A stretch of 64,000 nt of DNA from Povalibacter uvarum (GTDB lineage: Bacteria > Pseudomonadota > Gammaproteobacteria > Steroidobacterales > Steroidobacteraceae), in NCBI RefSeq assembly GCF_014202975.1, contig NZ_JACHHZ010000001.1:496001-560000 (forward strand), given 5' to 3'. The notes under the pieces were generated by a model, which was not told the origin of the DNA, ran no database searches, and was given only the letters and a program-made list of their open reading frames with translations. The position numbers were made by a program, and so were the translations under genes. The stretch's first letter is position 1; each line of letters opens with the position of its first letter. Shown in pieces: positions 1-64,000 of this stretch.

Positions 1-164
1 GCGCCAGCGTCTCGATGATGGCCCCGGATGTCGCCACCGCGTGCGTGAAGGCGGCTCATCTTGCCTCGCCGGTCGACACGGTCGTGATCTTCGGTTCCTT
101 CCTCACCGTTGCAGCCGGAATGGAGTGGCTGCAGCAGCAAGGCTGGACGAGCGAGCGTTCATAA
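1..164 (+). CDS. folC: FolC C-terminus (dihydrofolate synthase/folylpolyglutamate synthase), partial
   Basis: Only the last 53 codons lie in the window, read in the frame beginning at base 3; the start is upstream. The tail carries DTVVIFGSFLTVAAG, typical of the C-terminal domain of the bifunctional enzyme that makes dihydrofolate and adds glutamate residues to folates in the cytosol. The order folC-dedD-cvpA-purF is widely conserved in gammaproteobacteria and supports the call. The stop is TAA at 162-164, 42 bases before the next gene. Confidence 0.85.
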   Translation, partial: ASVSMMAPDVATACVKAAHLASPVDTVVIFGSFLTVAAGMEWLQQQGWTSERS

Positions 165-206
165 CAGCGAGGCATCGCTTGCAGCGGATGTTTATACTTC
201 GCGCCC

Positions 207-911
207 GTGGAACGTCACGTAAAAGAACGGCTCGTAGGCGCGGCAGTGCTCGTCGCAGCTGCCGTCATCCTGATCCCCGAGATGCTTTCCGGCCCTGATC
301 GCAGACCGGAAGAGCCCGCGTCCGCGGCGGGTGAGGCACCTCTCAAGACGTACACCATCGACCTGACCAAGTCGCCGACCGCGCAGTCGGCGATCGTCGA
401 CGAACCGGTTCCCACGGAAGCACCACCGCCGGAATCATCGCCGGTGCCCGAACCGAGTGCCCCGGGCGAGACCGCGCCTCCCACCGTGGCTCAGGCAAAC
501 CCTGAACCCGAGAGGGCTGAAGCACCACGTCCGGTGCCCGTGCAGACCGACGCGCCTCCTTCTCAGCCCCAGCGTGCACCAGATCAGCGTGCACCAGAGC
601 CGCAGCGTGAAACGCGTACGGAGCCTCCGCCGCCGAGGGTGGCAACCACGCCCCCGCCGCAGACGGTGGTTCCAGCCGCGGCTGGCTGGGCCGTACAGCT
701 CGGCAGCTTTTCGAGCCGCGCAACTGCTGACGGGATGGTCAGGAAACTCCAGGCGGACGGTCACGAGGCTTTTGTGATGCCCGTCAAATCAGGCGGGGCA
801 ACTCTCTATAGAGTGCGTATCGGTCCGATGAAAGATCGCGAATCGGCGGCGAAAGTGTTGAGCCGGGTCAAAACGACCGTGCCGGCCGCGACCGTTGTCA
901 AGCATCCCTGA
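207..911 (+). CDS. dedD: DedD-type SPOR-domain cell division protein
   Basis: A 234-residue protein starting with GTG. Residues about 9-26 form one hydrophobic membrane anchor close to the N-terminus. Residues about 60-150 are a proline/glutamate-rich linker, and about 155-232 form a SPOR domain beginning GWAVQLGSFSS. SPOR domains bind septal peptidoglycan lacking stem peptides, so the expected role is in the periplasm at the division site. Position between folC and cvpA matches dedD of E. coli and Pseudomonas. A TATACT hexamer at 193-198 lies only 9 bases before the start, so the true start could be slightly later, but no better in-frame start is evident. Confidence 0.88.
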   Translation: MERHVKERLVGAAVLVAAAVILIPEMLSGPDRRPEEPASAAGEAPLKTYTIDLTKSPTAQSAIVDEPVPTEAPPPESSPVPEPSAPGETAPPTVAQANPEPERAEAPRPVPVQTDAPPSQPQRAPDQRAPEPQRETRTEPPPPRVATTPPPQTVVPAAAGWAVQLGSFSSRATADGMVRKLQADGHEAFVMPVKSGGATLYRVRIGPMKDRESAAKVLSRVKTTVPAATVVKHP

Positions 912-1096
912 GGATTCATTGCCGGAATGATCGTTTTCCGCGGTGCCCGCGGATGCAATTGGTCGGTCATGAATGCGGCTGGTAGAATTCGCGCGCTGCA
1001 ATACGGCTTCCATTTTTTCCTCTTTCACTGCGACCGACACGAGCGCGAAACGCTTCAACCGCACGGACGTAGCAAGGACTAGAGGAATCCGACTTC

Positions 1097-1630
1097 ATGA
1101 ACGGCGCTGACTACATCATCCTGGGCGTGCTTTCTGTGTCCATGCTGCTCGGCATGTATCGCGGATTCGTGCGCGAGTCCGTCGCGTTGCTCGCGTGGCT
1201 GGGCGGACTGTGGCTGGCGTGGCGCTATGCACCGCTCGTCGAACCGCTGCTCGGCGGCGCACTCGGCGAACCGCCGGTTCGCACATGGGCAGCCCGTATC
1301 CTCATCGTCGCGGCCATCGTGCTGATCGGCTGGCTCATCGCCGGCATCCTCGCCTATCTGCTGCGCCACTCCGGCCTGAGCGTCATGGTCGATCGCCTGC
1401 TGGGCATGGTCTTCGGCCTGATCCGAGGGGCGGTGGTGATTGCCGCACTGGTTCTGCTCGCGCAATTCGCGCAGCTCAACGAAGTAAAATGGTGGAAGCG
1501 GTCGGTCCTGCTTCCCTATGCCAGCGAATGTGCGTCATGGATTGAGGCGTTTGCTGAAACCGGCATGCGTATGCTTGAAGAGCGGGCGCGGCTCCCCAAT
1601 TCTGTGACGGCGGCGTCTTCGAGGGTCTGA
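1097..1630 (+). CDS. cvpA: CvpA family membrane protein
   Basis: A 177-residue inner-membrane protein with about four hydrophobic segments (near residues 4-20, 28-45, 64-88 and 101-122). The N-terminus [20 protein letters not shown] matches the CvpA family. In E. coli cvpA is needed for colicin V production and lies directly upstream of purF, as here (4 bases between the cvpA stop and the purF start). It is probably co-transcribed with purF. A TAGAAT hexamer at 982-987 is a possible minus-10 element. The molecular function of the family is not settled. Confidence 0.9.
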
Positions 1631-1634
1631 GTTC

Positions 1635-3146
1635 ATGTGCGGAATCGTCGGTATCGTCGGTCACTCGCCTGTTAATCAGCAGATCTACGACGCGCTGACG
1701 GTCTTGCAGCACCGTGGGCAGGATGCCGCCGGCATCGTGACCTGCCACGAAGGCGAGCTGTTCCTTCGCAAGCAGAACGGACTGGTGCGCGATGTGTTTC
1801 AGCATCGGCACATGCTCGCGCTCAAGGGCAATATCGGCATCGGTCACGTCCGCTATCCCACCGCGGGCTGCGACAGCGCCTCGGAAGCACAGCCGTTCTT
1901 CGTCAACTCGCCGTATGGCATCTGCCTCGGCCACAACGGCAATCTCACCAATGCTTCGGAACTCGCCGAAGTCCTGATCCGTGAAGACCGCCGGCATCTG
2001 AACACGAGTTCGGATTCGGAAGTCCTGCTCAACGTGCTCGCGAGCGAGTTGTCGCAGGCGGGCTCGCCGCGCGCTTCGGTCGCCGACATCTTCTCCGCGC
2101 TCCAGGCCGTCTATCGCCGCTGCCGTGGCGGATTCGCCGTCGTTGCGATGATCGTCGGCCACGGTCTCGTCGGTTTCCGCGATCCTCACGGTATTCGCCC
2201 GCTGGTGCTCGGCAAGCGCGAACACGCCGACGGGTCGGAGTACATGCTCGCCTCGGAGAGTGTTGCGCTCGACATGCTCGGCTTCACCCGCGTTCGCGAT
2301 GTCGCCCCCGGCGAAGCGGTGTTCATCGACGAACAGGGCCGGCTCTACGCCCAGCAGTGCGCTCCCGCGGGAACCAGCACGCCGTGCATTTTCGAGTACG
2401 TCTACTTCGCTCGTCCCGATTCGATCATCGACAACATCTCCGTGCACAAGGCCCGCCTGCGCATGGGCGACCTGCTCGCGGAGAAGATCCGTCGCATCTG
2501 GCCGGATCACGACATCGACGTGGTCATTCCGATTCCGGACACGAGTCGCACGGCCGCGGTCCAGGTCTCGCAGCTGCTGGGCATCAAGTACCGCGAAGGC
2601 TTCGTGAAGAACCGCTACATCGGCCGCACGTTCATCATGCCGGGGCAGGAGCAGCGCGCGAAGTCCGTTCGGTCGAAGCTCAACGTGATCGACCTCGAAT
2701 TCCGCGGCAAGAATGTCCTGCTCATCGACGACTCGATCGTGCGCGGCACCACCTCCGCACAGATCATCGATCTCGCTCGTGAAGCGGGTGCCCGTCGCGT
2801 GTACTTCGCTTCCGCAGCGCCGCCGGTGCGCTATCCCAACGTCTATGGCATCGACATGCCTGCGGCGTCGGAGCTCGTGGCGTCGGGCCGCACGGAAGAA
2901 GAGGTGGCGCGGATCATCGGCGCCGACAGGCTCATTTATCAGGATCTGACCGATCTCGTTCACGCCTGCCAGCATCACGATTCGCAGGTGCATGAGTTCG
3001 ACACTTCATGCTTCTCGGGCGAGTACGTTACGGGCGATATCACGCCGTCGTACCTGGCCCGCCTCGAATCGGAGCGCTCGGACCAGGCGAAGGAGAAGCG
3101 TCGCCAGGTCCATCGCCATTCGCTGAAGGCGATTCGCGCGGTCTGA
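1635..3146 (+). CDS. purF: Amidophosphoribosyltransferase
   Basis: A 503-residue enzyme of full family length (about 505 in E. coli). It catalyses the first committed step of purine synthesis: PRPP plus glutamine gives 5-phosphoribosylamine. The N-terminus [10 protein letters not shown] provides Cys2, the Ntn-hydrolase nucleophile of the glutaminase domain, which becomes N-terminal after Met removal. The PRPP-binding loop [13 protein letters not shown] is near residues 360-372. It lies directly after cvpA. The TGA stop sits in the loop of an 8-bp stem (3136-3158) that separates it from the kinase gene. Confidence 0.97.
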
Positions 3147-3158
3147 AGCCGACCGCGC
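3136..3158 (+). other. Stem-loop around the purF stop codon
   Basis: GCGCGGTC (3136-3143) and GACCGCGC (3151-3158) are perfect complementary arms, and the 7-base loop starts with the purF TGA. No T-run follows, so it is not a classical intrinsic terminator. It could attenuate or process the message between purF and the kinase gene; this is inference. Confidence 0.45.
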
Positions 3159-3174
3159 CGGAGACATTCGGCCC

Positions 3175-4470
3175 ATGTCTTCGGGTGTTCCCAGTCCAGC
3201 AGGCCGTAACGCCCCACCGACGAATGCGCCGGCCGGTCCACGCGTGTTGATCATCACCGATCACACCGAACTGGGCCGCGCGCTCGAACAACACATTTCC
3301 GTCGTCTGGTCGGATGCCGAATGCCGCGTCCATGCCCCGTTGGTGTCGGGAAGACTACATTCAGCGTTCACGGCACTGGGCTACGACGTCGTCGTGCTGG
3401 ACGACCGCGTCGAGCGCGGGCGAGGGGAGGAGTGGCTGGAAAATGTCACACGACGCGAGTCCTTTCCTCCGCTCATCTATCTCGCGGCGGGCGATGACGC
3501 TGACCTCGTGAAGCGCGTGATGCCGCGCGTAGTCGATTGCCTTGCCCGCGAACGCATCGATCATCGAAGGTTCGCATCGGCGATGCGCGACGCGGTCCAG
3601 CGCCGCCGACAGGCGCTTGCCTTGCGACGCACCAGTGCGCAATCGAAAGCTGCTTCCACCTTCGGGCCCGTGATGATTCGTGGTCATCGCTGTGTGCGCG
3701 AGCTCGCGATCGGCGGAACTTCCATGGTGTATCTCGCTGAAAGCGAGCGCGCCGGTGAAATGGTCGTGCTCAAAGTCCTGCGCGATACACAGGAGAGCGG
3801 CGACGTGCAGACGCAGTTCTCCCGATTCCTGCAGGAGTACGAACTGATCTCGCGGATCCGGCACCCGAACGTCGTGCGGATCTATGATCTGGGTGTCGCC
3901 GACGACCACGCCTACATTGCGATGGAATACTTCCCGCTGGGTGATCTTCGCGGTCACATCGCGAGTGCTCTGCGGCCCAAGGAGGCGCTGACGTACCTCG
4001 CGCAGATGGCCGGCGCGTTGCAGGTCGTCCACGAGGTCGGCGTGTTGCATCGGGACCTGAAGCCGGGAAACATCATGATGCGCTCGGACAGCTCGATCGC
4101 GCTGATCGACTTCGGCCTGGCGAAGCACGTCGCGATGGATGTCGACATGACCGGCACGGGAGAGATCTTCGGAACGCCGTACTACATGAGCCCGGAGCAG
4201 GGTCACGGCCACGATCTCGATGAACGCAGCGATCTCTACAGTCTCGGTGTGATCTTCTACGAAATGCTGACTCGACGAAAACCCTTCGTGGGCCCGAACG
4301 CGATGGCGGTGCTCTATCTTCACGGCAATGCGCCGGTTCCCTCGCTAGAGAAGGAGCTTGCGGTGTATCAGCCGCTGGTGGATCGACTGCTGGCCAAGGA
4401 GCCCGCTGATCGCTTTGAATCGGCGAAGGCGCTGCTCGAGAGCATCCGCCAGATTCAGGTGAGCGTATGA
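3175..4470 (+). CDS. Receiver-like domain fused to a Ser/Thr protein kinase
   Basis: A 431-residue soluble protein. Residues about 22-145 look like a response-regulator receiver fold: VLIITDHTE as strand 1 and DVVVLDD as strand 3. The conserved Thr after strand 4 (IYLAAG) and the Lys-Pro after strand 5 (CLARERID) are not seen, so it may be a pseudo-receiver. Residues about 167-425 are a eukaryotic-type kinase with glycine loop IGGTSMVYLAES, VVLKVL lysine, HRDLKPGN catalytic loop, DFGLAK and the GTPYYMSPEQ activation segment, so it appears active. There is no transmembrane or PASTA segment. It follows purF by 28 bases and its stop overlaps miaE by 4 bases (ATGA). Substrate unknown. Confidence 0.85.
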   Translation: MSSGVPSPAGRNAPPTNAPAGPRVLIITDHTELGRALEQHISVVWSDAECRVHAPLVSGRLHSAFTALGYDVVVLDDRVERGRGEEWLENVTRRESFPPLIYLAAGDDADLVKRVMPRVVDCLARERIDHRRFASAMRDAVQRRRQALALRRTSAQSKAASTFGPVMIRGHRCVRELAIGGTSMVYLAESERAGEMVVLKVLRDTQESGDVQTQFSRFLQEYELISRIRHPNVVRIYDLGVADDHAYIAMEYFPLGDLRGHIASALRPKEALTYLAQMAGALQVVHEVGVLHRDLKPGNIMMRSDSSIALIDFGLAKHVAMDVDMTGTGEIFGTPYYMSPEQGHGHDLDERSDLYSLGVIFYEMLTRRKPFVGPNAMAVLYLHGNAPVPSLEKELAVYQPLVDRLLAKEPADRFESAKALLESIRQIQVSV

Positions 4471-5081
4471 ACGCCATCCCCGATGTGCAGGCGCCGCGCG
4501 TTCTTCTGGCGGCTACACCGACGCGCTGGTTTGATGTCGCTGTCGACCGCTGGCGCGAGCTGCTCGTCGATCACGCCAACTGCGAGAAGAAAGCGGCATC
4601 GACGGCGCTCTCGCTGATATTCACGTACGCACACGATGCGGCGCTGACGGATCGGATATCGCGCCTGGCCCGAGAGGAGTTGCGGCACTTCGAACAAGTG
4701 CAGAAAGTGATGCGGGAAATGGGAGCACCGTGGGTGCGGCTGTCGCCCTCGCGCTACGCCGAAGGCTTGCGTCGGTGTCTGCGAACGCATGAGCCGCAGC
4801 GACTGCTGGACCTGCTCCTGTGCGGGGCGTTGATCGAGGCCCGTTCCTGTGAGCGCTTCGAAGGACTGGCGCCACGACTGCGGCAACCGATGGGTTCGTT
4901 TTACGGTGGCCTCGCGCAATCGGAAGCGCGGCACCAGGGGCTCTATCTGCGCCTCGCCGAGCAGAGGGCGGAAGGGGAGGACTGGAAGGAGAGGTTGCGT
5001 GTGATCGGTGAAGTGGAAGCCGACCTCGCTACGTCGCCGGATGCGCAGTTCCGGTTTCATTCGGGCTGTCCGACCAACTAG
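4467..5081 (+). CDS. miaE: tRNA-(ms2io6A)-hydroxylase MiaE
   Basis: A 204-residue non-haem diiron protein. It is expected to hydroxylate the isopentenyl group of 2-methylthio-N6-isopentenyladenosine at position 37 of tRNAs reading U-starting codons. Candidate iron ligands occur as repeated ferritin-like helical motifs: ANCEKKAAS, EELRHFEQ, ALIEARSCERF and SEARHQGLY. Length is usual for the family. Its ATG overlaps the kinase stop by 4 bases, implying translational coupling, and a 25-base palindrome follows the stop. Confidence 0.88.
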   Translation: MNAIPDVQAPRVLLAATPTRWFDVAVDRWRELLVDHANCEKKAASTALSLIFTYAHDAALTDRISRLAREELRHFEQVQKVMREMGAPWVRLSPSRYAEGLRRCLRTHEPQRLLDLLLCGALIEARSCERFEGLAPRLRQPMGSFYGGLAQSEARHQGLYLRLAEQRAEGEDWKERLRVIGEVEADLATSPDAQFRFHSGCPTN

Positions 5082-5088
5082 TCATCTT

Positions 5089-5113
5089 GTGGGTCCGACT
5101 TAGTCGGACCCAC
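5089..5113. repeat. 25-base near-perfect palindrome between convergent genes
   Basis: Arms GTGGGTCCGACT (5089-5100) and AGTCGGACCCAC (5102-5113) are perfectly complementary around a single central base. It lies in the 39-base gap between miaE (plus) and lpxH (minus), so it is probably a bidirectional transcription stop. Neither strand shows a T-run after it, so an alternative is a protein-binding operator. Confidence 0.7.
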
Positions 5114-5120
5114 GGGAAGA

Positions 5121-5855
5121 CTACCCGCGCCGCAGTCCCGCCAGCTCAAATCCCTCTTTCCGCCAGCGCAGTACGCTGCCCTGGTCGTACCAGTCGCCCA
5201 GTACGATCCGCGTTGCCTTCCGGCCATCGACCGTCAATTCATGCACCGCGGGCCGATGCGTGTGGCCGTGAATCAGGCAATCGACGCCGTAGTGGCGAAA
5301 CGCCTTGTCCACCGCGGCATTGTTCACATCCATGATCGCGGGAGCCGCCGTGTCCATCGCCTCGATATGCGCCTTGCTCCCTGCGCGCATCCTTGCCGCG
5401 AGCTTCTGTCGTTGCGAAAGCGACAGGTTGCGCAGCACGAACTTGACCAGCGGATTGCGGACGATCCTTCTCAGGCGCTGATAGGCGTGATCGTCGGTGC
5501 AAAGCGTATCGCCATGCATCAGCAGCACCGGCTTGCCGTAGAGGTCGACGACGGTGCCGTCATCGATGAGCTTCGCTCCACTGTCCGCGCAGAAGCGTTT
5601 GCCGAGCAGGAAGTCACGGTTGCCGTGCATGACGTAGCACGGAACACCGCCGCTGGTGATCTGCTTCATCGCGGCCAGCACGCGTCGTTTGTCCGGGTCG
5701 GGATCGTCGTCGCCGATCCAGGCCTCGAAGAGATCGCCGAGGATGTACAGCGCATGCGCGCCGCGGGCTTCGCGCGAAAGAAAGTCGAGGAACTGATCCG
5801 TGATGTCCGGCCGCGCGCCGTCGAGATGCAGGTCGGAGATGAATAACGTCGTCAC
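5121..5855 (-). CDS. lpxH: UDP-2,3-diacylglucosamine diphosphatase LpxH
   Basis: A calcineurin-like metallophosphoesterase that converts UDP-2,3-diacylglucosamine to lipid X in lipid A synthesis at the inner membrane. Metal-binding motifs are complete: SDLHLDG, GDLFEAWIGDD, GNRDF, HGDTLCTDD and HGHTHRP. I chose the GTG at 5855 (244 residues) because the family begins directly with the ATLFISDLHL-type strand. An upstream ATG at 5903 would add 16 residues with no family support. It lies downstream of the cyclophilin gene on the minus strand, probably in one operon, as in Pseudomonas. Confidence 0.93.
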   Translation of the reverse strand: MTTLFISDLHLDGARPDITDQFLDFLSREARGAHALYILGDLFEAWIGDDDPDPDKRRVLAAMKQITSGGVPCYVMHGNRDFLLGKRFCADSGAKLIDDGTVVDLYGKPVLLMHGDTLCTDDHAYQRLRRIVRNPLVKFVLRNLSLSQRQKLAARMRAGSKAHIEAMDTAAPAIMDVNNAAVDKAFRHYGVDCLIHGHTHRPAVHELTVDGRKATRIVLGDWYDQGSVLRWRKEGFELAGLRRG

Positions 5856-5930
5856 GGCAAGACGAGGCTCATGGACGCGATGGAGTCCATTCCGCCGGCC
5901 CATCGCAGGACGGGCTTGCCCCGCGACATG

Positions 5931-6491
5931 TCACTTCAGTTCTTCCATCCGCTCGATGATGACCGGCTTGATCGGCACGTCCTTGTCGAACGGTCCGCCC
6001 GAGCCTGTTGCAACAGCGCCGATCTCATCCACGATGGTCATGCCTTCGATGACTTTGCCGAAGACTGCGTAGCCCCACCGGCTCGGCTGGGGGTCGAGCG
6101 CCGCGTTGTCCGAGAGATTGATGTAGAACTGGGCATTGGCGCTGTGCGGGTCGCCGGTGCGTGCGATCCCGACCGTACCGCGCCGGTTCGAGAGACCATT
6201 GCCGGATTCGTTGGGAACGTTGGAGTGCGTGGGCTTCTCCACGTATTGCTCGTCGTACCCGCCGCCCTGCGCCACGAAGTTGCCGATCACGCGGTGGAAG
6301 ATCGTGCCGTTGTAGTGGCCGGCCCTCACGTACTCGAGGAAATTCGCCACGGTCAGCGGCGCCCGGGTGGTGTCCAGTTCGATCAGGAAACTGCCCGCGT
6401 TGGTGTGCACGCGGACCAGCACCGGGCTCTGAGCCTGGGCTGAGAGAATCCCGCAAGATGTCAGGAGGACGGCGAACAGCAGTCGGCGCAT
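5931..6491 (-). CDS. ppiA: Periplasmic cyclophilin-type peptidyl-prolyl isomerase
   Basis: A 186-residue cyclophilin. The ATG at 6491 gives a clear signal peptide, MRRLLFAVLLTSCGILSAQA; an earlier in-frame ATG at 6608 would add an unlikely 39-residue leader, so 6491 is preferred. Active-site motifs of the family are present: FHRVI, FVAQGGGY, GTVGIART and ANAQFYINL. The product should act on prolyl bonds of exported proteins. It heads a probable two-gene operon with lpxH and is transcribed divergently from the gltX paralogue. Confidence 0.92.
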   Translation of the reverse strand: MRRLLFAVLLTSCGILSAQAQSPVLVRVHTNAGSFLIELDTTRAPLTVANFLEYVRAGHYNGTIFHRVIGNFVAQGGGYDEQYVEKPTHSNVPNESGNGLSNRRGTVGIARTGDPHSANAQFYINLSDNAALDPQPSRWGYAVFGKVIEGMTIVDEIGAVATGSGGPFDKDVPIKPVIIERMEELK

Positions 6492-6643
6492 GGAAAAGCT
6501 CTTGAGGCGGATGTCGGATCGATGAGGCATCTTAGCAAGCAATCCCCCCGCGGCCTCAAGCGCCGGGGAGGACGCCCGCAGCGGCCGTGTATAGAATGCA
6601 GGGCTCACGCGACCAGGGTGGTCCGCGTCGTCCCCACCAAGTA

Positions 6644-8074
6644 ATGACGTCTTCGAGTCCTCTAGTTACACGTTTCGCACCGAGCCCCACCGGGCATCTG
6701 CACCTGGGTAACGCCCGCACGGCGCTGCTCAACTTTCTGGCTGCCCGTGGATCGGGTGGTCAGTTCATCCTGCGCGTGGAGGACACGGACGAGGCTCGCA
6801 GCTCGGAAGAGTTCATGCGCGAGCTGTTCCAGGATCTGCGCTGGCTCGGGCTGGAATGGGATGAAGGCCCCGACGTCGGTGGTCCCCACGTGGCCTATCG
6901 TCAGCAGCAGCGCCGCCAGATCTACGAAGACTGGCTGGCGAAGCTCGATGCCGCCGGGTTGACCTATCCATGCTTCTGCACGCCGGCCGAGCTCAACATC
7001 GCCCGCAAGCAGCAGCTCGCCGCGGGCAAGCCGCCGCGCTATGCGGGCACGTGCCGCGTACTGACGGAAGAACAACGTGCCGAACGACTCGTGAGCGGCA
7101 AGCCCGCTGCGTTGCGGTTCCGCGTGCCCAACGGGCAGGTCGTGAGCTTCGTCGACGTGGTTCACGGCGAGCAGCGCTTCAGTACCGATGACATCGGCGA
7201 CTTCATCATCCGCCGCGCCGACGGCAGCACCGCGTTCTTCTTCTCGAATGCCATCGACGACGCTCTCATGGGCATCACGCTCGTGTTGCGTGGCGACGAT
7301 CACCTGACGAACACACCGCGACAGATGCTGATCCTGCAGTCGCTCGAATTGCCCGTGCCGCGATACGCGCACGTTGCATTGTTGCTGGGAATGGATGGTT
7401 CGCCGCTGTCGAAGCGACATGGTGATCTGAGCCTGCGAGACCTGCGCCGTCGGGGATATCTGCCCAGCGCACTGCGCAATCATCTCGTACGGCTCGGGCA
7501 CACGTGCGTTTCCGATGGCTGGCTCGACGATGCAGCGATGCGTGCGGAGTTCGACCTGTCGCGTCTGGGTCGTGCGGCTGCCAAGTTCGATGAAGCGCAG
7601 CTCAAGCACTGGCAGAAGGAAGCGGTGGCACGTCTGAGCACCGATGATTTCCTGGTGTGGATCTCTGCTCAGATGCCCACGGGTGTGGCCACCGCGCAGC
7701 TGGGCAAGTTCGCGGAAGCGATCCGGCACAACATCGAGTTCCCCGGTGATGCAAAGCTGTGGGTGGATGTCGTGTTCGGCGAGCTGCCTGCGTTGCCGGC
7801 GGAAGCATTGACCGTGATTCGGGAGGCGGGTGCCGATTTCTTCGTCACGACTCAGAGCGTGTTCGCGCAGATCGCGGGTGAGTTCCGGCAGATCGCGAAG
7901 GAAATCGGTCAGCGCACCGGGCGAAAGGGCCCGGGGCTATACATGCCACTGCGCGCCGCGCTGACAGGCGTTCTGCATGGACCCGAACTGGGGCCCCTGC
8001 TGGCGTTGCTGTCGTCACAGGAAATCACGAAACGACTGGAACAGGCTCGCCAGATCGCGAGCGGGACACGCTGA
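6644..8074 (+). CDS. gltX: Glutamyl-tRNA synthetase paralogue (GluRS-like, in the glnS position)
   Basis: A 476-residue class I synthetase, charging tRNA with glutamate in the cytosol. It has [14 protein letters not shown] (HIGH-type motif), a zinc-type CFC...C segment near residues 109-136, and LSKRHG (KMSKS-type loop). Start ATG at 6644 was chosen because family homology begins six codons later; an earlier ATG at 6587 would run through a likely promoter (TAGAAT at 6592-6597). A second, more canonical gltX lies at 60932-62332. This copy lies between the cyclophilin/lpxH pair and cysS, where Pseudomonas has glnS. It may preferentially charge tRNA-Gln or tRNA-Glu, which cannot be told from sequence alone. 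It ends 2 bases before cysS. Confidence 0.9.
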
Positions 8075-8076
8075 CG

Positions 8077-9489
8077 ATGCTTCAGATCTTCAACACGCTG
8101 AGTGGTCGCAAGGAAGAGCTTCGTACGCTCGAGCCCGGTGTCGTGCGCATGTATGTGTGCGGCGATACCGTCTACGACTACTGCCATATCGGCCACGCGC
8201 GTTCGAAGATCGCATTCGACGTGGTCCGGCGTTATCTCGCCTATCGCGGCTACAAGGTCACGTTCGTCCGCAATATCACGGACATCGACGACAAGATCAT
8301 CAAGCGCGCCGCCGAGAACGGCGAGCCGGTGCAGGCGCTGACTGCGCGTTTCACCGCGGCGATGCACGAAGACTACGATCGTCTGGGCATACTGCGCCCC
8401 GACTTCGAGCCGAAGGCGACGGAGCACATCCCGACGATCGTCTCGATGACGCAATCACTGATCGACAAGAACTACGCTTACGTCGCGTCCGATGGCGACG
8501 TGATGTATTCGGTCAGCGCGTTCAAGCCATACGGCCAGTTGTCGGGCAGGCAGCTGAGCGATCTGCGCGCGGGCGCGCGCGTCGCGGTGGACGAAGCGAA
8601 GCGGGATCCGCTTGATTTCGTGCTCTGGAAGCAAGCCAAGCCCGGTGAACCCTCGTGGCCTTCGCCGTGGGGAGCCGGACGTCCCGGCTGGCATATCGAA
8701 TGCTCGGCGATGACGCTCGATCTGCTCGGCACGCGCTTCGACATTCACGGCGGCGGTCTCGATCTCAAGTTTCCGCATCACGAGAACGAGATTGCGCAGT
8801 CGTGCGCGGCGACCGGCGAACAGTTCGCGACGTACTGGATGCACAACGGCTTCGTGAACGTCGACAACGAGAAGATGGCGAAATCTGTCGGCAACTTTTT
8901 CCTGATCCGCGACGTGCTCGGTTCGGGGCACGTGCGCGACCCGGAAGTGCTGCGATTCTTCCTGCTGTCGAGCCACTATCGCGGGCCCATCAACTATTCG
9001 CTCACGCAGATCGAGCAGGCCGACACCACGCTCGCGCGCCTCTACTCGGCGTTGCGTGATGTCGTCCCCGCGCAGAGGTGGGAGGCGAGCGAAGCTACTG
9101 GAAAATTCGTCGCGGCGATGGACGATGACTTCAATACGCCCGATGCGCTCGCGGCGCTGCAATGGCTCGCAGGCGAGATCAACAAGGCGAAGGGTGTCGA
9201 TGCGGCCAGGGCTGCGGCCTTCGCCGCGGAGTTGAAGCATCTCGGTTCGGTGCTCGGTGTCCTTCAGGCTTCCCCCGCAGCGTTTCTGCAGAAGTCCGCC
9301 AAAGGGCAGGGCACGGAATCGGCATCGGGGCTGTCGGAGTCGGCGGTCGAGGAGCTCATTGCCGCGCGTGCGGCGGCGCGCAAGTCACGCAACTTCAAGG
9401 AATCCGACCGCATCAGGGATCAACTGGCACAGGCCGGGATCGTTCTGGAAGACAAACCGGACGGTGCGACGCTTTGGCGACGGGGCTGA
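8077..9489 (+). CDS. cysS: Cysteinyl-tRNA synthetase
   Basis: A 470-residue class I synthetase charging tRNA-Cys. The N-terminal [19 protein letters not shown] holds the zinc Cys and the HIGH motif. Further zinc ligands are in [10 protein letters not shown] and HHENEIAQS, and the KMSKS loop appears as KMAKSVGNF, a tolerated variant. Length is close to E. coli CysS (461). It lies 2 bases after the gltX paralogue, so the two synthetases are probably co-transcribed. The cluster of tRNA genes starts 99 bases downstream. Confidence 0.97.
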
Positions 9490-9530
9490 TGCGACGGAAT
9501 CCCTTGGGCGGCCGACGCCCAATACTCAAA

Positions 9531-9559
9531 TTGACGCTATCGGACCTCGCACGTATGAT
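9531..9559 (+). promoter_or_regulatory. Sigma-70 promoter for the tRNA cluster
   Basis: TTGACG (9531-9536) and TATGAT (9554-9559) are separated by exactly 17 bases, a near-consensus sigma-70 promoter. It is followed after 29 bases by the first tRNA. Confidence 0.85.
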
Positions 9560-9588
9560 TCGCGCCCCGAGCGGGGGCGGCTTTCTGG

Positions 9589-9665
9589 CGGGGCATAGCG
9601 CAGTCTGGTAGCGCATCTGCTTTGGGAGCAGAGGGTCGGGGGTTCGAATCCCTCTGCCCCGACCA
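9589..9665 (+). tRNA. tRNA-Pro (anticodon TGG)
   Basis: A 77-base cloverleaf with acceptor CGGGGCA/TGCCCCG, anticodon arm TCTGC-TTTGGGA-GCAGA (anticodon TGG at 9623-9625), a GGTTCGAATC T-arm and an encoded CCA. It is the first member of the cluster. Confidence 0.97.
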
Positions 9666-9691
9666 ACTCACCGGTCGTTGCTGATGACGCT

Positions 9692-9768
9692 GCGCCCGTA
9701 GCTCAGCTGGATAGAGCATCGGCCTTCTAAGCCGAGGGTCGCAGGTTCGAGTCCTGCCGGGCGCGCCA
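9692..9768 (+). tRNA. tRNA-Arg (anticodon TCT)
   Basis: A 77-base cloverleaf with acceptor GCGCCCG/CGGGCGC, anticodon stem TCGGC/GCCGA with loop CTTCTAA (anticodon TCT, reads AGA), T-loop TTCGAGT and encoded CCA. Confidence 0.97.
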
Positions 9769-9892
9769 CTTGATGCGGCGGGCCCGGTAAGAGGAAGGAT
9801 CGCAGGAAGCGGTCTCTCAAGCCCTTGAGATGGGCGAATTCTGCCGGTAGCCATCGCCGGCGGGAAAAATGGGAATCGATGGCGGGACGATG

Positions 9893-9968
9893 GTGGACGT
9901 AGCTCAGTTGGTAGAGCCCCGGATTGTGATTCCGGCCGTCGTGGGTTCGAGTCCCATCGTCCACCCCA
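9893..9968 (+). tRNA. tRNA-His (anticodon GTG)
   Basis: A 76-base cloverleaf with acceptor GTGGACG/CGTCCAC, anticodon stem CCGGA/TCCGG with loop TTGTGAT (GTG), and encoded CCA. The base before it (G at 9892) can pair with the discriminator C, giving the extra G-1 that identifies tRNA-His. Confidence 0.97.
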
Positions 9969-9984
9969 CTCAATTCGGTTTCGT

Positions 9985-10060
<76 letters not shown>

Positions 10061-10183
10061 CTTCCCCCGCCTCGAAGTTCCCCTCCCGGGGAGGGCCCGC
10101 ATGGGGCCTGGGGCGGGTGAATTCCTGAACGTTTTCCGGCGATCAAACGTCAACTGCCTGCCGTCAGGCGTCTTTTCGTCGGG

Positions 10184-10189
10184 TATACT
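10184..10189 (+). promoter_or_regulatory. Probable minus-10 element for tRNA-Leu
   Basis: TATACT is a good minus-10 hexamer 37 bases before tRNA-Leu. Only a weak minus-35 (CCGTCA, 10161-10166) sits at 17-base spacing. Confidence 0.45.
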
Positions 10190-10226
10190 CCGCGCCCCCC
10201 GGCCGGCCGGGCAGGCGGTCGGTTCG

Positions 10227-10311
10227 GCGAAAGTGGCGGAACTGGTAGACGCGCTGGATTTAGGTTCCAGTGGGTAACCCCGTGAGGGTTCGAGTCCCTC
10301 CTTTCGCACCA
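10227..10311 (+). tRNA. tRNA-Leu (anticodon TAG)
   Basis: An 85-base tRNA with a long variable arm, as expected for leucine. The acceptor is GCGAAAG/CTTTCGC, the anticodon stem CTGGA/TCCAG has loop TTTAGGT (TAG), and CCA is encoded. It lies immediately before tig. Confidence 0.97.
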
Positions 10312-10371
10312 TGTACCGCCGGTCAGCCGCGAATGAGCCGCGAAGCAGTCATTACAGAGGTTGTTGGTCAA

Positions 10372-11667
10372 ATGCAGGTTTCGGTAGAGACAACCGGCGC
10401 CCTCGAGCGCCGCATGGAAGTTCAGGTTCCGGCCGAGCGCGTCGAGAAGGCGATCGACGAGCGATTGCAGTCGATGAGCCGTACCGTGCGGCTGAAGGGC
10501 TTCCGTCCCGGCAAAGTGCCCGTGAAAGTCGTACGTCAGCAGTTCGGCCAGCAGGTGCGCCAGGAAGTGCTGGGCGACGTCGTGCAGTCGACATTCGCCG
10601 AAGCCGTGAGCCAGCAGAATCTCACGCCCGCCGCGAATCCCCGCATCGAGCCGATCAGCATGGAGCAGGGCAGCGATCTGAAGTATCGCGCCGTGTTCGA
10701 AGTATTCCCGCAGATCGAGCTCGCGGGCGTCGAAACCATCGACGTCTCGAAGCCGAATGCCGAAGTCACGCCCGCCGATGTGGACGCGATGATCGAGAAC
10801 CTGCGCCAGCAGCGTCCGACGTTTGCGTCCGTCGATCGCGAAGCCCGCGACACCGATCGCGTGACGATCGATTTTGCCGGCACGATCGACGGCAAGCCGT
10901 TCGACGGCGGCCAGGGTGAGAACGTCCCGGTCGTGCTCGGCGCCGGTCGCATGCTCGCGGATTTCGAAGCGGGCCTGAAGGGCATCCGTGCGGGCGAGGA
11001 CAAGACGATCGACCTGACGTTCCCGCAGAACTACGGTGGTGCGGAGCTCGCCGGCAAGGCCGTGAAGTTCGCGATCAAGGCGCACACTGTCGAAGAGCAG
11101 AAGCTGCCTGAGCTCGATGATGAGTTCTGCAAGTCGTACGGCGTCGAAGAAGGTGGCATCGACCGCCTGCGCCAGGAAGTCGAAGACAACATGCGTCGCG
11201 AACTCGCGGATGCGATCAATGCGCGCGTGAAGAAGCAGGTTCTCGATGCACTGCTCGCTGCGAATCCGGTGGAGCTGCCGAAGTCGGTCGTCGATCAGCA
11301 GGTGCGTGAGCTGCAGATCGATGCGGGCCGTCGCCTCGGTGCGAAGGATGTGTCGCAGCTGCCGCCGGCCGAGAACTTCGTGGAAGCGGCGAAGCGTCGC
11401 GTGGCCCTCAGCCTGCTCATGGGCGAAGTCATCAAGAAGGCCAGCCTGCGCGTCGACCAGGCGAAAGTGATGGAGCGGTTCGAAGATCTCGCTCAGCAAT
11501 TCCCTGATGCCGACAAGGCTCTGCAGACATACCGCAGCAATCCCCAGATCCGCCGGCAGATGGAAGCCGGCGTGCTGGAAGATCAAGCGGTCGAATGGAT
11601 TCTCGAACGCGCCAAGGTGACGGATCAGCCGTCGACTTTCAAAGAACTGATGAATTTCGGCGCGTAG
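10372..11667 (+). CDS. tig: Trigger factor
   Basis: A 431-residue ribosome-associated chaperone and peptidyl-prolyl isomerase. The ribosome-binding signature GFRPGKVP is near residues 44-51. The FKBP-like domain occupies about 150-240 (VTIDFAGTIDG, VLGAGRMLADFE), followed by the helical C-terminal chaperone domain. I chose ATG 10372, since MQVSVETTGALERRM is the family N-terminus; in-frame ATGs upstream (10270, 10333) fall in or just after tRNA-Leu. A CAGAGG sequence about 12 bases upstream is a possible ribosome site. It heads the tig-clpP-clpX-lon block. Confidence 0.96.
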   Translation: MQVSVETTGALERRMEVQVPAERVEKAIDERLQSMSRTVRLKGFRPGKVPVKVVRQQFGQQVRQEVLGDVVQSTFAEAVSQQNLTPAANPRIEPISMEQGSDLKYRAVFEVFPQIELAGVETIDVSKPNAEVTPADVDAMIENLRQQRPTFASVDREARDTDRVTIDFAGTIDGKPFDGGQGENVPVVLGAGRMLADFEAGLKGIRAGEDKTIDLTFPQNYGGAELAGKAVKFAIKAHTVEEQKLPELDDEFCKSYGVEEGGIDRLRQEVEDNMRRELADAINARVKKQVLDALLAANPVELPKSVVDQQVRELQIDAGRRLGAKDVSQLPPAENFVEAAKRRVALSLLMGEVIKKASLRVDQAKVMERFEDLAQQFPDADKALQTYRSNPQIRRQMEAGVLEDQAVEWILERAKVTDQPSTFKELMNFGA

Positions 11668-11749
11668 CGTAAATCTGGCGTTTTGGCGTGGGCGCCCGCT
11701 GTGACTTTGCTGCAAACTAAGCTCAAGTCACAGCGAGCGAGTGATACCG

Positions 11750-12382
11750 ATGAGCGTGAGAACCAGCCCCGTTATGAATCTCGTCCCCATGGTCGTCGAG
11801 CAGACTGCTCGCGGCGAACGTGCTTATGACATCTACTCGCGCCTGCTGAAGGAGCGCGTGATCTTCATCGTCGGCCCGATCGAAGATCACATGGCGAACC
11901 TGATCGTGGCGCAGCTGCTGTTCCTCGAATCGGAAAACCCCGAGAAGGACATCGCGCTCTACATCAATTCGCCGGGCGGTTCGGTCAGCGCCGGCCTGTC
12001 GATCTACGACACGATGCAGTTCATCAAGTGCGACGTCAGCACGATGTGCGTAGGGCAGGCGGCCAGCATGGGCGCCGTGCTGCTGTCGGGCGGGACGAAG
12101 GGCAAGCGCTACTCGCTGCCGCACTCGCGGATCATGATTCACCAGCCGCTGGCAGGCTTCCAGGGTCAGGCGTCGGATATCGACATCCACGCCCGCGAAG
12201 TGCTCGACACCCGCGACCGGCTGAACCGGATTCTTGCAAAGCACACGGGCCAGAGCATCGAGAAGATCGCCAAGGACACGGACCGCGACAACTTCATGAG
12301 CGGCGAAGCGGCTGCCACATACGGTCTCATCGACCGGGTCCTCGAGCAGCGCGAGCAGGTCCCTACAAACGGGGCTAAATGA
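11750..12382 (+). CDS. clpP: ATP-dependent Clp protease proteolytic subunit ClpP
   Basis: A 210-residue serine protease that forms the tetradecameric barrel used with ClpX. The catalytic Ser is in GQAASMGA, the His in IMIHQPLAG, and the Asp in DTDRDNFM. An N-terminal propeptide precedes [22 protein letters not shown] at 11741 is in frame, but ATG 11750 leaves room for a weak GCGAG ribosome site and matches family length. It lies between tig and clpX, as in most proteobacteria. Confidence 0.97.
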
Positions 12383-12411
12383 TTGAGTCTGTGAGGAATT
12401 TCGACACTTTT

Positions 12412-12431
12412 CGGGTGTTATGCAACACCCG
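12412..12431 (+). other. Stem-loop in the clpP-clpX intergenic region
   Basis: CGGGTGTT and AACACCCG form an 8-bp stem with a 4-base loop ATGC. It lies 29 bases after the clpP stop and is followed by G-rich sequence, not a T-run. Partial termination or RNA processing before clpX is possible. Confidence 0.5.
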
Positions 12432-12443
12432 GGAGGGGCGTCT

Positions 12444-12473
12444 TTGCGCCCTGATGGCGGTGCGTGCTATATA
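12444..12473 (+). promoter_or_regulatory. Candidate sigma-70 promoter for clpX
   Basis: TTGCGC (12444-12449) and TATATA (12468-12473) are 18 bases apart, 84 bases before the clpX start. The following AACCCGCGC resembles a start region. This would allow clpX to be expressed separately from clpP. Confidence 0.5.
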
Positions 12474-12557
12474 ACCCGCGCACTGCCTTGAAACGAGACG
12501 GAATTGCTCAATTCTGTCGATCACGGCCCACTGCGGCGGCCATTTGATGGGTGACTC

Positions 12558-13877
12558 ATGTCTGATGACTCACGCGGGAAACACGACGACGGCAAGCTTC
12601 TGTATTGCTCCTTCTGCGGCAAGAGCCAGCATGAAGTGCGCAAGCTCATTGCCGGCCCGTCGGTGTTCGTCTGCGATGAATGTGTAGAGCTGTGCAACGA
12701 CATCATTCGCGAAGAGCTCGAGGAACGAGCTGAGCGCACGCGGGACAAACTGCCGCGCCCGCACGAGATCAAGAAGGTCCTCGACGAATACGTGATCGGC
12801 CAGCCGCGCGCCAAGAAGGTTCTCTCGGTCGCCGTCTACAATCACTACAAGCGCCTGCAGACCAAGACGGGCGAGCAGCGTTCGAAGGACGAGGTCGAAC
12901 TCGCCAAGAGCAACATCCTGCTGATCGGTCCGACGGGTTGCGGCAAGACGCTGCTCGCCGAGACGCTCGCACGGCTGCTCAACGTTCCGTTCACGATCGC
13001 CGATGCGACGACGCTCACCGAAGCCGGTTACGTCGGTGAGGACGTCGAGAACATCATCCAGAAGCTGCTGCAGAAGTGCGACTACGACGTCGAGAAGGCG
13101 CAGACCGGCATCGTCTACATCGACGAAATCGACAAGATTTCCCGCAAATCCGACAACCCGTCGATCACCCGCGACGTTTCGGGTGAAGGCGTGCAGCAGG
13201 CGCTGCTCAAGCTGATCGAAGGCACCATCGCTTCGGTACCGCCGCAGGGCGGCCGCAAGCATCCGCAGCAGGAGTTCCTGCAGGTCGACACGACCAACAT
13301 CCTCTTCATCTGCGGTGGCGCATTCGCCGGACTCGAAAAGATCATCCTGAACCGCACCCAGAAGACCGGCATCGGCTTCACCGCCGATGTGCGCCAGCAG
13401 TCGGAACGTCCGCATGGCAGCGACGTCTTTCACGACGTCGAGCCCGAGGATCTGATCCGCTACGGCCTGATTCCTGAATTCGTCGGACGTCTGCCGGTGG
13501 TGGCGACGCTCGATGAGCTGGATGAAGCGGCCCTCGTATCGATCCTGCTCGAGCCAAAGAACGCGCTCAGCAAGCAGTACCGCAAGCTGTTCGACATGGA
13601 AGGCGTGGAGCTCGAGTTCCGCGTCGATGCCCTGAAGGCCGTGGCCAACAAGGCAATGCAGCGCAAGACCGGCGCCCGCGGTCTGCGCACGATCCTCGAG
13701 AACGTTCTGCTCGAGACCATGTATGAACTGCCTTCGCTGCGTAACGTGCAGAAGGTTGTCGTCGATGAGTCGGTGATCGGCGGAGAGAGCAAGCCCTACA
13801 TCGTTTACGGCAATTCGGACGAAGCCCGGACCAACGCCGTGGAAGAGCGCCGCCCGACCGGCAGCGATCATCACTGA
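12558..13877 (+). CDS. clpX: ATP-dependent Clp protease ATP-binding subunit ClpX
   Basis: A 439-residue AAA+ unfoldase that recognises substrates (for example SsrA-tagged proteins) and feeds ClpP. The N-terminal C4 zinc domain reads LYCSFCGK and [10 protein letters not shown] (residues about 15-50). Walker A is GPTGCGKT and Walker B is [10 protein letters not shown]. The family pore loop GYVGEDVE and sensor 2 KTGARGLR are also visible. It is followed by a strong intrinsic terminator at 13901-13928, which separates it from lon. Confidence 0.98.
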
Positions 13878-13900
13878 GTTTTGCCTCAGGCATTGACTGA

Positions 13901-13928
13901 AAAGGGCGCCCTGGTGGCGCCCTTTTTT
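13901..13928 (+). terminator. Intrinsic terminator after clpX
   Basis: GGGCGCC (13904-13910), loop CTGGT and GGCGCCC (13916-13922), followed by six T residues. An A-run before the stem lengthens it. This is the clearest rho-independent terminator in the window. Confidence 0.92.
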
Positions 13929-14143
13929 CATGCACTGCGGTCTGCAGCGCTCATGTTCACGGCCTGCCGCACGAATGGCCGCTTCTCTGCGCGGATACAC
14001 GATTGTCTTCGGTGCAAGCCGAGACGATTTGCGTGTCGCTGGCGCTGGTAGCAGGGCACCGCTTCCGGTATTTTCAGTTCGGAATTTCCCCTCAGCCGAT
14101 CGCAACGCACGAGGATCGGCTGCCCAAGCAAAAGGTACATCGC

Positions 14144-16588
14144 GTGAGCACAGATACTCCTGAAGTCGAACAGTCCGGAACGCCGCCCAGCGGCATCCCG
14201 GTCCTGCCGCTGCGCGATGTGGTGGTCTATCCGCACATGGTGATTCCGCTGTTCGTCGGGCGGGAGAAATCCATCCTCGCGCTCGACCAGGCGATGCGTG
14301 CCGGCAAGCAGATTCTGCTCGTCGCGCAGAAGCAGGCGGATGTCGACGATCCGGGTCCGCAGGATCTGTACCGGCTCGGCACGGTCGCAACGATCCTGCA
14401 GCTGCTCAAGCTTCCGGACGGCACGGTGAAGGTGCTGGTGGAAGGCGTCGAGCGAGCGAAGCTCGAGAAGCTCTACGCGCACCAGTACTTCTCCGCTGAC
14501 ATCAGCCCGCTGCGCGATGTCGAGCAGTTCGACGAGCGCGAGATCGACGTGCTGTCGCGCTCGGTGATTTCGCAGTTCGAGCAGTACGTGAAGCTCAACC
14601 GGAAAGTGCCGCCGGAGATCCTCACCTCGCTCGCGGGCATCGAGCAGCCCGGCCGCCTGGCGGACACGGTTGCGGCCCACATGTCGCTGAAACTCGATGC
14701 AAAGCAGAAAGTGCTCGAGATCCACGACGTCCGCAAACGCCTCGAACACATCCTCGCGCTGATCGAAGGCGAGATGGATGTGCTGCAGATCGAAAAGCGC
14801 ATCCGTGGCCGCGTGAAGCAGCAGATGGAGAAGAGCCAGCGCGAGTACTACCTCAACGAACAGATGAAGGCCATCCAGAAGGAGCTGGGTGAGATCGAAG
14901 ACGCGCCGAACGAGCTCGCGGAACTGGAACAGCGCATCCAGAAGGCGGGCATGCCGAAGGAAGCGCGCGACAAGGCGATGTCGGAACTGAACAAGCTGAA
15001 GCTGATGTCCCCGATGTCGGCCGAGGCGACCGTCGTCCGCAACTACGTCGACTGGCTCGTGAAGTGTCCCTGGAAAAAGAAGACCAAGGTCCACCACGAC
15101 ATCCAGCACGCCGAGAAGGTGCTGGACGAAGATCACTACGGGCTCGAGAAGGTCAAGGAGCGCATCGTCGAATACCTCGCCGTGCAGCAGCGGGTGAAGA
15201 CGCTCAAGGGACCGATCCTGTGTCTCGTCGGCCCGCCGGGCGTGGGCAAGACGTCACTGGGTCAGTCGATCGCGCGCTCGACGAATCGCAAGTTCGTCCG
15301 CATGTCGCTCGGCGGAGTGCGCGATGAAGCCGAGATTCGCGGCCATCGCCGGACGTACATCGGTTCGATGCCCGGCAAGATCATCCAGAACATGGTGAAG
15401 ACGGGTTTCGCCAATCCGCTCTTCCTGCTCGATGAGGTCGACAAGATGGCGATGGACTTCCGCGGCGATCCGTCGTCGGCGCTGCTGGAAGTGCTCGATC
15501 CGGAGCAGAACACGACGTTCAACGATCACTACCTCGAAGTCGACTTCGACCTGTCGCAGGTGATGTTCGTCTGCACGGCAAACAGTCTGAACATTCCAGC
15601 GCCGCTGCTCGATCGAATGGAAGTGATTCGTCTGCCGGGCTATACGGAAGACGAGAAGAGCGCGATCGCGCGTCGCTATCTCGTGCCGAAGCAGGTGAAG
15701 CAGAACGGCCTGAAGAACAGCGAGCTCAAAGTCGCTGATACCGCGGTGCTCGATATCATCCGCTACTACACGCGCGAAGCGGGCGTCCGTAACCTCGAGC
15801 GCGAAGTCTCGAAGATCTGCCGCAAGGCCGTGAAGCAGCTGTTGACGGAAAAGGACACCAAGGTCGTCAACGTCAATCCGAAGAATCTGAGCAAGTTCCT
15901 CGGCGTCCGTCGCTTCCGATATGGCCGCGCGGAAGAGCAGGATCATGTCGGTCAGGTGACTGGCCTTGCCTGGACGGAAGTCGGCGGCGAACTGCTGACG
16001 ATCGAAGCGGCCGTCGTGCCTGGCAAAGGCAAGCTCACGCACACCGGTCAGCTCGGCGAAGTGATGCAGGAATCCATCCAGGCAGCGATGACGGTGGTGC
16101 GCAGCCGCGCCAGCATTCTCGGCCTCGATCCGGATTTCTATCAGAAGGCCGACGTGCACATCCACGTGCCGGAAGGCGCTACGCCGAAGGATGGTCCGAG
16201 CGCAGGTATCGGCATGTGCACGGCGCTCGTCTCTTCCCTGACGAAGGTGCCGGTGCGTTCCGATGTTGCGATGACGGGCGAAATCACATTGCGCGGACAG
16301 GTGCTGCCGATCGGCGGATTGAAGGAAAAACTGCTCGCTGCGCACCGGGGCGGTATTCGCACGGTTCTCATTCCCGACGAGAACACGAAGGATCTCGCGG
16401 ACATTCCGCAGAACATCAAGGACAGCCTGGAGATCAAGCCGGTCAAATGGATCGACGAAGTGTTGCAGGTCGCACTCACGCACATGCCTGCACCGCTTGG
16501 TGCGACCGCCGAGCCGTCGCGCGGGAACGACAAGGGACGGCCCCGCCGTGCTGCAAAGCGCGGGACGAAGCAGGTCCGCGCTCACTGA
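14144..16588 (+). CDS. lon: ATP-dependent protease Lon
   Basis: An 814-residue cytosolic AAA+ protease that degrades misfolded and regulatory proteins. The LAN substrate-binding domain starts at [15 protein letters not shown]. Walker A is GPPGVGKT, Walker B is LFLLDEVDK, and the Ser-Lys dyad lies in DGPSAGIGM and [11 protein letters not shown] chose GTG 14144: it has AAAGG 8 bases upstream and matches family length, whereas the longer frame from 14003 adds 47 residues with no Lon character. It lies between clpX and hupB. No convincing sigma-32 promoter was found. Confidence 0.97.
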
Positions 16589-16611
16589 TCTGACAGGCGG
16601 TTGCGAGGCAG

Positions 16612-16635
16612 GGCAGGGCGCGAATCCGCCCTGCC
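16612..16635 (+). terminator. Stem-loop after lon, possible terminator
   Basis: GGCAGGGCG and CGCCCTGCC form a perfect 9-bp stem with a 6-base loop, 23 bases after the lon stop. Only a short T-rich stretch follows, so it may be a weak or rho-assisted stop. Confidence 0.55.
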
Positions 16636-16672
16636 TGTCGGCTTTCCGCCGTCGGCTGCGCGATCGTTCAGG

Positions 16673-16702
16673 TTGATTCTGTCTTTGGGTCGCTGCTATA
16701 AC
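16673..16702 (+). promoter_or_regulatory. Sigma-70 promoter for hupB
   Basis: TTGATT (16673-16678) and TATAAC (16697-16702) are 18 bases apart, 53 bases before the hupB ATG and after the post-lon stem-loop. Confidence 0.75.
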
Positions 16703-16755
16703 GCGCCCCCGCCTGTTGCCGCAGGCGAACCGACATAAAACGAAGGAATCCCGAA

Positions 16756-17028
16756 ATGAACAAAGCCGAACTGATCGAAGCGGTGAGTGGACAGACGGGC
16801 CTGCAGAAGGCCGATGCCACGCGTGCGGTGGATGCCGTGTTCGATTCGATTTCGGCGGCGCTCAAGGCCGGCGATTCCGTGGCCCTGCTCGGATTCGGCA
16901 CGTTCGTCGTGAAGGAGCGCGCTGCTCGTACGGGCCGCAATCCCCGCACCAACGAGCCGATCCAGATCGCGGCAAGCAAAGTGCCCGGATTCAAGGCTGG
17001 CAAGGGCCTGAAGGATGCTGTAAATTAG
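16756..17028 (+). CDS. hupB: DNA-binding protein HU-beta
   Basis: A 90-residue nucleoid protein of exact family length. [11 protein letters not shown] begins the dimerisation helices, and the DNA-grasping arm contains [12 protein letters not shown] followed by [23 protein letters not shown] at 16742-16748 is a good ribosome site 7 bases before the ATG. It has its own promoter and lies in the conserved lon-hupB-ppiD order. Confidence 0.97.
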
Positions 17029-17137
17029 CGCGCCTTTGAAAGGGCGCCCGGCCAATAGTCGGAACGTTTCTTTCGCGAGGACTCAGGGTTAGGTTGAGGC
17101 AAGCCGGCGTTTTTGCGCCGGGTGCCAGGCGGACAAA

Positions 17138-17213
17138 GGGTGCTTAGCTCAGCTGGTAGAGCGTCGCCCTTACAAGGCGAATGTCGGGGGTTCGATCCCC
17201 TCAGCACCCACCA
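17138..17213 (+). tRNA. tRNA-Val (anticodon TAC)
   Basis: A 76-base cloverleaf with acceptor GGGTGCT/AGCACCC, anticodon stem TCGCC/GGCGA with loop CTTACAA (TAC), and encoded CCA. Confidence 0.97.
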
Positions 17214-17300
17214 CGCCTTGGCCGCAACACCATGGCCATAGCATCGTGCCAAAGCCTCGTGACAGGGCCGTGGTAAAGAGTTCTCAAGGTTTTCAAGCGC

Positions 17301-17377
17301 GGAGCGGTAGTTCAGCTGGTTAGAATATCGGCCTGTCACGCCGAGGGTCGCGGGTTCGAGTCCCGTCCGCTCCGCCA
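17301..17377 (+). tRNA. tRNA-Asp (anticodon GTC)
   Basis: A 77-base cloverleaf with acceptor GGAGCGG/CCGCTCC, anticodon stem TCGGC/GCCGA with loop CTGTCAC (GTC), and encoded CCA. The Val-Asp pair before ppiD also occurs in other gammaproteobacteria. Confidence 0.97.
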
Positions 17378-17513
17378 TTCCACCAACAGTGACGTGTACG
17401 AACGACGTGTGCCGAGCAAGATCACAAAGATCAAACCTTGCTCGCGCTGCGTCGTATCGTCGATTCCTGTCGTCGAATCGTCACTGACCGTCCGTCACTA
17501 GCGCACCCTGCAC

Positions 17514-19412
17514 ATGCTGCAAACAATACGAGACAAGACCAGCGGCTGGATCGCCATCATCGTGCTCGGCGCCATCGGCGTCGTGTTCGCTCTCTTCGGC
17601 GTCGATCTGAAGTCCGCCGCCGGCAACTACGCTGCCAAGGTCGACGGCGAAACGGTTCCCACGGACCAGGTCCGGCGCGCTTGGCAGCAGCGACAGCAGC
17701 AGTTGCAGCAGATGATGCGGACGGAATTGCCGCCCGACCTCGTGAAGTCGCAGCAGGCCGCGCTGCTCGATCAGTTCATCCGCGACACGCTCCTGACAAA
17801 CCGCGCGCAGAAGCTCGGTTATCGCGTCAGTGATGAAGATCTGGCCGAGCAGATCATGCAGTTCCCACAGTTGCAGGTGGACGGCAAATTCTCCCGCGAC
17901 CGCTATGCGATGCTGCTGCGCCAGCAGGGTCGCACCGAGCCGCAGTTCGAGGCCGATCTGCGCTCGAACATGGCCATCAATCAGTTGCAGAACGGCGTCG
18001 TGCAGTCGGCGTTCGTCGCGCCCTACGAACTCGATCGCCGGTTCGCGCTCGAGAAGCAGGAACGCGAGATCGACTACGCCCTCATCGCGACGAGCGATTT
18101 CGCGGGTCAGGTCAACGTCACCGACGAGCAGATCCAGGCCTGGTATGACTCCCACAAGGACAACTACCTGATCCCGGAAACGGTGGATCTGCAGTACGTC
18201 GAGCTGACGCGCGCGAAGGCTGAGAGCGCCGTCGCAGTGACTGAACAGGAATTGACGGATCACTACGAGCAGGTCAAGGAGCGCTTCGAATCGCCGGAGC
18301 GTCGCCAGGCGCGTCACATCCTGATCACCACCGGCGACGGCGTCGATGATGCCGCGGCGTCCAAGAAGGCCGACGAGCTCGCAGCCCAGGCGAAATCAGG
18401 CGCCGACTTCGCGGAGCTCGCGAAGCAGAATTCGAAGGATCCGGGCTCGGCGCAGCAGGGCGGCGATCTGGGCTGGGCCCAGCGCGGCATGTTCGTCGGT
18501 CCGTTCGAAGAAGCGCTGTTCAGCATGAAGCCGGGCGACATCAGCGGCCCGGTCAAGACCCAGTTCGGCTACCACGTGATCAAGCTGGAGAAGGTCGAAG
18601 CCGGTCAGGTTCGTCCGTATGACGACGTTCGGGCGGAACTCGAAGCCGACTATCGGACGGAGCGCTCGCAGTCACTGTTCTACGACGAATCGCAGAAGCT
18701 GGCGGACCTCGCGTTCTCCAGCCTGACGGAACTCGACTCCGTCGCGAAGCAGCTGGATCTGCCTATCAAGACCGTGACAGGCTTTTCGCGGGAAGGCGGC
18801 GGCGAACTCGGTGCTGATCCGGGCGTCATCGACGCAGCGTTCAGCGATGAAGTCCTGACGCAGGGTCGCAATAGTCCGCTGGTTGCTGTCGGTGAGGATC
18901 GCGCAATCGTCCTGCGCGTGGCCAACCACAAGCCTGCTGTTCCGCGTCCGCTGGCTGAAGTACGTGCCCAGATCGAAGCCCAGCTCAAGCTGCAGGCGGC
19001 GCGTGATGCCGCAAGCGCAAAGGGTGCCGGCGCGCTCGCCAAGTTGCAGCAGGGCGCTCCCTGGTCCGCTGTCGCGAGCGAGTTCGGATTGACCGCGGTC
19101 GGCAAGCGCTATGTGACGAGACAGGACACGATCGTTCCCGCGGCAATCGTCCGCGCGGCGTTCAGCGCGTCGTCCGGCGGTGTCTCCGAAGAGAAGCCGC
19201 ACTACGGCACGACGACCACCGACGACGGCAACTACGCCCTGTTCGCGATCAGCGCGGTTCGCAACGGCGCGGCCGGGGCCCAGTCCGCAAACGAACGGAG
19301 CGCACGTCAGCGTCAGGTTGCGCAGCAGGTCGGCGGCGGAGAGTTCGCCGCGTACGTGACCGAAGCCGAGCGCAAGGTCAAGATCGTCCGCAACGAGAAA
19401 GTGTTCGAATAA
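17514..19412 (+). CDS. ppiD: PpiD-type periplasmic folding chaperone / parvulin
   Basis: A 632-residue inner-membrane-anchored protein (E. coli PpiD is 623). Residues about 12-34 form the single membrane span (GWIAIIVLGAIGVVFALFG). A SurA-like N-terminal helical chaperone region follows, and a parvulin (PPIC) domain near 262-360 contains RQARHILI, DLGWAQRGMFVGPFEEALF and FGYHVIKLE. It helps newly exported proteins leave the Sec translocon. It follows hupB and the tRNA pair and converges on fabI. Confidence 0.94.
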   Translation: MLQTIRDKTSGWIAIIVLGAIGVVFALFGVDLKSAAGNYAAKVDGETVPTDQVRRAWQQRQQQLQQMMRTELPPDLVKSQQAALLDQFIRDTLLTNRAQKLGYRVSDEDLAEQIMQFPQLQVDGKFSRDRYAMLLRQQGRTEPQFEADLRSNMAINQLQNGVVQSAFVAPYELDRRFALEKQEREIDYALIATSDFAGQVNVTDEQIQAWYDSHKDNYLIPETVDLQYVELTRAKAESAVAVTEQELTDHYEQVKERFESPERRQARHILITTGDGVDDAAASKKADELAAQAKSGADFAELAKQNSKDPGSAQQGGDLGWAQRGMFVGPFEEALFSMKPGDISGPVKTQFGYHVIKLEKVEAGQVRPYDDVRAELEADYRTERSQSLFYDESQKLADLAFSSLTELDSVAKQLDLPIKTVTGFSREGGGELGADPGVIDAAFSDEVLTQGRNSPLVAVGEDRAIVLRVANHKPAVPRPLAEVRAQIEAQLKLQAARDAASAKGAGALAKLQQGAPWSAVASEFGLTAVGKRYVTRQDTIVPAAIVRAAFSASSGGVSEEKPHYGTTTTDDGNYALFAISAVRNGAAGAQSANERSARQRQVAQQVGGGEFAAYVTEAERKVKIVRNEKVFE

Positions 19413-19445
19413 ATTCGAGGCAGCGAGCGACGAGCTGCGAGCGAT

Positions 19446-19474
19446 GAGCCAGAACCGCGTTTCGGCGCTGGCTC
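19446..19474. terminator. Candidate bidirectional terminator between ppiD and fabI
   Basis: GAGCCAG (19446-19452) and CTGGCTC (19468-19474) pair across a 15-base loop, with additional weaker pairing outside. The plus side continues with GTTGTT. It lies in the 99-base gap between convergent genes. Confidence 0.45.
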
Positions 19475-19511
19475 GTTGTTCATCACTCGCTGCTCACCGC
19501 CTTCCTGCGTC

Positions 19512-20300
19512 CTACTCGCCGTCGCCGAACGACATGGCGACTGTGCTGAATCCACCGTCGACGTAAACGATCTCGCCCGTGATGCCCGCGGCCAGATCGG
19601 AGCAGAGAAACGCTGCCGTGTTGCCGACGTCCTCCGCGGTGACGTTGCGACGAATCGGAGCGATGCCCGCAACGTGCTTGAGCATGTTGCGGAAGCCGCC
19701 GATGCCCGCCGCTGCGAGCGTCTTGATCGGCCCTGCCGAGACGCCGTTGACGCGAATTCCCTTGGGACCCAGATCCGCCGCCAGGAAGCGCACGTTCGCC
19801 TCCAGGCTCGCCTTGGCGAGTCCCATCACGTTGTAGCTCGGCAGAGAGCGCACGGCGCCGAGATAGCTCAGCGTGAGCAACGAAGCCTGTCGGCCGTCCA
19901 TCAGCGGATACGCGGCCTTGGCGAGCGCCGTGAGGCTGTAGCTCGAAATGTCGTGGGCGATGCGGAAATTCTCACGTGTGGTCGATTCGACGAATCCGCC
20001 GCGGATTGCATCGGATGGGGCAAAGGCGACGGCGTGCACGAGGATGTCCAGTCCGTCCCAGCTCTTCTTCAGCTGATCGAATCCCGACTGGATGCTGTCG
20101 TCGTTCGCGACATCCATCTCGAAAGCGATGCTGGAGCCGAACTCTCCCGCCATGCCGATGACGCGGTCCTTGAACCGATCCTGGTAGCTGAAAGCCAGGT
20201 CCGCGCCTTCGCGCCGCATTGCCGTGGCAATTCCATGCGCAATCGAGCGTTCAGTGGCGAGCCCGACGATCAGGGCCCGTTTGCCGGCGAGAAATCCCAT
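19512..20300 (-). CDS. fabI: Enoyl-[acyl-carrier-protein] reductase (NADH) FabI
   Basis: A 262-residue short-chain dehydrogenase that carries out the last reduction of each fatty acid elongation cycle. The cofactor motif is [13 protein letters not shown], and the catalytic Tyr-x6-Lys is in [14 protein letters not shown] chose ATG at 20300 ([13 protein letters not shown]), since this is the family start; the frame could extend upstream to 20387 without homology. The order ppiD-fabI matches Pseudomonas. Confidence 0.96.
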
Positions 20301-20388
20301 ACGCTTGTCTCCGGTCGACGAATGAAACCGGAGCGTATTGTGCCACGAGGGAGGGGAGGTGGCCGTTGGCCGTCCGTTTCCGGCCACC

Positions 20389-20420
20389 TAGCCAGTTGGC
20401 CAGCTAGCCAGTTGGCCAGC
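20389..20420. repeat. Tandem 16-base repeat, two copies
   Basis: TAGCCAGTTGGCCAGC occurs at 20389-20404 and again at 20405-20420, just before the mltD stop on the minus-strand reading. Each copy contains a TGGCCA core. An adjacent pair GGTGGCC (20358-20364) / GGCCACC (20382-20388) could form a stem in the mltD 3' region. Confidence 0.7.
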
Positions 20421-20426
20421 CTCTGA

Positions 20427-22094
20427 TCATCGATACATCACGATCCGCTGTCCTGGCTTGATGACCGAATTCTTGCTCAGGCGATTCCAGCCGAGCAGGT
20501 CCGACATGCTGACGCTGAACTTGGTGGCGATGCGTGAAAGGGTGTCGCCCCGGCGCACGACGTAGGTCGTGGGCTCGGCGGCAATCGCGCTGGCGTTCGT
20601 GGATGCGAGCGTCGCAGTGCCGGGGATCGCGAGGACCTGGCCGACGGCGAGCGTGCTGTTGCGCTGCAGACCATTGGTGGTCGCCAGGCTATCCATGCTG
20701 ATGCTGTGGGCCCGGGCGATGCTCCAGAGCGTGTCGCCACGGCGGACGATGTGTTTGCTGGACGACGAGGTGCGCCGCGTCGTTGTCGTGCGCGGTTCGT
20801 CGTAGGCAACGCGAGCTTCCATGCCACGCGGAGCCGCGGTTACGAGCAGATCCTGGCCGGGATGAATCACGGTTCCGCGGATCTTGTTGGAAGCCTTCAG
20901 CGTGCTGACGCTGACGCCGTATTTGTCAGCGATCGCGCCGAGCGTATCGCCCGGACGAACGCGGTGATAGACGACGCGAACGCGCTTCTCCGGCGGCAGG
21001 GCAGCAACGGCGTCTGTCAGGCGGGCATGATAGGAGACGGGGACGAGGAGGTGATGCGGACCATCCGGATCCGTCACCCAGTGATTGAAGGCCGGGTTGA
21101 GCGCGAGGAGCTCTTCCTTCGGCAGCTCGGCGAGCTCGGAGGCGACGTGCAGGTCGATCTGGCCGCCGACGTCCACCTTCGAGAAGTAAGGCTGATTTGC
21201 GATCGGTGCGAATGCGAGACCCTGGCTCGTCGGGTCGGCGACGATGCGGCGCATCGCCATCAGCTTCGGCACGTAGGCGCGGGTTTCTTTCGGGAGCTTG
21301 AGGCTGAAGAAGTCGGTGGGCTTGCCGGCAGCGCGATTCTTCGCGATCGCGCGCGCAACGGCCGCTTCACCGCAGTTGTAGGCCGCGACCGCGAGCAACC
21401 AGTCGCCGTCGAATTCGTTCGCCAGGAATTGCAGGTAGTCGAGAGCACCCGTCGTCGCAACGAGAACATCGCGACGGCCGTCGTAGTACCAGTTCTGCTT
21501 CATGCCGTAGCGCCGGCCCGTCGCGGGAATGAACTGCCAGAGTCCCGACGCACGGGCGCGAGAAAACGCGACCGGATTGAAGGCGCTTTCGACGACCGGC
21601 AACAGCGCGAGTTCGAGCGGCATGTTCCGCGCTTCGAGCTCACCGACGATGTGGTACAGGTAACGTTCGCCGCGCTTGAAAGTGCGGTCGAGGTAAGCGG
21701 GATGCTTGACGTACCAGGACTGCTCGCGGTCGATTTCCGCGCGGTCGATGTCCGTCAACGCGAAACCCGAGCGGATGCGGTCGAAGAGGTCGCCGCCTGG
21801 GACGGCAGCGGGTGCGCCATTGGCGCCGAGTTCCGTGACGAGCGACGGGCCGCCCGCCTGGGCGTCCAGCGCTTCGATGGCGGCTTCGATCTGGTCGGGG
21901 CCGGCGATACCGATATCGGCTTCGTCGACCTTGGTGGGTTCGTCGGGGGCGTCCGTGTCCGCGTCGTCCGCGGCGACCAGTTCCGGATCTTCTTCGACGG
22001 CAGGGGCAGCGGTCTTGGCGACATGGCTGCAGCCGGCGTTGAAGAACGTCAGGAACGCGGCTGCAAGCAGCGCCGCCGGGATGCCTCGGACCAT
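20427..22094 (-). CDS. mltD: Membrane-bound lytic murein transglycosylase D (lipoprotein, three LysM domains)
   Basis: A 555-residue outer-membrane lipoprotein that cleaves peptidoglycan glycan strands. The start is ATG 22094: a GGAGGGG ribosome site (22104-22110) is 9 bases away, better than the ATG at 22100. The signal peptide ends in a lipobox (FNAGC). The transglycosylase domain has PVVESAFNPVAFS with the catalytic Glu, GLWQFIPATG and AVAAYNCGEAAV. Three LysM repeats at the C-terminus start RVRPGDTLGAIA, VRRGDTLWSIA and VRRGDTLSRIA. It is followed on the chromosome by gloB, as in E. coli. Confidence 0.95.
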   Translation of the reverse strand: MVRGIPAALLAAAFLTFFNAGCSHVAKTAAPAVEEDPELVAADDADTDAPDEPTKVDEADIGIAGPDQIEAAIEALDAQAGGPSLVTELGANGAPAAVPGGDLFDRIRSGFALTDIDRAEIDREQSWYVKHPAYLDRTFKRGERYLYHIVGELEARNMPLELALLPVVESAFNPVAFSRARASGLWQFIPATGRRYGMKQNWYYDGRRDVLVATTGALDYLQFLANEFDGDWLLAVAAYNCGEAAVARAIAKNRAAGKPTDFFSLKLPKETRAYVPKLMAMRRIVADPTSQGLAFAPIANQPYFSKVDVGGQIDLHVASELAELPKEELLALNPAFNHWVTDPDGPHHLLVPVSYHARLTDAVAALPPEKRVRVVYHRVRPGDTLGAIADKYGVSVSTLKASNKIRGTVIHPGQDLLVTAAPRGMEARVAYDEPRTTTTRRTSSSSKHIVRRGDTLWSIARAHSISMDSLATTNGLQRNSTLAVGQVLAIPGTATLASTNASAIAAEPTTYVVRRGDTLSRIATKFSVSMSDLLGWNRLSKNSVIKPGQRIVMYR

Positions 22095-22206
22095 AGTCAT
22101 CAACCCCTCCACCGAAGCGGACCTGAAGTCCGCCGTACCATGGGCCGAGCAGGCCCCTTTGCCTTGATCTTTCACCTCGCCCACCTCGGTCGCGGGCGCG
22201 TTTTCA

Positions 22207-22983
22207 CTAACCCTTGAATCCGTCCTTCCACTCGCGAACGACTGCGAAAACCTCCACGGGATTCAACTCGCGCCCCGCCCGGGCTTCCGCGGCTTGTTTC
22301 ACAGTCTGTCTATGGCAGCGCAAGAACGGGTTCACATTCCTCTCACGCCTCATGTCCGACGGCACCGTTGCCTCATGCCGGGCCCGTTTCTGTCGGCATT
22401 CCTCCAGGTAGGCTGCCGATTCCTCGTTGCCCGGTTCTACCGCGAGCGCGAAGCGCAAATTGTTCACGGTGTACTCGTGACCGCAGTAGACCAGCGTTTC
22501 ATCCGGCAACGCGGCAAATTTGGCCAGCGAAGCCGTCATTTGTTCCGCTGTCCCTTCGAACAGCCGCCCGCAGCCCGCGCTGAACAGCGTATCGCCGCAG
22601 AAAAGCGCGCCATGGCCGACATACGCGATGTGGCCGGCCGTGTGGCCCGGCACGTCGATCGCGCGGAAGTCGAGGCCGAGGGCTTCGAGAGACGCAGCCT
22701 CGCCCTCGCGCAGCCGGGCCGGTTCGCCGGGAACCGCTTCGCCGGCCGGACCGAACGCGGGGACCGGATGCTGACGTAGCAGTTCGACGACACCGCCGAC
22801 ATGATCCCGATGGTGATGGGTCATGAAAATGCCCGAAAGCTGGAGTCCCCGATCGGTCAATGCCTGATGAACAGGCGCGGCATCGCCCGGGTCCACTGCG
22901 ACAACCTTGCGCGGATCGCGCGGCGAGTGGATCAGCCAGATGTAGTTATCCGAGAAGGCCTGGACCGGCGTGACCTGCAGCAT
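22207..22983 (-). CDS. gloB: Hydroxyacylglutathione hydrolase (glyoxalase II)
   Basis: A 258-residue metallo-beta-lactamase-fold enzyme that hydrolyses S-lactoylglutathione to lactate and glutathione in methylglyoxal detoxification. Metal ligands: THHHRDHVGG, PGHTAGHIAYV, GDTLFSAGCGR and YCGHEYT. Length matches the family (about 250). It is on the minus strand, divergent from yafS, with 144 bases between the two starts. Confidence 0.96.
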   Translation of the reverse strand: MLQVTPVQAFSDNYIWLIHSPRDPRKVVAVDPGDAAPVHQALTDRGLQLSGIFMTHHHRDHVGGVVELLRQHPVPAFGPAGEAVPGEPARLREGEAASLEALGLDFRAIDVPGHTAGHIAYVGHGALFCGDTLFSAGCGRLFEGTAEQMTASLAKFAALPDETLVYCGHEYTVNNLRFALAVEPGNEESAAYLEECRQKRARHEATVPSDMRRERNVNPFLRCHRQTVKQAAEARAGRELNPVEVFAVVREWKDGFKG

Positions 22984-23127
22984 CGTTCGCGAATGGATCC
23001 GGGTGGCTCTGGCAAGGGCGTATTAAACATGCGGACTTCCTGAGCGGCAAGCGTTCAGAAGAGCGCCATTACGTCTCGCGAGGGCCCGTTTTCGACCCGC
23101 GCGCACGCGGCGGGCTACACTCTCCGC

Positions 23128-23907
23128 ATGCAGCCCCACAGCGCCGACAGCCTCCACGCCTGGCTCGGCTCTCCGATCGGAGAGCGGCTGTATGCACTCG
23201 AGTGCAAGCTGACGAGCGAAGCGCTGGCCCAGGTCTTCGGCTGGCAACTGCTGCAGATCGGTTTCTGGGGTAATGACGATCGACTGATCGCCGATGCGCG
23301 CACGCAGCGAAAATCAGTTCTAGGCTGGCACGGCACTGCCTCGCGGAGTGCGGAGCAGGTCCCGGCAATGATCCGGTCGCGAACCGATTCGCTGGCCGTG
23401 GCGTCCGATTCAGTCGACGCCGTGCTGCTGCCGCACACGCTCGAATATGAACCCGACCCGCATGAAATCCTGCGCGAAGTCGGGCGCATCCTCTCCGGCG
23501 AAGGCCACCTCATCGTGCTCGGGTTCCGACCGTTCTCGAGCTGGGGCATCCGGCACCTGTTCGCCGGGCACGGATTTCCGCCCGGAACGCAGCGACTGAT
23601 CGGCGAGCGTCGCCTGCGCGACTGGCTCAAGCTTCTCGGCTTCGAGATCGTCGATTCACGCCGGTATCTTTTCGCGCTCCCCTGGAGAGCCGCGTCCCCT
23701 GAAGGGTTCTTCGAACGAACGGGAGAGCGGATCTGGCCGATGTTCGCCGGTGCCTACATGCTCAAGGCCCGCAAACGCGTCTACGCCATCACGCCCGTCC
23801 GACCGCGCTGGAAGCTGCGTCCCAAAGTGGTCGGCGGACTCATCGAACCGACAACCCGCATGAATACCGGTTCGCGGCTCGAAGCGCGCGGACCCCGCCA
23901 GAAATAA
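23128..23907 (+). CDS. yafS: SAM-dependent methyltransferase-like protein (YafS type)
   Basis: A 259-residue class I methyltransferase-fold protein. The segment VDAVLLPHTLEYEPDPHEILREVGRILSG resembles motifs II/III of Methyltransf_11 proteins; it is long, so only its start VDAVLLPHTLEYEPDPHE is diagnostic. The glycine-rich SAM motif I appears degenerate (LLQIGFWGNDDRLI). Position between gloB and rnhA matches yafS in E. coli and its Pseudomonas counterpart. Substrate unknown. The C-terminus is basic. Confidence 0.82.
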   Translation: MQPHSADSLHAWLGSPIGERLYALECKLTSEALAQVFGWQLLQIGFWGNDDRLIADARTQRKSVLGWHGTASRSAEQVPAMIRSRTDSLAVASDSVDAVLLPHTLEYEPDPHEILREVGRILSGEGHLIVLGFRPFSSWGIRHLFAGHGFPPGTQRLIGERRLRDWLKLLGFEIVDSRRYLFALPWRAASPEGFFERTGERIWPMFAGAYMLKARKRVYAITPVRPRWKLRPKVVGGLIEPTTRMNTGSRLEARGPRQK

Positions 23908-23931
23908 GCTCGCAAACGAAAAGCATCCGAC

Positions 23932-24411
23932 GTGGTTGATTCCTCCGCTTCTCAGACAAAGCCGCGCGCCGACGCGCGCGTCATCATCTACACAGACGGC
24001 GCGTGCCGGGGGAATCCCGGCCCGGGCGGCTGGGGCGCTGTGCTCTTCGCAGGCGAACACGAGAAGGAACTCAAAGGTGCCGAGGCCGAGACGACGAACA
24101 ACAGGATGGAGCTGACGGCCGCCATCCGCGCGCTGGCCGCGTTGAAGCGACCTTGCGACATCGATCTCTATACGGACTCGCAGTACGTGCGCAAAGGCAT
24201 CCTGGAATGGCTGGCGCAGTGGAAGAAGCGCGACTGGAAGACCGCCGATCGCAAGCCGGTCAAGAATGTCGACTTGTGGCAGGCGCTCGAGAAGGAGATC
24301 GAGCGACATCGGATCGAGTGGCACTGGGTCAAGGGTCATGCCGGCGTCCCGGGCAACGAGCGGGCGGATCGGCTGGCGAACGAAGCCATCGACGAGATGC
24401 TGATCGAGTAG
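23932..24411 (+). CDS. rnhA: Ribonuclease HI
   Basis: A 159-residue endonuclease that removes the RNA strand of RNA-DNA hybrids. It has the catalytic acidic residues in [30 protein letters not shown] and the C-terminal [20 protein letters not shown] at 23932 is the start; it leaves a short N-terminal tail before RVIIYTDGA. In E. coli and Pseudomonas it is followed directly by dnaQ; here an aminotransferase gene and a repeat lie between. Confidence 0.96.
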
Positions 24412-24517
24412 GTCGTTGGTACGTTGTGGGACAAATCCACGTCCCGCAATCTTCGGTGTCCGCTGGAGGCGTCTCCTCTAGTACACTCCCCATCCACCGA
24501 TCCACCGGTTTCGCACC

Positions 24518-25642
24518 ATGAACTTCATCGATCTCAAGTCCCAGTACGAACGCATTCGCACGCCGATGAACGAGCGCATCCAGAAGGTGCTCGACCACGG
24601 TCAGTACATCATGGGGCCGGAGGTCGTCGAGCTCGAGCAGCGTCTTGCGGAGTTCGTCGGCGCGAAGCACTGCATCGCTGCATCGAGCGGCACCGATACG
24701 CTGCTGATCGCGATGATGGCGATCGGGATCAAGCCGGGCGATGAAGTCATCACCTCGCCCTTCACGTTCATCGCCACGGGGGAAATGATCGCGCTGGCGG
24801 GCGCCAAACCGGTGTTCGTCGACATCGACCGGCGCACGTACAACCTGGATCCGGCCCTCATCGAAGCTGCGATCACGCCGCGCACGAAAGCGATCATGCC
24901 GGTCTCGCTGTATGGACAGTGTGCCGACATGGACGGCATCAACGCAGTGGCCGCGAAGCGCGGTCTGCCGGTGATCGAAGATGCAGCACAGAGCTTCGGT
25001 GCGTACTACAAGGGCAAGGCGTCATGCGCCGTGTCCGAGATCGGATCGACGTCGTTTTTCCCGTCGAAGCCGCTCGGCTGCTATGGCGACGGCGGCGCGC
25101 TGTTCACCAACGATTCCGCGCTCGCGAAGATCATGGCGGAGATCCGCGTCCACGGTCAGGATCGTCGCTATCACCACCCGCGCCTCGGCATCAACGGCCG
25201 TCTCGATACGCTGCAGGCAGCAGTGCTCCTCGGCAAAATGGATATCTTCCCCGATGAAGTGGCGAAGCGCGCCAAGATCGGCGCCCGCTACTCCGAACTG
25301 GTGAATGAGGCGTTCCGCGGCATCGACGATCCGCAGAAGAAGGTGACGACACCGTATCTCGCGCCGGACTGCACGAGCGTGTACGCGCAGTACACGGTCG
25401 AAGTCCCGAATCGCCCGAAGGTGGAGGAGGGGATGAAGGCCCGCGGCGTTCCGACGGCCGTGCACTATCCTGTCCCTCTGCACCTGCAGCCTGTGTTCGC
25501 TGAACTGGGGCAGGGCGAAGGCACATTCCCGATCTCCGAATCCGTCGCGCGCCGCGTGATCAGCCTGCCGATGCACCCGTACCTGACCGAAGATCAGCAG
25601 GTCGCGGTGGTGAAGGCGTTGAAGGAATCGGTTCTGGCTTGA
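24518..25642 (+). CDS. wbpE: DegT/DnrJ/EryC1-family PLP aminotransferase, WbpE-like
   Basis: A 374-residue sugar aminotransferase. The PLP-binding Lys is in FFPSKPLGCYGDGG, and a cofactor Asp is in EDAAQSFGA. The N-terminus MNFIDLKSQYERIR resembles WbpE/WlbC, which converts UDP-3-keto-GlcNAcA to UDP-GlcNAc3NA using glutamate. This fits the WbpA, WbpB and WbpD homologues at 28220-32747; it would complete their pathway although separated from them by dnaQ and nhaB. It lies between rnhA and dnaQ, which are normally adjacent. A TACACT at 24482-24487 could be a minus-10 element. Confidence 0.85.
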   Translation: MNFIDLKSQYERIRTPMNERIQKVLDHGQYIMGPEVVELEQRLAEFVGAKHCIAASSGTDTLLIAMMAIGIKPGDEVITSPFTFIATGEMIALAGAKPVFVDIDRRTYNLDPALIEAAITPRTKAIMPVSLYGQCADMDGINAVAAKRGLPVIEDAAQSFGAYYKGKASCAVSEIGSTSFFPSKPLGCYGDGGALFTNDSALAKIMAEIRVHGQDRRYHHPRLGINGRLDTLQAAVLLGKMDIFPDEVAKRAKIGARYSELVNEAFRGIDDPQKKVTTPYLAPDCTSVYAQYTVEVPNRPKVEEGMKARGVPTAVHYPVPLHLQPVFAELGQGEGTFPISESVARRVISLPMHPYLTEDQQVAVVKALKESVLA

Positions 25643-25682
25643 GAGGGAAGCGCTTGGTGAAGCCTTGCACAGGTCCTGGTTC

Positions 25683-25749
25683 GTCATTCCCGCGCAAGCG
25701 GGAATCCATGCCTTCGGTCCGGATGGATTCCCGCTTGCGCGGGAATGAC
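25683..25749. repeat. Perfect 27-base inverted repeat (REP/MITE-like)
   Basis: Two 27-base arms (25683-25709 and 25723-25749) are exact reverse complements around a 13-base loop. Each arm contains its own small palindrome, TTCCCGCGCAAGCGGGAA. The arm starts GTCATTCCCGCG, a motif recognisable from dispersed intergenic repeats in many proteobacteria. It lies between the wbpE-like gene and dnaQ. Only one copy is in the window. Confidence 0.9.
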
Positions 25750-25784
25750 AGATCTTCCCCAGCTGCCAACCGCTGACCGCTTCG

Positions 25785-26528
25785 ATGCGCCAGATCATCC
25801 TCGACACCGAAACCACCGGCCTCGAACCCGAACAGGGTCATCGCATCATCGAAATCGGTTGCGTCGAGATCGTGCGCCGTCGCAAGACGGGGCGCACTTT
25901 CCATCGCTACATCCGCCCCGACCGGGAAGTGGACCGCGGCGCGTTGCAGGTCCACGGCATCACGAACGAGTTCCTCGCCCAGCAACCGCGGTTCGCGGAG
26001 ATTGCCGAGGAGTTCCTCGAGTTCGTCACCGGCGCTGAGCTCATCATTCACAACGCGGCGTTCGACGTTGCGTTCCTGAATGCCGAGTTGCGTCGACTCG
26101 AAGGTCCGCGACGCCAGGTGGCAGATCTCTGCGGCGTTCTCGACACGCTGCCGATGGCGCGCATGATGCACCCGGGCCAGCGCAACACCCTCGACGCACT
26201 GTGCAAGCGCTACGGCGTCGACAATTCGCATCGCGAGCTGCACGGCGCATTGCTCGACGCGCAGATCCTGCTGGACGTTTACCTGGCCATGACGGGCGGT
26301 CAGACGGCGCTCGTGCTGGGCGAATCCCAGGAAGAAAGGATCTCCGTCGTCGTCGAGCGCGAGATGGCGGTTCGTCCGGTCGGGGAACTGCGCATCATCC
26401 TGGCGTCGCCGGACGAACTCGCTGCGCACGATCGCTCGCTGAATGCCGTCGACAAGGCGAGCGGCAAGAAGACGTTGTGGCGAGCCATGGAAGCAGAGCC
26501 CCCGGCTCTGGCGGCGAACATGAATTGA
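25785..26528 (+). CDS. dnaQ: DNA polymerase III epsilon subunit (3'-5' proofreading exonuclease)
   Basis: A 247-residue DEDDh exonuclease that proofreads replication within the polymerase core. Exo motifs: [11 protein letters not shown] (Asp, Glu), [11 protein letters not shown] (Asp) and [14 protein letters not shown] (His, Asp). The C-terminal tail that binds the alpha subunit is present. The inverted repeat ends 35 bases upstream, so its promoter is probably disturbed or supplied by that element. The next gene, nhaB, starts 7 bases after its stop. Confidence 0.96.
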
Positions 26529-26535
26529 ACGCCGG

Positions 26536-28047
26536 ATGTCGATGACGCTCTCCAACGCCTTCGTCCGGAATTTCCTGGGCAACGCACCGACCTGGTACAA
26601 GCTGACCATCGTCGGTTTCCTGATGCTCAATCCGCTGGTCTTCTACTTCGGCGGCGCGCACGGTCCGGTGATCGCCGGATGGCTTCTGCTCGCGGAGTTC
26701 ATCTTCACGCTGATCATGGCGCTGAAGTGCTATCCGCTGCAGCCGGGCGGCCTGCTCGCAGTCGAGGCAGTCATCATCGGCCTGACATCAGCAGAGTCTG
26801 TCTACGCTGAAACGGTCAACGCCTTCCCCGTGATCCTGCTGCTGATCTTCATGGTGGCTGGCATCTACTTCATGAAGGAGCTGTTGCTCTTCTCCTTCAC
26901 GAAGATCCTGCTCAACGTCCGTTCGCAGTCGCTGCTGTCGCTGCTCATCTGTATGACGACGGCGCTCCTCTCGGCCTTCCTCGATGCATTGACTGTGCTC
27001 GCCGTCGTGATCACGGTCGGGGCAGGCTTCTATCAGGTGTTCCACCGGTTCGCGTCGGGCAAAGGACAGGAGGTGGAGCACGACATCAGCCACGATGCGG
27101 AAGTTCACGAATTGCACCGATCGGATCTCGATCAGTTCCGCGGATTCCTGCGCGGCCTCATGATGCATGCGAGCGTGGGGACGGCGCTCGGCGGCGTCTG
27201 TACGCAGGTCGGTGAGCCGCAGAACCTGTTGATTGCGGACCAGATGGAATGGAACTTCAAGGAGTTCTTCGTACACGTCGCACCCGTATCGATGCCGGTG
27301 CTCGTTGCCGGTCTGCTCACCTGTGTGCTGGTGGACCAACTGAAATGGTTCGGCTACGGCACGTCCCTGCCGCAGAGCGTACGCACGATTCTCGAGGAGG
27401 ACGACCGGGCGCAGGCAGCGCAGCGTACCGCTCGTGATCATGCAGTGCTGATCGTGCAGGCCGTGGGCGCGGTTTTGCTCGTGATCGCTCTCGGCTTCCA
27501 CATTGCTGAGGTCGGACTGATCGGCCTGATGATCATCGTGTTCATCACCGCGATGAGCGGCGTGACGGATGAACACCGTCTTGGCAAGGCGTTCGAGGCC
27601 GCGCTGCCGTTCACGGCATTGCTCGTCGTGTTCTTCGCCGTCGTCGCCGTGATCCACGATCAGCATCTGTTCGAACCGATCGTCGCCTGGGTTCTGCAGT
27701 ACGAGGGTAAGACACAGGTTGCGCTGTTCTACGCGGCCAACGGATTGCTCTCTGCGATCAGCGACAACGTATTCGTCGCCACGATCTACATTACCGAAAT
27801 CAAAGCAGCCTTCCTCGAGGGCGCGATCAGCAGGGAACAGTTCGATGCACTCGCGGTCGCCGTGAACACGGGGACGAATATCCCCAGCGTCGCGACTCCC
27901 AACGGGCAGGCGGCTTTCCTGTTCCTGCTGACGTCCGCGCTGGCGCCGCTGATCCGGCTGTCCTACGGGCGGATGGTATGGATGGCCTTGCCCTACACGA
28001 TCGTCATGACGACGGTGGGTCTGCTGGCGGTCATCTATCTGCTCTGA
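26536..28047 (+). CDS. nhaB: Na+/H+ antiporter NhaB
   Basis: A 503-residue inner-membrane antiporter (E. coli NhaB is 513) with about 11-12 hydrophobic segments. The start [20 protein letters not shown] is characteristic of the family. It exports sodium in exchange for protons. It lies 7 bases after dnaQ; Pseudomonas also has nhaB close to dnaQ. No strong terminator was seen in the 172 bases before the polysaccharide genes. Confidence 0.95.
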
Positions 28048-28219
28048 ACGAGCCCTTGGTTGCACGCCTGGAAGCGCGTTCGGATGCCCTTTCGGGCAAA
28101 TGCTTAGGTGACGGAAGTCTCTATTTCTCCGGCCATTTTGTGGCATTCTTGCCGCCCCCGACGCCGTCGCCTTGCGAGCGGCCAGAAATCCAAAGACAGG
28201 ACCAGGTAGTTAGCGGCTT

Positions 28220-29503
<1,284 letters not shown>

Positions 29504-29512
29504 GAAGGGGAT

Positions 29513-29529
29513 GGCGGATAGCGGATAGT
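29513..29529 (+). repeat. Heptad repeat array, left of the four-helix-bundle gene
   Basis: Two tandem units, GGATAGC (29516-29522) and GGATAGT (29523-29529), preceded by GGC. The same unit in inverted orientation forms a four-unit array at 30051-30078, so the two arrays bracket the small minus-strand gene. Confidence 0.75.
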
Positions 29530-29556
29530 GACTGGTTCAGAGCAGAAGTCGGAGCA

Positions 29557-29937
29557 TTATCTGCGAGCCGCGAGTTCGCGCCGCTCCCGCAGCCTCTGAA
29601 TCAGTGATGTCAGCATCTTGCCGATCTCGGATGCGGACTCATCGAGGCCCAAGTTCTTGTCGATCAGCTGCAGATTGCCAGCAATGAGAATTTGTGTTTC
29701 AAGTTCCGACAGAGAGCCACGTGCCACGTTCAGGAACTGGATATATTCGCCGCGACTGCTGCGACCCGCGCCCTCCGCGATGTTGCTAGCAACTGACACT
29801 GCCGCGCGCCGCATCTGCGTCGACAGGCCATACCGCTCATCACTCGGCAATGCTGCGGTGGCCGCGTAGATCCGGCTGGCCAGCGAAACCGATTTTTGCC
29901 ACACGAGCAAGTCTTTGTGACTCGAAACTGTGCCCAT
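29557..29937 (-). CDS. Four-helix bundle protein (23S rRNA intervening-sequence protein family)
   Basis: A 126-residue helical protein. LVWQKSVSLASRIYAATA, QMRRAAVSVASNIAEGAGR and EYIQFLNVARGSLSELETQ are typical of the four-helix bundle family first noted in 23S rRNA insertions. A strong ribosome site GGGAGGAG (29951-29958) lies 13 bases before the ATG. It is on the opposite strand to the surrounding sugar genes and is bracketed by inverted heptad repeats, which suggests a passenger element. Function unknown; no rRNA is nearby. Confidence 0.85.
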   Translation of the reverse strand: MGTVSSHKDLLVWQKSVSLASRIYAATAALPSDERYGLSTQMRRAAVSVASNIAEGAGRSSRGEYIQFLNVARGSLSELETQILIAGNLQLIDKNLGLDESASEIGKMLTSLIQRLRERRELAARR

Positions 29938-30050
29938 TTGACCGCGCTCCTCCCTGACTCACCACTGCAATTGTGGGCAGCAGGGCGTCTGTATGCGGTC
30001 ACGAAAATCTCGGCGTGCATCGAGAAACACGCCGCGCATCGTCTCGAGTC

Positions 30051-30078
30051 GCTATCCGCTATCCGCTATCCGCTATCT
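30051..30078 (+). repeat. Heptad repeat array, right of the four-helix-bundle gene
   Basis: Four tandem 7-base units: GCTATCC three times (30051-30071) then GCTATCT (30072-30078). This is the reverse complement of the GGATAGC unit at 29516. It ends 11 bases before the epimerase ATG and replaces the usual ribosome-site region. Confidence 0.85.
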
Positions 30079-30089
30079 ACTTCCCGACC

Positions 30090-31100
30090 ATGAAAATCCT
30101 CGTTACCGGCGCCGCCGGCTTCATCGGCTTCCACGTTTCCCAGATCCTGCTGGATCGGGGTGACGAGGTTGTCGGTCTCGACAACCTCAACGACTACTAC
30201 GACGTGTCGTTGAAGAATGCGCGGCTCGACATCCTGAAGGGTCATCCGCGGTTTCGTTTCGTGAAGCTGGATCTGGCGGATCGTCCCGGCATGGCCGCGT
30301 TGTTCGAGCGCGAGAAGTTTCATCGGGTGATCAATCTCGCCGCGCAAGCGGGTGTTCGTTATTCGATCAAGAATCCGCTCGCCTACATCGACAGCAACGT
30401 GGTCGGTTTCGCCAACGTGCTCGAAGGCTGCCGGCACAACGGAGTCGAGCATCTCGTCTATGCGTCGACCAGTTCCGTGTACGGCGCGAATACGGCGATG
30501 CCGTTCTCGGTGCACCAGAACGTCGATCATCCGCTGTCGTTCTACGCCGCGACCAAGAAGGCGAACGAGTTGATGGCGCACACGTACGCGCACCTGTACG
30601 GGCTGCCGACGACGGGTCTGCGCTTCTTCACCGTGTACGGTCCCTGGGGCCGGCCGGATATGGCGCTCTTCATGTTCACCAAGAACATCCTCGAGGGCCG
30701 GCCGATCGACGTGTTCAATTATGGCAAGCACCGGCGGGACTTCACGTTCGTCGACGACATCGCGCAAGGGGTCGTTCGTTCGATGGACCGCGTTGCGACG
30801 GGGAACACAGACTGGAACAGCGACGAGCCCGATCCTGCGACCAGCAAGGTTCCGTATCGTCTCTACAACATCGGCAACAATGAGCCGGTCGAGCTGTTGC
30901 GCTACATCGAGCTGATCGAGCAGTGCCTGGGCAAGAAGGCGCAGAAGAACCTGCTGCCGCTGCAGCCGGGCGATGTGCCGGATACGTTCGCGGACATCGA
31001 TGATCTCGTGAACGACGTGGGTTACCGGCCGGCGACATCGGTCGAGGCCGGCGTTGAGAAGTTCGTGCGTTGGTATGTCGACTACTACAAGGTCTCGTAG
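30090..31100 (+). CDS. NAD-dependent nucleotide-sugar epimerase (UDP-glucuronate 4-epimerase type)
   Basis: A 336-residue extended short-chain dehydrogenase. The cofactor motif [10 protein letters not shown] is at residues about 7-16. The catalytic Ser is in ASTSSVYGA, and the YAATKK motif supplies Tyr and Lys. [17 protein letters not shown] is a signature of UDP-glucuronate 4-epimerases (CapI-like), which make UDP-galacturonate. The related WbpP/TviC enzymes act on N-acetylhexosamines, so that is an alternative. ATG 30090 is chosen since homology begins there. A UDP-glucuronate source is encoded at 53072 (ugd). wbpB follows after 1 base. Confidence 0.85.
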
Positions 31101-31101
31101 C

Positions 31102-32163
31102 ATGGCCCGCAGAAGAGAACTCGTTACGAATCGTCGCATCCGCGTTGCGGTCGTGGGATGTGGACGCATTGCCGTCAATCACTTCAACTCGATCGAAGCG
31201 CAGAAGGACCAGCTGCAGCTGGTCGCCGTGTGCGACACCGATCCCAAGGCGCTGCGCGCGGCCGAGGAGAAGTATCACGTCACCGGATTCGATTCGCTCG
31301 ATGAGTTGCTCCACGGTTCGGACGCCGACCTCGTCGTGCTCTGTACGCCGAGCGGAATGCACCCGGCGCAGGCAATCCAGGTCGCACGTGCCGGCAAGCA
31401 TGTGATGACCGAGAAGCCGATGGCGACGCGCTGGACCGATGGTATCGAGATGGTGCGCGAAGCGGACGAAGCAGGCGTCCGCCTCTTCGTCGTGAAGCAG
31501 AACCGGCGCAACGCAACGCTGAGGCTTCTCAAGCAGGCCATGGAGAAGCGCCGCTTCGGTCGCATCTACATGGTCACGATCAACGTGTTCTGGACGCGGC
31601 CGCAGTCGTACTACGACACCGCGAAGTGGCGCGGCACGTGGGAGTTCGATGGCGGTGCGCTGATGAATCAGGCCAGCCACTACATCGATCTGGTCGACTG
31701 GCTCATCGGGCCGGTCGAAAGCGTGCAGGCTTACGTCGCAACGCTGGCACGCGATATCCAGGTCGAAGACACTGCCACCGTCGGGATTCGCTGGCGAGCG
31801 GGCGCGCTGGGCTCGGTCAACGTAACGATGCTCACGTATCCGAAGAATCTCGAAGGCTCGATCACCATCATCGGCGAGAAGGGCACGGTGCGTGTGGGCG
31901 GCGTGGCCGTCAACGAGATCCAGACGTGGGACTTCTCGGATCAGCAGCCCGAGGACGAGGGCATCAGGAACGCGAACTACGAGACGACGTCCGTCTACGG
32001 ATTCGGTCATCCGCTGTACTACGACAACGTGATCAAGGTGCTGAGGGGTGAAGCCGATCCCGAGACCGATGGGCGCGAAGGTCTGCGCTCCCTCGAGTTG
32101 CTCATCGCCAGTTACATGTCCGCGCGCGACGGTCGTCGCGTCGCATTGCCGCTGCAGTTCTGA
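31102..32163 (+). CDS. wbpB: Gfo/Idh/MocA-family oxidoreductase, WbpB/WlbA-like
   Basis: A 353-residue NAD-dependent dehydrogenase with Rossmann motif [10 protein letters not shown] near residue 15-24, the EKPMA motif after [10 protein letters not shown], and [13 protein letters not shown] in the substrate domain. WbpB oxidises C3 of UDP-GlcNAcA to the 3-keto sugar, recycling NADH through 2-oxoglutarate; WbpE then transaminates it. ATG 31102 lies 1 base after the epimerase stop. It is followed 2 bases later by the acetyltransferase, giving a tight unit. Confidence 0.9.
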
Positions 32164-32165
32164 TC

Positions 32166-32747
32166 ATGGGCATACAAATTCATCCCACAGCGCTGGTGGA
32201 CGAAGGCGCGGTTGTCGGCGACGGCACCCGCATCTGGCACTGGGTTCACGTGAGTCCCAAGGCGAAGATCGGCAAGGGCTGTTCGCTCGGTCAGAACGTG
32301 TACGTCGGCAATCGCGTCACGATCGGCGATAACGTGAAGATCCAGAACAACGTGTCCGTGTACGACAACGTCACGCTCGAAGACGACGTGTTCTGCGGTC
32401 CGAGCATGGTTTTCACCAACGTCTACAATCCGCGCTCGGCGGTGACGCGCAAGGACGAATATCGCGACACGCTGGTCAAGCGCGGTGCGACGCTCGGCGC
32501 CAACTGCACGATCGTCTGCGGCGTCGTCGTCGGTGAGAATGCCTTCGTGGGCGCCGGCAGTGTCGTGAATCGCAACGTGCCGGCGTTCGCGCTGATGGTG
32601 GGAGTGCCCGCCAAACAGATCGGCTGGATGAGCAGATTCGGGGAACGGCTGGAATTGCCTGTCAAGGGAAGCGGCGAAGCCGTGTGCCCGCATACAGGGG
32701 ATCGCTACGTCCTCGAGAATGGCGTTTGCCGTCTCGTCACCGCGTAA
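32166..32747 (+). CDS. wbpD: Left-handed beta-helix N-acetyltransferase, WbpD/WlbB-like
   Basis: A 193-residue hexapeptide-repeat acyltransferase. Repeated [LIV]-G-x4 turns ([37 protein letters not shown]) give the left-handed beta-helix. WbpD acetylates the 3-amino group of UDP-GlcNAc3NA with acetyl-CoA, completing UDP-GlcNAc3NAcA. Together with the genes at 24518, 28220 and 31102, all four steps are encoded in the window; the WbpI-type 2-epimerase of P. aeruginosa was not seen. Confidence 0.9.
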
Positions 32748-32840
32748 ATTCCTTCGATCGCAGCCGAGCGTTGCCCCGGCCGTCACAAATCGCGTATCGT
32801 GAAAATCTCTTCCGGATTCTCACGATTCGCAGTGACGTCA

Positions 32841-34478
32841 ATGTCCTCACTCGCCAGCCTTCCGCAATGGCAAGCGCTCCAGGCGCACGCCGCAAGCCTC
32901 CGCTCCGTCCATCTGCGCGACCTGTTTGCGGCCGCGCCTGACCGCTTCGAGAAGTTCTCTCGTTGCGAGACCAACCTGCTGTTCGATTTCTCCCGGCAGC
33001 GCCTCACCGAAGAAACGCTGACGCTGTTGCTGGCACTGGCGAACGCGCGCGGATTGCGCGGCCGCATCGATGCGATGTTCGCCGGCGAGAAGATCAACAC
33101 GACTGAGAATCGCGCCGTTCTCCACACCGCGCTGCGCAACCGGTCTGATCGCGCAATCACGGTCGACGGCAAGGATGTGATGGTCGAAGTTCGCGCGAGC
33201 CTCGAGCGCATGCGCAATTTCGTCGAAGGCGTGCACGGCGGCCGCATCCATGGGGCGACGGGCAAGTCGTTCACCGATATCGTCAACATCGGCATCGGCG
33301 GCTCCGATCTCGGCATCGTGATGGCCACCGAAGCGCTCGCCAAGTTCCGCAACCGCAATCTGCGGCTGCACTGCGTTTCCAATATCGATGGTGTGCAGCT
33401 ATCGGACACGCTCGAGAAATGCGATCCGGCGCGAACGCTGTTCGTCGTCTGCTCGAAGACGTTCACGACGCTCGAGACGCTCACGAACGCGAAGCTCGCG
33501 CGGCAATGGATCGTGGATCGGCTGGGGGAGGGCGCTCCGGCGCGGCACTTCGCGGCGGTGTCCACGAACAGCAAGGCAATGGATGCGTTCCTGATTCCGC
33601 CGCAGAACCGCTTCACGATGTGGGACTGGGTCGGCGGACGCTACTCGCTCTGGTCCGCCGTGGGCCTTTCGATCGCGCTGTCGCTCGGCATGGATCAGTT
33701 CGAACTCATGCTCGAAGGCGGCTTCGAGATGGACGAACACTTCCGCACCGCGTCATTCGAAAAGAATCTCCCGGTGCTCATGGGACTGCTGGCGGTCTGG
33801 AACCGCAATTTCCTCGGCATGGACTCGCTCGCGGTGCTGCCCTACGACCAGCGGCTGCATCGATTCCCCGCATACCTGCAGCAGCTCCAGATGGAGTCGA
33901 ACGGCAAATCGGTGACGCTCGAAGGCGCCCCCGTTGAGGGGGACACGGGTGCCGTGATCTGGGGCGAGCCGGGCTCGAATGCGCAGCACTCGTTCTTCGA
34001 GCTGCTGCATCAGGGTACCGCCCGGGTTGCGATGGATTTTCTCGCGCCGGTCAATGCGTCGAGCCAGTTCCAGCAACAGCAGAACCTCGCGCTGGCGAAC
34101 TGCTTTGCTCAGATGCAGGCATTCGCTTTCGGACAGACCGAAGATCAGATCCGTGCCGACCTGGCGGCCAAGGGGACCGCGGAAGCGGAGATCCGCCGCC
34201 TGATCCCCCACAAGCTGCACGAGGGAAACCGCCCGAGCACGCTCATCCTCTTCCCGCGCCTGGGCCCGAAGACCCTGGGCCGCCTCATCGCGCTCTACGA
34301 GCACAACGTGTTCACGCAGAGCGTGATCTGGGGCATCAACGCCTTCGATCAGTGGGGTGTGGAGCTGGGCAAGAAGCTGGCGGACTCGCTGGCGCCGGCG
34401 GTGGAGAAGGCGGATGGCGACGGCGCCGATGCCAGCCTCAAAGGGCTCCTGCACCAGCTGGCGAAGTGGCGTTCCTGA
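32841..34478 (+). CDS. pgi: Glucose-6-phosphate isomerase
   Basis: A 545-residue enzyme interconverting glucose-6-phosphate and fructose-6-phosphate. Family motifs are NIGIGGSDLG, the phosphate site CSKTFTTLET, WDWVGGRYSLWSAVGLSIA and GTVNAS-like segments further on. ATG 32841 (MSSLASLPQWQALQ) matches the family start; a GTG at 32799 would add 14 residues. Here it links central metabolism to sugar nucleotides: fructose-6-phosphate feeds GDP-mannose and UDP-GlcNAc. No strong ribosome site is visible for either start. Confidence 0.95.
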   Translation: MSSLASLPQWQALQAHAASLRSVHLRDLFAAAPDRFEKFSRCETNLLFDFSRQRLTEETLTLLLALANARGLRGRIDAMFAGEKINTTENRAVLHTALRNRSDRAITVDGKDVMVEVRASLERMRNFVEGVHGGRIHGATGKSFTDIVNIGIGGSDLGIVMATEALAKFRNRNLRLHCVSNIDGVQLSDTLEKCDPARTLFVVCSKTFTTLETLTNAKLARQWIVDRLGEGAPARHFAAVSTNSKAMDAFLIPPQNRFTMWDWVGGRYSLWSAVGLSIALSLGMDQFELMLEGGFEMDEHFRTASFEKNLPVLMGLLAVWNRNFLGMDSLAVLPYDQRLHRFPAYLQQLQMESNGKSVTLEGAPVEGDTGAVIWGEPGSNAQHSFFELLHQGTARVAMDFLAPVNASSQFQQQQNLALANCFAQMQAFAFGQTEDQIRADLAAKGTAEAEIRRLIPHKLHEGNRPSTLILFPRLGPKTLGRLIALYEHNVFTQSVIWGINAFDQWGVELGKKLADSLAPAVEKADGDGADASLKGLLHQLAKWRS

Positions 34479-34704
34479 GACGCGCCCGCGCGGATCGATT
34501 CGCTGAGGTTCCGGGCCGAAGTTTCGTCGGGGCGAGCCGGGCGCGAGAGGCCCGACTTGAGCGTCGGCCCTAAGGGTTTGGCCCCACGTATCTGCTTGGA
34601 CACAAACACAAATCGAGAACAATTACCCGTCGCGCTCTGCAGCCCGGCTGTGTAAACTCCCGGCCCTTCGTCGCAGGGACATATACGTAGAAGCGACCCG
34701 CTAG

Positions 34705-37623
34705 ATGGTCAGAAACCGAACAACCGGCCCGCTCTCCGGGCTGGCGCTCTTGCTTGCGGTCTGTGGCTCGACGCTGCTGTCGCCCGTGCACGCTCAAGTG
34801 CCGAGCGCCGAACAGATGGAGATGTTCCAGACTCTGCCGCCCGATCAGCAGCAGGCCATCCTCGAATCCCTGGGAACCAACGGCACGGGAGCCAGCGGCG
34901 CTCAGCGCGGTGTTCGATCGGACCGGCAACTGAGCTTTCCCCGCACGGTCGTGCCCCGTGTCCGTGCTGACGATCAGCTGCTGCAGGACGGCTTGCAGTC
35001 TGAACGCGAGCCGCGGCTCAAGGGAGAGGACACGATCCTGCTCTCCCTGGAGCTCCGCGAGTTCGAGCGTTCGTTCGAACAGGAACGCATCGAGCGTGAA
35101 CGGAAGGACCGGGAGTTCGATCCAAGGGTCGTTTCTCAGCCGGCGATTCCAGGTCGCGTGCCTGGGGCGAATGAGACGGATGCCTCCGCCGGTCAATCAC
35201 CTCGTAAGGCTATCGTGCGGTCGGAATACGATATCCGCAGGCTTGAGGATTTCCGAGACCGCGTCATGCGTCGGAACCCATACAAGCTCGACAAGTGGGG
35301 CATCCTCAACGTCGCGGAACTCGGGCCAGTCCCCTTAGGCGGGTTGACCGTGGAGGAGGCTCGTCAGCGACTCTCAGCCGAGCCGACTCTCAAGGATTTT
35401 CATATCGATGTGCTGCGTTTGCCGCTCCGGCCGGTGGGTGCGGAATCGCTGAAGCCCTTCGGCTATGACCTGTTCGCGGGACTCACTTCGACATTCGCGC
35501 CGGCCACGGACGTTCCGGTTCCTTCGGAGTACGTCGTCGGTCCCGGCGACAACATCGAGGTGCAGCTCACCGGAAACATAAAGGGACGTTACTCCCTGGT
35601 GGTCGGCCGAGACGGTCGCGTGAACTTCCCCGAACTCGGCCCCATTGCAGTGGGCGGCATGCGCTTCGAAGAGGTGCGCGCAATGCTGGAGTCGCGAGTC
35701 CAAGAGCAGATGGTAGGCACGCAAGCGAACGTTGCCATCGGCGAACTCCGGTCTATCCGAGTCTTCGTCCTTGGCGACGTCGAGACGCCGGGCTCCTACA
35801 CCGTGAGCGGCCTTTCCACCATCACGAATGCGCTGTTCGTGAGCGGCGGTGTCAAGAAGATCGGGTCGCTTCGCAATATCGAACTCAAGCGCAATGGTGC
35901 GACGGTGACGCGGCTCGATCTCTACGATCTGCTGCTCAAGGGCGATACGAGAGCGGACGCAAGGTTGCTGCCGGGTGATGTGATCTTCATCCCGCCCGTG
36001 GGCGCCACAGTTGGGCTGTCCGGCGACGTGCGCCGGCCCGCCATCTATGAATTGAGAGGCGAGACAAGCGCTGCTGAACTGGTCGGGCTGGGCGGCGGAT
36101 TGACTCCGCAAGCCGATGCCAAGCTGGCGACGATCGAGCGGGTCAGCGACGACCGCCAGCGCGTGATCATCGACATTGATCTTTCGAAGCAATCCACCAG
36201 GACTGTCGTAATGCGCGGCGGCGATGTGCTGCGGGTGCCTTCGATTCGTCCCGTTCTCGAGGAGTCCGTTGCGCTGGGCGGCTATGTATATCGGCCAGGC
36301 GAGTTCCAGTATCGCGCGGGAATGCGACTCACGGACCTCATCCCGAGTGTTGATGAGCTCAAGCCCAACGCCGATCAACGGTACGTCTTGATTCGCCGCG
36401 AGTTACCGCCCGACCGGAAGATCAGCGTTTTCTCCGCCGATCTCGCCAGAGCAATTGGCGCACCCAACTCAGCAGCCAATTTCGAGCTTGCACCCCGCGA
36501 TCGCGTCTACGTGTTCGATCTCGAGTCGGGTCGCGACCCTGTTGTCGCTCCGCTCATGCGTGAGTTGCGGCTGCAATCGAACCTCGATGAGCCGACGCGC
36601 GAGGTGAGTGTCGCGGGCAGGATCAAGATTCCGGGCACGTATCCTTACGAGCCGGGCATGCGTGTCGCGGACCTGCTGCGCGCTGGCGGCACGCTCGACG
36701 AGTCAGCGTACGGCGGCCAGGCGGAGTTGACCCGCTATTCAGTAACCAACGGTCAGGCGCGCGAAGCAGAGTTGATCGAAATCGATCTGCGTCGTGTCGT
36801 AGAGGGTGATCCGGTCGCAAACATCGCCCTGCAACCCTTCGACTTCCTCGTCATCAAGGAAGTCCCGCTGTGGGGAGCCCAGGAAGAAGTCGAGATCATG
36901 GGCGAAGTGAAATTCCCCGGCCGTTACCCAATCCATCGCGGTGAGACGCTGCGTTCAGTGATGCAGCGAGCGGGTGGCGTGACGGACCTCGCGTTTGTTC
37001 CCGGAAGCGTCTTTACGCGGGTCGAGTTGCGCGAGCGCGAACGCAAGCAGATCGAGACGTTGGCGAATCGCATGCAATCCGACGTTGCGCAAGTCTCCCT
37101 GCAAGCCGCACAGGAAACTGGCAAGGACGCCGGGCAAGCGCTGGCAGTCGGGCAATCCCTGCTGACGGATCTGCGCAATGCCAAGCCCGTAGGCAGACTG
37201 GTGATCGATCTCGAGCAGTCCATGGTTGCGGTGCCGAGTTCGGAGCAGGACATAGTTCTCAAGGACGGCGATAGGCTCCTCGTGCCGCGAATCACCCAGG
37301 AAGTCACCGTCATAGGTGAGGTGCAGAGCACTACGTCGCACCTGTACAACCCGGCAATCGGTCGCGACGAATACGTCCAGATGAGCGGCGGGTTGACCGC
37401 ACGTGCCGATGAGGACCGGATCTATGTCGTCCGGGCCGACGGAAGCGTGGTCGTCAACCAGGGAAATGCATGGTTCAGCGGCGGGCGGGTGGACATCAGG
37501 CCCGGCGACACCATCGTGGTACCGCTCGATACCGAACGCATGAGGCCTTTGCCGTTCTGGACCGCCGTAACGACGATCATCTATAACCTGGCGATCTCAG
37601 TAGCGGCAGTGAACTCCTTCTAG
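34705..37623 (+). CDS. Large SLBB-domain polysaccharide export protein (OPX/Wza family)
   Basis: A 972-residue exported protein, far longer than Wza (about 380). A signal peptide (LALLLAVCGSTLLSPVHAQ) ends near residue 31. The polysaccharide export domain is near residues 275-350 (EYVVGPGDNIEVQLTG, GRDGRVNFPELGPIAVGG). It is followed by several SLBB-type units starting VFVLGDVETPGSYTV, VGLSGDVRRPAIYEL, VALGGYVYRPGEFQY, VSVAGRIKIPGTYPY, VEIMGEVKFPGRYPI and VTVIGEVQSTTSHLY, about six in all. It should form the outer-membrane exit channel. The next gene, 5 bases later, is the Wzz partner. Confidence 0.9.
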   Translation: MVRNRTTGPLSGLALLLAVCGSTLLSPVHAQVPSAEQMEMFQTLPPDQQQAILESLGTNGTGASGAQRGVRSDRQLSFPRTVVPRVRADDQLLQDGLQSEREPRLKGEDTILLSLELREFERSFEQERIERERKDREFDPRVVSQPAIPGRVPGANETDASAGQSPRKAIVRSEYDIRRLEDFRDRVMRRNPYKLDKWGILNVAELGPVPLGGLTVEEARQRLSAEPTLKDFHIDVLRLPLRPVGAESLKPFGYDLFAGLTSTFAPATDVPVPSEYVVGPGDNIEVQLTGNIKGRYSLVVGRDGRVNFPELGPIAVGGMRFEEVRAMLESRVQEQMVGTQANVAIGELRSIRVFVLGDVETPGSYTVSGLSTITNALFVSGGVKKIGSLRNIELKRNGATVTRLDLYDLLLKGDTRADARLLPGDVIFIPPVGATVGLSGDVRRPAIYELRGETSAAELVGLGGGLTPQADAKLATIERVSDDRQRVIIDIDLSKQSTRTVVMRGGDVLRVPSIRPVLEESVALGGYVYRPGEFQYRAGMRLTDLIPSVDELKPNADQRYVLIRRELPPDRKISVFSADLARAIGAPNSAANFELAPRDRVYVFDLESGRDPVVAPLMRELRLQSNLDEPTREVSVAGRIKIPGTYPYEPGMRVADLLRAGGTLDESAYGGQAELTRYSVTNGQAREAELIEIDLRRVVEGDPVANIALQPFDFLVIKEVPLWGAQEEVEIMGEVKFPGRYPIHRGETLRSVMQRAGGVTDLAFVPGSVFTRVELRERERKQIETLANRMQSDVAQVSLQAAQETGKDAGQALAVGQSLLTDLRNAKPVGRLVIDLEQSMVAVPSSEQDIVLKDGDRLLVPRITQEVTVIGEVQSTTSHLYNPAIGRDEYVQMSGGLTARADEDRIYVVRADGSVVVNQGNAWFSGGRVDIRPGDTIVVPLDTERMRPLPFWTAVTTIIYNLAISVAAVNSF

Positions 37624-37628
37624 GCTGT

Positions 37629-38492
37629 ATGGCTGACGCATCGCAACTGGAATCAGAGGACGGCAGCGTTCGCCTGCTGGTGTTCTTGGTCCGCCGTACG
37701 AGGTGGCTGCTGCTGGCCGCTTTCGCCGGGCTGATCCTCGGTGTCGCGGTCGCATACCTCCTGCGCCCGCTTTATCGGGCCGAGGTCAAGCTGGTGGCGA
37801 TCGATCCCGCTGCGGACAGTTCAAGTCTTACCCAGATGATGGGGCGCCTCGGTGGGCTAGCGGACCTGGCGGGGTTGAATCAAGGACTGAACGGTGGCAG
37901 CGGAAGGGAGGTCAGCGTCGAGATCCTCGAGTCGAGGGCCCAGGCCCACCGGTTCATCGAGTCCGCCGGAATCTCCGGTGTGCTCGATGGAAGAGGCGAT
38001 GCAGCGCGCTCACCAGTATCGTTCAAAGCGATGCGGCGGTTCGTGGAGAAGGTGCGTGTCATCTCCGAGGACAGGCGAAGCGGCATCATTACCGTCGCGG
38101 TGTATTGGGAGGATCCAGTCGTCGCCGCGCGCTGGGCGAACGAATATGTCGCGCTGTTCAACGAGGACATGCGAAGTCGAGCGGCAGCGGAATCACAGCG
38201 CAATCTTTCCTATCTGGAAAAGCGGCTTGCATCCACCTCCGACATTTCGATCAGGGAGGCTTTGTCGAAGCTGATCGAGGTCGAGCTGAAGACGGCAATG
38301 CTGGCGGATGTGCGCACGGAATACGCGGCCAAGATCGTCGATGGCGCCGTTGCGCCCGACCCGGCCGACTTCGCCAGGCCGCGACGCGGACTGATTGTCG
38401 CCGGTTCGGTCGGTCTCGCGATCGCGATGGCGATCTTTCTCATGATTTTTGCAGACATGCGTACCCGACTGCGGGCCGCAGGAGTGCTATGA
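37629..38492 (+). CDS. wzz: Wzz-type chain length determinant protein
   Basis: A 287-residue inner-membrane protein with a membrane span near residues 27-47, a periplasmic alpha/beta and coiled region, and a second span near 255-277 (LIVAGSVGLAIAMAIFLMIF). YRAEVKLVAIDP is the usual strand after the first span. PARPRRG-type proline motif appears as DFARPRRGLIVAG before the second span. There is no tyrosine kinase domain. It should set polymer length with Wzy and the export channel. Its stop overlaps the methyltransferase ATG by 4 bases. Confidence 0.9.
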   Translation: MADASQLESEDGSVRLLVFLVRRTRWLLLAAFAGLILGVAVAYLLRPLYRAEVKLVAIDPAADSSSLTQMMGRLGGLADLAGLNQGLNGGSGREVSVEILESRAQAHRFIESAGISGVLDGRGDAARSPVSFKAMRRFVEKVRVISEDRRSGIITVAVYWEDPVVAARWANEYVALFNEDMRSRAAAESQRNLSYLEKRLASTSDISIREALSKLIEVELKTAMLADVRTEYAAKIVDGAVAPDPADFARPRRGLIVAGSVGLAIAMAIFLMIFADMRTRLRAAGVL

Positions 38493-39301
38493 AGAGTTCG
38501 TCGCCGGGCAACCGGGAAGTGATCGTCGATGAGACCTTGCGCGATTTGTACGACTCGAACCCGGAGTACATCGCGCGCCGGGATGATTCGTCTCACAACG
38601 CCCGTCAGATCAAGCTGGAAGTCGAGCGGTTCAAGGTTCCAGGGCTGGTAAGTGTCATACCGCCGGATCATCGCTATTCGAGCGTGATGGAAATAGGTTG
38701 CGCGACGGGCGATCTGCTGGCTGCGTTTCCGTCAGCGGTCTCAGCCGGCGGGGTGCGGACGCGGAAGGTTGGATTCGATATATCGCCGCTGAACGTAGCT
38801 GCCGCCAGGGCGAGATACCCGGACATAGAATTTGTGGCTGGTAGTTTCACGGATTCCGACCTCCGCTCCGATGTCGTGATTCTCAGTGACATCCTCGAGC
38901 ATGTTCCCGATGACGTGGGCTTTCTCCGTCAAGCAGCAGCGCACGGGGGGCTCGTCCTCATCAACCTTCCTCTCGAGAAGAGCTGGTCCAATGCCTTTCG
39001 CGACTACGGAATTGAGGATGCGTCAGGTCATCTGCGTGCATACTCGCTGGAGGATGGCCTGCGTCTGATTGACGACGCAGGTCTGATGTTGCTGAGATCT
39101 GCGCGCATCTGGTCGCACGAGACTGCTTTTGATGTCGAGAGGCGTCGCTTGCGGCGGCAAGAACTCGGGCAGGAATACTCAGGCGCGACGCTGGTTAGGA
39201 CTTGCAAGCGGATGCTGCATCTGACTGCGCGAGCGGTTGCGCTCTTCGGTCGCAGATTCTACCCCTCGAACCTGTTTGTCAGTGCGGTGCCTCGCCATTA
39301 G
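38489..39301 (+). CDS. Class I SAM-dependent methyltransferase
   Basis: A 270-residue protein. SAM motif I is VMEIGCATGDLLAAF near residue 69, the acidic loop is VGFDISPLNV, and motif IV is VVILSDILEHVPDD. A C-terminal region with FPSNLF-type hydrophobic segment follows. It most likely methylates a sugar or glycan of this locus. ATG 38489 overlaps the wzz stop (ATGA). The next gene starts within its last 20 bases. Confidence 0.82.
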   Translation: MKSSSPGNREVIVDETLRDLYDSNPEYIARRDDSSHNARQIKLEVERFKVPGLVSVIPPDHRYSSVMEIGCATGDLLAAFPSAVSAGGVRTRKVGFDISPLNVAAARARYPDIEFVAGSFTDSDLRSDVVILSDILEHVPDDVGFLRQAAAHGGLVLINLPLEKSWSNAFRDYGIEDASGHLRAYSLEDGLRLIDDAGLMLLRSARIWSHETAFDVERRRLRRQELGQEYSGATLVRTCKRMLHLTARAVALFGRRFYPSNLFVSAVPRH

Positions 39302-40529
39302 GACCGACGTCTCATCGCATCGGATCTGGGGGCTCGTTGAAGCAAGCGCCATACAGCTGACCGGCTCGGCCGCGACCTTTCTCGTTCAACTCCTGCTCGC
39401 TCGGCTGGGAGGGCCGGAGGTCCAGGGCGGCTTCAGCCTCGTCAAGGCCGAGGTCGATTTCCTCATGGCCACACTGGTGGTTGGATTGCCGCAGGCTGTG
39501 TTTTACTTCGTGCAGAAGGGCGACCTCCCGATAGCGACCTCTGTCAAGCTGGCCGCGCGCGTGGGCATGCTCGCGACGATTCTGGCACTGTTGTGGGGTG
39601 TGGTGTCGGTGCTGAGAGGTCAACAGAACCTTGCGACGGCCGCTGCAATAGCTGCTGCTGCCGGCAGCTCGGTGCACTACTCGATCCTGCGGGGCGCTCT
39701 CCTGTCGGTGAGGTCTTCGCGCGCGTTCGCGATTTTCAGTGCTGCTCCAGCCGTGGTGATATTGCTGCTCGTAGGAGCACTCCTGGCGACGAACAGTCAA
39801 CTGATGAAGAGTCAGTTCCTCGTGGCGCTCCTCTTCCTTGGCGCGTTCTCCGCCTGCGGCGCTTGGGGGCTCCTGCAGCTGAAGCAGCGTGAAATGTCCT
39901 CGAGCCGCACCGTCTCCTTTTTCGGATTGGCGCGTTTCGGCGTGGCGAGTTGGGTGCCCACGGTCTGTCAAAGCGGTGTCGTGTTCATCGCGCTGGGATG
40001 GATCAGTGAACGTAGCGGGGAGGCTGCGGGCGCCACTGCCGCTGCTCTGGCGTTGGCATCAATCGCAGTGACTCCTCTCAACCTGATGTCACCGCTGCTG
40101 TTCAAAGAGTGGACCAGCCTGACACCCGAGAGCCGGCGTCATCAGTTCATCTGGGCGGTCGGTATCGTCCTTGTGTTTACGATCGTGTTTTCATCGATCG
40201 TCTACGGTTTCTCCTCGGAGATCGTGAGGCTCGTCTTCGGCGCGGAATACGTGCCCTTCGCAGCTTTCTTTGCGCTGCTCAGTCTGCTCGTCGCTCCGCA
40301 ATCGATGGCAAAACTGTGGACCGTGCTTTGTAGTGCCGCAGGCAAACCGTGGCTGAGCTCGATCGTCGATGCCGCCAAGCTGCTGCTGTTCGTACTTGGC
40401 CTGGTGATGTTCGCCCTCGAGCCGCGTGACGCGATACTGACCCTGGTCTGCAGCGAATACGCAGCAATCGCGCTGGGTTTGATCGTCCTGGCCGGGTTCA
40501 GATTTGGTAGCAGCGGCCGTGACCGCTGA
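39282..40529 (+). CDS. wzx: Wzx-type polysaccharide flippase
   Basis: A 415-residue membrane protein with about 12 hydrophobic segments, beginning IWGLVEASAIQLTGSAATFLV. This pattern fits the MOP/Wzx family that flips undecaprenyl-linked repeat units to the periplasm. GTG 39282 is preferred; a TTG at 39237 would overlap the methyltransferase by 65 bases. The sequence is diverged, as is normal for Wzx, so the call rests on topology and on lying between wzz and the polymerase. Confidence 0.8.
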   Translation: MRCLAIRTDVSSHRIWGLVEASAIQLTGSAATFLVQLLLARLGGPEVQGGFSLVKAEVDFLMATLVVGLPQAVFYFVQKGDLPIATSVKLAARVGMLATILALLWGVVSVLRGQQNLATAAAIAAAAGSSVHYSILRGALLSVRSSRAFAIFSAAPAVVILLLVGALLATNSQLMKSQFLVALLFLGAFSACGAWGLLQLKQREMSSSRTVSFFGLARFGVASWVPTVCQSGVVFIALGWISERSGEAAGATAAALALASIAVTPLNLMSPLLFKEWTSLTPESRRHQFIWAVGIVLVFTIVFSSIVYGFSSEIVRLVFGAEYVPFAAFFALLSLLVAPQSMAKLWTVLCSAAGKPWLSSIVDAAKLLLFVLGLVMFALEPRDAILTLVCSEYAAIALGLIVLAGFRFGSSGRDR

Positions 40530-41892
40530 CCTCATAGCTCTCGTGGTATTGCAGTTGCTGAGCCTGCTCATCGTGGGCCTCGGCACGCTCTATTCGCTGC
40601 AGCGCCGCCGACTCTACAGCTTCCTGTTTCTTGGGTTGCTTGCATATCAGGGCGTGACGGCGCTCGGGCTCGGCCCGTTGATGGAAGAGTTCGGGGCGGA
40701 GGCTGTCTACAAGAGTCAGGGCGTCATTCTGGCCGGCTCGACGATCCTGGTGGCGACCATCATGTTTCTCGAGCGGGTCTCCGCGTCGGTTCTGCGCCCG
40801 ATCTCGCTGAATCCGGCGCTTGCAGTGAAGGAGGCCTGGTCGAAGTACGCCACCATTGTAGTGCTCTGCGCCGTGGTCACACTGGCGATCGCGATGCGCA
40901 GAGGATCGACGCTGCTCACCGTCAACTGGGAAGATGTTCGTGCAGAAGCAACCTTCGTCGATTCGATAGCTACGCTGTTGCAGTTCTTCGTCTTTCCCGC
41001 CGCGTGGCTTGCGTACCGGGCACACAAACCGTTCTGGGCGGTGATGTTCGCCATCCTCGCAGTAGTGCTGTTCGCGCTGCTTGGATCGCGCGCGGCACTG
41101 CTCGCGGGCCTGGCGGTGATTGCGATCGACATCATCCGATCGCCGCTCACAAGGAAGGCGAAGTTTCGTGTTGTCGCCATAGTGGCTTTGGCCGGGCTCC
41201 TCTTGCACATCGTGGGTCGAGTCGTGCGGGGGCTCGGAGTAGGCGGCATCTATGGATTGCTCACGGGCGAGATCAACTTTCAGGGACTGCTGGAGGAAGT
41301 GGGTGAATCGGTCGAGTGGACAGGCGGTGAGTTCGAGATCGCCCGGTATCTCGTATTCGTGGTGCAGAACGGACCGTTCGCGGACGTCTCGCCTCTTACG
41401 AGCGTCACTCGTTGGTTCACCATGTACGTGCCGCGGCCACTGGTACCGGACCTCAAGCCCGAGGACGTCACCTATGCGTTGTGGCGGCATGCGGCGAATG
41501 GAGGCGTCTTCGATTCATACGCAGCCATAGACCAGATGTTGTTGCTGCTCCAGCAGGGCGATACCGGTTCCATTCATCCGATGCTCTGGGGTGAGTTCTG
41601 GGTAAACGGCGGATGGATCGCCATCCCGCTTTCCGCAGTTCTCCTGGCGTTTCAAGCCGTGCTGCTGGAGAGGGTTTTGGAGCGCGTACCTCCGATCGCA
41701 GCGGTACTGGTGATGCCGGCAACCGCAGTGGGCTGGCTGATGGTGGCACGCGGCAATTCTGTTATCGGGCTCGGATATACCTACTACCTGTTGCCAGTAG
41801 CGATGCTCATATGCGTCGCTTTGGGGATGATTCAATGGGCCAGCACGGGCCGCGGTCCAGTTCTTCGCGATCCAGCCCCACCCTTGCAGTGA
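40519..41892 (+). CDS. wzy: Wzy-like O-antigen/capsule polymerase
   Basis: A 457-residue membrane protein with about 11 spans and a large periplasmic loop (near residues 225-330) containing VTRWFTMYVPRPLVPDLKP, where the RPL.P pattern recalls O-antigen polymerases. It would join repeat units in the periplasm. Start is uncertain: GTG 40519 is chosen, TTG 40504 is in frame; both overlap the wzx end. Sequence alone is weak evidence; position beside wzx and topology carry the call. Confidence 0.75.
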   Translation: MTADLIALVVLQLLSLLIVGLGTLYSLQRRRLYSFLFLGLLAYQGVTALGLGPLMEEFGAEAVYKSQGVILAGSTILVATIMFLERVSASVLRPISLNPALAVKEAWSKYATIVVLCAVVTLAIAMRRGSTLLTVNWEDVRAEATFVDSIATLLQFFVFPAAWLAYRAHKPFWAVMFAILAVVLFALLGSRAALLAGLAVIAIDIIRSPLTRKAKFRVVAIVALAGLLLHIVGRVVRGLGVGGIYGLLTGEINFQGLLEEVGESVEWTGGEFEIARYLVFVVQNGPFADVSPLTSVTRWFTMYVPRPLVPDLKPEDVTYALWRHAANGGVFDSYAAIDQMLLLLQQGDTGSIHPMLWGEFWVNGGWIAIPLSAVLLAFQAVLLERVLERVPPIAAVLVMPATAVGWLMVARGNSVIGLGYTYYLLPVAMLICVALGMIQWASTGRGPVLRDPAPPLQ

Positions 41893-41893
41893 C

Positions 41894-43018
41894 ATGACGG
41901 ACATCAATCGAAAAAGGCTCTTCCTCCTCTCGGATGCAAATACTGCCCACACCGAGAGATGGGCGGTCGCCCTGGCCCAGCGCGGGTACGAGATCCTGCT
42001 TTTCAGTCTCACAGTGCCGCTGACGCCCGCGCTCCTCTCTATTCCGGGGGTTCGTTTCGAGACGGCGGGAATCGGAGTCGATCTGGCGTATTCGAACGAA
42101 GGCTCGGCCCGGAAACTGCTGTACCTGCGGGCACTGCCGATGATCCGGCGATTGGCGCGCGAGTTCCGTCCGTCCGTGTGCCATGCGCACTACGCGAGCA
42201 GCTACGGCGTCCTCGCAATGCTGGCGAGGCTGCCCCGGTTGGTCGTATCGGTCTGGGGTGCCGATGTCTACAATACGCCGCACAGGAGCATGCTCCATCG
42301 AATGATCGTTACGGCGGCTATTCGTTCCGCGGACATTGTCCTCTCAACGAGCAATGTCATGAGGCAGGAAACGTTGCGGCTGTGTCGGCGCGAGATCGGC
42401 GTAGTGCCGTTCGGTATCGATACGCGAAGATTTCAGCCGCGCGATCGTCCGCAGTCTCGTGAGCTTACTGTCGGGACCGTCAAGTCGCTCGAAGACAAGT
42501 ATGGGATCGATGTTCTGCTGCGCGCATTCGCATCTGCGTGCGAAAGGGTGCCGGATCCGCGGCTGAGATTGCTGATCGTGGGCGGAGGCAGCAGGCGCGA
42601 AGCGCTGGAGAAGCTGTCGCGTGATCTCGGTATCGAGGGGAGAACCGTGTTCGCCGGCAGAGTGGACTACGCCCGGACGCCGGAAATGCACAGTGCTCTC
42701 GATATTGCTGTGTTTCCTTCGGTGGAGGACAGTGAAAGCTTCGGCGTTTCGGTGATAGAAGCGCAGGCCTGCGCCACGCCAGTGATAGTAAGCAACGTGG
42801 GTGGCCTGCCCGAGGTCGTGCTCGAGGGCGAGAGTGCGATCGTTGTGCCGCCCAGGGACGTGGAGGCGTTGTCGAATGCGATCGGCAAGCTTGCGACGGC
42901 CCCGGCCCTTAGAAGCGCAATGGGCGAGGCGGGTCGTCGTCACGTCGTCGACAACTACGAACTCGAGCGCTGCGTCGATTTGCTCGACCGCTTCTACGCT
43001 CAATTGCAGCAGCGTTGA
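41894..43018 (+). CDS. Glycosyltransferase family 4
   Basis: A 374-residue GT-B enzyme, retaining. The N-terminal domain starts RLFLLSDANTAHTERWAVAL; the donor domain holds PFGIDTRRFQP and the E-x7-E type motif EDSESFGVSVIEAQ. It should add one sugar of the repeat unit on the cytosolic face. Donor and acceptor cannot be predicted. It starts 1 base after the polymerase stop. Confidence 0.88.
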   Translation: MTDINRKRLFLLSDANTAHTERWAVALAQRGYEILLFSLTVPLTPALLSIPGVRFETAGIGVDLAYSNEGSARKLLYLRALPMIRRLAREFRPSVCHAHYASSYGVLAMLARLPRLVVSVWGADVYNTPHRSMLHRMIVTAAIRSADIVLSTSNVMRQETLRLCRREIGVVPFGIDTRRFQPRDRPQSRELTVGTVKSLEDKYGIDVLLRAFASACERVPDPRLRLLIVGGGSRREALEKLSRDLGIEGRTVFAGRVDYARTPEMHSALDIAVFPSVEDSESFGVSVIEAQACATPVIVSNVGGLPEVVLEGESAIVVPPRDVEALSNAIGKLATAPALRSAMGEAGRRHVVDNYELERCVDLLDRFYAQLQQR

Positions 43019-43076
43019 CGCGGCAGCGACTGCATACAACGGATTCGCATACAGACCTTAGGACTCGGATGCAAGT

Positions 43077-43919
43077 ATGAGCACACGTGAATTACTGAAG
43101 GCGAAGCTGGACGAGATCGGAGGCATATCCAACGAGACTTGGTTCAACGGCCTCTCTGATCGCAAACGAGCGGAGCTGCAGTTCCATGATCGCGATCGCG
43201 ATCGAAAGGCGCTGACTCAGATCGATCAAGACACGTACGAGCGGTTTTACGGCAACAAGAAGTACTACCAGGCCACGGATGACTCGAAACGATACGTCGA
43301 TGACTGGATCAAGACACACGTCCCGGGGAAGGTTTTCCTGGACTATGCTTGTGGCAATGGAGTGAACGCCATTAAGGCCGCCCGCGCCGGAGCCGCGTTG
43401 TCCCTTGGGCTGGACATCAGCAGAGTGTCCGTACAGAACGCCACGGAAGACGCGGCCGCCCAAGGCCTATCGGCCACCGCTCGTTTCATACAGGCGGATG
43501 CGGAAGACACCAAGCTTCCCGACAGCTCGATCGACGTGATCATTTGCAGCGGCATGCTGCATCACCTCGATCTCTCCTACGCATTCCCCGAGTTGCGGCG
43601 CATTCTGGCACCGGGCGGCAAGATTCTTGCGATCGAGGCGCTCGACTACAATCCGATGATCAAGCTGTATCGCAAGCTCACGCCGGATATGCGCACCGAA
43701 TGGGAGAAGGCACACATTCTCAGCCTGAAGGATCTCAGATTCGCCAGGCGCTTCTTTGATGTGCAGCAAACCCGCTACTGGCACATCACAAGCATCGTTG
43801 CCCCGCACGTGCCGTTCATGCTGCCGGCATTGAATCTGGTGGACAAGATTCTGACGCGGATACCGGGCGTGCAACTGATGTCCTGGATCTTCACATTCGA
43901 GTTGCGTTCTACAAAGTGA
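43077..43919 (+). CDS. Class I SAM-dependent methyltransferase
   Basis: A 280-residue protein. Motif I is FLDYACGNGVNAIKAA near residue 83, the acidic residue is in LGLDISRVSV, and motif IV is DVIICSGMLHHLDL. The C-terminus has a hydrophobic stretch (HVPFMLPALNLVDKIL) as in several glycan-cluster methyltransferases. It probably acts on a sugar nucleotide or lipid-linked glycan. Its stop overlaps the GTG of the next glycosyltransferase (GTGA). Confidence 0.84.
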   Translation: MSTRELLKAKLDEIGGISNETWFNGLSDRKRAELQFHDRDRDRKALTQIDQDTYERFYGNKKYYQATDDSKRYVDDWIKTHVPGKVFLDYACGNGVNAIKAARAGAALSLGLDISRVSVQNATEDAAAQGLSATARFIQADAEDTKLPDSSIDVIICSGMLHHLDLSYAFPELRRILAPGGKILAIEALDYNPMIKLYRKLTPDMRTEWEKAHILSLKDLRFARRFFDVQQTRYWHITSIVAPHVPFMLPALNLVDKILTRIPGVQLMSWIFTFELRSTK

Positions 43920-45208
43920 GCGGCGCGACCACCGGCCCGTCGAGCAAGCCTCGGGGAAGACTTCGGATATGGCTCATCACCGTCGGTGAGCCGCTGCCAC
44001 TGGGTGATTCGTCGGCGAGGCTGTGGCGAACGGGACTGTTGGCGCAGACCCTGGTGGACAGGCAGCATGAGGTGACATGGTGGACGTCCGCCGTCGATCA
44101 CTTCAACAAACGATTCCACGTCGACAGGTCGGATCGCGTACGAGTGAATGCTCTGTTGGAGTTGCAGTTCCTCTATGGGGAGCTGTACACGCGCAACATT
44201 TCCGCGGCTCGCTGGCGCAACCATCGTCAGATTGCCGCCGAATTCACGCGGCTCGCTGCAGTCGAAGAAAAGCCCGACGTGATCCTGTGCTCGTATCCCA
44301 CGATCGAACTCAGTGCCGCTGCGGTGCTGTTCGGCGAACAGCACGGAATTCCGGTACTCCTCGATATACGCGACCTGTGGCCCGACGAAATGGCAGCTCG
44401 GCTCCCCCGATTCCTGCGCTCTCTTGCTCCGCTCCTGTTGTGGCCCATGTACCGCGACGCGCGACTTGCGTTGAAGCGTGCCACGGGAATGGTAGCAATC
44501 TCGCGGCGCTACCTGGCTTGGGGACTGGAGCACGCCCAGCGTGCTGGCAACGACGCCGATGCTGTGTTTACGCACGGGTATCCCTCCCAGCAACTGTCCA
44601 ACCAGGCTGATGTGCAGAACGTACTGACGGAACTCGGGTTGGACGCCTCGCAACGAGTCTTCTGGTTCGTGGGTACGTTCGTCGGAAGCATCGATCTCGC
44701 CACGGTGATCGAGGCGGCGAGGATCCTCGACGACCAGAACGTGGTTTTCGTGCTGACAGGCTCCGGCGAGAAGGATGCGGAGTGGCGGGCGCAGGCTCAC
44801 GGATTGCGCAATGTCCGTTTCACCGGGTGGGTAGACAAGGACAGGCTGCAGGCGCTCGCGTCGATCGCTTGGGTTGGCCTCGCTGCGTACAAGGCCGGTG
44901 CGCTGATGAGTTTGACCAACAAGCTGTTCGAGTACATGGCCCATGGCCTGCCTATCCTTGTCAGTCTGCCGGGAGAGGCGCGGGCCGTTGTCGAATCTGA
45001 ACGGTGCGGCATGTTCTACGAACCGGGATCCGCGACCGCCCTTGCGACCGCTGTCAGGGCCATGTGTGCCGATTCGTCGTTGAGGGACGCGATGGCCGCC
45101 AACGCCAGGCGAGCATTCGAGGCCAGGTATTCAGCGACCGCTGTTTACGACGGACTAGCGTCGCATCTGGAGGTAGTCGCAGCAGATGAGGCAGGGCGGC
45201 GGCGTTGA
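43916..45208 (+). CDS. Glycosyltransferase family 4, WbuB-like
   Basis: A 430-residue GT-B enzyme with a GTG start. N-terminal SARLWRTGLLAQTLVDRQHE and LLDIRDLWPDEMA, then the donor domain with FVGTFVGSIDLATVIEAAR and LTNKLFEYMAHGLPILV, are typical of WbuB-type transferases that add amino-deoxy sugars; the exact sugar is unknown. It overlaps the upstream methyltransferase by 4 bases and ends before a 484-base gap. Confidence 0.86.
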   Translation: MSGATTGPSSKPRGRLRIWLITVGEPLPLGDSSARLWRTGLLAQTLVDRQHEVTWWTSAVDHFNKRFHVDRSDRVRVNALLELQFLYGELYTRNISAARWRNHRQIAAEFTRLAAVEEKPDVILCSYPTIELSAAAVLFGEQHGIPVLLDIRDLWPDEMAARLPRFLRSLAPLLLWPMYRDARLALKRATGMVAISRRYLAWGLEHAQRAGNDADAVFTHGYPSQQLSNQADVQNVLTELGLDASQRVFWFVGTFVGSIDLATVIEAARILDDQNVVFVLTGSGEKDAEWRAQAHGLRNVRFTGWVDKDRLQALASIAWVGLAAYKAGALMSLTNKLFEYMAHGLPILVSLPGEARAVVESERCGMFYEPGSATALATAVRAMCADSSLRDAMAANARRAFEARYSATAVYDGLASHLEVVAADEAGRRR

Positions 45209-45692
45209 TCCGTGCACCCTCACCTCGGAGTTATGCCGGAGTCGGCACGTGCGGGCCAAGCGGCACTGGGAACCAGGTGTCTCTCGCCGCCCGATTCAGG
45301 GGTATTCCGCTGGGGGGCCACCTTGTTACGGGAGCCGCTTTGCTGGCAAAATTCCGCTGATATTCTGCAGCAGGATGCAGGCCGCGCTGAGCGCCGATCC
45401 GTCCGCAGGGCGTTTGTCGTACCGTAGTGTGGTGACGCGCGGTGCGGATATTGACACAAAGGATTTACGCTCTATCGCCATTGGTGCCGTGTCGTCGAAG
45501 ACTGGACGGACAATCCGCCGATATTACATACAGGATCCGGTCTGCGCGCTATTCGGTCGCTACGACCTACACCGGCACGCATCACTCACCACTTGGGGCA
45601 GGTTGCCTGCTCGGTCCCTTCGTCGAACTGCGCTTCTCAGTGGAGGTGCATTCCGCTGGACCGTCGTTGCATGTTGATTTACAGGATGACTC
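45209..45692 (+). other. 484-base stretch without a convincing gene
   Basis: Several short open frames exist but none shows a recognisable family or a good ribosome site. One frame (45442-45696) ends with a stop overlapping the next ATG, as a real gene in this operon would, and its last 30 codons look protein-like. It may be the remnant of a lost gene. A TATTCT at 45360-45365 and TTGACA at 45452-45457 are isolated promoter-like hexamers without good partners. Confidence 0.5.
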
Positions 45693-46466
45693 ATGACTGA
45701 CTTTGCCGAAGTCACCGAACTCGCTGGCGATGATGTGAGCGGCGAGCAGGTGCAACGTGTTTGCACCCGCTACGCCTGGGCTTTGCCTTTCTGCCGGAGC
45801 AAGGATGTGGTCGAAGTCGCGTGCGGCACCGGACCCGGACTCGGGTTGCTCCGTGGTGTCGCCAAGTCACTGGTCGCCGGAGACATCAGCGAGACCATTC
45901 TCGGTCGCGCCCGGGCACACTACCGCGATGCGATAGATCTGCGCACGCTGGACGCCCAGGCATTGCCGTTCGAGGATGCCAGCGTCGATGTCGTCATCAT
46001 TTTCGAAGCACTGTACTACCTGCCGCGCCCGGAGCTGTTCTTCGCGGAATGCCGGCGCGTCCTTCGGCCGGGCGGCCACGTGCTCATCTCGAATGCCAAC
46101 AAGGATCTGAGCGACTTCAATCCCAGCCCGCATAGTCACGTCTATCACGGGGTTGTAGAGTTGCGCGAAGCGTTCGCGCAGCATGGCTTCTCGGCCTCGT
46201 TCTTCGGCGACGTGCCCATGCAGTCGGTCTCATGGCGGCAGAAGCTCCTGAGGCCAGTGAAGCGTGCCGTGGTCGCCCTGAATCTCATGCCGAAAAGCAT
46301 GGCGGGCAAGAAGCTCCTGAAGAAACTGGTCTTCGGTTCGATGAGCCCGTTCCCCGCGGAGATCACCCCCGCAATGTTGCCGACTGCCTTGACGCTGGCA
46401 CCGCTGGATCCGGCGCGGCCCGATCAGGTGCACAAGGTTATTCTGTGCGCAGCTCGGAAATCATGA
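45693..46466 (+). CDS. Class I SAM-dependent methyltransferase (UbiE-like fold)
   Basis: A 257-residue protein. Motif I is VVEVACGTGPGLGLL near residue 33, then AGDISETILGRARAHY, the motif DAQALPFEDASVDVVIIFE, and LRPGGHVLISNANK. It is the third methyltransferase of the locus. It follows the 484-base gap and precedes an aminotransferase by 94 bases. Target unknown; an O- or N-methyl or C-methyl sugar is likely. Confidence 0.84.
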   Translation: MTDFAEVTELAGDDVSGEQVQRVCTRYAWALPFCRSKDVVEVACGTGPGLGLLRGVAKSLVAGDISETILGRARAHYRDAIDLRTLDAQALPFEDASVDVVIIFEALYYLPRPELFFAECRRVLRPGGHVLISNANKDLSDFNPSPHSHVYHGVVELREAFAQHGFSASFFGDVPMQSVSWRQKLLRPVKRAVVALNLMPKSMAGKKLLKKLVFGSMSPFPAEITPAMLPTALTLAPLDPARPDQVHKVILCAARKS

Positions 46467-46560
46467 CTGTCCGCCTGCTGATTGCGCGAGCCGCTGAGTG
46501 CGGCGTGATCGACGGCAACCCTCAGTTCGTCAATTGACTCAATTAACCCAGAGAACCGCG

Positions 46561-47667
46561 ATGCGAAACATTCCCTTCTTTCCTTACTCTCAGCTGTTTT
46601 CGGCGCAGGAGAGCGAGCTGACGTCGGTCATGATCGACGTGTGCCGGCGGGGTGCGTACATCCTGCAGAAAGATTGCCGTGAGTTCGAAGCATCGCTCGC
46701 GCAGTTCATGGGCGTGAAGCACGCGTTTGGTCTCGCGAACGGGACCGACGCGATCATCATCGGGTTGAAGGCTGTCGGCGTCGGTGCCGGCGACGAAGTG
46801 ATCCTGCCTTCGCACACTTACATTGCGACCGCGGCGGCCGTGCACATGGTGGGCGCAACTCCCGTGCTCGCCGAGTGCGGCGCCGATCACATGCTCGACG
46901 CGGCGGACGTCGCCAAGCGCATTACTCCGCGCACGAAAGCCATCATGCCCGTTCAGGTCAATGGACGGACGTGCGACATGGATGCACTGCAAGCCGTCGC
47001 CGACAAGCACGGAGTCATGATCGTCGAGGATGCCGCGCAGGGCCTGGGATCCAAGTTCAAAGGTCGCAGTGCCGGAACGTTCGGCAAGTTCGGAACGATC
47101 AGCTTCTACCCCGCGAAGCTGCTCGGCTGCTTCGGCGACGGCGGTGCCATCGTGACGAACGATGATGCCGTGGCAAAGCAGATCGCGTTGCTGCGCGATC
47201 ACGGCCGCAACGAAGAAGGCCGCGTAGTCGCGTGGGGTTACAACTCCCGTCTGGACAACCTCCAGGCCGCGATCCTCAACTTCAAGCTGAAGACGTTCCC
47301 GGCGGATGTCGAGAGACGCCGCGCAGTGGCTGCGCGGTATCAGCGTGGCCTGGGCGATCTCAAGCAGCTCACGCTGCCGCCGGCGCCGGATGCTGATTCG
47401 CGTCACTTCGACGTCTATCAGAATTACGAGCTCGAGGCCGATCGCCGCGATGAGCTGCGCGCTCATCTCGAGAAGAATGGCGTCCGTACCATCATCCAGT
47501 GGGCGGGAACGCCAGTGCATCAGTTCCACGATCTCGGATTCGACGTCCAGTTGCCGCGCACCGATGCGTTCTTCAAGCGCTGCTTCATGTTGCCGATGAA
47601 CGCCGCCATCACCGACGACGAAGTCGACTACATCGTTCAGCACATCCGCGCGTTCTACGGGCTCTGA
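46561..47667 (+). CDS. DegT/DnrJ/EryC1-family sugar aminotransferase
   Basis: A 368-residue PLP enzyme. The Lys is in FYPAKLLGCFGDGG, the cofactor Asp in VEDAAQGLGS, and FGLANGTDAI is the phosphate-binding loop. It differs clearly from the WbpE-like enzyme at 24518. It could aminate the 4-keto sugar made by the dehydratase at 50634. ATG 46561 (MRNIPFFPYSQ) is the family-type start. The E1-alpha-like gene starts 2 bases after its stop, so the three genes 46561-49702 are one unit. Confidence 0.88.
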   Translation: MRNIPFFPYSQLFSAQESELTSVMIDVCRRGAYILQKDCREFEASLAQFMGVKHAFGLANGTDAIIIGLKAVGVGAGDEVILPSHTYIATAAAVHMVGATPVLAECGADHMLDAADVAKRITPRTKAIMPVQVNGRTCDMDALQAVADKHGVMIVEDAAQGLGSKFKGRSAGTFGKFGTISFYPAKLLGCFGDGGAIVTNDDAVAKQIALLRDHGRNEEGRVVAWGYNSRLDNLQAAILNFKLKTFPADVERRRAVAARYQRGLGDLKQLTLPPAPDADSRHFDVYQNYELEADRRDELRAHLEKNGVRTIIQWAGTPVHQFHDLGFDVQLPRTDAFFKRCFMLPMNAAITDDEVDYIVQHIRAFYGL

Positions 47668-47669
47668 TC

Positions 47670-48710
47670 GTGTCGCGGACCGAACTGGGCGCGCTCGCTG
47701 ATGCGGCGCAGTTTCAAGGACCGATCGACATCGCCGCGTGCGATGTCGATGAGCTGAAGGCCGCACTGCGATCGATGCTGAAGATCCGTTTCGTTGAGCA
47801 GCAGCTCGCGGCTCAACGACGCGACGGGCACATCGGCGGGCCGGTGCACCTTGGCGTGGGGCAGGAGGCGGTGGCGGTCGGCGTATCGGCGCACCTGCGG
47901 CGGACTGACCGCGTGTTCGGCGGCCATCGATCACACTCGCACCTGCTTGCACTCGGGTCCGATGTTCGGCGTTTGTTCGCGGAGATTCTTGGCAAGGACA
48001 CCGGGCTTTCCCGTGGCATGGGAGGCTCGATGCACCTGTGGGACAAGCCGAACGGCTTCTACGGATCGACCCCGATCGTGGCCGGCACCATCTCGCTCGC
48101 GGTGGGCGCAGGGCTGGCCGCGGCGATGCAGAAGACCGGGGATGTCGCTGTCGCGTACTTCGGCGACGGAGCGGTCGAGGAAGGCGTCGTCCACGAGTGC
48201 CTGAACCTGGCGCAGATTCTCAAGATCCCCGTGCTGTTCGTGGTGGAGAACAACCTGTTCTCCAGTCACATGCACATCTCGCTGCGTCAACCCAAGGACG
48301 CAACGGTGCGCTTCGCGCACGCTCACGACATGGCTGCTGAGCTCGTCGATGGCAACGACATTGTCGAGGTGAAGCGCGCCGCCGGCCGTTTGATCGAGCG
48401 CGCACGGGCGGGAGAAGGTCCGGGTTTCCTCGAGGCGGTTACGCAGCGCTGGTATGGCCACGTCGACTGGCGCGAAGACATCGATGTGGGAGTCAATCGG
48501 TCGACCGCGGACCTCGATCAGTGGCGCAGGCGCGATCCGGTGGCGCGACTGGAATCCGCTTTGCTGAGCGCGGGCCACATGACCCGGGCGGAAGGCGAAG
48601 AAATCAGAAGGTCTCTGCGCGAAGAGATCGAATCGGCGTGGGCAACGGCAGCGACGGATCCGTACCCGGCGCCGGAAGCACTGCTCGCCAGGGTTTACAT
48701 CGACAAATGA
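47670..48710 (+). CDS. Thiamine-diphosphate enzyme, dehydrogenase E1 alpha-like subunit
   Basis: A 346-residue protein with a GTG start. The ThDP/Mg motif begins GDGAVEEG and ends in NN of VVENN, about 30 residues later. HRSHSHLLALG and RGMGGSMHL match the alpha chain of 2-oxoacid dehydrogenases. Such E1 enzymes decarboxylate a 2-oxoacid and pass the two-carbon or acyl unit on. No E2 or E3 gene is near. The setting in a sugar locus suggests transfer to a sugar, as proposed for AviB1/AviB2 in avilamycin. It overlaps the beta gene by 4 bases. Confidence 0.88.
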   Translation: MSRTELGALADAAQFQGPIDIAACDVDELKAALRSMLKIRFVEQQLAAQRRDGHIGGPVHLGVGQEAVAVGVSAHLRRTDRVFGGHRSHSHLLALGSDVRRLFAEILGKDTGLSRGMGGSMHLWDKPNGFYGSTPIVAGTISLAVGAGLAAAMQKTGDVAVAYFGDGAVEEGVVHECLNLAQILKIPVLFVVENNLFSSHMHISLRQPKDATVRFAHAHDMAAELVDGNDIVEVKRAAGRLIERARAGEGPGFLEAVTQRWYGHVDWREDIDVGVNRSTADLDQWRRRDPVARLESALLSAGHMTRAEGEEIRRSLREEIESAWATAATDPYPAPEALLARVYIDK

Positions 48711-49702
48711 ACTATCTCTCCGAATCCGCGGCGGGCGTGTCGTATGGAGTCGCCATCCGCCATGCCTTCGAATATCTGCTGTCCCGTTATCCGGAAGTGT
48801 TCGTCATCGGGCAGGGGCTCTGGAGCCCCTGGTACGTTGGCAACTCGATGACGGAGCTCGACAAGAAGTTCGGCAAGCACCGCGTCATCGACACGCCGGT
48901 TTCCGAACTCGCCTGCACCGGCCTGGCAGTCGGTGCCTCGCTCGCGGGCACTCGTCCGATCGTTGTTCATCCGCGCATGGACTTCATGCTGTACGCGACT
49001 GACGCCATCGTGAATCAGGCGGCGAAGTGGTCGCACATGCTCGGTGCACAGGATGCGCCTGCGGTGACCATCCGCGCGATCATCAACCGCGGAGGCGAGC
49101 AGGGTGCGCAGCACTCGCAAGCACTTCACTCATGGTTCGCTCATGTGCCTGGACTGCGGGTGGTGATGCCCTCCACGGCGAGCGATGCACGAGACCTGTT
49201 GATCGCCGCGGCTCTGTGCAACGACCCGGTGATGTACATCGACGATCGCTGGCTCTATGAGCGAACCGAAGATCTCGCCCCGGTGAAAGAGCTGGATCTT
49301 CGACGCGAGGGTCCACGGGTACGGCGCCAGGGAAAAGACATCACGCTGGTCGGCAGCAGTTACTCGAGCTATCTGTGCGAGCAGGCAGCGGACGTGCTCG
49401 CTGCCCAGGGCATCGAGGCGGAAGTCATAGACCTTCGCGTGGTCAGCCCACTGCGACCGGAACTGATCATCGAGTCGGTGCGCAAGACAGGGCGGCTGTG
49501 TGTCGTCGACGGCGGCTGGCGAACGGCCGGCCTGGCGGGTGAGGTGATCGCGAGCGTGTGCGAGGCCGTCGACTCGATGCGTGCCCGTCCGGTCCGTGTC
49601 ACGTTGCCCGATGCGCCGGCACCTACCAGCCGTCCTCTCGAAAAGCTTTACTATCCGACCAAAGAAACCGTCGTGCAGGCGGCGCTTGGAATACTGCGCT
49701 GA
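48707..49702 (+). CDS. Thiamine-diphosphate enzyme, dehydrogenase E1 beta-like subunit
   Basis: A 331-residue transketolase-type protein. The catalytic Glu that activates ThDP is Glu67 in DTPVSELACTG. QHSQALHSWFAHVPGL and VVMPSTASDA are hallmark beta-chain segments, and the C-terminal transketolase domain (about 200-325) is complete. ATG 48707 overlaps the alpha stop. With the alpha subunit it should form an alpha2-beta2 enzyme. Substrate unknown; branched sugar formation or acylation of an amino sugar are my leading guesses. Confidence 0.88.
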   Translation: MNYLSESAAGVSYGVAIRHAFEYLLSRYPEVFVIGQGLWSPWYVGNSMTELDKKFGKHRVIDTPVSELACTGLAVGASLAGTRPIVVHPRMDFMLYATDAIVNQAAKWSHMLGAQDAPAVTIRAIINRGGEQGAQHSQALHSWFAHVPGLRVVMPSTASDARDLLIAAALCNDPVMYIDDRWLYERTEDLAPVKELDLRREGPRVRRQGKDITLVGSSYSSYLCEQAADVLAAQGIEAEVIDLRVVSPLRPELIIESVRKTGRLCVVDGGWRTAGLAGEVIASVCEAVDSMRARPVRVTLPDAPAPTSRPLEKLYYPTKETVVQAALGILR

Positions 49703-49726
49703 GCCGGACGAGGCCTGACAATTCTT

Positions 49727-50455
49727 ATGAAGCGACTCTCAGACATCCTGATCTCAGCACTCGGCCTCATGGTGGCCGCACCGATCCTGCTCCCCGTGAT
49801 GTTCCTGATCTGGTGGCAGGACAAGCATTCGCCGTTCTACATCGCCCCTCGCGTGGGGAGAGGGGAGAAGCCGTTCAGGATGATCAAGCTGCGCTCGATG
49901 ATCATCAACGCGGACAAGTCGGGTGTGGACTCGACTGCCGCCAACGATCGTCGCATCACGCGCGTGGGCCAGTTCGTCCGGCAGTACAAGCTCGACGAAG
50001 TGGTCCAGCTTTGGAATGTGTTCAAAGGGGACATGTCGCTGGTGGGCCCGCGCCCCAACGTCGAGCGCGAAACGCGGATGTACACGCCCCAGGAAAAGCG
50101 CTTGCTCACCGTGCGCCCGGGGATCACCGACTACGCTTCGATTGTTTTCTCCGACGAGGGGGAGATCCTGAAAGGCAAGGCCGACCCGGACATTGCTTAC
50201 AACCAGCTCATCCGGCCCTACAAGGGGTATCTGGGCTTGTTCTATCTGGAGCACTCCGGCGTTTTCCTGGACCTCAAGCTCATCATGCTGACGGTCCTGG
50301 CGGTCGCGTCGCGCTCGGCTGCCTTGAGGGCAGTTGTGAAGGACATGAAGAAACGTGGTGCTCCCGACGAGCTCCTGCGCGTAGCGGCCCGAGAAGCCGA
50401 ACTGGTGCCGGCACCGCCCCCGGGTGCGGCAACCGTTGTTACCGAACGATACTAA
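49727..50455 (+). CDS. PglC-type initiating sugar-phosphate transferase
   Basis: A 242-residue monotopic phosphoglycosyl transferase. A re-entrant membrane helix lies at residues about 4-26 (LSDILISALGLMVAAPILLP). The core motif YKLDEVVQLWNVFKGDMSLV with GPRP contains the catalytic Asp-Glu pair. It lacks the large N-terminal membrane domain of WbaP/WcaJ. It transfers a sugar-1-phosphate to undecaprenyl phosphate, starting the repeat unit. Beside a PglF/WbpM-like dehydratase, its donor may be a UDP-2,4-diamino-trideoxy or 6-deoxy HexNAc sugar. Confidence 0.93.
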   Translation: MKRLSDILISALGLMVAAPILLPVMFLIWWQDKHSPFYIAPRVGRGEKPFRMIKLRSMIINADKSGVDSTAANDRRITRVGQFVRQYKLDEVVQLWNVFKGDMSLVGPRPNVERETRMYTPQEKRLLTVRPGITDYASIVFSDEGEILKGKADPDIAYNQLIRPYKGYLGLFYLEHSGVFLDLKLIMLTVLAVASRSAALRAVVKDMKKRGAPDELLRVAAREAELVPAPPPGAATVVTERY

Positions 50456-50566
50456 GGGGTCCGATCGGCCGCTTTTTCCCGTGGCGCCGGCTTCCGCAGG
50501 CATGTCGGATGTGCGCGACGGATGCAAAGCACGTGTTGATCTGGGAGAATTTTCTGGTTCTGTGAG

Positions 50567-50617
50567 TACTTCGCCCTCTGATTTTGTGAGCACCAAGTGC
50601 TCAGGGAGGGCAAAGTA
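50567..50617 (+). promoter_or_regulatory. Nested stem-loop in the leader of the dehydratase gene
   Basis: Outer arms 50567-50578 and 50606-50617 pair over 12 positions with one mismatch. Inside is a perfect 7-bp hairpin TGAGCAC-CAA-GTGCTCA (50587-50603). It lies 16 bases before the GTG start, just upstream of the GGGAGGG ribosome site (50623-50629). It might regulate translation or bind a protein. Confidence 0.5.
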
Positions 50618-50633
50618 GGTCAGGGAGGGTTTC

Positions 50634-52640
50634 GTGACGGAATCGATGCCTAAATGGATTGAGCGGTTCGCCAACGGGCTGGCTCAGCTGCCTCGCTCGC
50701 AGAAGCGGCTCCTGATGCTATTGGCGGATCTGTTGGGCATTCCGTTCGTCCTCTGGTTTGCGGTATCGCTGCGCCTGGGCACGTACGTTCACGATCTGAG
50801 CGGAGAAGCCTGGTTCTACGGAGCGGCTCTGGTCACGAGCATCATCGTGTTCGTGAGGATGGGACTCTATCGCGCCGTCATCCGCTACCTTGGGCCCAAG
50901 GCGATCCTGGCGGTGTTCTCCGGGGTGACTTTGTCAGTTGCGCTGCTCTGCGCGTTGGCGCTGGCGTGGCCTGAGAAGACGATTCCTGTTTCCACGCTCC
51001 CCATTTACTGGGCATTCGCGCTGATCTACGTAGGCGGCACGCGGTTCATGGTCCGCGGGCTTCTCAATTTCCGATGGTCCGGCGGCACGCAACGCGTGGC
51101 GATCTACGGGGCGGGTGCAGCCGGCGTGCAGCTCGCTACCGGCCTGGCTCGAAGCGGCAGATACCACCCCGTGGCATTCATCGACGACAACGTCGGCTTG
51201 CACGGGAGCACGGTCAACGGGCTCGAGGTGTTTCCGCTCGCCGAACTTCCCGGCCTCGTAGCCGATGACGGCGTCGCCGCGGTCTTCCTGGCATTGCCCT
51301 CCCAGACCCGGCGACGCAGACAGGAGATTCTCAAGGCCATCGAGCCCCTGTCCCTCCTGGTGCAGACCGTTCCCGACTACGCGGACATTCTTGCGGGTCA
51401 CGCCAAGGTCGAAGATGTCCGGGACGTCGACGCAGGCGACTTGCTGGGACGCGACGCCGTGCCGCCGAACGAGCGACTTCTCGACGCGTGTATCCATGGA
51501 AAGGTCGTCATGGTCACGGGTGCGGGCGGCTCCATCGGATCCGAGCTGTGCCGGCAGATACTCCGGTTGCGGCCGAGTCAGGTGCTGCTGTTCGAGATGT
51601 CGGAGCTCGCGCTCTACAACATCGAACGAGAGCTGAAGTACCTCGCGGGCACCGAGCACATCTCGACTGCGATCGTCGGCCTGCTCGGAGATGCCCATCA
51701 CAAGAATCGGGTACGCGAAATTCTCCAGGCCTATGGCGTGCAGACCATCTATCACGCCGCGGCCTACAAGCATGTGCCCATCGTCGAGCAGAACATCGTC
51801 GAGGGCATCTACAACAACATCTTCAGCACGTGGCATGCGGCGGAAGCCGCGCTCGAGTGTCGCGTGGAAACGTTCGTGCTCATCTCCACTGACAAGGCGG
51901 TCAATCCGACGAATGTCATGGGAGCGACGAAGCGCTTCGCCGAGATCGTGCTGCAGGGGCTGCACAACCGCGGTTCGCAAACGCGGTTTTGCATGGTGCG
52001 ATTCGGCAATGTGCTCGAATCATCCGGATCGGTAGTGCCCTTGTTTCGCGAGCAGGTGAAGCGGGGCGGACCGGTCACCGTGACCCACAAGGACGTGATC
52101 CGCTACTTCATGACCATCCCCGAGGCTGCGCAGCTGGTGCTGCAGGCAGGCTCGATGGGCCGGGGCGGCGACGTATTCGTGCTCGACATGGGCAAGCCGG
52201 TGAGGATCGCGGATCTCGCCAAGCGCATGATCAGCCTGATGGGCCTGACGGTTCGCGACGAAGAGAATCCCGATGGCGACATCGAGATCATCTATACGGG
52301 ATTGCGTCCTGCCGAAAAGCTGTTCGAAGAGCTGCTGATCGGCACCAACGTTACCGGAACCGAACACCCGATGATCATGCGGGCCATAGAGCATTCGCTG
52401 CCCTGGCCGCAGGTCCAGCAGGTGCTGGATGAGCTCTCGGTTGCGTTGAACCGCTTTGATTGCGAGAGGGCGCGCCAGCTGCTGATGCAGACGGTCGATG
52501 AGTACCGTCCCTCGCAGGACCTGCAGGACCTCGTCTGGACTCGCAAGGCGGAAGTCGCGAATGGCGAGACCACGAACGTCACGAACCTGCAAAGCAGGAG
52601 AGCGCGGCTCGCGGCGCCGAGCCCACCGCACACAATCTGA
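50634..52640 (+). CDS. Membrane nucleotide-sugar 4,6-dehydratase (WbpM/PglF/CapD family)
   Basis: A 668-residue protein, GTG start with a strong GGGAGGG site. The N-terminal third has about four membrane spans (from LLADLLGIPFVLWFAVSL). A CoA-binding-like Rossmann fold follows (VAIYGAGAAGVQLATGLAR). The catalytic SDR domain has VTGAGGSIGSELCRQIL and STDKAVNPTNVMGATKR, in which Met replaces the usual catalytic Tyr, as in UDP-GlcNAc 4,6-dehydratases of this family. It would make the 4-keto-6-deoxy sugar for the DegT enzyme at 46561. Confidence 0.93.
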   Translation: MTESMPKWIERFANGLAQLPRSQKRLLMLLADLLGIPFVLWFAVSLRLGTYVHDLSGEAWFYGAALVTSIIVFVRMGLYRAVIRYLGPKAILAVFSGVTLSVALLCALALAWPEKTIPVSTLPIYWAFALIYVGGTRFMVRGLLNFRWSGGTQRVAIYGAGAAGVQLATGLARSGRYHPVAFIDDNVGLHGSTVNGLEVFPLAELPGLVADDGVAAVFLALPSQTRRRRQEILKAIEPLSLLVQTVPDYADILAGHAKVEDVRDVDAGDLLGRDAVPPNERLLDACIHGKVVMVTGAGGSIGSELCRQILRLRPSQVLLFEMSELALYNIERELKYLAGTEHISTAIVGLLGDAHHKNRVREILQAYGVQTIYHAAAYKHVPIVEQNIVEGIYNNIFSTWHAAEAALECRVETFVLISTDKAVNPTNVMGATKRFAEIVLQGLHNRGSQTRFCMVRFGNVLESSGSVVPLFREQVKRGGPVTVTHKDVIRYFMTIPEAAQLVLQAGSMGRGGDVFVLDMGKPVRIADLAKRMISLMGLTVRDEENPDGDIEIIYTGLRPAEKLFEELLIGTNVTGTEHPMIMRAIEHSLPWPQVQQVLDELSVALNRFDCERARQLLMQTVDEYRPSQDLQDLVWTRKAEVANGETTNVTNLQSRRARLAAPSPPHTI

Positions 52641-53071
52641 TCGGGATGTGACCCTGACTCGGATGTGACTCGGGACGTAGGTCGGCAGGCCAGCTCTGAA
52701 TCTTCTCGCTCCTGAGCCTGATCGAACCGCCATTCGCTCCCTATTGAATGGCGGTCCAACTGCGCGCGTCCTTGCACGGCCTGCCGAATCCTCCCTGGGG
52801 GAGCTGTCCGGTCATCCCTTGACCTTTCAGTGGTTCCCGCACAAATAAGCGACAATCACGAGGAAATTCCCTCACATTTAATCCGGCCGTAACGGAACCC
52901 CGGAAGATTGGCGCCCGTTGGTCGAATCCAGGTTCGGGCCGGCGGTCGGGCCGGCGATTTGAGGCGAGAGGCTCGGTGTCCGGCGCTACCGGACGTTAGT
53001 TCCTTTACCCACCGCACCTGCTCAGTTAAGCTCGACGCCCCAATTTTTCCATATTGTTCCAAGAGTTATAG
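52641..53071 (+). other. 431-base intergenic region before ugd
   Basis: No gene was found. It holds a TTGACC hexamer (52819-52824) with only a poor minus-10, an 11-base direct repeat TCGGGCCGGCG (52934-52944 and 52946-52956), and a 6-bp hairpin GTCCGG/CCGGAC (52978-52994). The length and small structures suggest a separate promoter and leader for the ugd-manC-manB genes. Confidence 0.5.
52726..52755 (+). terminator. 10-bp stem-loop downstream of the dehydratase gene
   Basis: ACCGCCATTC (52726-52735) and GAATGGCGGT (52746-52755) are perfect arms around a 10-base loop. No T-run follows; it may end transcription weakly or protect the 3' end of the long operon. Confidence 0.5.
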
Positions 53072-54412
53072 ATGCGTCTGACGATCTTCGGCTCGGGTTA
53101 TGTCGGCTTGGTCACCGGTGCCTGCTTCGCGGAGGCGGGCAACAACGTCCTGTGTGTCGACGTTGACGAGCGCAAGGTCGAGATGCTCAAGCGCGGCGAA
53201 TCGCCGATCTTCGAGCCCGGTCTGGATGAGATGCTGAAGCGGAATATCGCCGCGGGGCGCATCAGCTTCACGACAGACGCTGCGGAAGGCGTGAAATGGG
53301 GTCTGTTCCAGTTCATCGCCGTCGGCACACCGCCGGACGAGGATGGCTCGGCCGACCTGAAGTACGTGCTGGCGGTAGCCGAAGCAATCGGCAAGAACCT
53401 CACCGAGTACCGTGTCGTCGTCACCAAGTCCACGGTGCCGGTCGGCACGGCGGACAAGGTCAAGGCGAAGATCCTGCAGACCCTGAAGGCTCGCGGTGCC
53501 GATATCGAGTTCGATACCGTCTCGAACCCGGAATTCCTCAAGGAAGGCGCCGCGATCGGCGACTTCATGAAGCCCGACCGCATCGTGGTGGGCACCGACA
53601 ATCCCCGGACAGCCGAGCTCCTGAAGGCCCTCTACGACCCGTTCACCCGCAGTCGCGAGCGCATGATCGTGATGGACGTGCGCTCATCGGAGCTGACCAA
53701 GTACGCAGCGAACGCGATGCTCGCGACCAAGATCAGCTTCATGAACGAGCTGGCGAACCTTGCGGAGCGCATGGGCGCGGATATCGAGAAGGTGCGTCTC
53801 GGCATCGGCTCGGATCCGCGTATCGGCTATCACTTCATTTACCCCGGCGCGGGCTACGGCGGTTCGTGTTTCCCAAAGGACGTGCAGGCGCTCGCGCGCA
53901 GTGCCCGCGATCACTCGTTCAAGGCCGAGCTGCTCGACGCGGTGGAAGCCGTGAACAAGCGTCAGAAGGACGTGCTGTTCGAGAAGATCAACAAGCACTT
54001 CGAAGGCAAACTCTCCGGCCGCACCATCGCGGTGTGGGGGCTCGCTTTCAAACCGAATACGGACGACATGCGTGAGGCGCCGAGCCGCACGCTGATGGAA
54101 CGGCTCTGGGCGGCGGGTGCGAAGGTGCGCGCTTATGACCCGGTTGCGGGCCACGAAACGAAGCGCATCTATGGTGAGCGCGGCGATCTGCAGATCGTGA
54201 AGTCCGGTCCCGAAGCGATCAAAGGCGCCGATGCGCTCGCGATCATGACCGAGTGGCAGGAGTTCCGGAGCCCGGACTTCGATACGATCAAAGCGGAGCT
54301 GAAGCACCCGGTCGTATTCGATGGTCGTAACCTGTACGACCCGGGATTCGTGAAGCGCTTCGGACTGACGTACTACGCGATCGGTCGCGGCGACAGCGTC
54401 GCTGCAAGCTGA
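53072..54412 (+). CDS. ugd: UDP-glucose 6-dehydrogenase
   Basis: A 446-residue NAD-dependent enzyme that oxidises UDP-glucose to UDP-glucuronate in two steps. [20 protein letters not shown] is the Rossmann start, and the catalytic Cys is in [14 protein letters not shown]. Length and motifs match the family closely, unlike the HexNAc-type enzyme at 28220. Its product is the likely substrate of the epimerase at 30090. A short GAGTT precedes the ATG, so the ribosome site is weak. Confidence 0.96.
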
Positions 54413-54480
54413 CACAGCGCAGAAGGCGGCGGACGCTGAGACACTTCAGATCCGTCGCCGCCGGGGAACTTGGCGGTTGT

Positions 54481-54503
54481 CGCGCATGTTGCATGCATGC
54501 GCG
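54481..54503 (+). other. 8-bp stem-loop between ugd and manC
   Basis: CGCGCATG (54481-54488) and CATGCGCG (54496-54503) pair around a 7-base loop. It lies 69 bases after the ugd stop and has no T-run; possible transcript end or processing site. Confidence 0.4.
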
Positions 54504-54622
54504 CTTTCGCGAGAAAAGTCTGATCCAATGATCGAACCACCCGTGTCCAGCTTTCCTTTCCAGCCGCGCCCGCGGTCGTTCGGCAGCGGCCCGAATCCAA
54601 CGATGATTCTCTCGGAGTCCCC

Positions 54623-56056
54623 ATGCTGATCCCCGTCATTCTTTCTGGCGGTTCGGGGACGCGTCTGTGGCCCCTTTCGCGCGAGTTGTATCCGAAGCAG
54701 CTTCTGCCGCTGGTCGGCAAGGGCACGATGCTGCAGGAGACGCTGGCGCGCATGAAGGGCGTGGAGGATGTAGGCGCGCCGATCGTGGTCTGCAATGACA
54801 GCCACCGGTTCCTGGTCGCGGAGCAGTTGCGTGCCGTGGACGCGAAGCCGCAATCGATCCTGCTCGAGCCGGTGGGGCGCAACACGGCACCTGCGGTCGC
54901 AATCGCGGCAATGGCAGCCGTCGCCGCCGAATCATCGAACAGCAAGACGAGCCCGTTGCTTCTCGTGCTCCCAGCCGATCACGTCATCCGCGATGTTGCC
55001 GCCTTCCGCAGCGCCGTGTCCGTGGGCCGCAGAGCGGCCGAGCAGGGCAAGCTGGTCACGTTCGGTGTCGTCCCGGACAAGCCGGAAACTGGCTACGGCT
55101 ACATCAAGCGGGCCGCGGGCGACGGACCGACTTTCCCCATTGCGCAGTTCGTCGAGAAGCCGGATCTCGCGACTGCCACTCGATACGTCGAGTCGAAGGA
55201 GTACTTCTGGAACAGCGGCATGTTCCTGTTCCGTGCGACTGCAGTCCTCGATGAAATGCGCGCGCTCGCACCCGACATCTACGAAGCCTGTGCGCAGGCC
55301 TACACTGCTTCGAAGCGTGATCTCGATTTCACGCGTCTGCCCGCGAAGGAGTTCGGCGCCTGCCGCAGCGATTCGCTGGACTATGCAGTGATGGAGAAGA
55401 CGAAGCACGGCGTCGTCGTTCCTCTCGATGCCGGCTGGAGCGATGTCGGTTCCTGGTCGGCACTGCATGAAGCGGTGCCTGGGGATGAAAGCAACAACGT
55501 GTGTCTCGGCGATGTGCTCACCGAAGACTCCAGTGGCTGCTACCTTCAATCGACCAGCAGGCTCGTCGCGGCCGTGGGCCTCAGGGATCACGTCGTCGTC
55601 GAGACCAAGGATGCAGTGCTGGTTGCGCCGAAGGATCGCGTCCAGGACGTCAAGCTGCTCGTTACGCAGCTGAAGAAGCAGGGCCGATACGAGACCTCGA
55701 TGCATCGCGAAGTGTTCCGCCCCTGGGGCAGCTACGACAGCATCGACGCCGGCGAGCGCTTCCAGGTGAAGCGTTTGACCGTCAAGCCGGGCGCCGAAAT
55801 GTCATTGCAGATGCATCATCATCGTGCCGAGCACTGGATCGTGGTGTCCGGAACGGCGCGGATCACCCGAGGTGAAGAGACCTTCCTGCTCGAGGAGAAT
55901 CAGTCGACCTATATCCCGCTCGGTGCCAAGCACCGCATTTCCAATCCGGGGAAGATTCCGCTGCACATCATCGAGGTGCAGTCTGGCACCTATCTCGGTG
56001 AAGACGATATCGTGCGGTTGGAGGACCGGTACGGTCGGGAAGGAGAGAAGGGCTGA
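54623..56056 (+). CDS. manC: Mannose-1-phosphate guanylyltransferase / mannose-6-phosphate isomerase
   Basis: A 477-residue bifunctional enzyme (AlgA/XanB/ManC type). The N-terminal nucleotidyltransferase starts VILSGGSGTRLWPLSRELYPK and holds VEKPDLATA and YFWNSGMFLF. The C-terminal cupin is the isomerase: HREVFRPWGSYDSID, KPGAEMSLQMHHHRAEHWI and the GAKHRI segment. It makes GDP-mannose from mannose-1-phosphate and mannose-6-phosphate from fructose-6-phosphate. GGAG is 5 bases before the ATG. manB follows 67 bases later. Confidence 0.96.
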   Translation: MLIPVILSGGSGTRLWPLSRELYPKQLLPLVGKGTMLQETLARMKGVEDVGAPIVVCNDSHRFLVAEQLRAVDAKPQSILLEPVGRNTAPAVAIAAMAAVAAESSNSKTSPLLLVLPADHVIRDVAAFRSAVSVGRRAAEQGKLVTFGVVPDKPETGYGYIKRAAGDGPTFPIAQFVEKPDLATATRYVESKEYFWNSGMFLFRATAVLDEMRALAPDIYEACAQAYTASKRDLDFTRLPAKEFGACRSDSLDYAVMEKTKHGVVVPLDAGWSDVGSWSALHEAVPGDESNNVCLGDVLTEDSSGCYLQSTSRLVAAVGLRDHVVVETKDAVLVAPKDRVQDVKLLVTQLKKQGRYETSMHREVFRPWGSYDSIDAGERFQVKRLTVKPGAEMSLQMHHHRAEHWIVVSGTARITRGEETFLLEENQSTYIPLGAKHRISNPGKIPLHIIEVQSGTYLGEDDIVRLEDRYGREGEKG

Positions 56057-56123
56057 ACGCTGCGCGGAACTCGCACGAGGCCTTCTTCGTTTCCTTGAGT
56101 CGAACAACGCCAAGCTACATCAC

Positions 56124-57485
56124 ATGCGCCCCATCACCGGTTTCAAAGCCTACGACTACCGTGCCCGCATTCCCGGCGAACTCAACGTCGATGTCGCGTA
56201 TCGCATCGGACGTGCTTACGCCGAATTCCTGAAGCCGAAGCGGATCGTCGTCGGACGCGACATTCGCCTGTCGAGCGGCGAGCTCTGCGAAGCATTGACG
56301 CGAGGCCTCATCGATTCCGGGGTGGACGTCTACGACATCGGGTTGTGTGGAACGGAAGGCGTCTACTTTGCGACGTTCTCGGAAAAGATGGATGGCGGTG
56401 TCATGGTGACCGCCAGTCACAATCCGCCCGACTACAACGGAATGAAATTCGTGCGCGAGCAGTCGCGTCCGATCAGCGGCGATACCGGGCTCAAGGAGAT
56501 CCAGAAGATCGCCGAGGCCGATGCGTACTCGACACCGGCAAAGAAGGGGCAGCGCTTCGATCTCGATACTCGCAAGAAGTACATCGATCATCTGCTTTCC
56601 TATCTCGACCGGTCGAAGCTCAGGAAGCTGAAGATCGTCGTGAACGCCGGGAACGGCGGCGCCGGCGCCATCGTCGATCAGCTCGAGCCGCATCTGCCGT
56701 TCGAGTTCGTGAAGATCAACCACCAGGCCGACGGTCACTTTCCGAACGGCGTGCCGAATCCGATGCTCGAAGAGAATCGTGCGTCGACGATCGAGGCGAT
56801 CCGCGAGCACAAGGCCGACCTGGGCGTGGCCTGGGACGGCGACTACGACCGTTGTTTCTTCTTCGACGAAACGGGTTCCTTCATCGAGGGTTACTACATC
56901 GTCGGCCTCCTGGCTTCGATGTTCCTGCGACGTGAACCCGGCACGAGCATCGTGCACGACCCGCGGCTGACGTGGGCTACGCAGGACATGGTGACTTCAC
57001 TCGGCGGCAAGGTCGTGATGTCGAAGTCCGGTCACGCCTTCATGAAGGATGTGATGCGCCAGGCCGATGCGGCGTACGGCGGCGAGATGAGCGCTCATCA
57101 CTACTTCCGGGCATTTGGTTATTGCGACAGCGGGCAGATTCCCTGGCTGCTGGTGGCGCAGCTCATGTGCGAATCCGGCAAGAAACTGTCGTCACTCGTC
57201 GGCGAGCGGATCGCTGCGTTTCCTGCGAGCGGCGAGATCAATCGCAAGGTCGCCGACGCGAAGGCCACGATCCAGAAGGTCGAGGCGCATTACAAGCCGG
57301 GCAGTCTGTCGGTCGACTACACGGACGGACTTTCGATCGAGTTCGGTCAGTGGCGCTTCAACCTGCGTTCCTCGAACACCGAGCCCCTGATTCGCCTGAA
57401 TGTGGAAAGTCGGCAGGATGTGGCGCTCATGCAGGCCAAGACGCGCGAGTTGCTCGAAATGATCGGAGGCGAGATTGCGCATTGA
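56124..57485 (+). CDS. manB: Phosphomannomutase
   Basis: A 453-residue alpha-D-phosphohexomutase converting mannose-6-phosphate to mannose-1-phosphate. The phosphoserine loop is MVTASHNPPDYNGMK near residue 94, the metal site WDGDYDRCFFFDE is near 236-248, and the sugar-binding GEMSAHHYFR is near 321. The C-terminal domain ends RSSNTEPLIRLNVES. ATG 56124 is the family-type start (MRPITGFKAYDYR). With manC and pgi it completes the GDP-mannose route and closes the polysaccharide locus. Confidence 0.95.
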   Translation: MRPITGFKAYDYRARIPGELNVDVAYRIGRAYAEFLKPKRIVVGRDIRLSSGELCEALTRGLIDSGVDVYDIGLCGTEGVYFATFSEKMDGGVMVTASHNPPDYNGMKFVREQSRPISGDTGLKEIQKIAEADAYSTPAKKGQRFDLDTRKKYIDHLLSYLDRSKLRKLKIVVNAGNGGAGAIVDQLEPHLPFEFVKINHQADGHFPNGVPNPMLEENRASTIEAIREHKADLGVAWDGDYDRCFFFDETGSFIEGYYIVGLLASMFLRREPGTSIVHDPRLTWATQDMVTSLGGKVVMSKSGHAFMKDVMRQADAAYGGEMSAHHYFRAFGYCDSGQIPWLLVAQLMCESGKKLSSLVGERIAAFPASGEINRKVADAKATIQKVEAHYKPGSLSVDYTDGLSIEFGQWRFNLRSSNTEPLIRLNVESRQDVALMQAKTRELLEMIGGEIAH

Positions 57486-57714
57486 ACGGCGGCTCATCGA
57501 GCATCGAGCGGCGGCCGCCTGAATCAGGAATCCCCCGAGCCTGGTTTGGCGAGCAGCAGGTATAGTGGCGATGCGGGAGGCATTGCATCGCTGGCGGACG
57601 CGGAAGCCAGACTCCCGCCCACAGTGGATAACAGCCCCTCATGGATAGTGCCGGGTTCCATCTGCATCGTTTCGCGCGTCTACCGCGTTTCCCTGGTCCT
57701 GGGGAGAAACTCTC

Positions 57715-60219
57715 GTGAGTGTCGCTGTCGGAGAGCCGATCCAGGCGCCCAGCCCCTCATGTCGAATCGACATCGCGCTCGCGGGCGCACTTCAGCAGAC
57801 CTGTGGCGTCGTCGAGGCAATGAACCGCGATCGCCGCTGCGCGATTGTACTGTACGACCAGGGTTGCGGATCGATCGCGGCGGCGATCGGGTTGGGCCTG
57901 CCGCAAGCTTTTCTGTCACTGATGGAGTCCTCTGCAGCGGAGTGCTTCAGTGCGTCGCGTGAAAGCGAGTTCGCTGTTCACGCTGACATTGCCGCCGATC
58001 CCACTTGCAGAGAGGTTCGCGATGCCGCGCTGGCGCAGGGGCTGCGCTCATCGTGGTCGCTCCCGGTCGCGGGCACGTCCGGTAGCACGATCGCCGTCCT
58101 GACAGTCTTCGCACTCGTGCAGACGAATCCGTCGCCAGCCGATCTGCAGGCCGCACGGACTTTCGCCACGCTCATCGCGGACACAATCGAGCGCTCGCGT
58201 ATCGACCAGGCGATTCGCGAGAACCTGACGCGTCTCGAACTTGCTCACAACATCGCGAGGCTCGGCTACTGGGAGCGCGACGTCGTTCGCAACCGGGCTG
58301 TTTCGTTCGGGCGGATCAACGACATCGTGGGCCAGGCCGACGCCCATCAGGCACTCGACCTGAATCAGCTGCTCGCGAAAGTCGTGCCGGAGGACCGGCA
58401 TCTGCTCATCGAAGCTGGGGAAGACGTGGCCGCGAATCGGCCACACCTGCGCGAGATTTCGTTTCGCATCCGTCAGTCCGACGGAGAAATCCGGCATGTG
58501 CTCGCCCAGCGTCGCGGGATTCGTGACGAATCGGGCCGCATCGTGAAGATCGTCGGCACCATTCAAGACGTTACTGCCCAGCATCGTGCTGCCGCGGAGC
58601 TGAAGGCGAGCGAGGAGCGCTTTCGACTGATGGCCGAGCACACCGGGCAGCTCATAGTCGATTGCGACATCGAACGGGGCGAAGTGAACTGCGCGGGTGC
58701 GATCCGCGAGATCCTCGGTGACGCAGTCGGGACGGCGCCCAAGTTGCCGCTCGATATCTGGCGCAAGGTCGTGCATCCGGATGATCTCGCAATGGTCGAG
58801 CAGGCTATCAAGCGAATGCTCAAAGGCGCGCGCATCAGCGTCGCCTGCAGGATCCTCCGATTCGACGGCAAAGTCCTGGACATTGAAGCCATCGGCTCGG
58901 CAGTCATCGATGCCAACGGACGTGCCACCCGCGTCATCGGGACGCTGTCGGATATTTCCGATCGACGACGCGCGGAAGCAGAGGGGCGTCGCTATCTGAT
59001 GCAATTGGCCTTCCTGGCCGATGCCGCGCGGAAGGTGAACTCCGTGCTGTCGGTCGCCGATCTGCTGCAGACCATTACGCAGATCGCACGCGATCTCGTC
59101 GGCTGCCACATCGCCATCGGCGTCGTGTGGCCGGACGAGGCGGACAGGAGTGAACTGCGAAGCAGTTCGGCTTCGGAGAAATACGCGAGCCTCAACAGCG
59201 TGGCTCTTCTGGCAGCGACGCTGGATGAGAGCGATGAGTCGTCCCGGGAGCTGAAGGGCGCGATGCGAGCGCCCCGGACGGCGATGGCGGATGAGGAGGC
59301 CAGCAGCGAGTCGCAGATCATTGCCTCGTCGGGCCTGCTCACCGTTCCGCTCGTGACGCCCGCGGGTCGCGCAAACGGATTGATCCGCGTCGCCGACAAG
59401 CGTGAAGGCGATTTCAATCCCAACGATGAGCGAGTGCTGGGGCAGCTGGCCAATCTGGCGGCGGTCGGTATCGAGAATGCGCGGCTGTATGGCGAACTGG
59501 AGGCGCGGGTCGGGCAACGGACGCAGGAGCTCGAGCATTCGAACCGGGAGCTCGAAGCTTTCAGCTATTCGGTTTCGCATGACCTTCGTGGCCCCCTGCG
59601 CGCGATCTCCGGATTTACCGGACTTTTGCGCGAGCGGCATTTCGGAACGTTCGACAACGACAGCCAGCGCTACATCGAGCGCATTGAGGCGGGCACGCAG
59701 CGGATGGCAGCCCTCATCGACGATCTCCTCGAGCTGGGACGTGTCACGCGGCTGGAGTTGAAGTGCGAGCAGGTCGACCTTTCGAGCCTCGCGGAAGCGA
59801 TCGTCCAGCGCCTTCGCGAGCGGTCGCCGCAACGAGCGGCGACCTTCGATATCCAGCCGGGGCTGCATGTCTGGGCGGATCTGCGCCTGCTGGAGATCGT
59901 GCTGGAGAACCTTTTGGACAACGCCTGGAAGTTCACAGCGGGCCGCTCAGCGGCCGATATTGTTTTCGGCGTCTGTCAAATGGGTGCTGACCGGGCCTTT
60001 CTTGTCAGGGACAATGGCGTAGGATTCGACCCGCGCTATGCCAGTAATTTGTTCGGGGTGTTCCAGAGATTGCATGCGACGACGGAATTTCCTGGAACAG
60101 GAGTGGGGCTCGCAACAGTTCAACGCATAGTGCAGCGGCACGGGGGCCGCATCTGGGCTGAAGCCGAGGTTGATCGAGGGGCGGTGTTTTACTTCACGCT
60201 GGCCGAGGAGCCGCGATGA
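57715..60219 (+). CDS. GAF-PAS-PAS-GAF hybrid-type sensor histidine kinase (soluble)
   Basis: An 834-residue protein without membrane spans. Domains in order: GAF (about 20-160), PAS (about 170-290), PAS (about 300-425), GAF (about 435-600, ending before NLAAVGIENARLY), a HisKA domain with FSYSVSHDLRGPLRAIS holding the phospho-acceptor His near residue 622, and HATPase (ENLLDNAWKF, DNGVGF, GTGVGLATVQRIV). The kinase core resembles phytochrome-type kinases, but no phytochrome chromophore region was recognised. GTG start with GGGGAGA 8 bases upstream. Its stop overlaps the regulator start (ATGA). Signal unknown. Confidence 0.88.
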   Translation: MSVAVGEPIQAPSPSCRIDIALAGALQQTCGVVEAMNRDRRCAIVLYDQGCGSIAAAIGLGLPQAFLSLMESSAAECFSASRESEFAVHADIAADPTCREVRDAALAQGLRSSWSLPVAGTSGSTIAVLTVFALVQTNPSPADLQAARTFATLIADTIERSRIDQAIRENLTRLELAHNIARLGYWERDVVRNRAVSFGRINDIVGQADAHQALDLNQLLAKVVPEDRHLLIEAGEDVAANRPHLREISFRIRQSDGEIRHVLAQRRGIRDESGRIVKIVGTIQDVTAQHRAAAELKASEERFRLMAEHTGQLIVDCDIERGEVNCAGAIREILGDAVGTAPKLPLDIWRKVVHPDDLAMVEQAIKRMLKGARISVACRILRFDGKVLDIEAIGSAVIDANGRATRVIGTLSDISDRRRAEAEGRRYLMQLAFLADAARKVNSVLSVADLLQTITQIARDLVGCHIAIGVVWPDEADRSELRSSSASEKYASLNSVALLAATLDESDESSRELKGAMRAPRTAMADEEASSESQIIASSGLLTVPLVTPAGRANGLIRVADKREGDFNPNDERVLGQLANLAAVGIENARLYGELEARVGQRTQELEHSNRELEAFSYSVSHDLRGPLRAISGFTGLLRERHFGTFDNDSQRYIERIEAGTQRMAALIDDLLELGRVTRLELKCEQVDLSSLAEAIVQRLRERSPQRAATFDIQPGLHVWADLRLLEIVLENLLDNAWKFTAGRSAADIVFGVCQMGADRAFLVRDNGVGFDPRYASNLFGVFQRLHATTEFPGTGVGLATVQRIVQRHGGRIWAEAEVDRGAVFYFTLAEEPR

Positions 60220-60665
60220 CGGATCGATACATCCTGCTGGTCGAAGACAATCCCGACGACGAGGAGCTGACGCTTCTCAGTCTGCGGAAGAACAATCTGG
60301 CGCATGAAATCATCGTCGTCCGCGATGGGGTGGAAGCGATCGAGTTCCTGTTCGGGCAGGGCCGATACGTGGGCCGCGACCTGTCCCGCATGCCGACGGT
60401 CGTTCTGCTGGACCTGAAGCTGCCCAAGCTCGACGGGCTCGGGGTCCTGAAACGGCTGCGTGCCGAAGAAAAGACCCGCATGCTGCCGGTGGTCGTCCTC
60501 ACTTCCTCCAGCCAGGACGCGGATGTCATTGCGAGCTACAACCTTGGTGCGAACAGCTACGTGCGCAAGCCGGTGGAGTTCGGTGCCTTCGTGGAGGCGG
60601 TGAGCAGCCTGGGGTTGTACTGGATCCTCCTGAATCGACCGCCCCCCATGCACGCGGCGCTCTGA
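60216..60665 (+). CDS. Single-domain response regulator, Rcp1-like
   Basis: A 149-residue stand-alone receiver. Acidic pocket EDNPDDEELTLL, phospho-acceptor Asp in VVLLDLKLPKLDG, Thr in VVVLTSSSQD and Lys in SYVRKPVEF. There is no output domain. Small receivers of this kind pair with phytochrome-like kinases; the 4-base overlap with the kinase gene supports a dedicated pair. The downstream effect is unknown. Confidence 0.92.
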   Translation: MTDRYILLVEDNPDDEELTLLSLRKNNLAHEIIVVRDGVEAIEFLFGQGRYVGRDLSRMPTVVLLDLKLPKLDGLGVLKRLRAEEKTRMLPVVVLTSSSQDADVIASYNLGANSYVRKPVEFGAFVEAVSSLGLYWILLNRPPPMHAAL

Positions 60666-60763
60666 AGCGGGGAAACCCCGATGCTCCAGGCGTCGTCGCG
60701 TTGACCGGCCGAAGGCTCGTCCCTACACTACGCACCCGTTTTCCGGGTCAGTCCCGACAATTT

Positions 60764-60838
60764 GGGCGGTTAGCTCAGCGGTAGAGCACTGCTTTCACAC
60801 GGCAGGGGTCACAGGTTCAATCCCTGTACCGCCCACCA
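60764..60838 (+). tRNA. tRNA-Val (anticodon CAC)
   Basis: A 75-base cloverleaf with acceptor GGGCGGT/ACCGCCC, anticodon stem CTGCT/GGCAG with loop TTCACAC (anticodon CAC, reads GTG), T-loop TTCAATC and encoded CCA. The alternative register that would give TCA does not pair. Confidence 0.92.
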
Positions 60839-60854
60839 TCAACCAGACGTGAAT

Positions 60855-60878
60855 GGCGGATAGCGGATGGCGGATGGG
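60855..60878 (+). repeat. Third heptad repeat array, between tRNA-Val and gltX
   Basis: Units GGATAGC, GGATGGC and GGATGGG run from 60858 to 60878. They relate to the GGATAGC arrays at 29513 and 30051. A lone inverted copy CCATCCGC lies at 60906-60913, so the 60855-60913 span could fold into a hairpin just before gltX. Confidence 0.7.
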
Positions 60879-60931
60879 CAAAACAATCCGCCTCGGCGGT
60901 ATTCACCATCCGCTGAGCGCTGTTCCTCCTC

Positions 60932-62332
60932 ATGACCATCCGAACCCGTTTCGCACCGAGTCCCACCGGCATGCTGCACATCGGCGGCGTGAGGACGGCG
61001 TTGTTTTCGTGGCTGTACGCGAAGGGTCGCCAGGGCGACTTCATCCTGCGCGTCGAAGATACGGACCGCGAGCGATCCACCGACGAGGCGACGCAGGTCA
61101 TTCTCGACGGGATGGAATGGCTCGGCCTCGCGGCCGACGAAGGCCCGTTCTATCAGACGCGCCGGATGGACCGCTATCGCGAAGTCCTCGCGCAGTTCGT
61201 GCGCGACGGACACGCATATCACTGCTACTGCACGAAAGAAGAGCTCGCAGAGATGCGCAGCAAGCAGGAAGCAGCCAAACAGAAGCCGCGCTACGACGGC
61301 ACGTGCAGGAATCGCACGCAGCCGCGGGAAGGTGTCGATCCCGTCATCCGATTCAAGAATCCGCTCGACGGATCTGTCGTCGTCGAGGACGTCATTCACG
61401 GCAACGTCGAGTTTCAGAATACCGAGCTCGATGACCTCATCATCGCGCGTTCAGACGGCACGCCGACGTACAACTTCTGCGTCGTCGTGGACGACATGGA
61501 CATGAAGATCACGCACGTGATCCGTGGCGATGATCATCTCAACAACACACCCCGTCAGATCAACATGCTCAAGGCACTGGGCGCCGTGCTTCCGGTGTAT
61601 GGGCACGTGCCCATGATCCTGGGCGCTGACGGAGCCAAGCTGTCGAAGCGGCACGGCGCTGTGAGCGTGTTGCAGTATCGGGAAGAGGGCTTCCTGCCGG
61701 TCGCTCTGCTCAACTACCTGGTGCGTCTCGGCTGGTCGCATGGCGATCAGGAAGTGTTCTCGCTCGAAGAAATGCAGGCGCTGTTCGACATCAAGGACGT
61801 CAACAAGTCGGCCTCGGCGTTCAATCCCGACAAGCTGTTGTGGCTCAATCAGCAGCACATCATGCGTGCGACGCCGGAATCGCTCGTACCGCACCTGAAG
61901 TTCCAGCTCGCCGCGCTGGGCATCGATGTGATCGATGACGCGAAGCTGGCTGCCGTGGCGAAGGCTCAGCAGGAGCGCGCCAAGACGCTGAAGGAGATGG
62001 CGCAGAACAGCACGTTCTTCTTCGTCGAGATCAAGACGTATGACGAGAAGGCGGCAAAGAAGAATCTGACCGCGGAAAGCGCGCCCGTGCTTCGTTCGGT
62101 TCACGCGAAGCTCTCTGCGCTGAGTGCGTGGACGGCCGCTGCGATTCACGATGCCGTGAACGAGGTCGCGACAACGTCCAGCATCGGACTCGGCAAAGTG
62201 GCGCAGCCCATCCGCGTCGCTGTCTCGGGCACGTCCGTTTCGCCGCCCATCGATGTCACGCTCGAGGTGCTGGGTCGTGAGACGACGCTCAGCCGCATCG
62301 ATCGTGCAATCGCAGTTGCGGGTGCAGCCTGA
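60932..62332 (+). CDS. gltX: Glutamyl-tRNA synthetase (canonical copy)
   Basis: A 466-residue class I synthetase. FAPSPTGMLHIGGVRTALF holds the HIGH-type motif, YHCYCTKEEL with a later Cys is the zinc-binding region, and KLSKRHGAVSV is the KMSKS-type loop. It resembles beta/gamma-proteobacterial GltX more than the copy at 6644 does; there, the anticodon-binding region differs strongly. tRNA-Glu and tRNA-Ala lie directly downstream, as in Pseudomonas. It should supply Glu-tRNA-Glu. Confidence 0.96.
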   Translation: MTIRTRFAPSPTGMLHIGGVRTALFSWLYAKGRQGDFILRVEDTDRERSTDEATQVILDGMEWLGLAADEGPFYQTRRMDRYREVLAQFVRDGHAYHCYCTKEELAEMRSKQEAAKQKPRYDGTCRNRTQPREGVDPVIRFKNPLDGSVVVEDVIHGNVEFQNTELDDLIIARSDGTPTYNFCVVVDDMDMKITHVIRGDDHLNNTPRQINMLKALGAVLPVYGHVPMILGADGAKLSKRHGAVSVLQYREEGFLPVALLNYLVRLGWSHGDQEVFSLEEMQALFDIKDVNKSASAFNPDKLLWLNQQHIMRATPESLVPHLKFQLAALGIDVIDDAKLAAVAKAQQERAKTLKEMAQNSTFFFVEIKTYDEKAAKKNLTAESAPVLRSVHAKLSALSAWTAAAIHDAVNEVATTSSIGLGKVAQPIRVAVSGTSVSPPIDVTLEVLGRETTLSRIDRAIAVAGAA

Positions 62333-62377
62333 GAAATCAGTCAGGGAAGAGCGGGTGAGAATCGGCCCGATCTTTCC

Positions 62378-62406
62378 TTGACAGTGCAGGGACCCTCCAA
62401 TACATT
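62378..62406 (+). promoter_or_regulatory. Sigma-70 promoter for tRNA-Ala/tRNA-Glu
   Basis: Consensus TTGACA (62378-62383) and TACATT (62401-62406) are exactly 17 bases apart. Transcription would begin next to tRNA-Ala, whose first base is 62422. Confidence 0.85.
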
Positions 62407-62421
62407 GCGCGCCTCTCGCGT

Positions 62422-62497
<76 letters not shown>

Positions 62498-62520
62498 AGC
62501 CCTTCGTTGTTTCGATTTGC

Positions 62521-62596
62521 GTCCCCATCGTCTAGAGGCCTAGGACATCGCCCTTTCACGGCGGTAACAAGGGTTCGAATCCCTTTGGGGACGCCA
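62521..62596 (+). tRNA. tRNA-Glu (anticodon TTC)
   Basis: A 76-base cloverleaf with acceptor GTCCCCA/TGGGGAC, anticodon loop CTTTCAC giving TTC, T-loop TTCGAAT and encoded CCA. Substrate of the adjacent gltX product. Confidence 0.97.
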
Positions 62597-62706
62597 CTTC
62601 ATCACGGTGGCCAATTCGTTGATCAGTCGCGCGAACCTGTTGCCGTTCAGCGACTCTGTCGGCCGTCCATGCAAATCAGTAAGTTATCGGGTTGGCGGGT
62701 GCTTGG

Positions 62707-62732
62707 CGCCGATTGGCTGTGCGCAATCGGCG
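62707..62732 (+). other. 9-bp stem-loop downstream of tRNA-Glu
   Basis: CGCCGATTG (62707-62715) and CAATCGGCG (62724-62732) pair perfectly around an 8-base loop. No T-run follows. It lies in the 286-base gap between tRNA-Glu and the lipoprotein gene. Confidence 0.45.
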
Positions 62733-62809
62733 ACATGGAACGTTCGGCCAATGCAGCGCGTTATCGGCAACCCGTTGATTTGAAAGACTTACAGGGTTTT
62801 TGATCTTCC

Positions 62810-62825
62810 TGGCATAGCTTTTGTA
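62810..62825 (+). promoter_or_regulatory. Sigma-54-like promoter for the lipoprotein gene
   Basis: TGGCATAGCTTTTGTA matches the TGGCAC-N5-TTGCA consensus in the GG (minus 24) element and its spacing, but has GT instead of GC at minus 12. It lies 58 bases before the ATG of the lipoprotein gene. Confidence 0.4.
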
Positions 62826-62882
62826 ACGAACGCTCGACGCTTCCGTGAAAGTGCGGAGGCAGCGCAGCAAACGCGGAGCGAT

Positions 62883-63554
62883 ATGCAGGCATTCAACAGG
62901 CAGAGATGGGCATCGGCACTCCTCACGGCGCTGCTGCTGGCAGGTTGCGGCGGTGGCGGCGGTGATTCGCCCAGCTCGTCGCCCCAGACCGATCCTGACC
63001 CTCCTGCAGCGACGAACTCGCCTCCGACGATTCAGGGGCAGCCCAGCACATCGGTGCTGGCGGGCCAGAGCTACAGTTTTCAGCCCACGGCGAACGATCC
63101 AAATGGTGATGCGCTGACCTTCAGCGCCACGAACTTGCCTTCCTGGTTGTCCGTCAATGCCAGCACGGGTCGGCTGAGCGGCACGCCCGCGGCGGGCGAT
63201 GTCGGAACGTATTCAGGCATCACGCTCACGGTATCGGATGGAAAGGCGAGTGCGTCTCTCACTGCTTTCAACCTGACGGTATCCGCGGTGGGCTCGGGCA
63301 GCGCCACGGTGTCCTGGGTGGCACCGACGCAGAATACGGATGGAAGCTCGCTGACGAACCTTGCGGGCTACACGATTCTGTACGGCCGAAGTGCGGGCGA
63401 TCTAACGCTGTCCGTGAACATCAGCAATCCCTCGCTCAGCACCTACGTCGTCGAGAATCTCACGTCGGGTGCCTGGTTCTTCGCGGTGGTTGCAGTCAAC
63501 TCAAATGGTGCTTCGAGCGTGCCGTCGAACGTCGCCACCAAGACCATCAGCTGA
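62883..63554 (+). CDS. Putative Ig-domain/fibronectin type III lipoprotein
   Basis: A 223-residue exported protein. The signal peptide ends in the lipobox LLAGC (Cys near residue 22) followed by a glycine run. Residues about 40-132 form a cadherin-like putative Ig domain: SPPTIQGQPSTSVLAGQSYS, ANDPNGDALTFSA and LPSWLSVNASTGRLSGTP. Residues about 133-223 form a fibronectin type III-like module (SATVSWVAPTQNTDG, LAGYTILYG, VVAVNSNGASSVPS). GGAG lies 5 bases before the ATG. It probably sits on the cell surface and binds sugar or protein; role unknown. Confidence 0.85.
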   Translation: MQAFNRQRWASALLTALLLAGCGGGGGDSPSSSPQTDPDPPAATNSPPTIQGQPSTSVLAGQSYSFQPTANDPNGDALTFSATNLPSWLSVNASTGRLSGTPAAGDVGTYSGITLTVSDGKASASLTAFNLTVSAVGSGSATVSWVAPTQNTDGSSLTNLAGYTILYGRSAGDLTLSVNISNPSLSTYVVENLTSGAWFFAVVAVNSNGASSVPSNVATKTIS

Positions 63555-63574
63555 TCGCGAATCCATTCGCGCGT

Positions 63575-63595
63575 GGGGCTCCGGGAAGGAGCCCC
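63575..63595. terminator. Stem-loop between convergent lipoprotein and bfr genes
   Basis: GGGGCTCC (63575-63582), loop GGGAA and GGAGCCCC (63588-63595) make a perfect 8-bp stem in the 62-base gap between convergent stops. No T-run on either side, but the position suits a shared transcription end. Confidence 0.6.
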
Positions 63596-63616
63596 CGCAA
63601 TTCATCGCGAGCTCTC

Positions 63617-64000
63617 TCAGCTCGCTTCCACTTGCAGCTGGCAGTAGTTCTCGAGGCCGATCCGCTTGATCAGGCCGAGCTGCGTCTCCAGCCAGTCGAT
63701 GTGTTCTTCTTCCGATTCCAGGATTCGCTCGAAGATCTCGCGCGATACGTAGTCGCCTGACTTTTCGCAGTCGACGATCGCGGCGCGCAGGTCGGGATGA
63801 GCCTGCATTTCCAGCTTCAGATCGCACTCCAGCGCTTCCTGCACGTTCTCTCCGATGAACAGCTTTCCGAGATCCTGGAGATTGGGCAGGCCATCCAGAA
63901 AAAGGATGCGCTCGATGAGCTTGTCGGCGTGCTTCATCTCATCGATGGATTCGTCGCGGGAGTGCTTGCCCAGCTTCTTGAGCCCCCAGTTGTCGAACAT
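63617..64000 (-). CDS. bfr: Bacterioferritin, C-terminal part (cut by the window edge)
   Basis: 127 residues are visible; full bacterioferritins are about 156, so roughly the first 30 residues lie beyond base 64000. The Met at the window edge ([11 protein letters not shown]) is internal: it is equivalent to the MFxNWG segment after helix A. Ferroxidase and iron-site residues are seen in [28 protein letters not shown] and [11 protein letters not shown]. Haem would be bound between subunits. It stores iron in a 24-subunit shell. Confidence 0.93.

Follow-up and report, generated by a model that had tools for sequence, protein, structure and literature searches.

Sugar branching by E1-type alpha/beta pairs is known from antibiotic gene clusters, e.g., from the alphaKADH2 pairs AviB1/AviB2 of avilamycin, Pau11/Pau12 of paulomycin and KbDH-alpha/beta of kibdelomycin (PMC12247030, PMC4425429). 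Here, the pair is encoded within a deoxysugar gene set and the ketone of the new branch is subsequently reduced or transaminated: Pau7, an AKR of the paulomycin pathway, reduces the 4-C-acetyl branch (PMC4753412), and the kibdelomycin branch is transaminated according to a 2025 review, which assigns E1-type branching enzymes chiefly to antibiotics and YerE-like enzymes to LPS (PMC12247030). Shewanellose, a 4-C-branched 2-acetamido-2,6-dideoxygalactose, was described for Shewanella putrefaciens A6 (PMC4052302). It shares the backbone predicted in this study, namely a C4-branched 2-acetamido-2,6-dideoxyhexose, but its branch is different and longer. To our knowledge, no biosynthetic genes are known for this sugar. 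The bacillosamine pathway (PglF-PglE-PglD-PglC), in turn, resembles the locus described below in its PglF-type dehydratase, its DegT enzyme and its Bac_transf polyprenyl-phosphate sugar-1-phosphate transferase (PGT).

In this study, we analysed a window of 64,000 nucleotides from Povalibacter uvarum (contig NZ_JACHHZ010000001.1), for which an earlier note had described two overlapping E1-type genes with a GDG...NN motif, a catalytic Glu67 and a QHSQ segment. All of these elements were located and both genes are full-length as judged by Pfam matches and motifs (Table 1). The alpha chain (GTG start, 346 aa) matches E1_dh (8.9e-59) and carries GDG at residues 165–167 and NN at residues 194–195; the beta chain (ATG start, 331 aa) matches Transket_pyr (2e-27) and Transketolase_C (1.3e-29), contains Glu67 and features QHSQ at residues 135–138. 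The ThDP and catalytic residues of both chains are intact. A YerE-like single-chain flavoprotein was consequently discarded as a candidate, being of the wrong superfamily for two chains of the E1_dh and Transket_pyr/Transketolase_C type. The two reading frames share four bases (ATGA), and the spacing is as noted before, with 2 bases between the end of the DegT gene (47667) and alpha and 24 bases between beta and the start of the sugar transferase gene (49727). Adjacency and full length of the two genes are far beyond chance, as both lie side by side in 80/80 fetched loci of relatives. For DegT, the ATG at 46561 was chosen as start in an open reading frame opening at 46498, and its PLP-binding lysine is presumably the one in SFYPAK, judging by the family.

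Table 1. Features of the E1 locus in the window, with proposed roles.
Feature	Position	Strand	Basis
Second SAM methyltransferase, type MT43; looser cassette member, commoner in AKR loci	43077..43919	+	
Family-4-like glycosyltransferase of the cassette	43916..45208	+	
SAM methyltransferase, type MT45; putative target: the new amine or a group close to it	45693..46466	+	
DegT/DnrJ/EryC1 aminotransferase; proposed to aminate the side-chain ketone	46561..47667	+	profile matches, solved relatives, proximity
E1 alpha-like subunit; ThDP pyrophosphate/Mg site (GDG...NN)	47670..48710	+	Pfam, motifs, relatives
E1 beta-like subunit; catalytic Glu67, QHSQ	48707..49702	+	Pfam, motifs, subfamily signature
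Bac_transf PGT; candidate for loading Und-P with the branched sugar	49727..50455	+	
PglF-type UDP-GlcNAc 4,6-dehydratase (STDKAVNPTNVMGATK); predicted source of the 4-keto acceptor	50634..52640	+	

Relatives of the pair were found with two beta motifs, and the best 80 of 137 were examined as loci; many of these are metagenome bins, with the phylum taken from the record title, and 27/80 have less than 4 kb of DNA on at least one side. Close relatives are sporadic, yet occur in at least 13 bacterial phyla, with no actinomycete among the 80 loci. The alpha chain is 48–62% identical to eight relatives of the tight subfamily, whose beta signature consists of GQGLWSPWYVGNSMT plus Arg90. Around the pair, a cassette recurs which comprises DegT or AKR, a PGT, often a PglF-type 4,6-dehydratase, and a glycosyltransferase, with homologues of the glycosyltransferase encoded in the window present in 37/57 DegT-only and 10/15 AKR-only loci. 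In 48/57 DegT-only loci, no more than 300 bp separate DegT from the pair. The environmental strain Peristeroidobacter agariperforans (L052) carries this cassette as well. The dehydratase of the window, which shows Met in the motif STDKAVNPTNVMGATK, has WlaL as its best solved relative (263 bits), which we take to be PglF of C. jejuni. It counts against the pathway proposed below that only 26 of the 40 loci with 9 kb or more on either flank yielded a dehydratase (PglF or RfbG), and the acceptor may vary because CDP-glucose genes are present in two loci (L097 and L130). In the neighbour catalogue, which leaves out genes of <100 codons and for which greedy ORF calling occasionally retained an ORF in the reverse frame, 13 families recur in at least six loci within 6 kb, including the E1 and DegT families and one reverse-frame artefact. 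Among these, the only acyltransferase recognised is WbpD-like (6/80 loci), and no PglD-type N-acetyltransferase was recognised. No description of this cassette was found in the literature listings covered by our search.

The two enzymes next to the pair largely exclude each other. DegT only was found in 57 of the 80 loci, AKR only in 15, both in four and neither in four (Fisher 1.8e-9); the 53 loci with full 4-kb flanks gave 39, 11, two and one, respectively. The loci with both or neither, three of the latter being short-flanked, count against our model. The AKR query came from one sampled locus (L074), and cassette DegT genes were distinguished from other DegT genes by a 44% identity limit set after the data had been seen. 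None of the 13 recurrent families opposes DegT more strongly than AKR (p 1.7e-8), and independent pairs on the tree also display the exclusion (median p 0.008). The E1 tree implies about 13 changes of the DegT/AKR state; for the AKR label, starred branches enforce 10 changes, and this label is no more clustered on the tree than shuffled labels. In L095 (Polaromonas) and L083, for example, the E1 chains are 83 and 86% identical, PglF 67% and the PGT only 44%, and DegT is swapped for AKR.

The PGT type tends to follow the DegT/AKR state, which on the same 67 rows changes 11 times on the E1 tree and three times on the PGT tree. Independent pairs alone gave no significant co-switching (5.0 the same way, 0 opposite, 4.0 without difference; median p 0.0625), and 5/13 AKR rows fall outside the main AKR-type PGT clade. 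Methyltransferases, typed by best match, co-vary as well: MT45 or MT31 was the best match in 39/57 DegT-only and 0/15 AKR-only loci, and a repeated count without masking (>100 bits) yielded MT45 in 24/57 and MT31 in 13/57 DegT-only loci and 0/15 for each in AKR-only loci. AKR loci do, however, often harbour a methyltransferase of type MT43 (8/15), which counts against the model.

Based on this gene content, we consider it reasonably likely that the E1 pair represents a stand-alone ThDP carboligase branching a surface-polymer sugar, with DegT aminating and the PGT loading the product; the two-carbon branch is probably added to the first sugar of the polymer. In the pathway whose donor, acceptor, branch position, order of steps and product we infer, the PglF-type dehydratase, encoded two genes downstream of the pair, would convert UDP-GlcNAc to UDP-2-acetamido-2,6-dideoxy-4-hexulose. 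The E1 pair would then decarboxylate pyruvate as the putative donor and move the two-carbon unit onto the ketone of the 4-hexulose, leading to a 4-C-acetyl, tertiary-alcohol sugar. Transamination of the acetyl ketone by DegT would give a 1-aminoethyl branch, the methyltransferase would probably methylate this branch or a neighbouring group, and the PGT would transfer the completed sugar to undecaprenyl phosphate, where it would form the first unit of the surface-polymer repeat. For sister cassettes featuring AKR instead of DegT, a 1-hydroxyethyl branch is expected.

An alternative option would be that the pair is the E1 of a conventional dehydrogenase complex (pyruvate, acetoin or branched-chain) and shares an E2 encoded elsewhere. 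In fact, the pair shares family, ThDP motifs and catalytic Glu and His with the E1s of these complexes, and PDH E1 chains are its nearest solved relatives, but alpha scores far below the cut-off of the PDH E1 model (285.8 vs. 393.85), as does beta for two such models (239 vs. 321 and 240.3 vs. 454). The earlier note had seen no E2 or E3 gene in the window; consistently, five E2 and one E3 queries gave no tblastn match there at 1e-3, and the four PF00198 (E2) matches of the genome all lie outside. All four of these E2 genes are accompanied by an adjoining E1 of their own (AceE was confirmed), and in the DNA examined from the relatives' loci 0/80 gave an E2 match at 1e-5, compared to 6/6 control loci; one weak E3 match (23% identity) lies about 2.7 kb from the pair in L069. 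In the E1 tree, a branch with a support of 100 splits eight E2-partnered rows from the orphan E1s including our pair. This quick tree contains some long rows and leaves 28 branches open; internal stops of the L101 alpha and L125 beta rows were taken as X, and two Streptomyces plasmid E1 pairs from polyketide-type settings stand in for AviB1/B2, Pau11/12 and KbDH. No branched-sugar antibiotic cluster was recognised by name in the plasmid records (best 40 of 149; 30 of 35), and a phage collection gave 15 matching records, all of <36% identity. Compared with E1s of E2 complexes, ten beta residues are altered (36, 37, 42, 43, 48, 90, 127, 163, 179 and 203; Gln36, Trp42 and Tyr43 in our beta chain), with residue 90 being Arg in 81/81 subfamily rows and 7/7 other orphan rows and Phe in 7/8 E2-type rows. 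Clustering with PDH or acetoin E1s together with an E2 lacking its own E1, which had been named as speaking against a sugar-branching role, was thus not observed. We dismissed the distant-E2 option on the basis of the 4/4 paired E2s and the separate clade and regard it as very improbable; with no E2 in the operon and no E1-less E2 elsewhere, the pair does not appear to be a component of an E2-dependent 2-oxoacid dehydrogenase. It is equally hard to credit that a split transketolase-like enzyme takes a ketol unit from a sugar phosphate, resulting in a hydroxyacetyl instead of an acetyl branch. Ketone-branching transketolases have been proposed (PMC12247030) and transketolase and DXP synthase models match the pair weakly, but the PDH E1 models are ahead by about 260 bits for alpha and about 190 bits for beta.

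The same carboligase could also place its branch at C3 or act on another keto-sugar, with DegT or AKR working on the side chain or the remaining ring ketone. We deem this unlikely, but it deserves attention because the best solved relatives of DegT, namely 2oga (261 bits; presumably DesV), WbpE (231) and QdtB (227), are C3-ketone aminotransferases. Enzymes of this class are moreover known to form C3 branches, for instance in aldgamycin and kibdelomycin (PMC12247030), and the two CDP-glucose loci contain CDP-glucose dehydratase genes. However, no 3,4-ketoisomerase or 2,3-dehydratase was recognised by eye in examples from the 40 largest neighbour families. In a bacillosamine-like route, DegT would act like PglE and place an amine at C4 of the PglF product, and the E1 pair would do no more than provide an acyl group or would serve another purpose. 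Such a route would fit the PglF-type and Bac_transf neighbours, and the lack of a recognised PglD-type enzyme in the recurrent families leaves room for something else to acylate the amine. Yet, an amine at C4 would leave the carboligase without a ketone, a ketoreductase can take the place of DegT in loci that retain the E1 pair and PglF, and DegT scores lower against C4 aminotransferases (ArnB 151 bits; PseC model 201.9, cut-off 423.5). Furthermore, we know of no route by which an E1 without E2 forms acyl-CoA. We regard this reading as quite improbable. The acyl-modified sugar, which the earlier note had offered beside a branched-chain one, gained no support: acylation of the amine by the E1 pair was rejected because no E2 adjoins it and because a swap between DegT and AKR is expected for a newly formed ketone rather than for an amide. 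The branched-chain part, by contrast, is supported because no E2 is without an E1, the pair stands apart in the tree and the cassette contains alternative ketone-processing enzymes.

As a branching carboligase, the pair may work like the antibiotic sugar-branching E1s, with which it has in common two intact chains, no E2/E3 partner and a keto-deoxysugar nucleotide gene setting. This likeness is by description, not by sequence, and the window pair differs from alphaKADH2 in its surface-polymer type cassette with PGT and PglF-type dehydratase, its spread over many phyla and an acceptor that is probably a UDP-HexNAc derivative. The proposed pathway also resembles that of YerE in yersiniose, where a two-carbon branch is added to a 4-keto deoxysugar of a surface polysaccharide and the branch ketone is later reduced, although YerE, a TPP-dependent flavoprotein from the decarboxylase superfamily, consists of one chain and is not a two-chain E1 (PMC4753412, PMC12247030).

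As a tentative generalisation, which we would not yet call probable, surface glycans in at least 13 phyla, including Prochlorococcus, SAR86 and SAR11, may have as their first sugar a C-branched 2-acetamido-2,6-dideoxyhexose, in most cases carrying a 4-C-(1-aminoethyl) group and frequently methylated. Here, the product of the stand-alone E1 carboligase would enter an amine or an alcohol route, depending on which module is present, DegT/methyltransferase or AKR, both of which would bring a lipid-carrier transferase of their own. E1-type pairs would then be a recurrent module of apparent surface polysaccharide loci, including those of ocean picoplankton, offering a natural experiment in which the same E1 is followed by an aminotransferase or a reductase and many new candidate biocatalysts for tertiary alcohols. 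Moreover, novel branched amino sugars would be expected on the cell surface, the meeting place with phages and grazers.

The ThDP and catalytic motifs of the window's E1 alpha and beta chains are intact, and both proteins are named as E1 chains by Pfam and NCBIfam models, with scores far below the cut-offs of the PDH models (285.8 vs. 393.85 for alpha, 239 vs. 321 for beta). The alpha stop and the beta start share an ATGA overlap. The earlier note, which had described an orphan E1 pair between a DegT aminotransferase and a sugar transferase, was thus correct in coordinates, neighbors and motifs. Further upstream lie a second DegT aminotransferase, 36% identical to the cassette DegT, and a stretch of WbpD-like acetyltransferase (54%), which may form part of a separate 2,3-diamino sugar pathway. 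The 64-kb window also features two glutamate–tRNA ligase genes (386 and 587 bits), both above the gltX model cut-off of 290.

Features of the window
Feature	Position	Remark
Glutamate–tRNA ligase	6587-8074	
Second DegT aminotransferase	24518-25642	
WbpD-like acetyltransferase stretch	32181-32669	
SLBB/Poly_export protein	34705-37623	upstream of the E1 pair
Methyltransferase MT43	43077-43919	(+) strand
Cassette DegT	ends 47667	directly before alpha
E1 alpha	47670-48710	GTG start, 346 aa
E1 beta	48707-49702	331 aa
Bac_transf sugar transferase	starts 49727	after beta
Glutamate–tRNA ligase	60932-62332	

The source genome (6.3 Mb, 98% complete, congeneric with genome G011 in the search tool's grouping) encodes four 2-oxoacid_dh E2 proteins. 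The E2 gene at C1:267793 is preceded by a 910-codon AceE (1434 bits, cut-off 860), those at C1:1023644 and C6:495837 by E1 alpha/beta pairs, and that at C1:1273661 by a long frame matching both E1_dh and Transket_pyr, which we read as a putative 2-oxoglutarate E1, the ORF on its other side being a probable dihydrolipoyl dehydrogenase. Because each E2 follows its own E1, none is waiting for an E1, and the search for such a gene, which the earlier note had named as a check, came back empty. Likewise, no E2 match at 1e-5 was present in the available DNA of 80 relatives' loci (control loci positive in 6/6), and one locus, L069, showed a single E3 match (23% identity) about 2.7 kb from its E1 pair.

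In a maximum-likelihood tree built from the concatenated alpha and beta chains (96 rows), which is unrooted, made by a quick method, with some long rows and without AviB1/B2, the eight E2-partnered E1s form one side with a support of 100. The window subfamily stands apart on the other side, together with four pairs from other sugar-type loci (L134, L136, L140, L038), the additional pair of L034 and two pairs encoded on Streptomyces plasmids in polyketide-type surroundings (L133, L132). Beta residues Q36, G37, W42, Y43, M48, R90, N127, D163, D179 and P203 distinguish the subfamily from E2-type E1s, and Arg90 is common to 7/7 other orphan pairs. The window pair probably works like the alphaKADH2 branching enzymes of antibiotic clusters.

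A second kind of E1 pair, whose alpha chains share at most about 44% identity with the window alpha, was found in other sugar-type loci (L134:7952-12161, L136:5977-10265, L140:4995-8225, L034:14920-17015, L038:597-2757), some next to genes for DegT, kinases or a SIS protein; no E2 is in view at L134, L136, L140 and L034, the four covered by the E2 test. Their acceptor may be a different, possibly heptose-like sugar. The plasmid pairs (L133:12980-15026, L132:14956-16955) lie among polyketide-type genes, with ketosynthases and an acyl carrier protein annotated in L133 and the setting of L132 judged by eye.

Close relatives (alpha identity 48–62%, E below 1e-95) occur, besides the own genome, in two of 98 relatives searched (G011, G086), four of 369 genomes of the class (G280, G429, G136, G113) and two of 398 of the phylum (G629, G621). 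A two-beta-motif scan of genome_contigs gave 157 stretches and 137 relatives, of which the best-scoring 80 loci were kept. By record title, these span 13 phyla (Pseudomonadota 44, Cyanobacteriota 8, Gemmatimonadota 7, others 3 or fewer; 3/80 unassigned). A tblastn survey with proteins of the window and its relatives detected, anywhere in the locus, the sugar-1-phosphate transferase (PGT) in 71, any DegT in 66, the window-type glycosyltransferase in 53 and the PglF-type dehydratase in 42. Of the 40 loci with flanks of 9 kb or more in both directions, 26 contained a dehydratase; other genomes may therefore encode it at another site or rely on a different acceptor. CDP-glucose genes RfbF/RfbG appeared in 2/80 loci, between alpha and beta in one (L097:3059-7666) and near the E1 pair in the other (L130); neither has a PglF match, which suggests acceptor switching.

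In the 4 kb around the E1 pair on either side, 57 of the 80 loci carried only a cassette-type DegT, 15 only an aldo-keto reductase (AKR), four both and four neither (Fisher 1.8e-9), the loci being mutually related, a kinship that tree tests answer only in part. Restricting the count to the 53 loci with complete 4-kb flanks gave 39, 11, two and one, respectively. An unselected test against DegT covered all 13 gene families found in at least six loci within 6 kb, a list including the E1 and DegT families themselves and one reverse-frame artefact. AKR was by far the most opposed family (p 1.7e-8), the methyltransferase family MT45 was positively associated (p 0.008), and PglF (0.44) and glycosyltransferase (0.19) were neutral. 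DegT lies within 300 bp of the E1 pair in 48/57 loci and on the same strand in 50/57; all 15 AKR-only loci have the AKR on the E1 strand, eight of them no more than 300 bp from the pair. Of the four loci in which DegT and AKR co-occur, L087 and L091 have two PGTs each. In the remaining ones, L075 and L076 (both Pelagibacteraceae, the latter a short contig), DegT and AKR flank one E1 pair and just one PGT is within reach, which may mean that two products are made or two steps taken.

Among solved structures, the PglF-type protein is closest to WlaL (263 bits), the PglF of C. jejuni; given this relation, the dehydratase would convert UDP-GlcNAc to UDP-2-acetamido-2,6-dideoxy-4-hexulose, which has one ketone. 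The E1 carboligase would add acetyl at the ring ketone, thereby consuming it and creating a new one on the branch, to be reduced by AKR or transaminated by DegT. The AKR/DegT exchange suggests reduction or transamination of this new ketone; donor, acceptor, branch position and stereochemistry are as we infer them. Every step of the proposed mechanism has known parallels. The 4-C-acetyl of paulomycin E is reduced by the AKR Pau7 (PMC4753412), with Pau11/Pau12 as proposed branching pair (PMC4425429), KbDH-alpha/beta couples pyruvate with cyclic ketones in vitro and the kibdelomycin branch is transaminated (PMC12247030), and C4-branched 2-acetamido-2,6-dideoxyhexoses such as shewanellose do occur in O-polysaccharides (PMC4052302).

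An alternative option would be a PglE role of the cassette DegT, i.e., amination at C4. Its closest solved chains are 2oga (DesV; 261 bits), WbpE (231) and QdtB (227), with ArnB further away (151). The substrates of DesV, WbpE and QdtB are C3 ketones, that of ArnB a C4 ketone, which argues against the PglE role but would be compatible with a sugar branch at C3.

The E1 tree required 13 DegT/AKR changes. The AKR label was unclustered (14 changes, compared with 14.3 on average after shuffling), and starred branches force at least 10 of its changes. In the subset of 67 rows that also have a PGT, the E1 tree required 11 DegT/AKR changes (mean after shuffling 12.2) and the PGT tree three (12.1). 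When independent pairs were compared across supported branches, DegT and AKR changed in opposite directions in 7.6/12 on average and in parallel in 0.0 (median p 0.008). Of the AKR rows, 8/13 fall into the main AKR-type PGT clade; AKR and this clade went the same way in 5.0/9 independent pairs and opposite in 0, alone not significant (median p 0.0625). Median identity to the window PGT was 61% in 53 DegT-only vs. 43% in 14 AKR-only loci, and E1 identity did not differ between the two groups (p 0.90 and 0.58). Polaromonas eurypsychrophila (L095), whose AKR is an Aldo_ket_red protein, and a gammaproteobacterial bin with DegT (L083) share 83% identity in E1 alpha, 86% in E1 beta and 67% in PglF, yet are unlike in DegT/AKR, methyltransferase and PGT (44%). 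The E1 step consequently looks shared and upstream, with the next enzyme exchanged and the PGT appearing to read the outcome.

Methyltransferases varied as well: MT45 or MT31 was the best match in 39/57 DegT loci vs. 0/15 AKR loci (above 100 bits, unmasked: MT45 24/57 and MT31 13/57 vs. 0 and 0 of 15). MT43 behaved oppositely (10/57 vs. 8/15), so methyltransferases are encountered in AKR loci too.

Altogether, the comparative evidence lends good support to the branched sugar proposed in the earlier note. What is new here, as judged from sequence comparison, would be that a widespread cassette for surface glycans, with interchangeable amine and alcohol routes, contains a sugar-branching enzyme of the E1 type.
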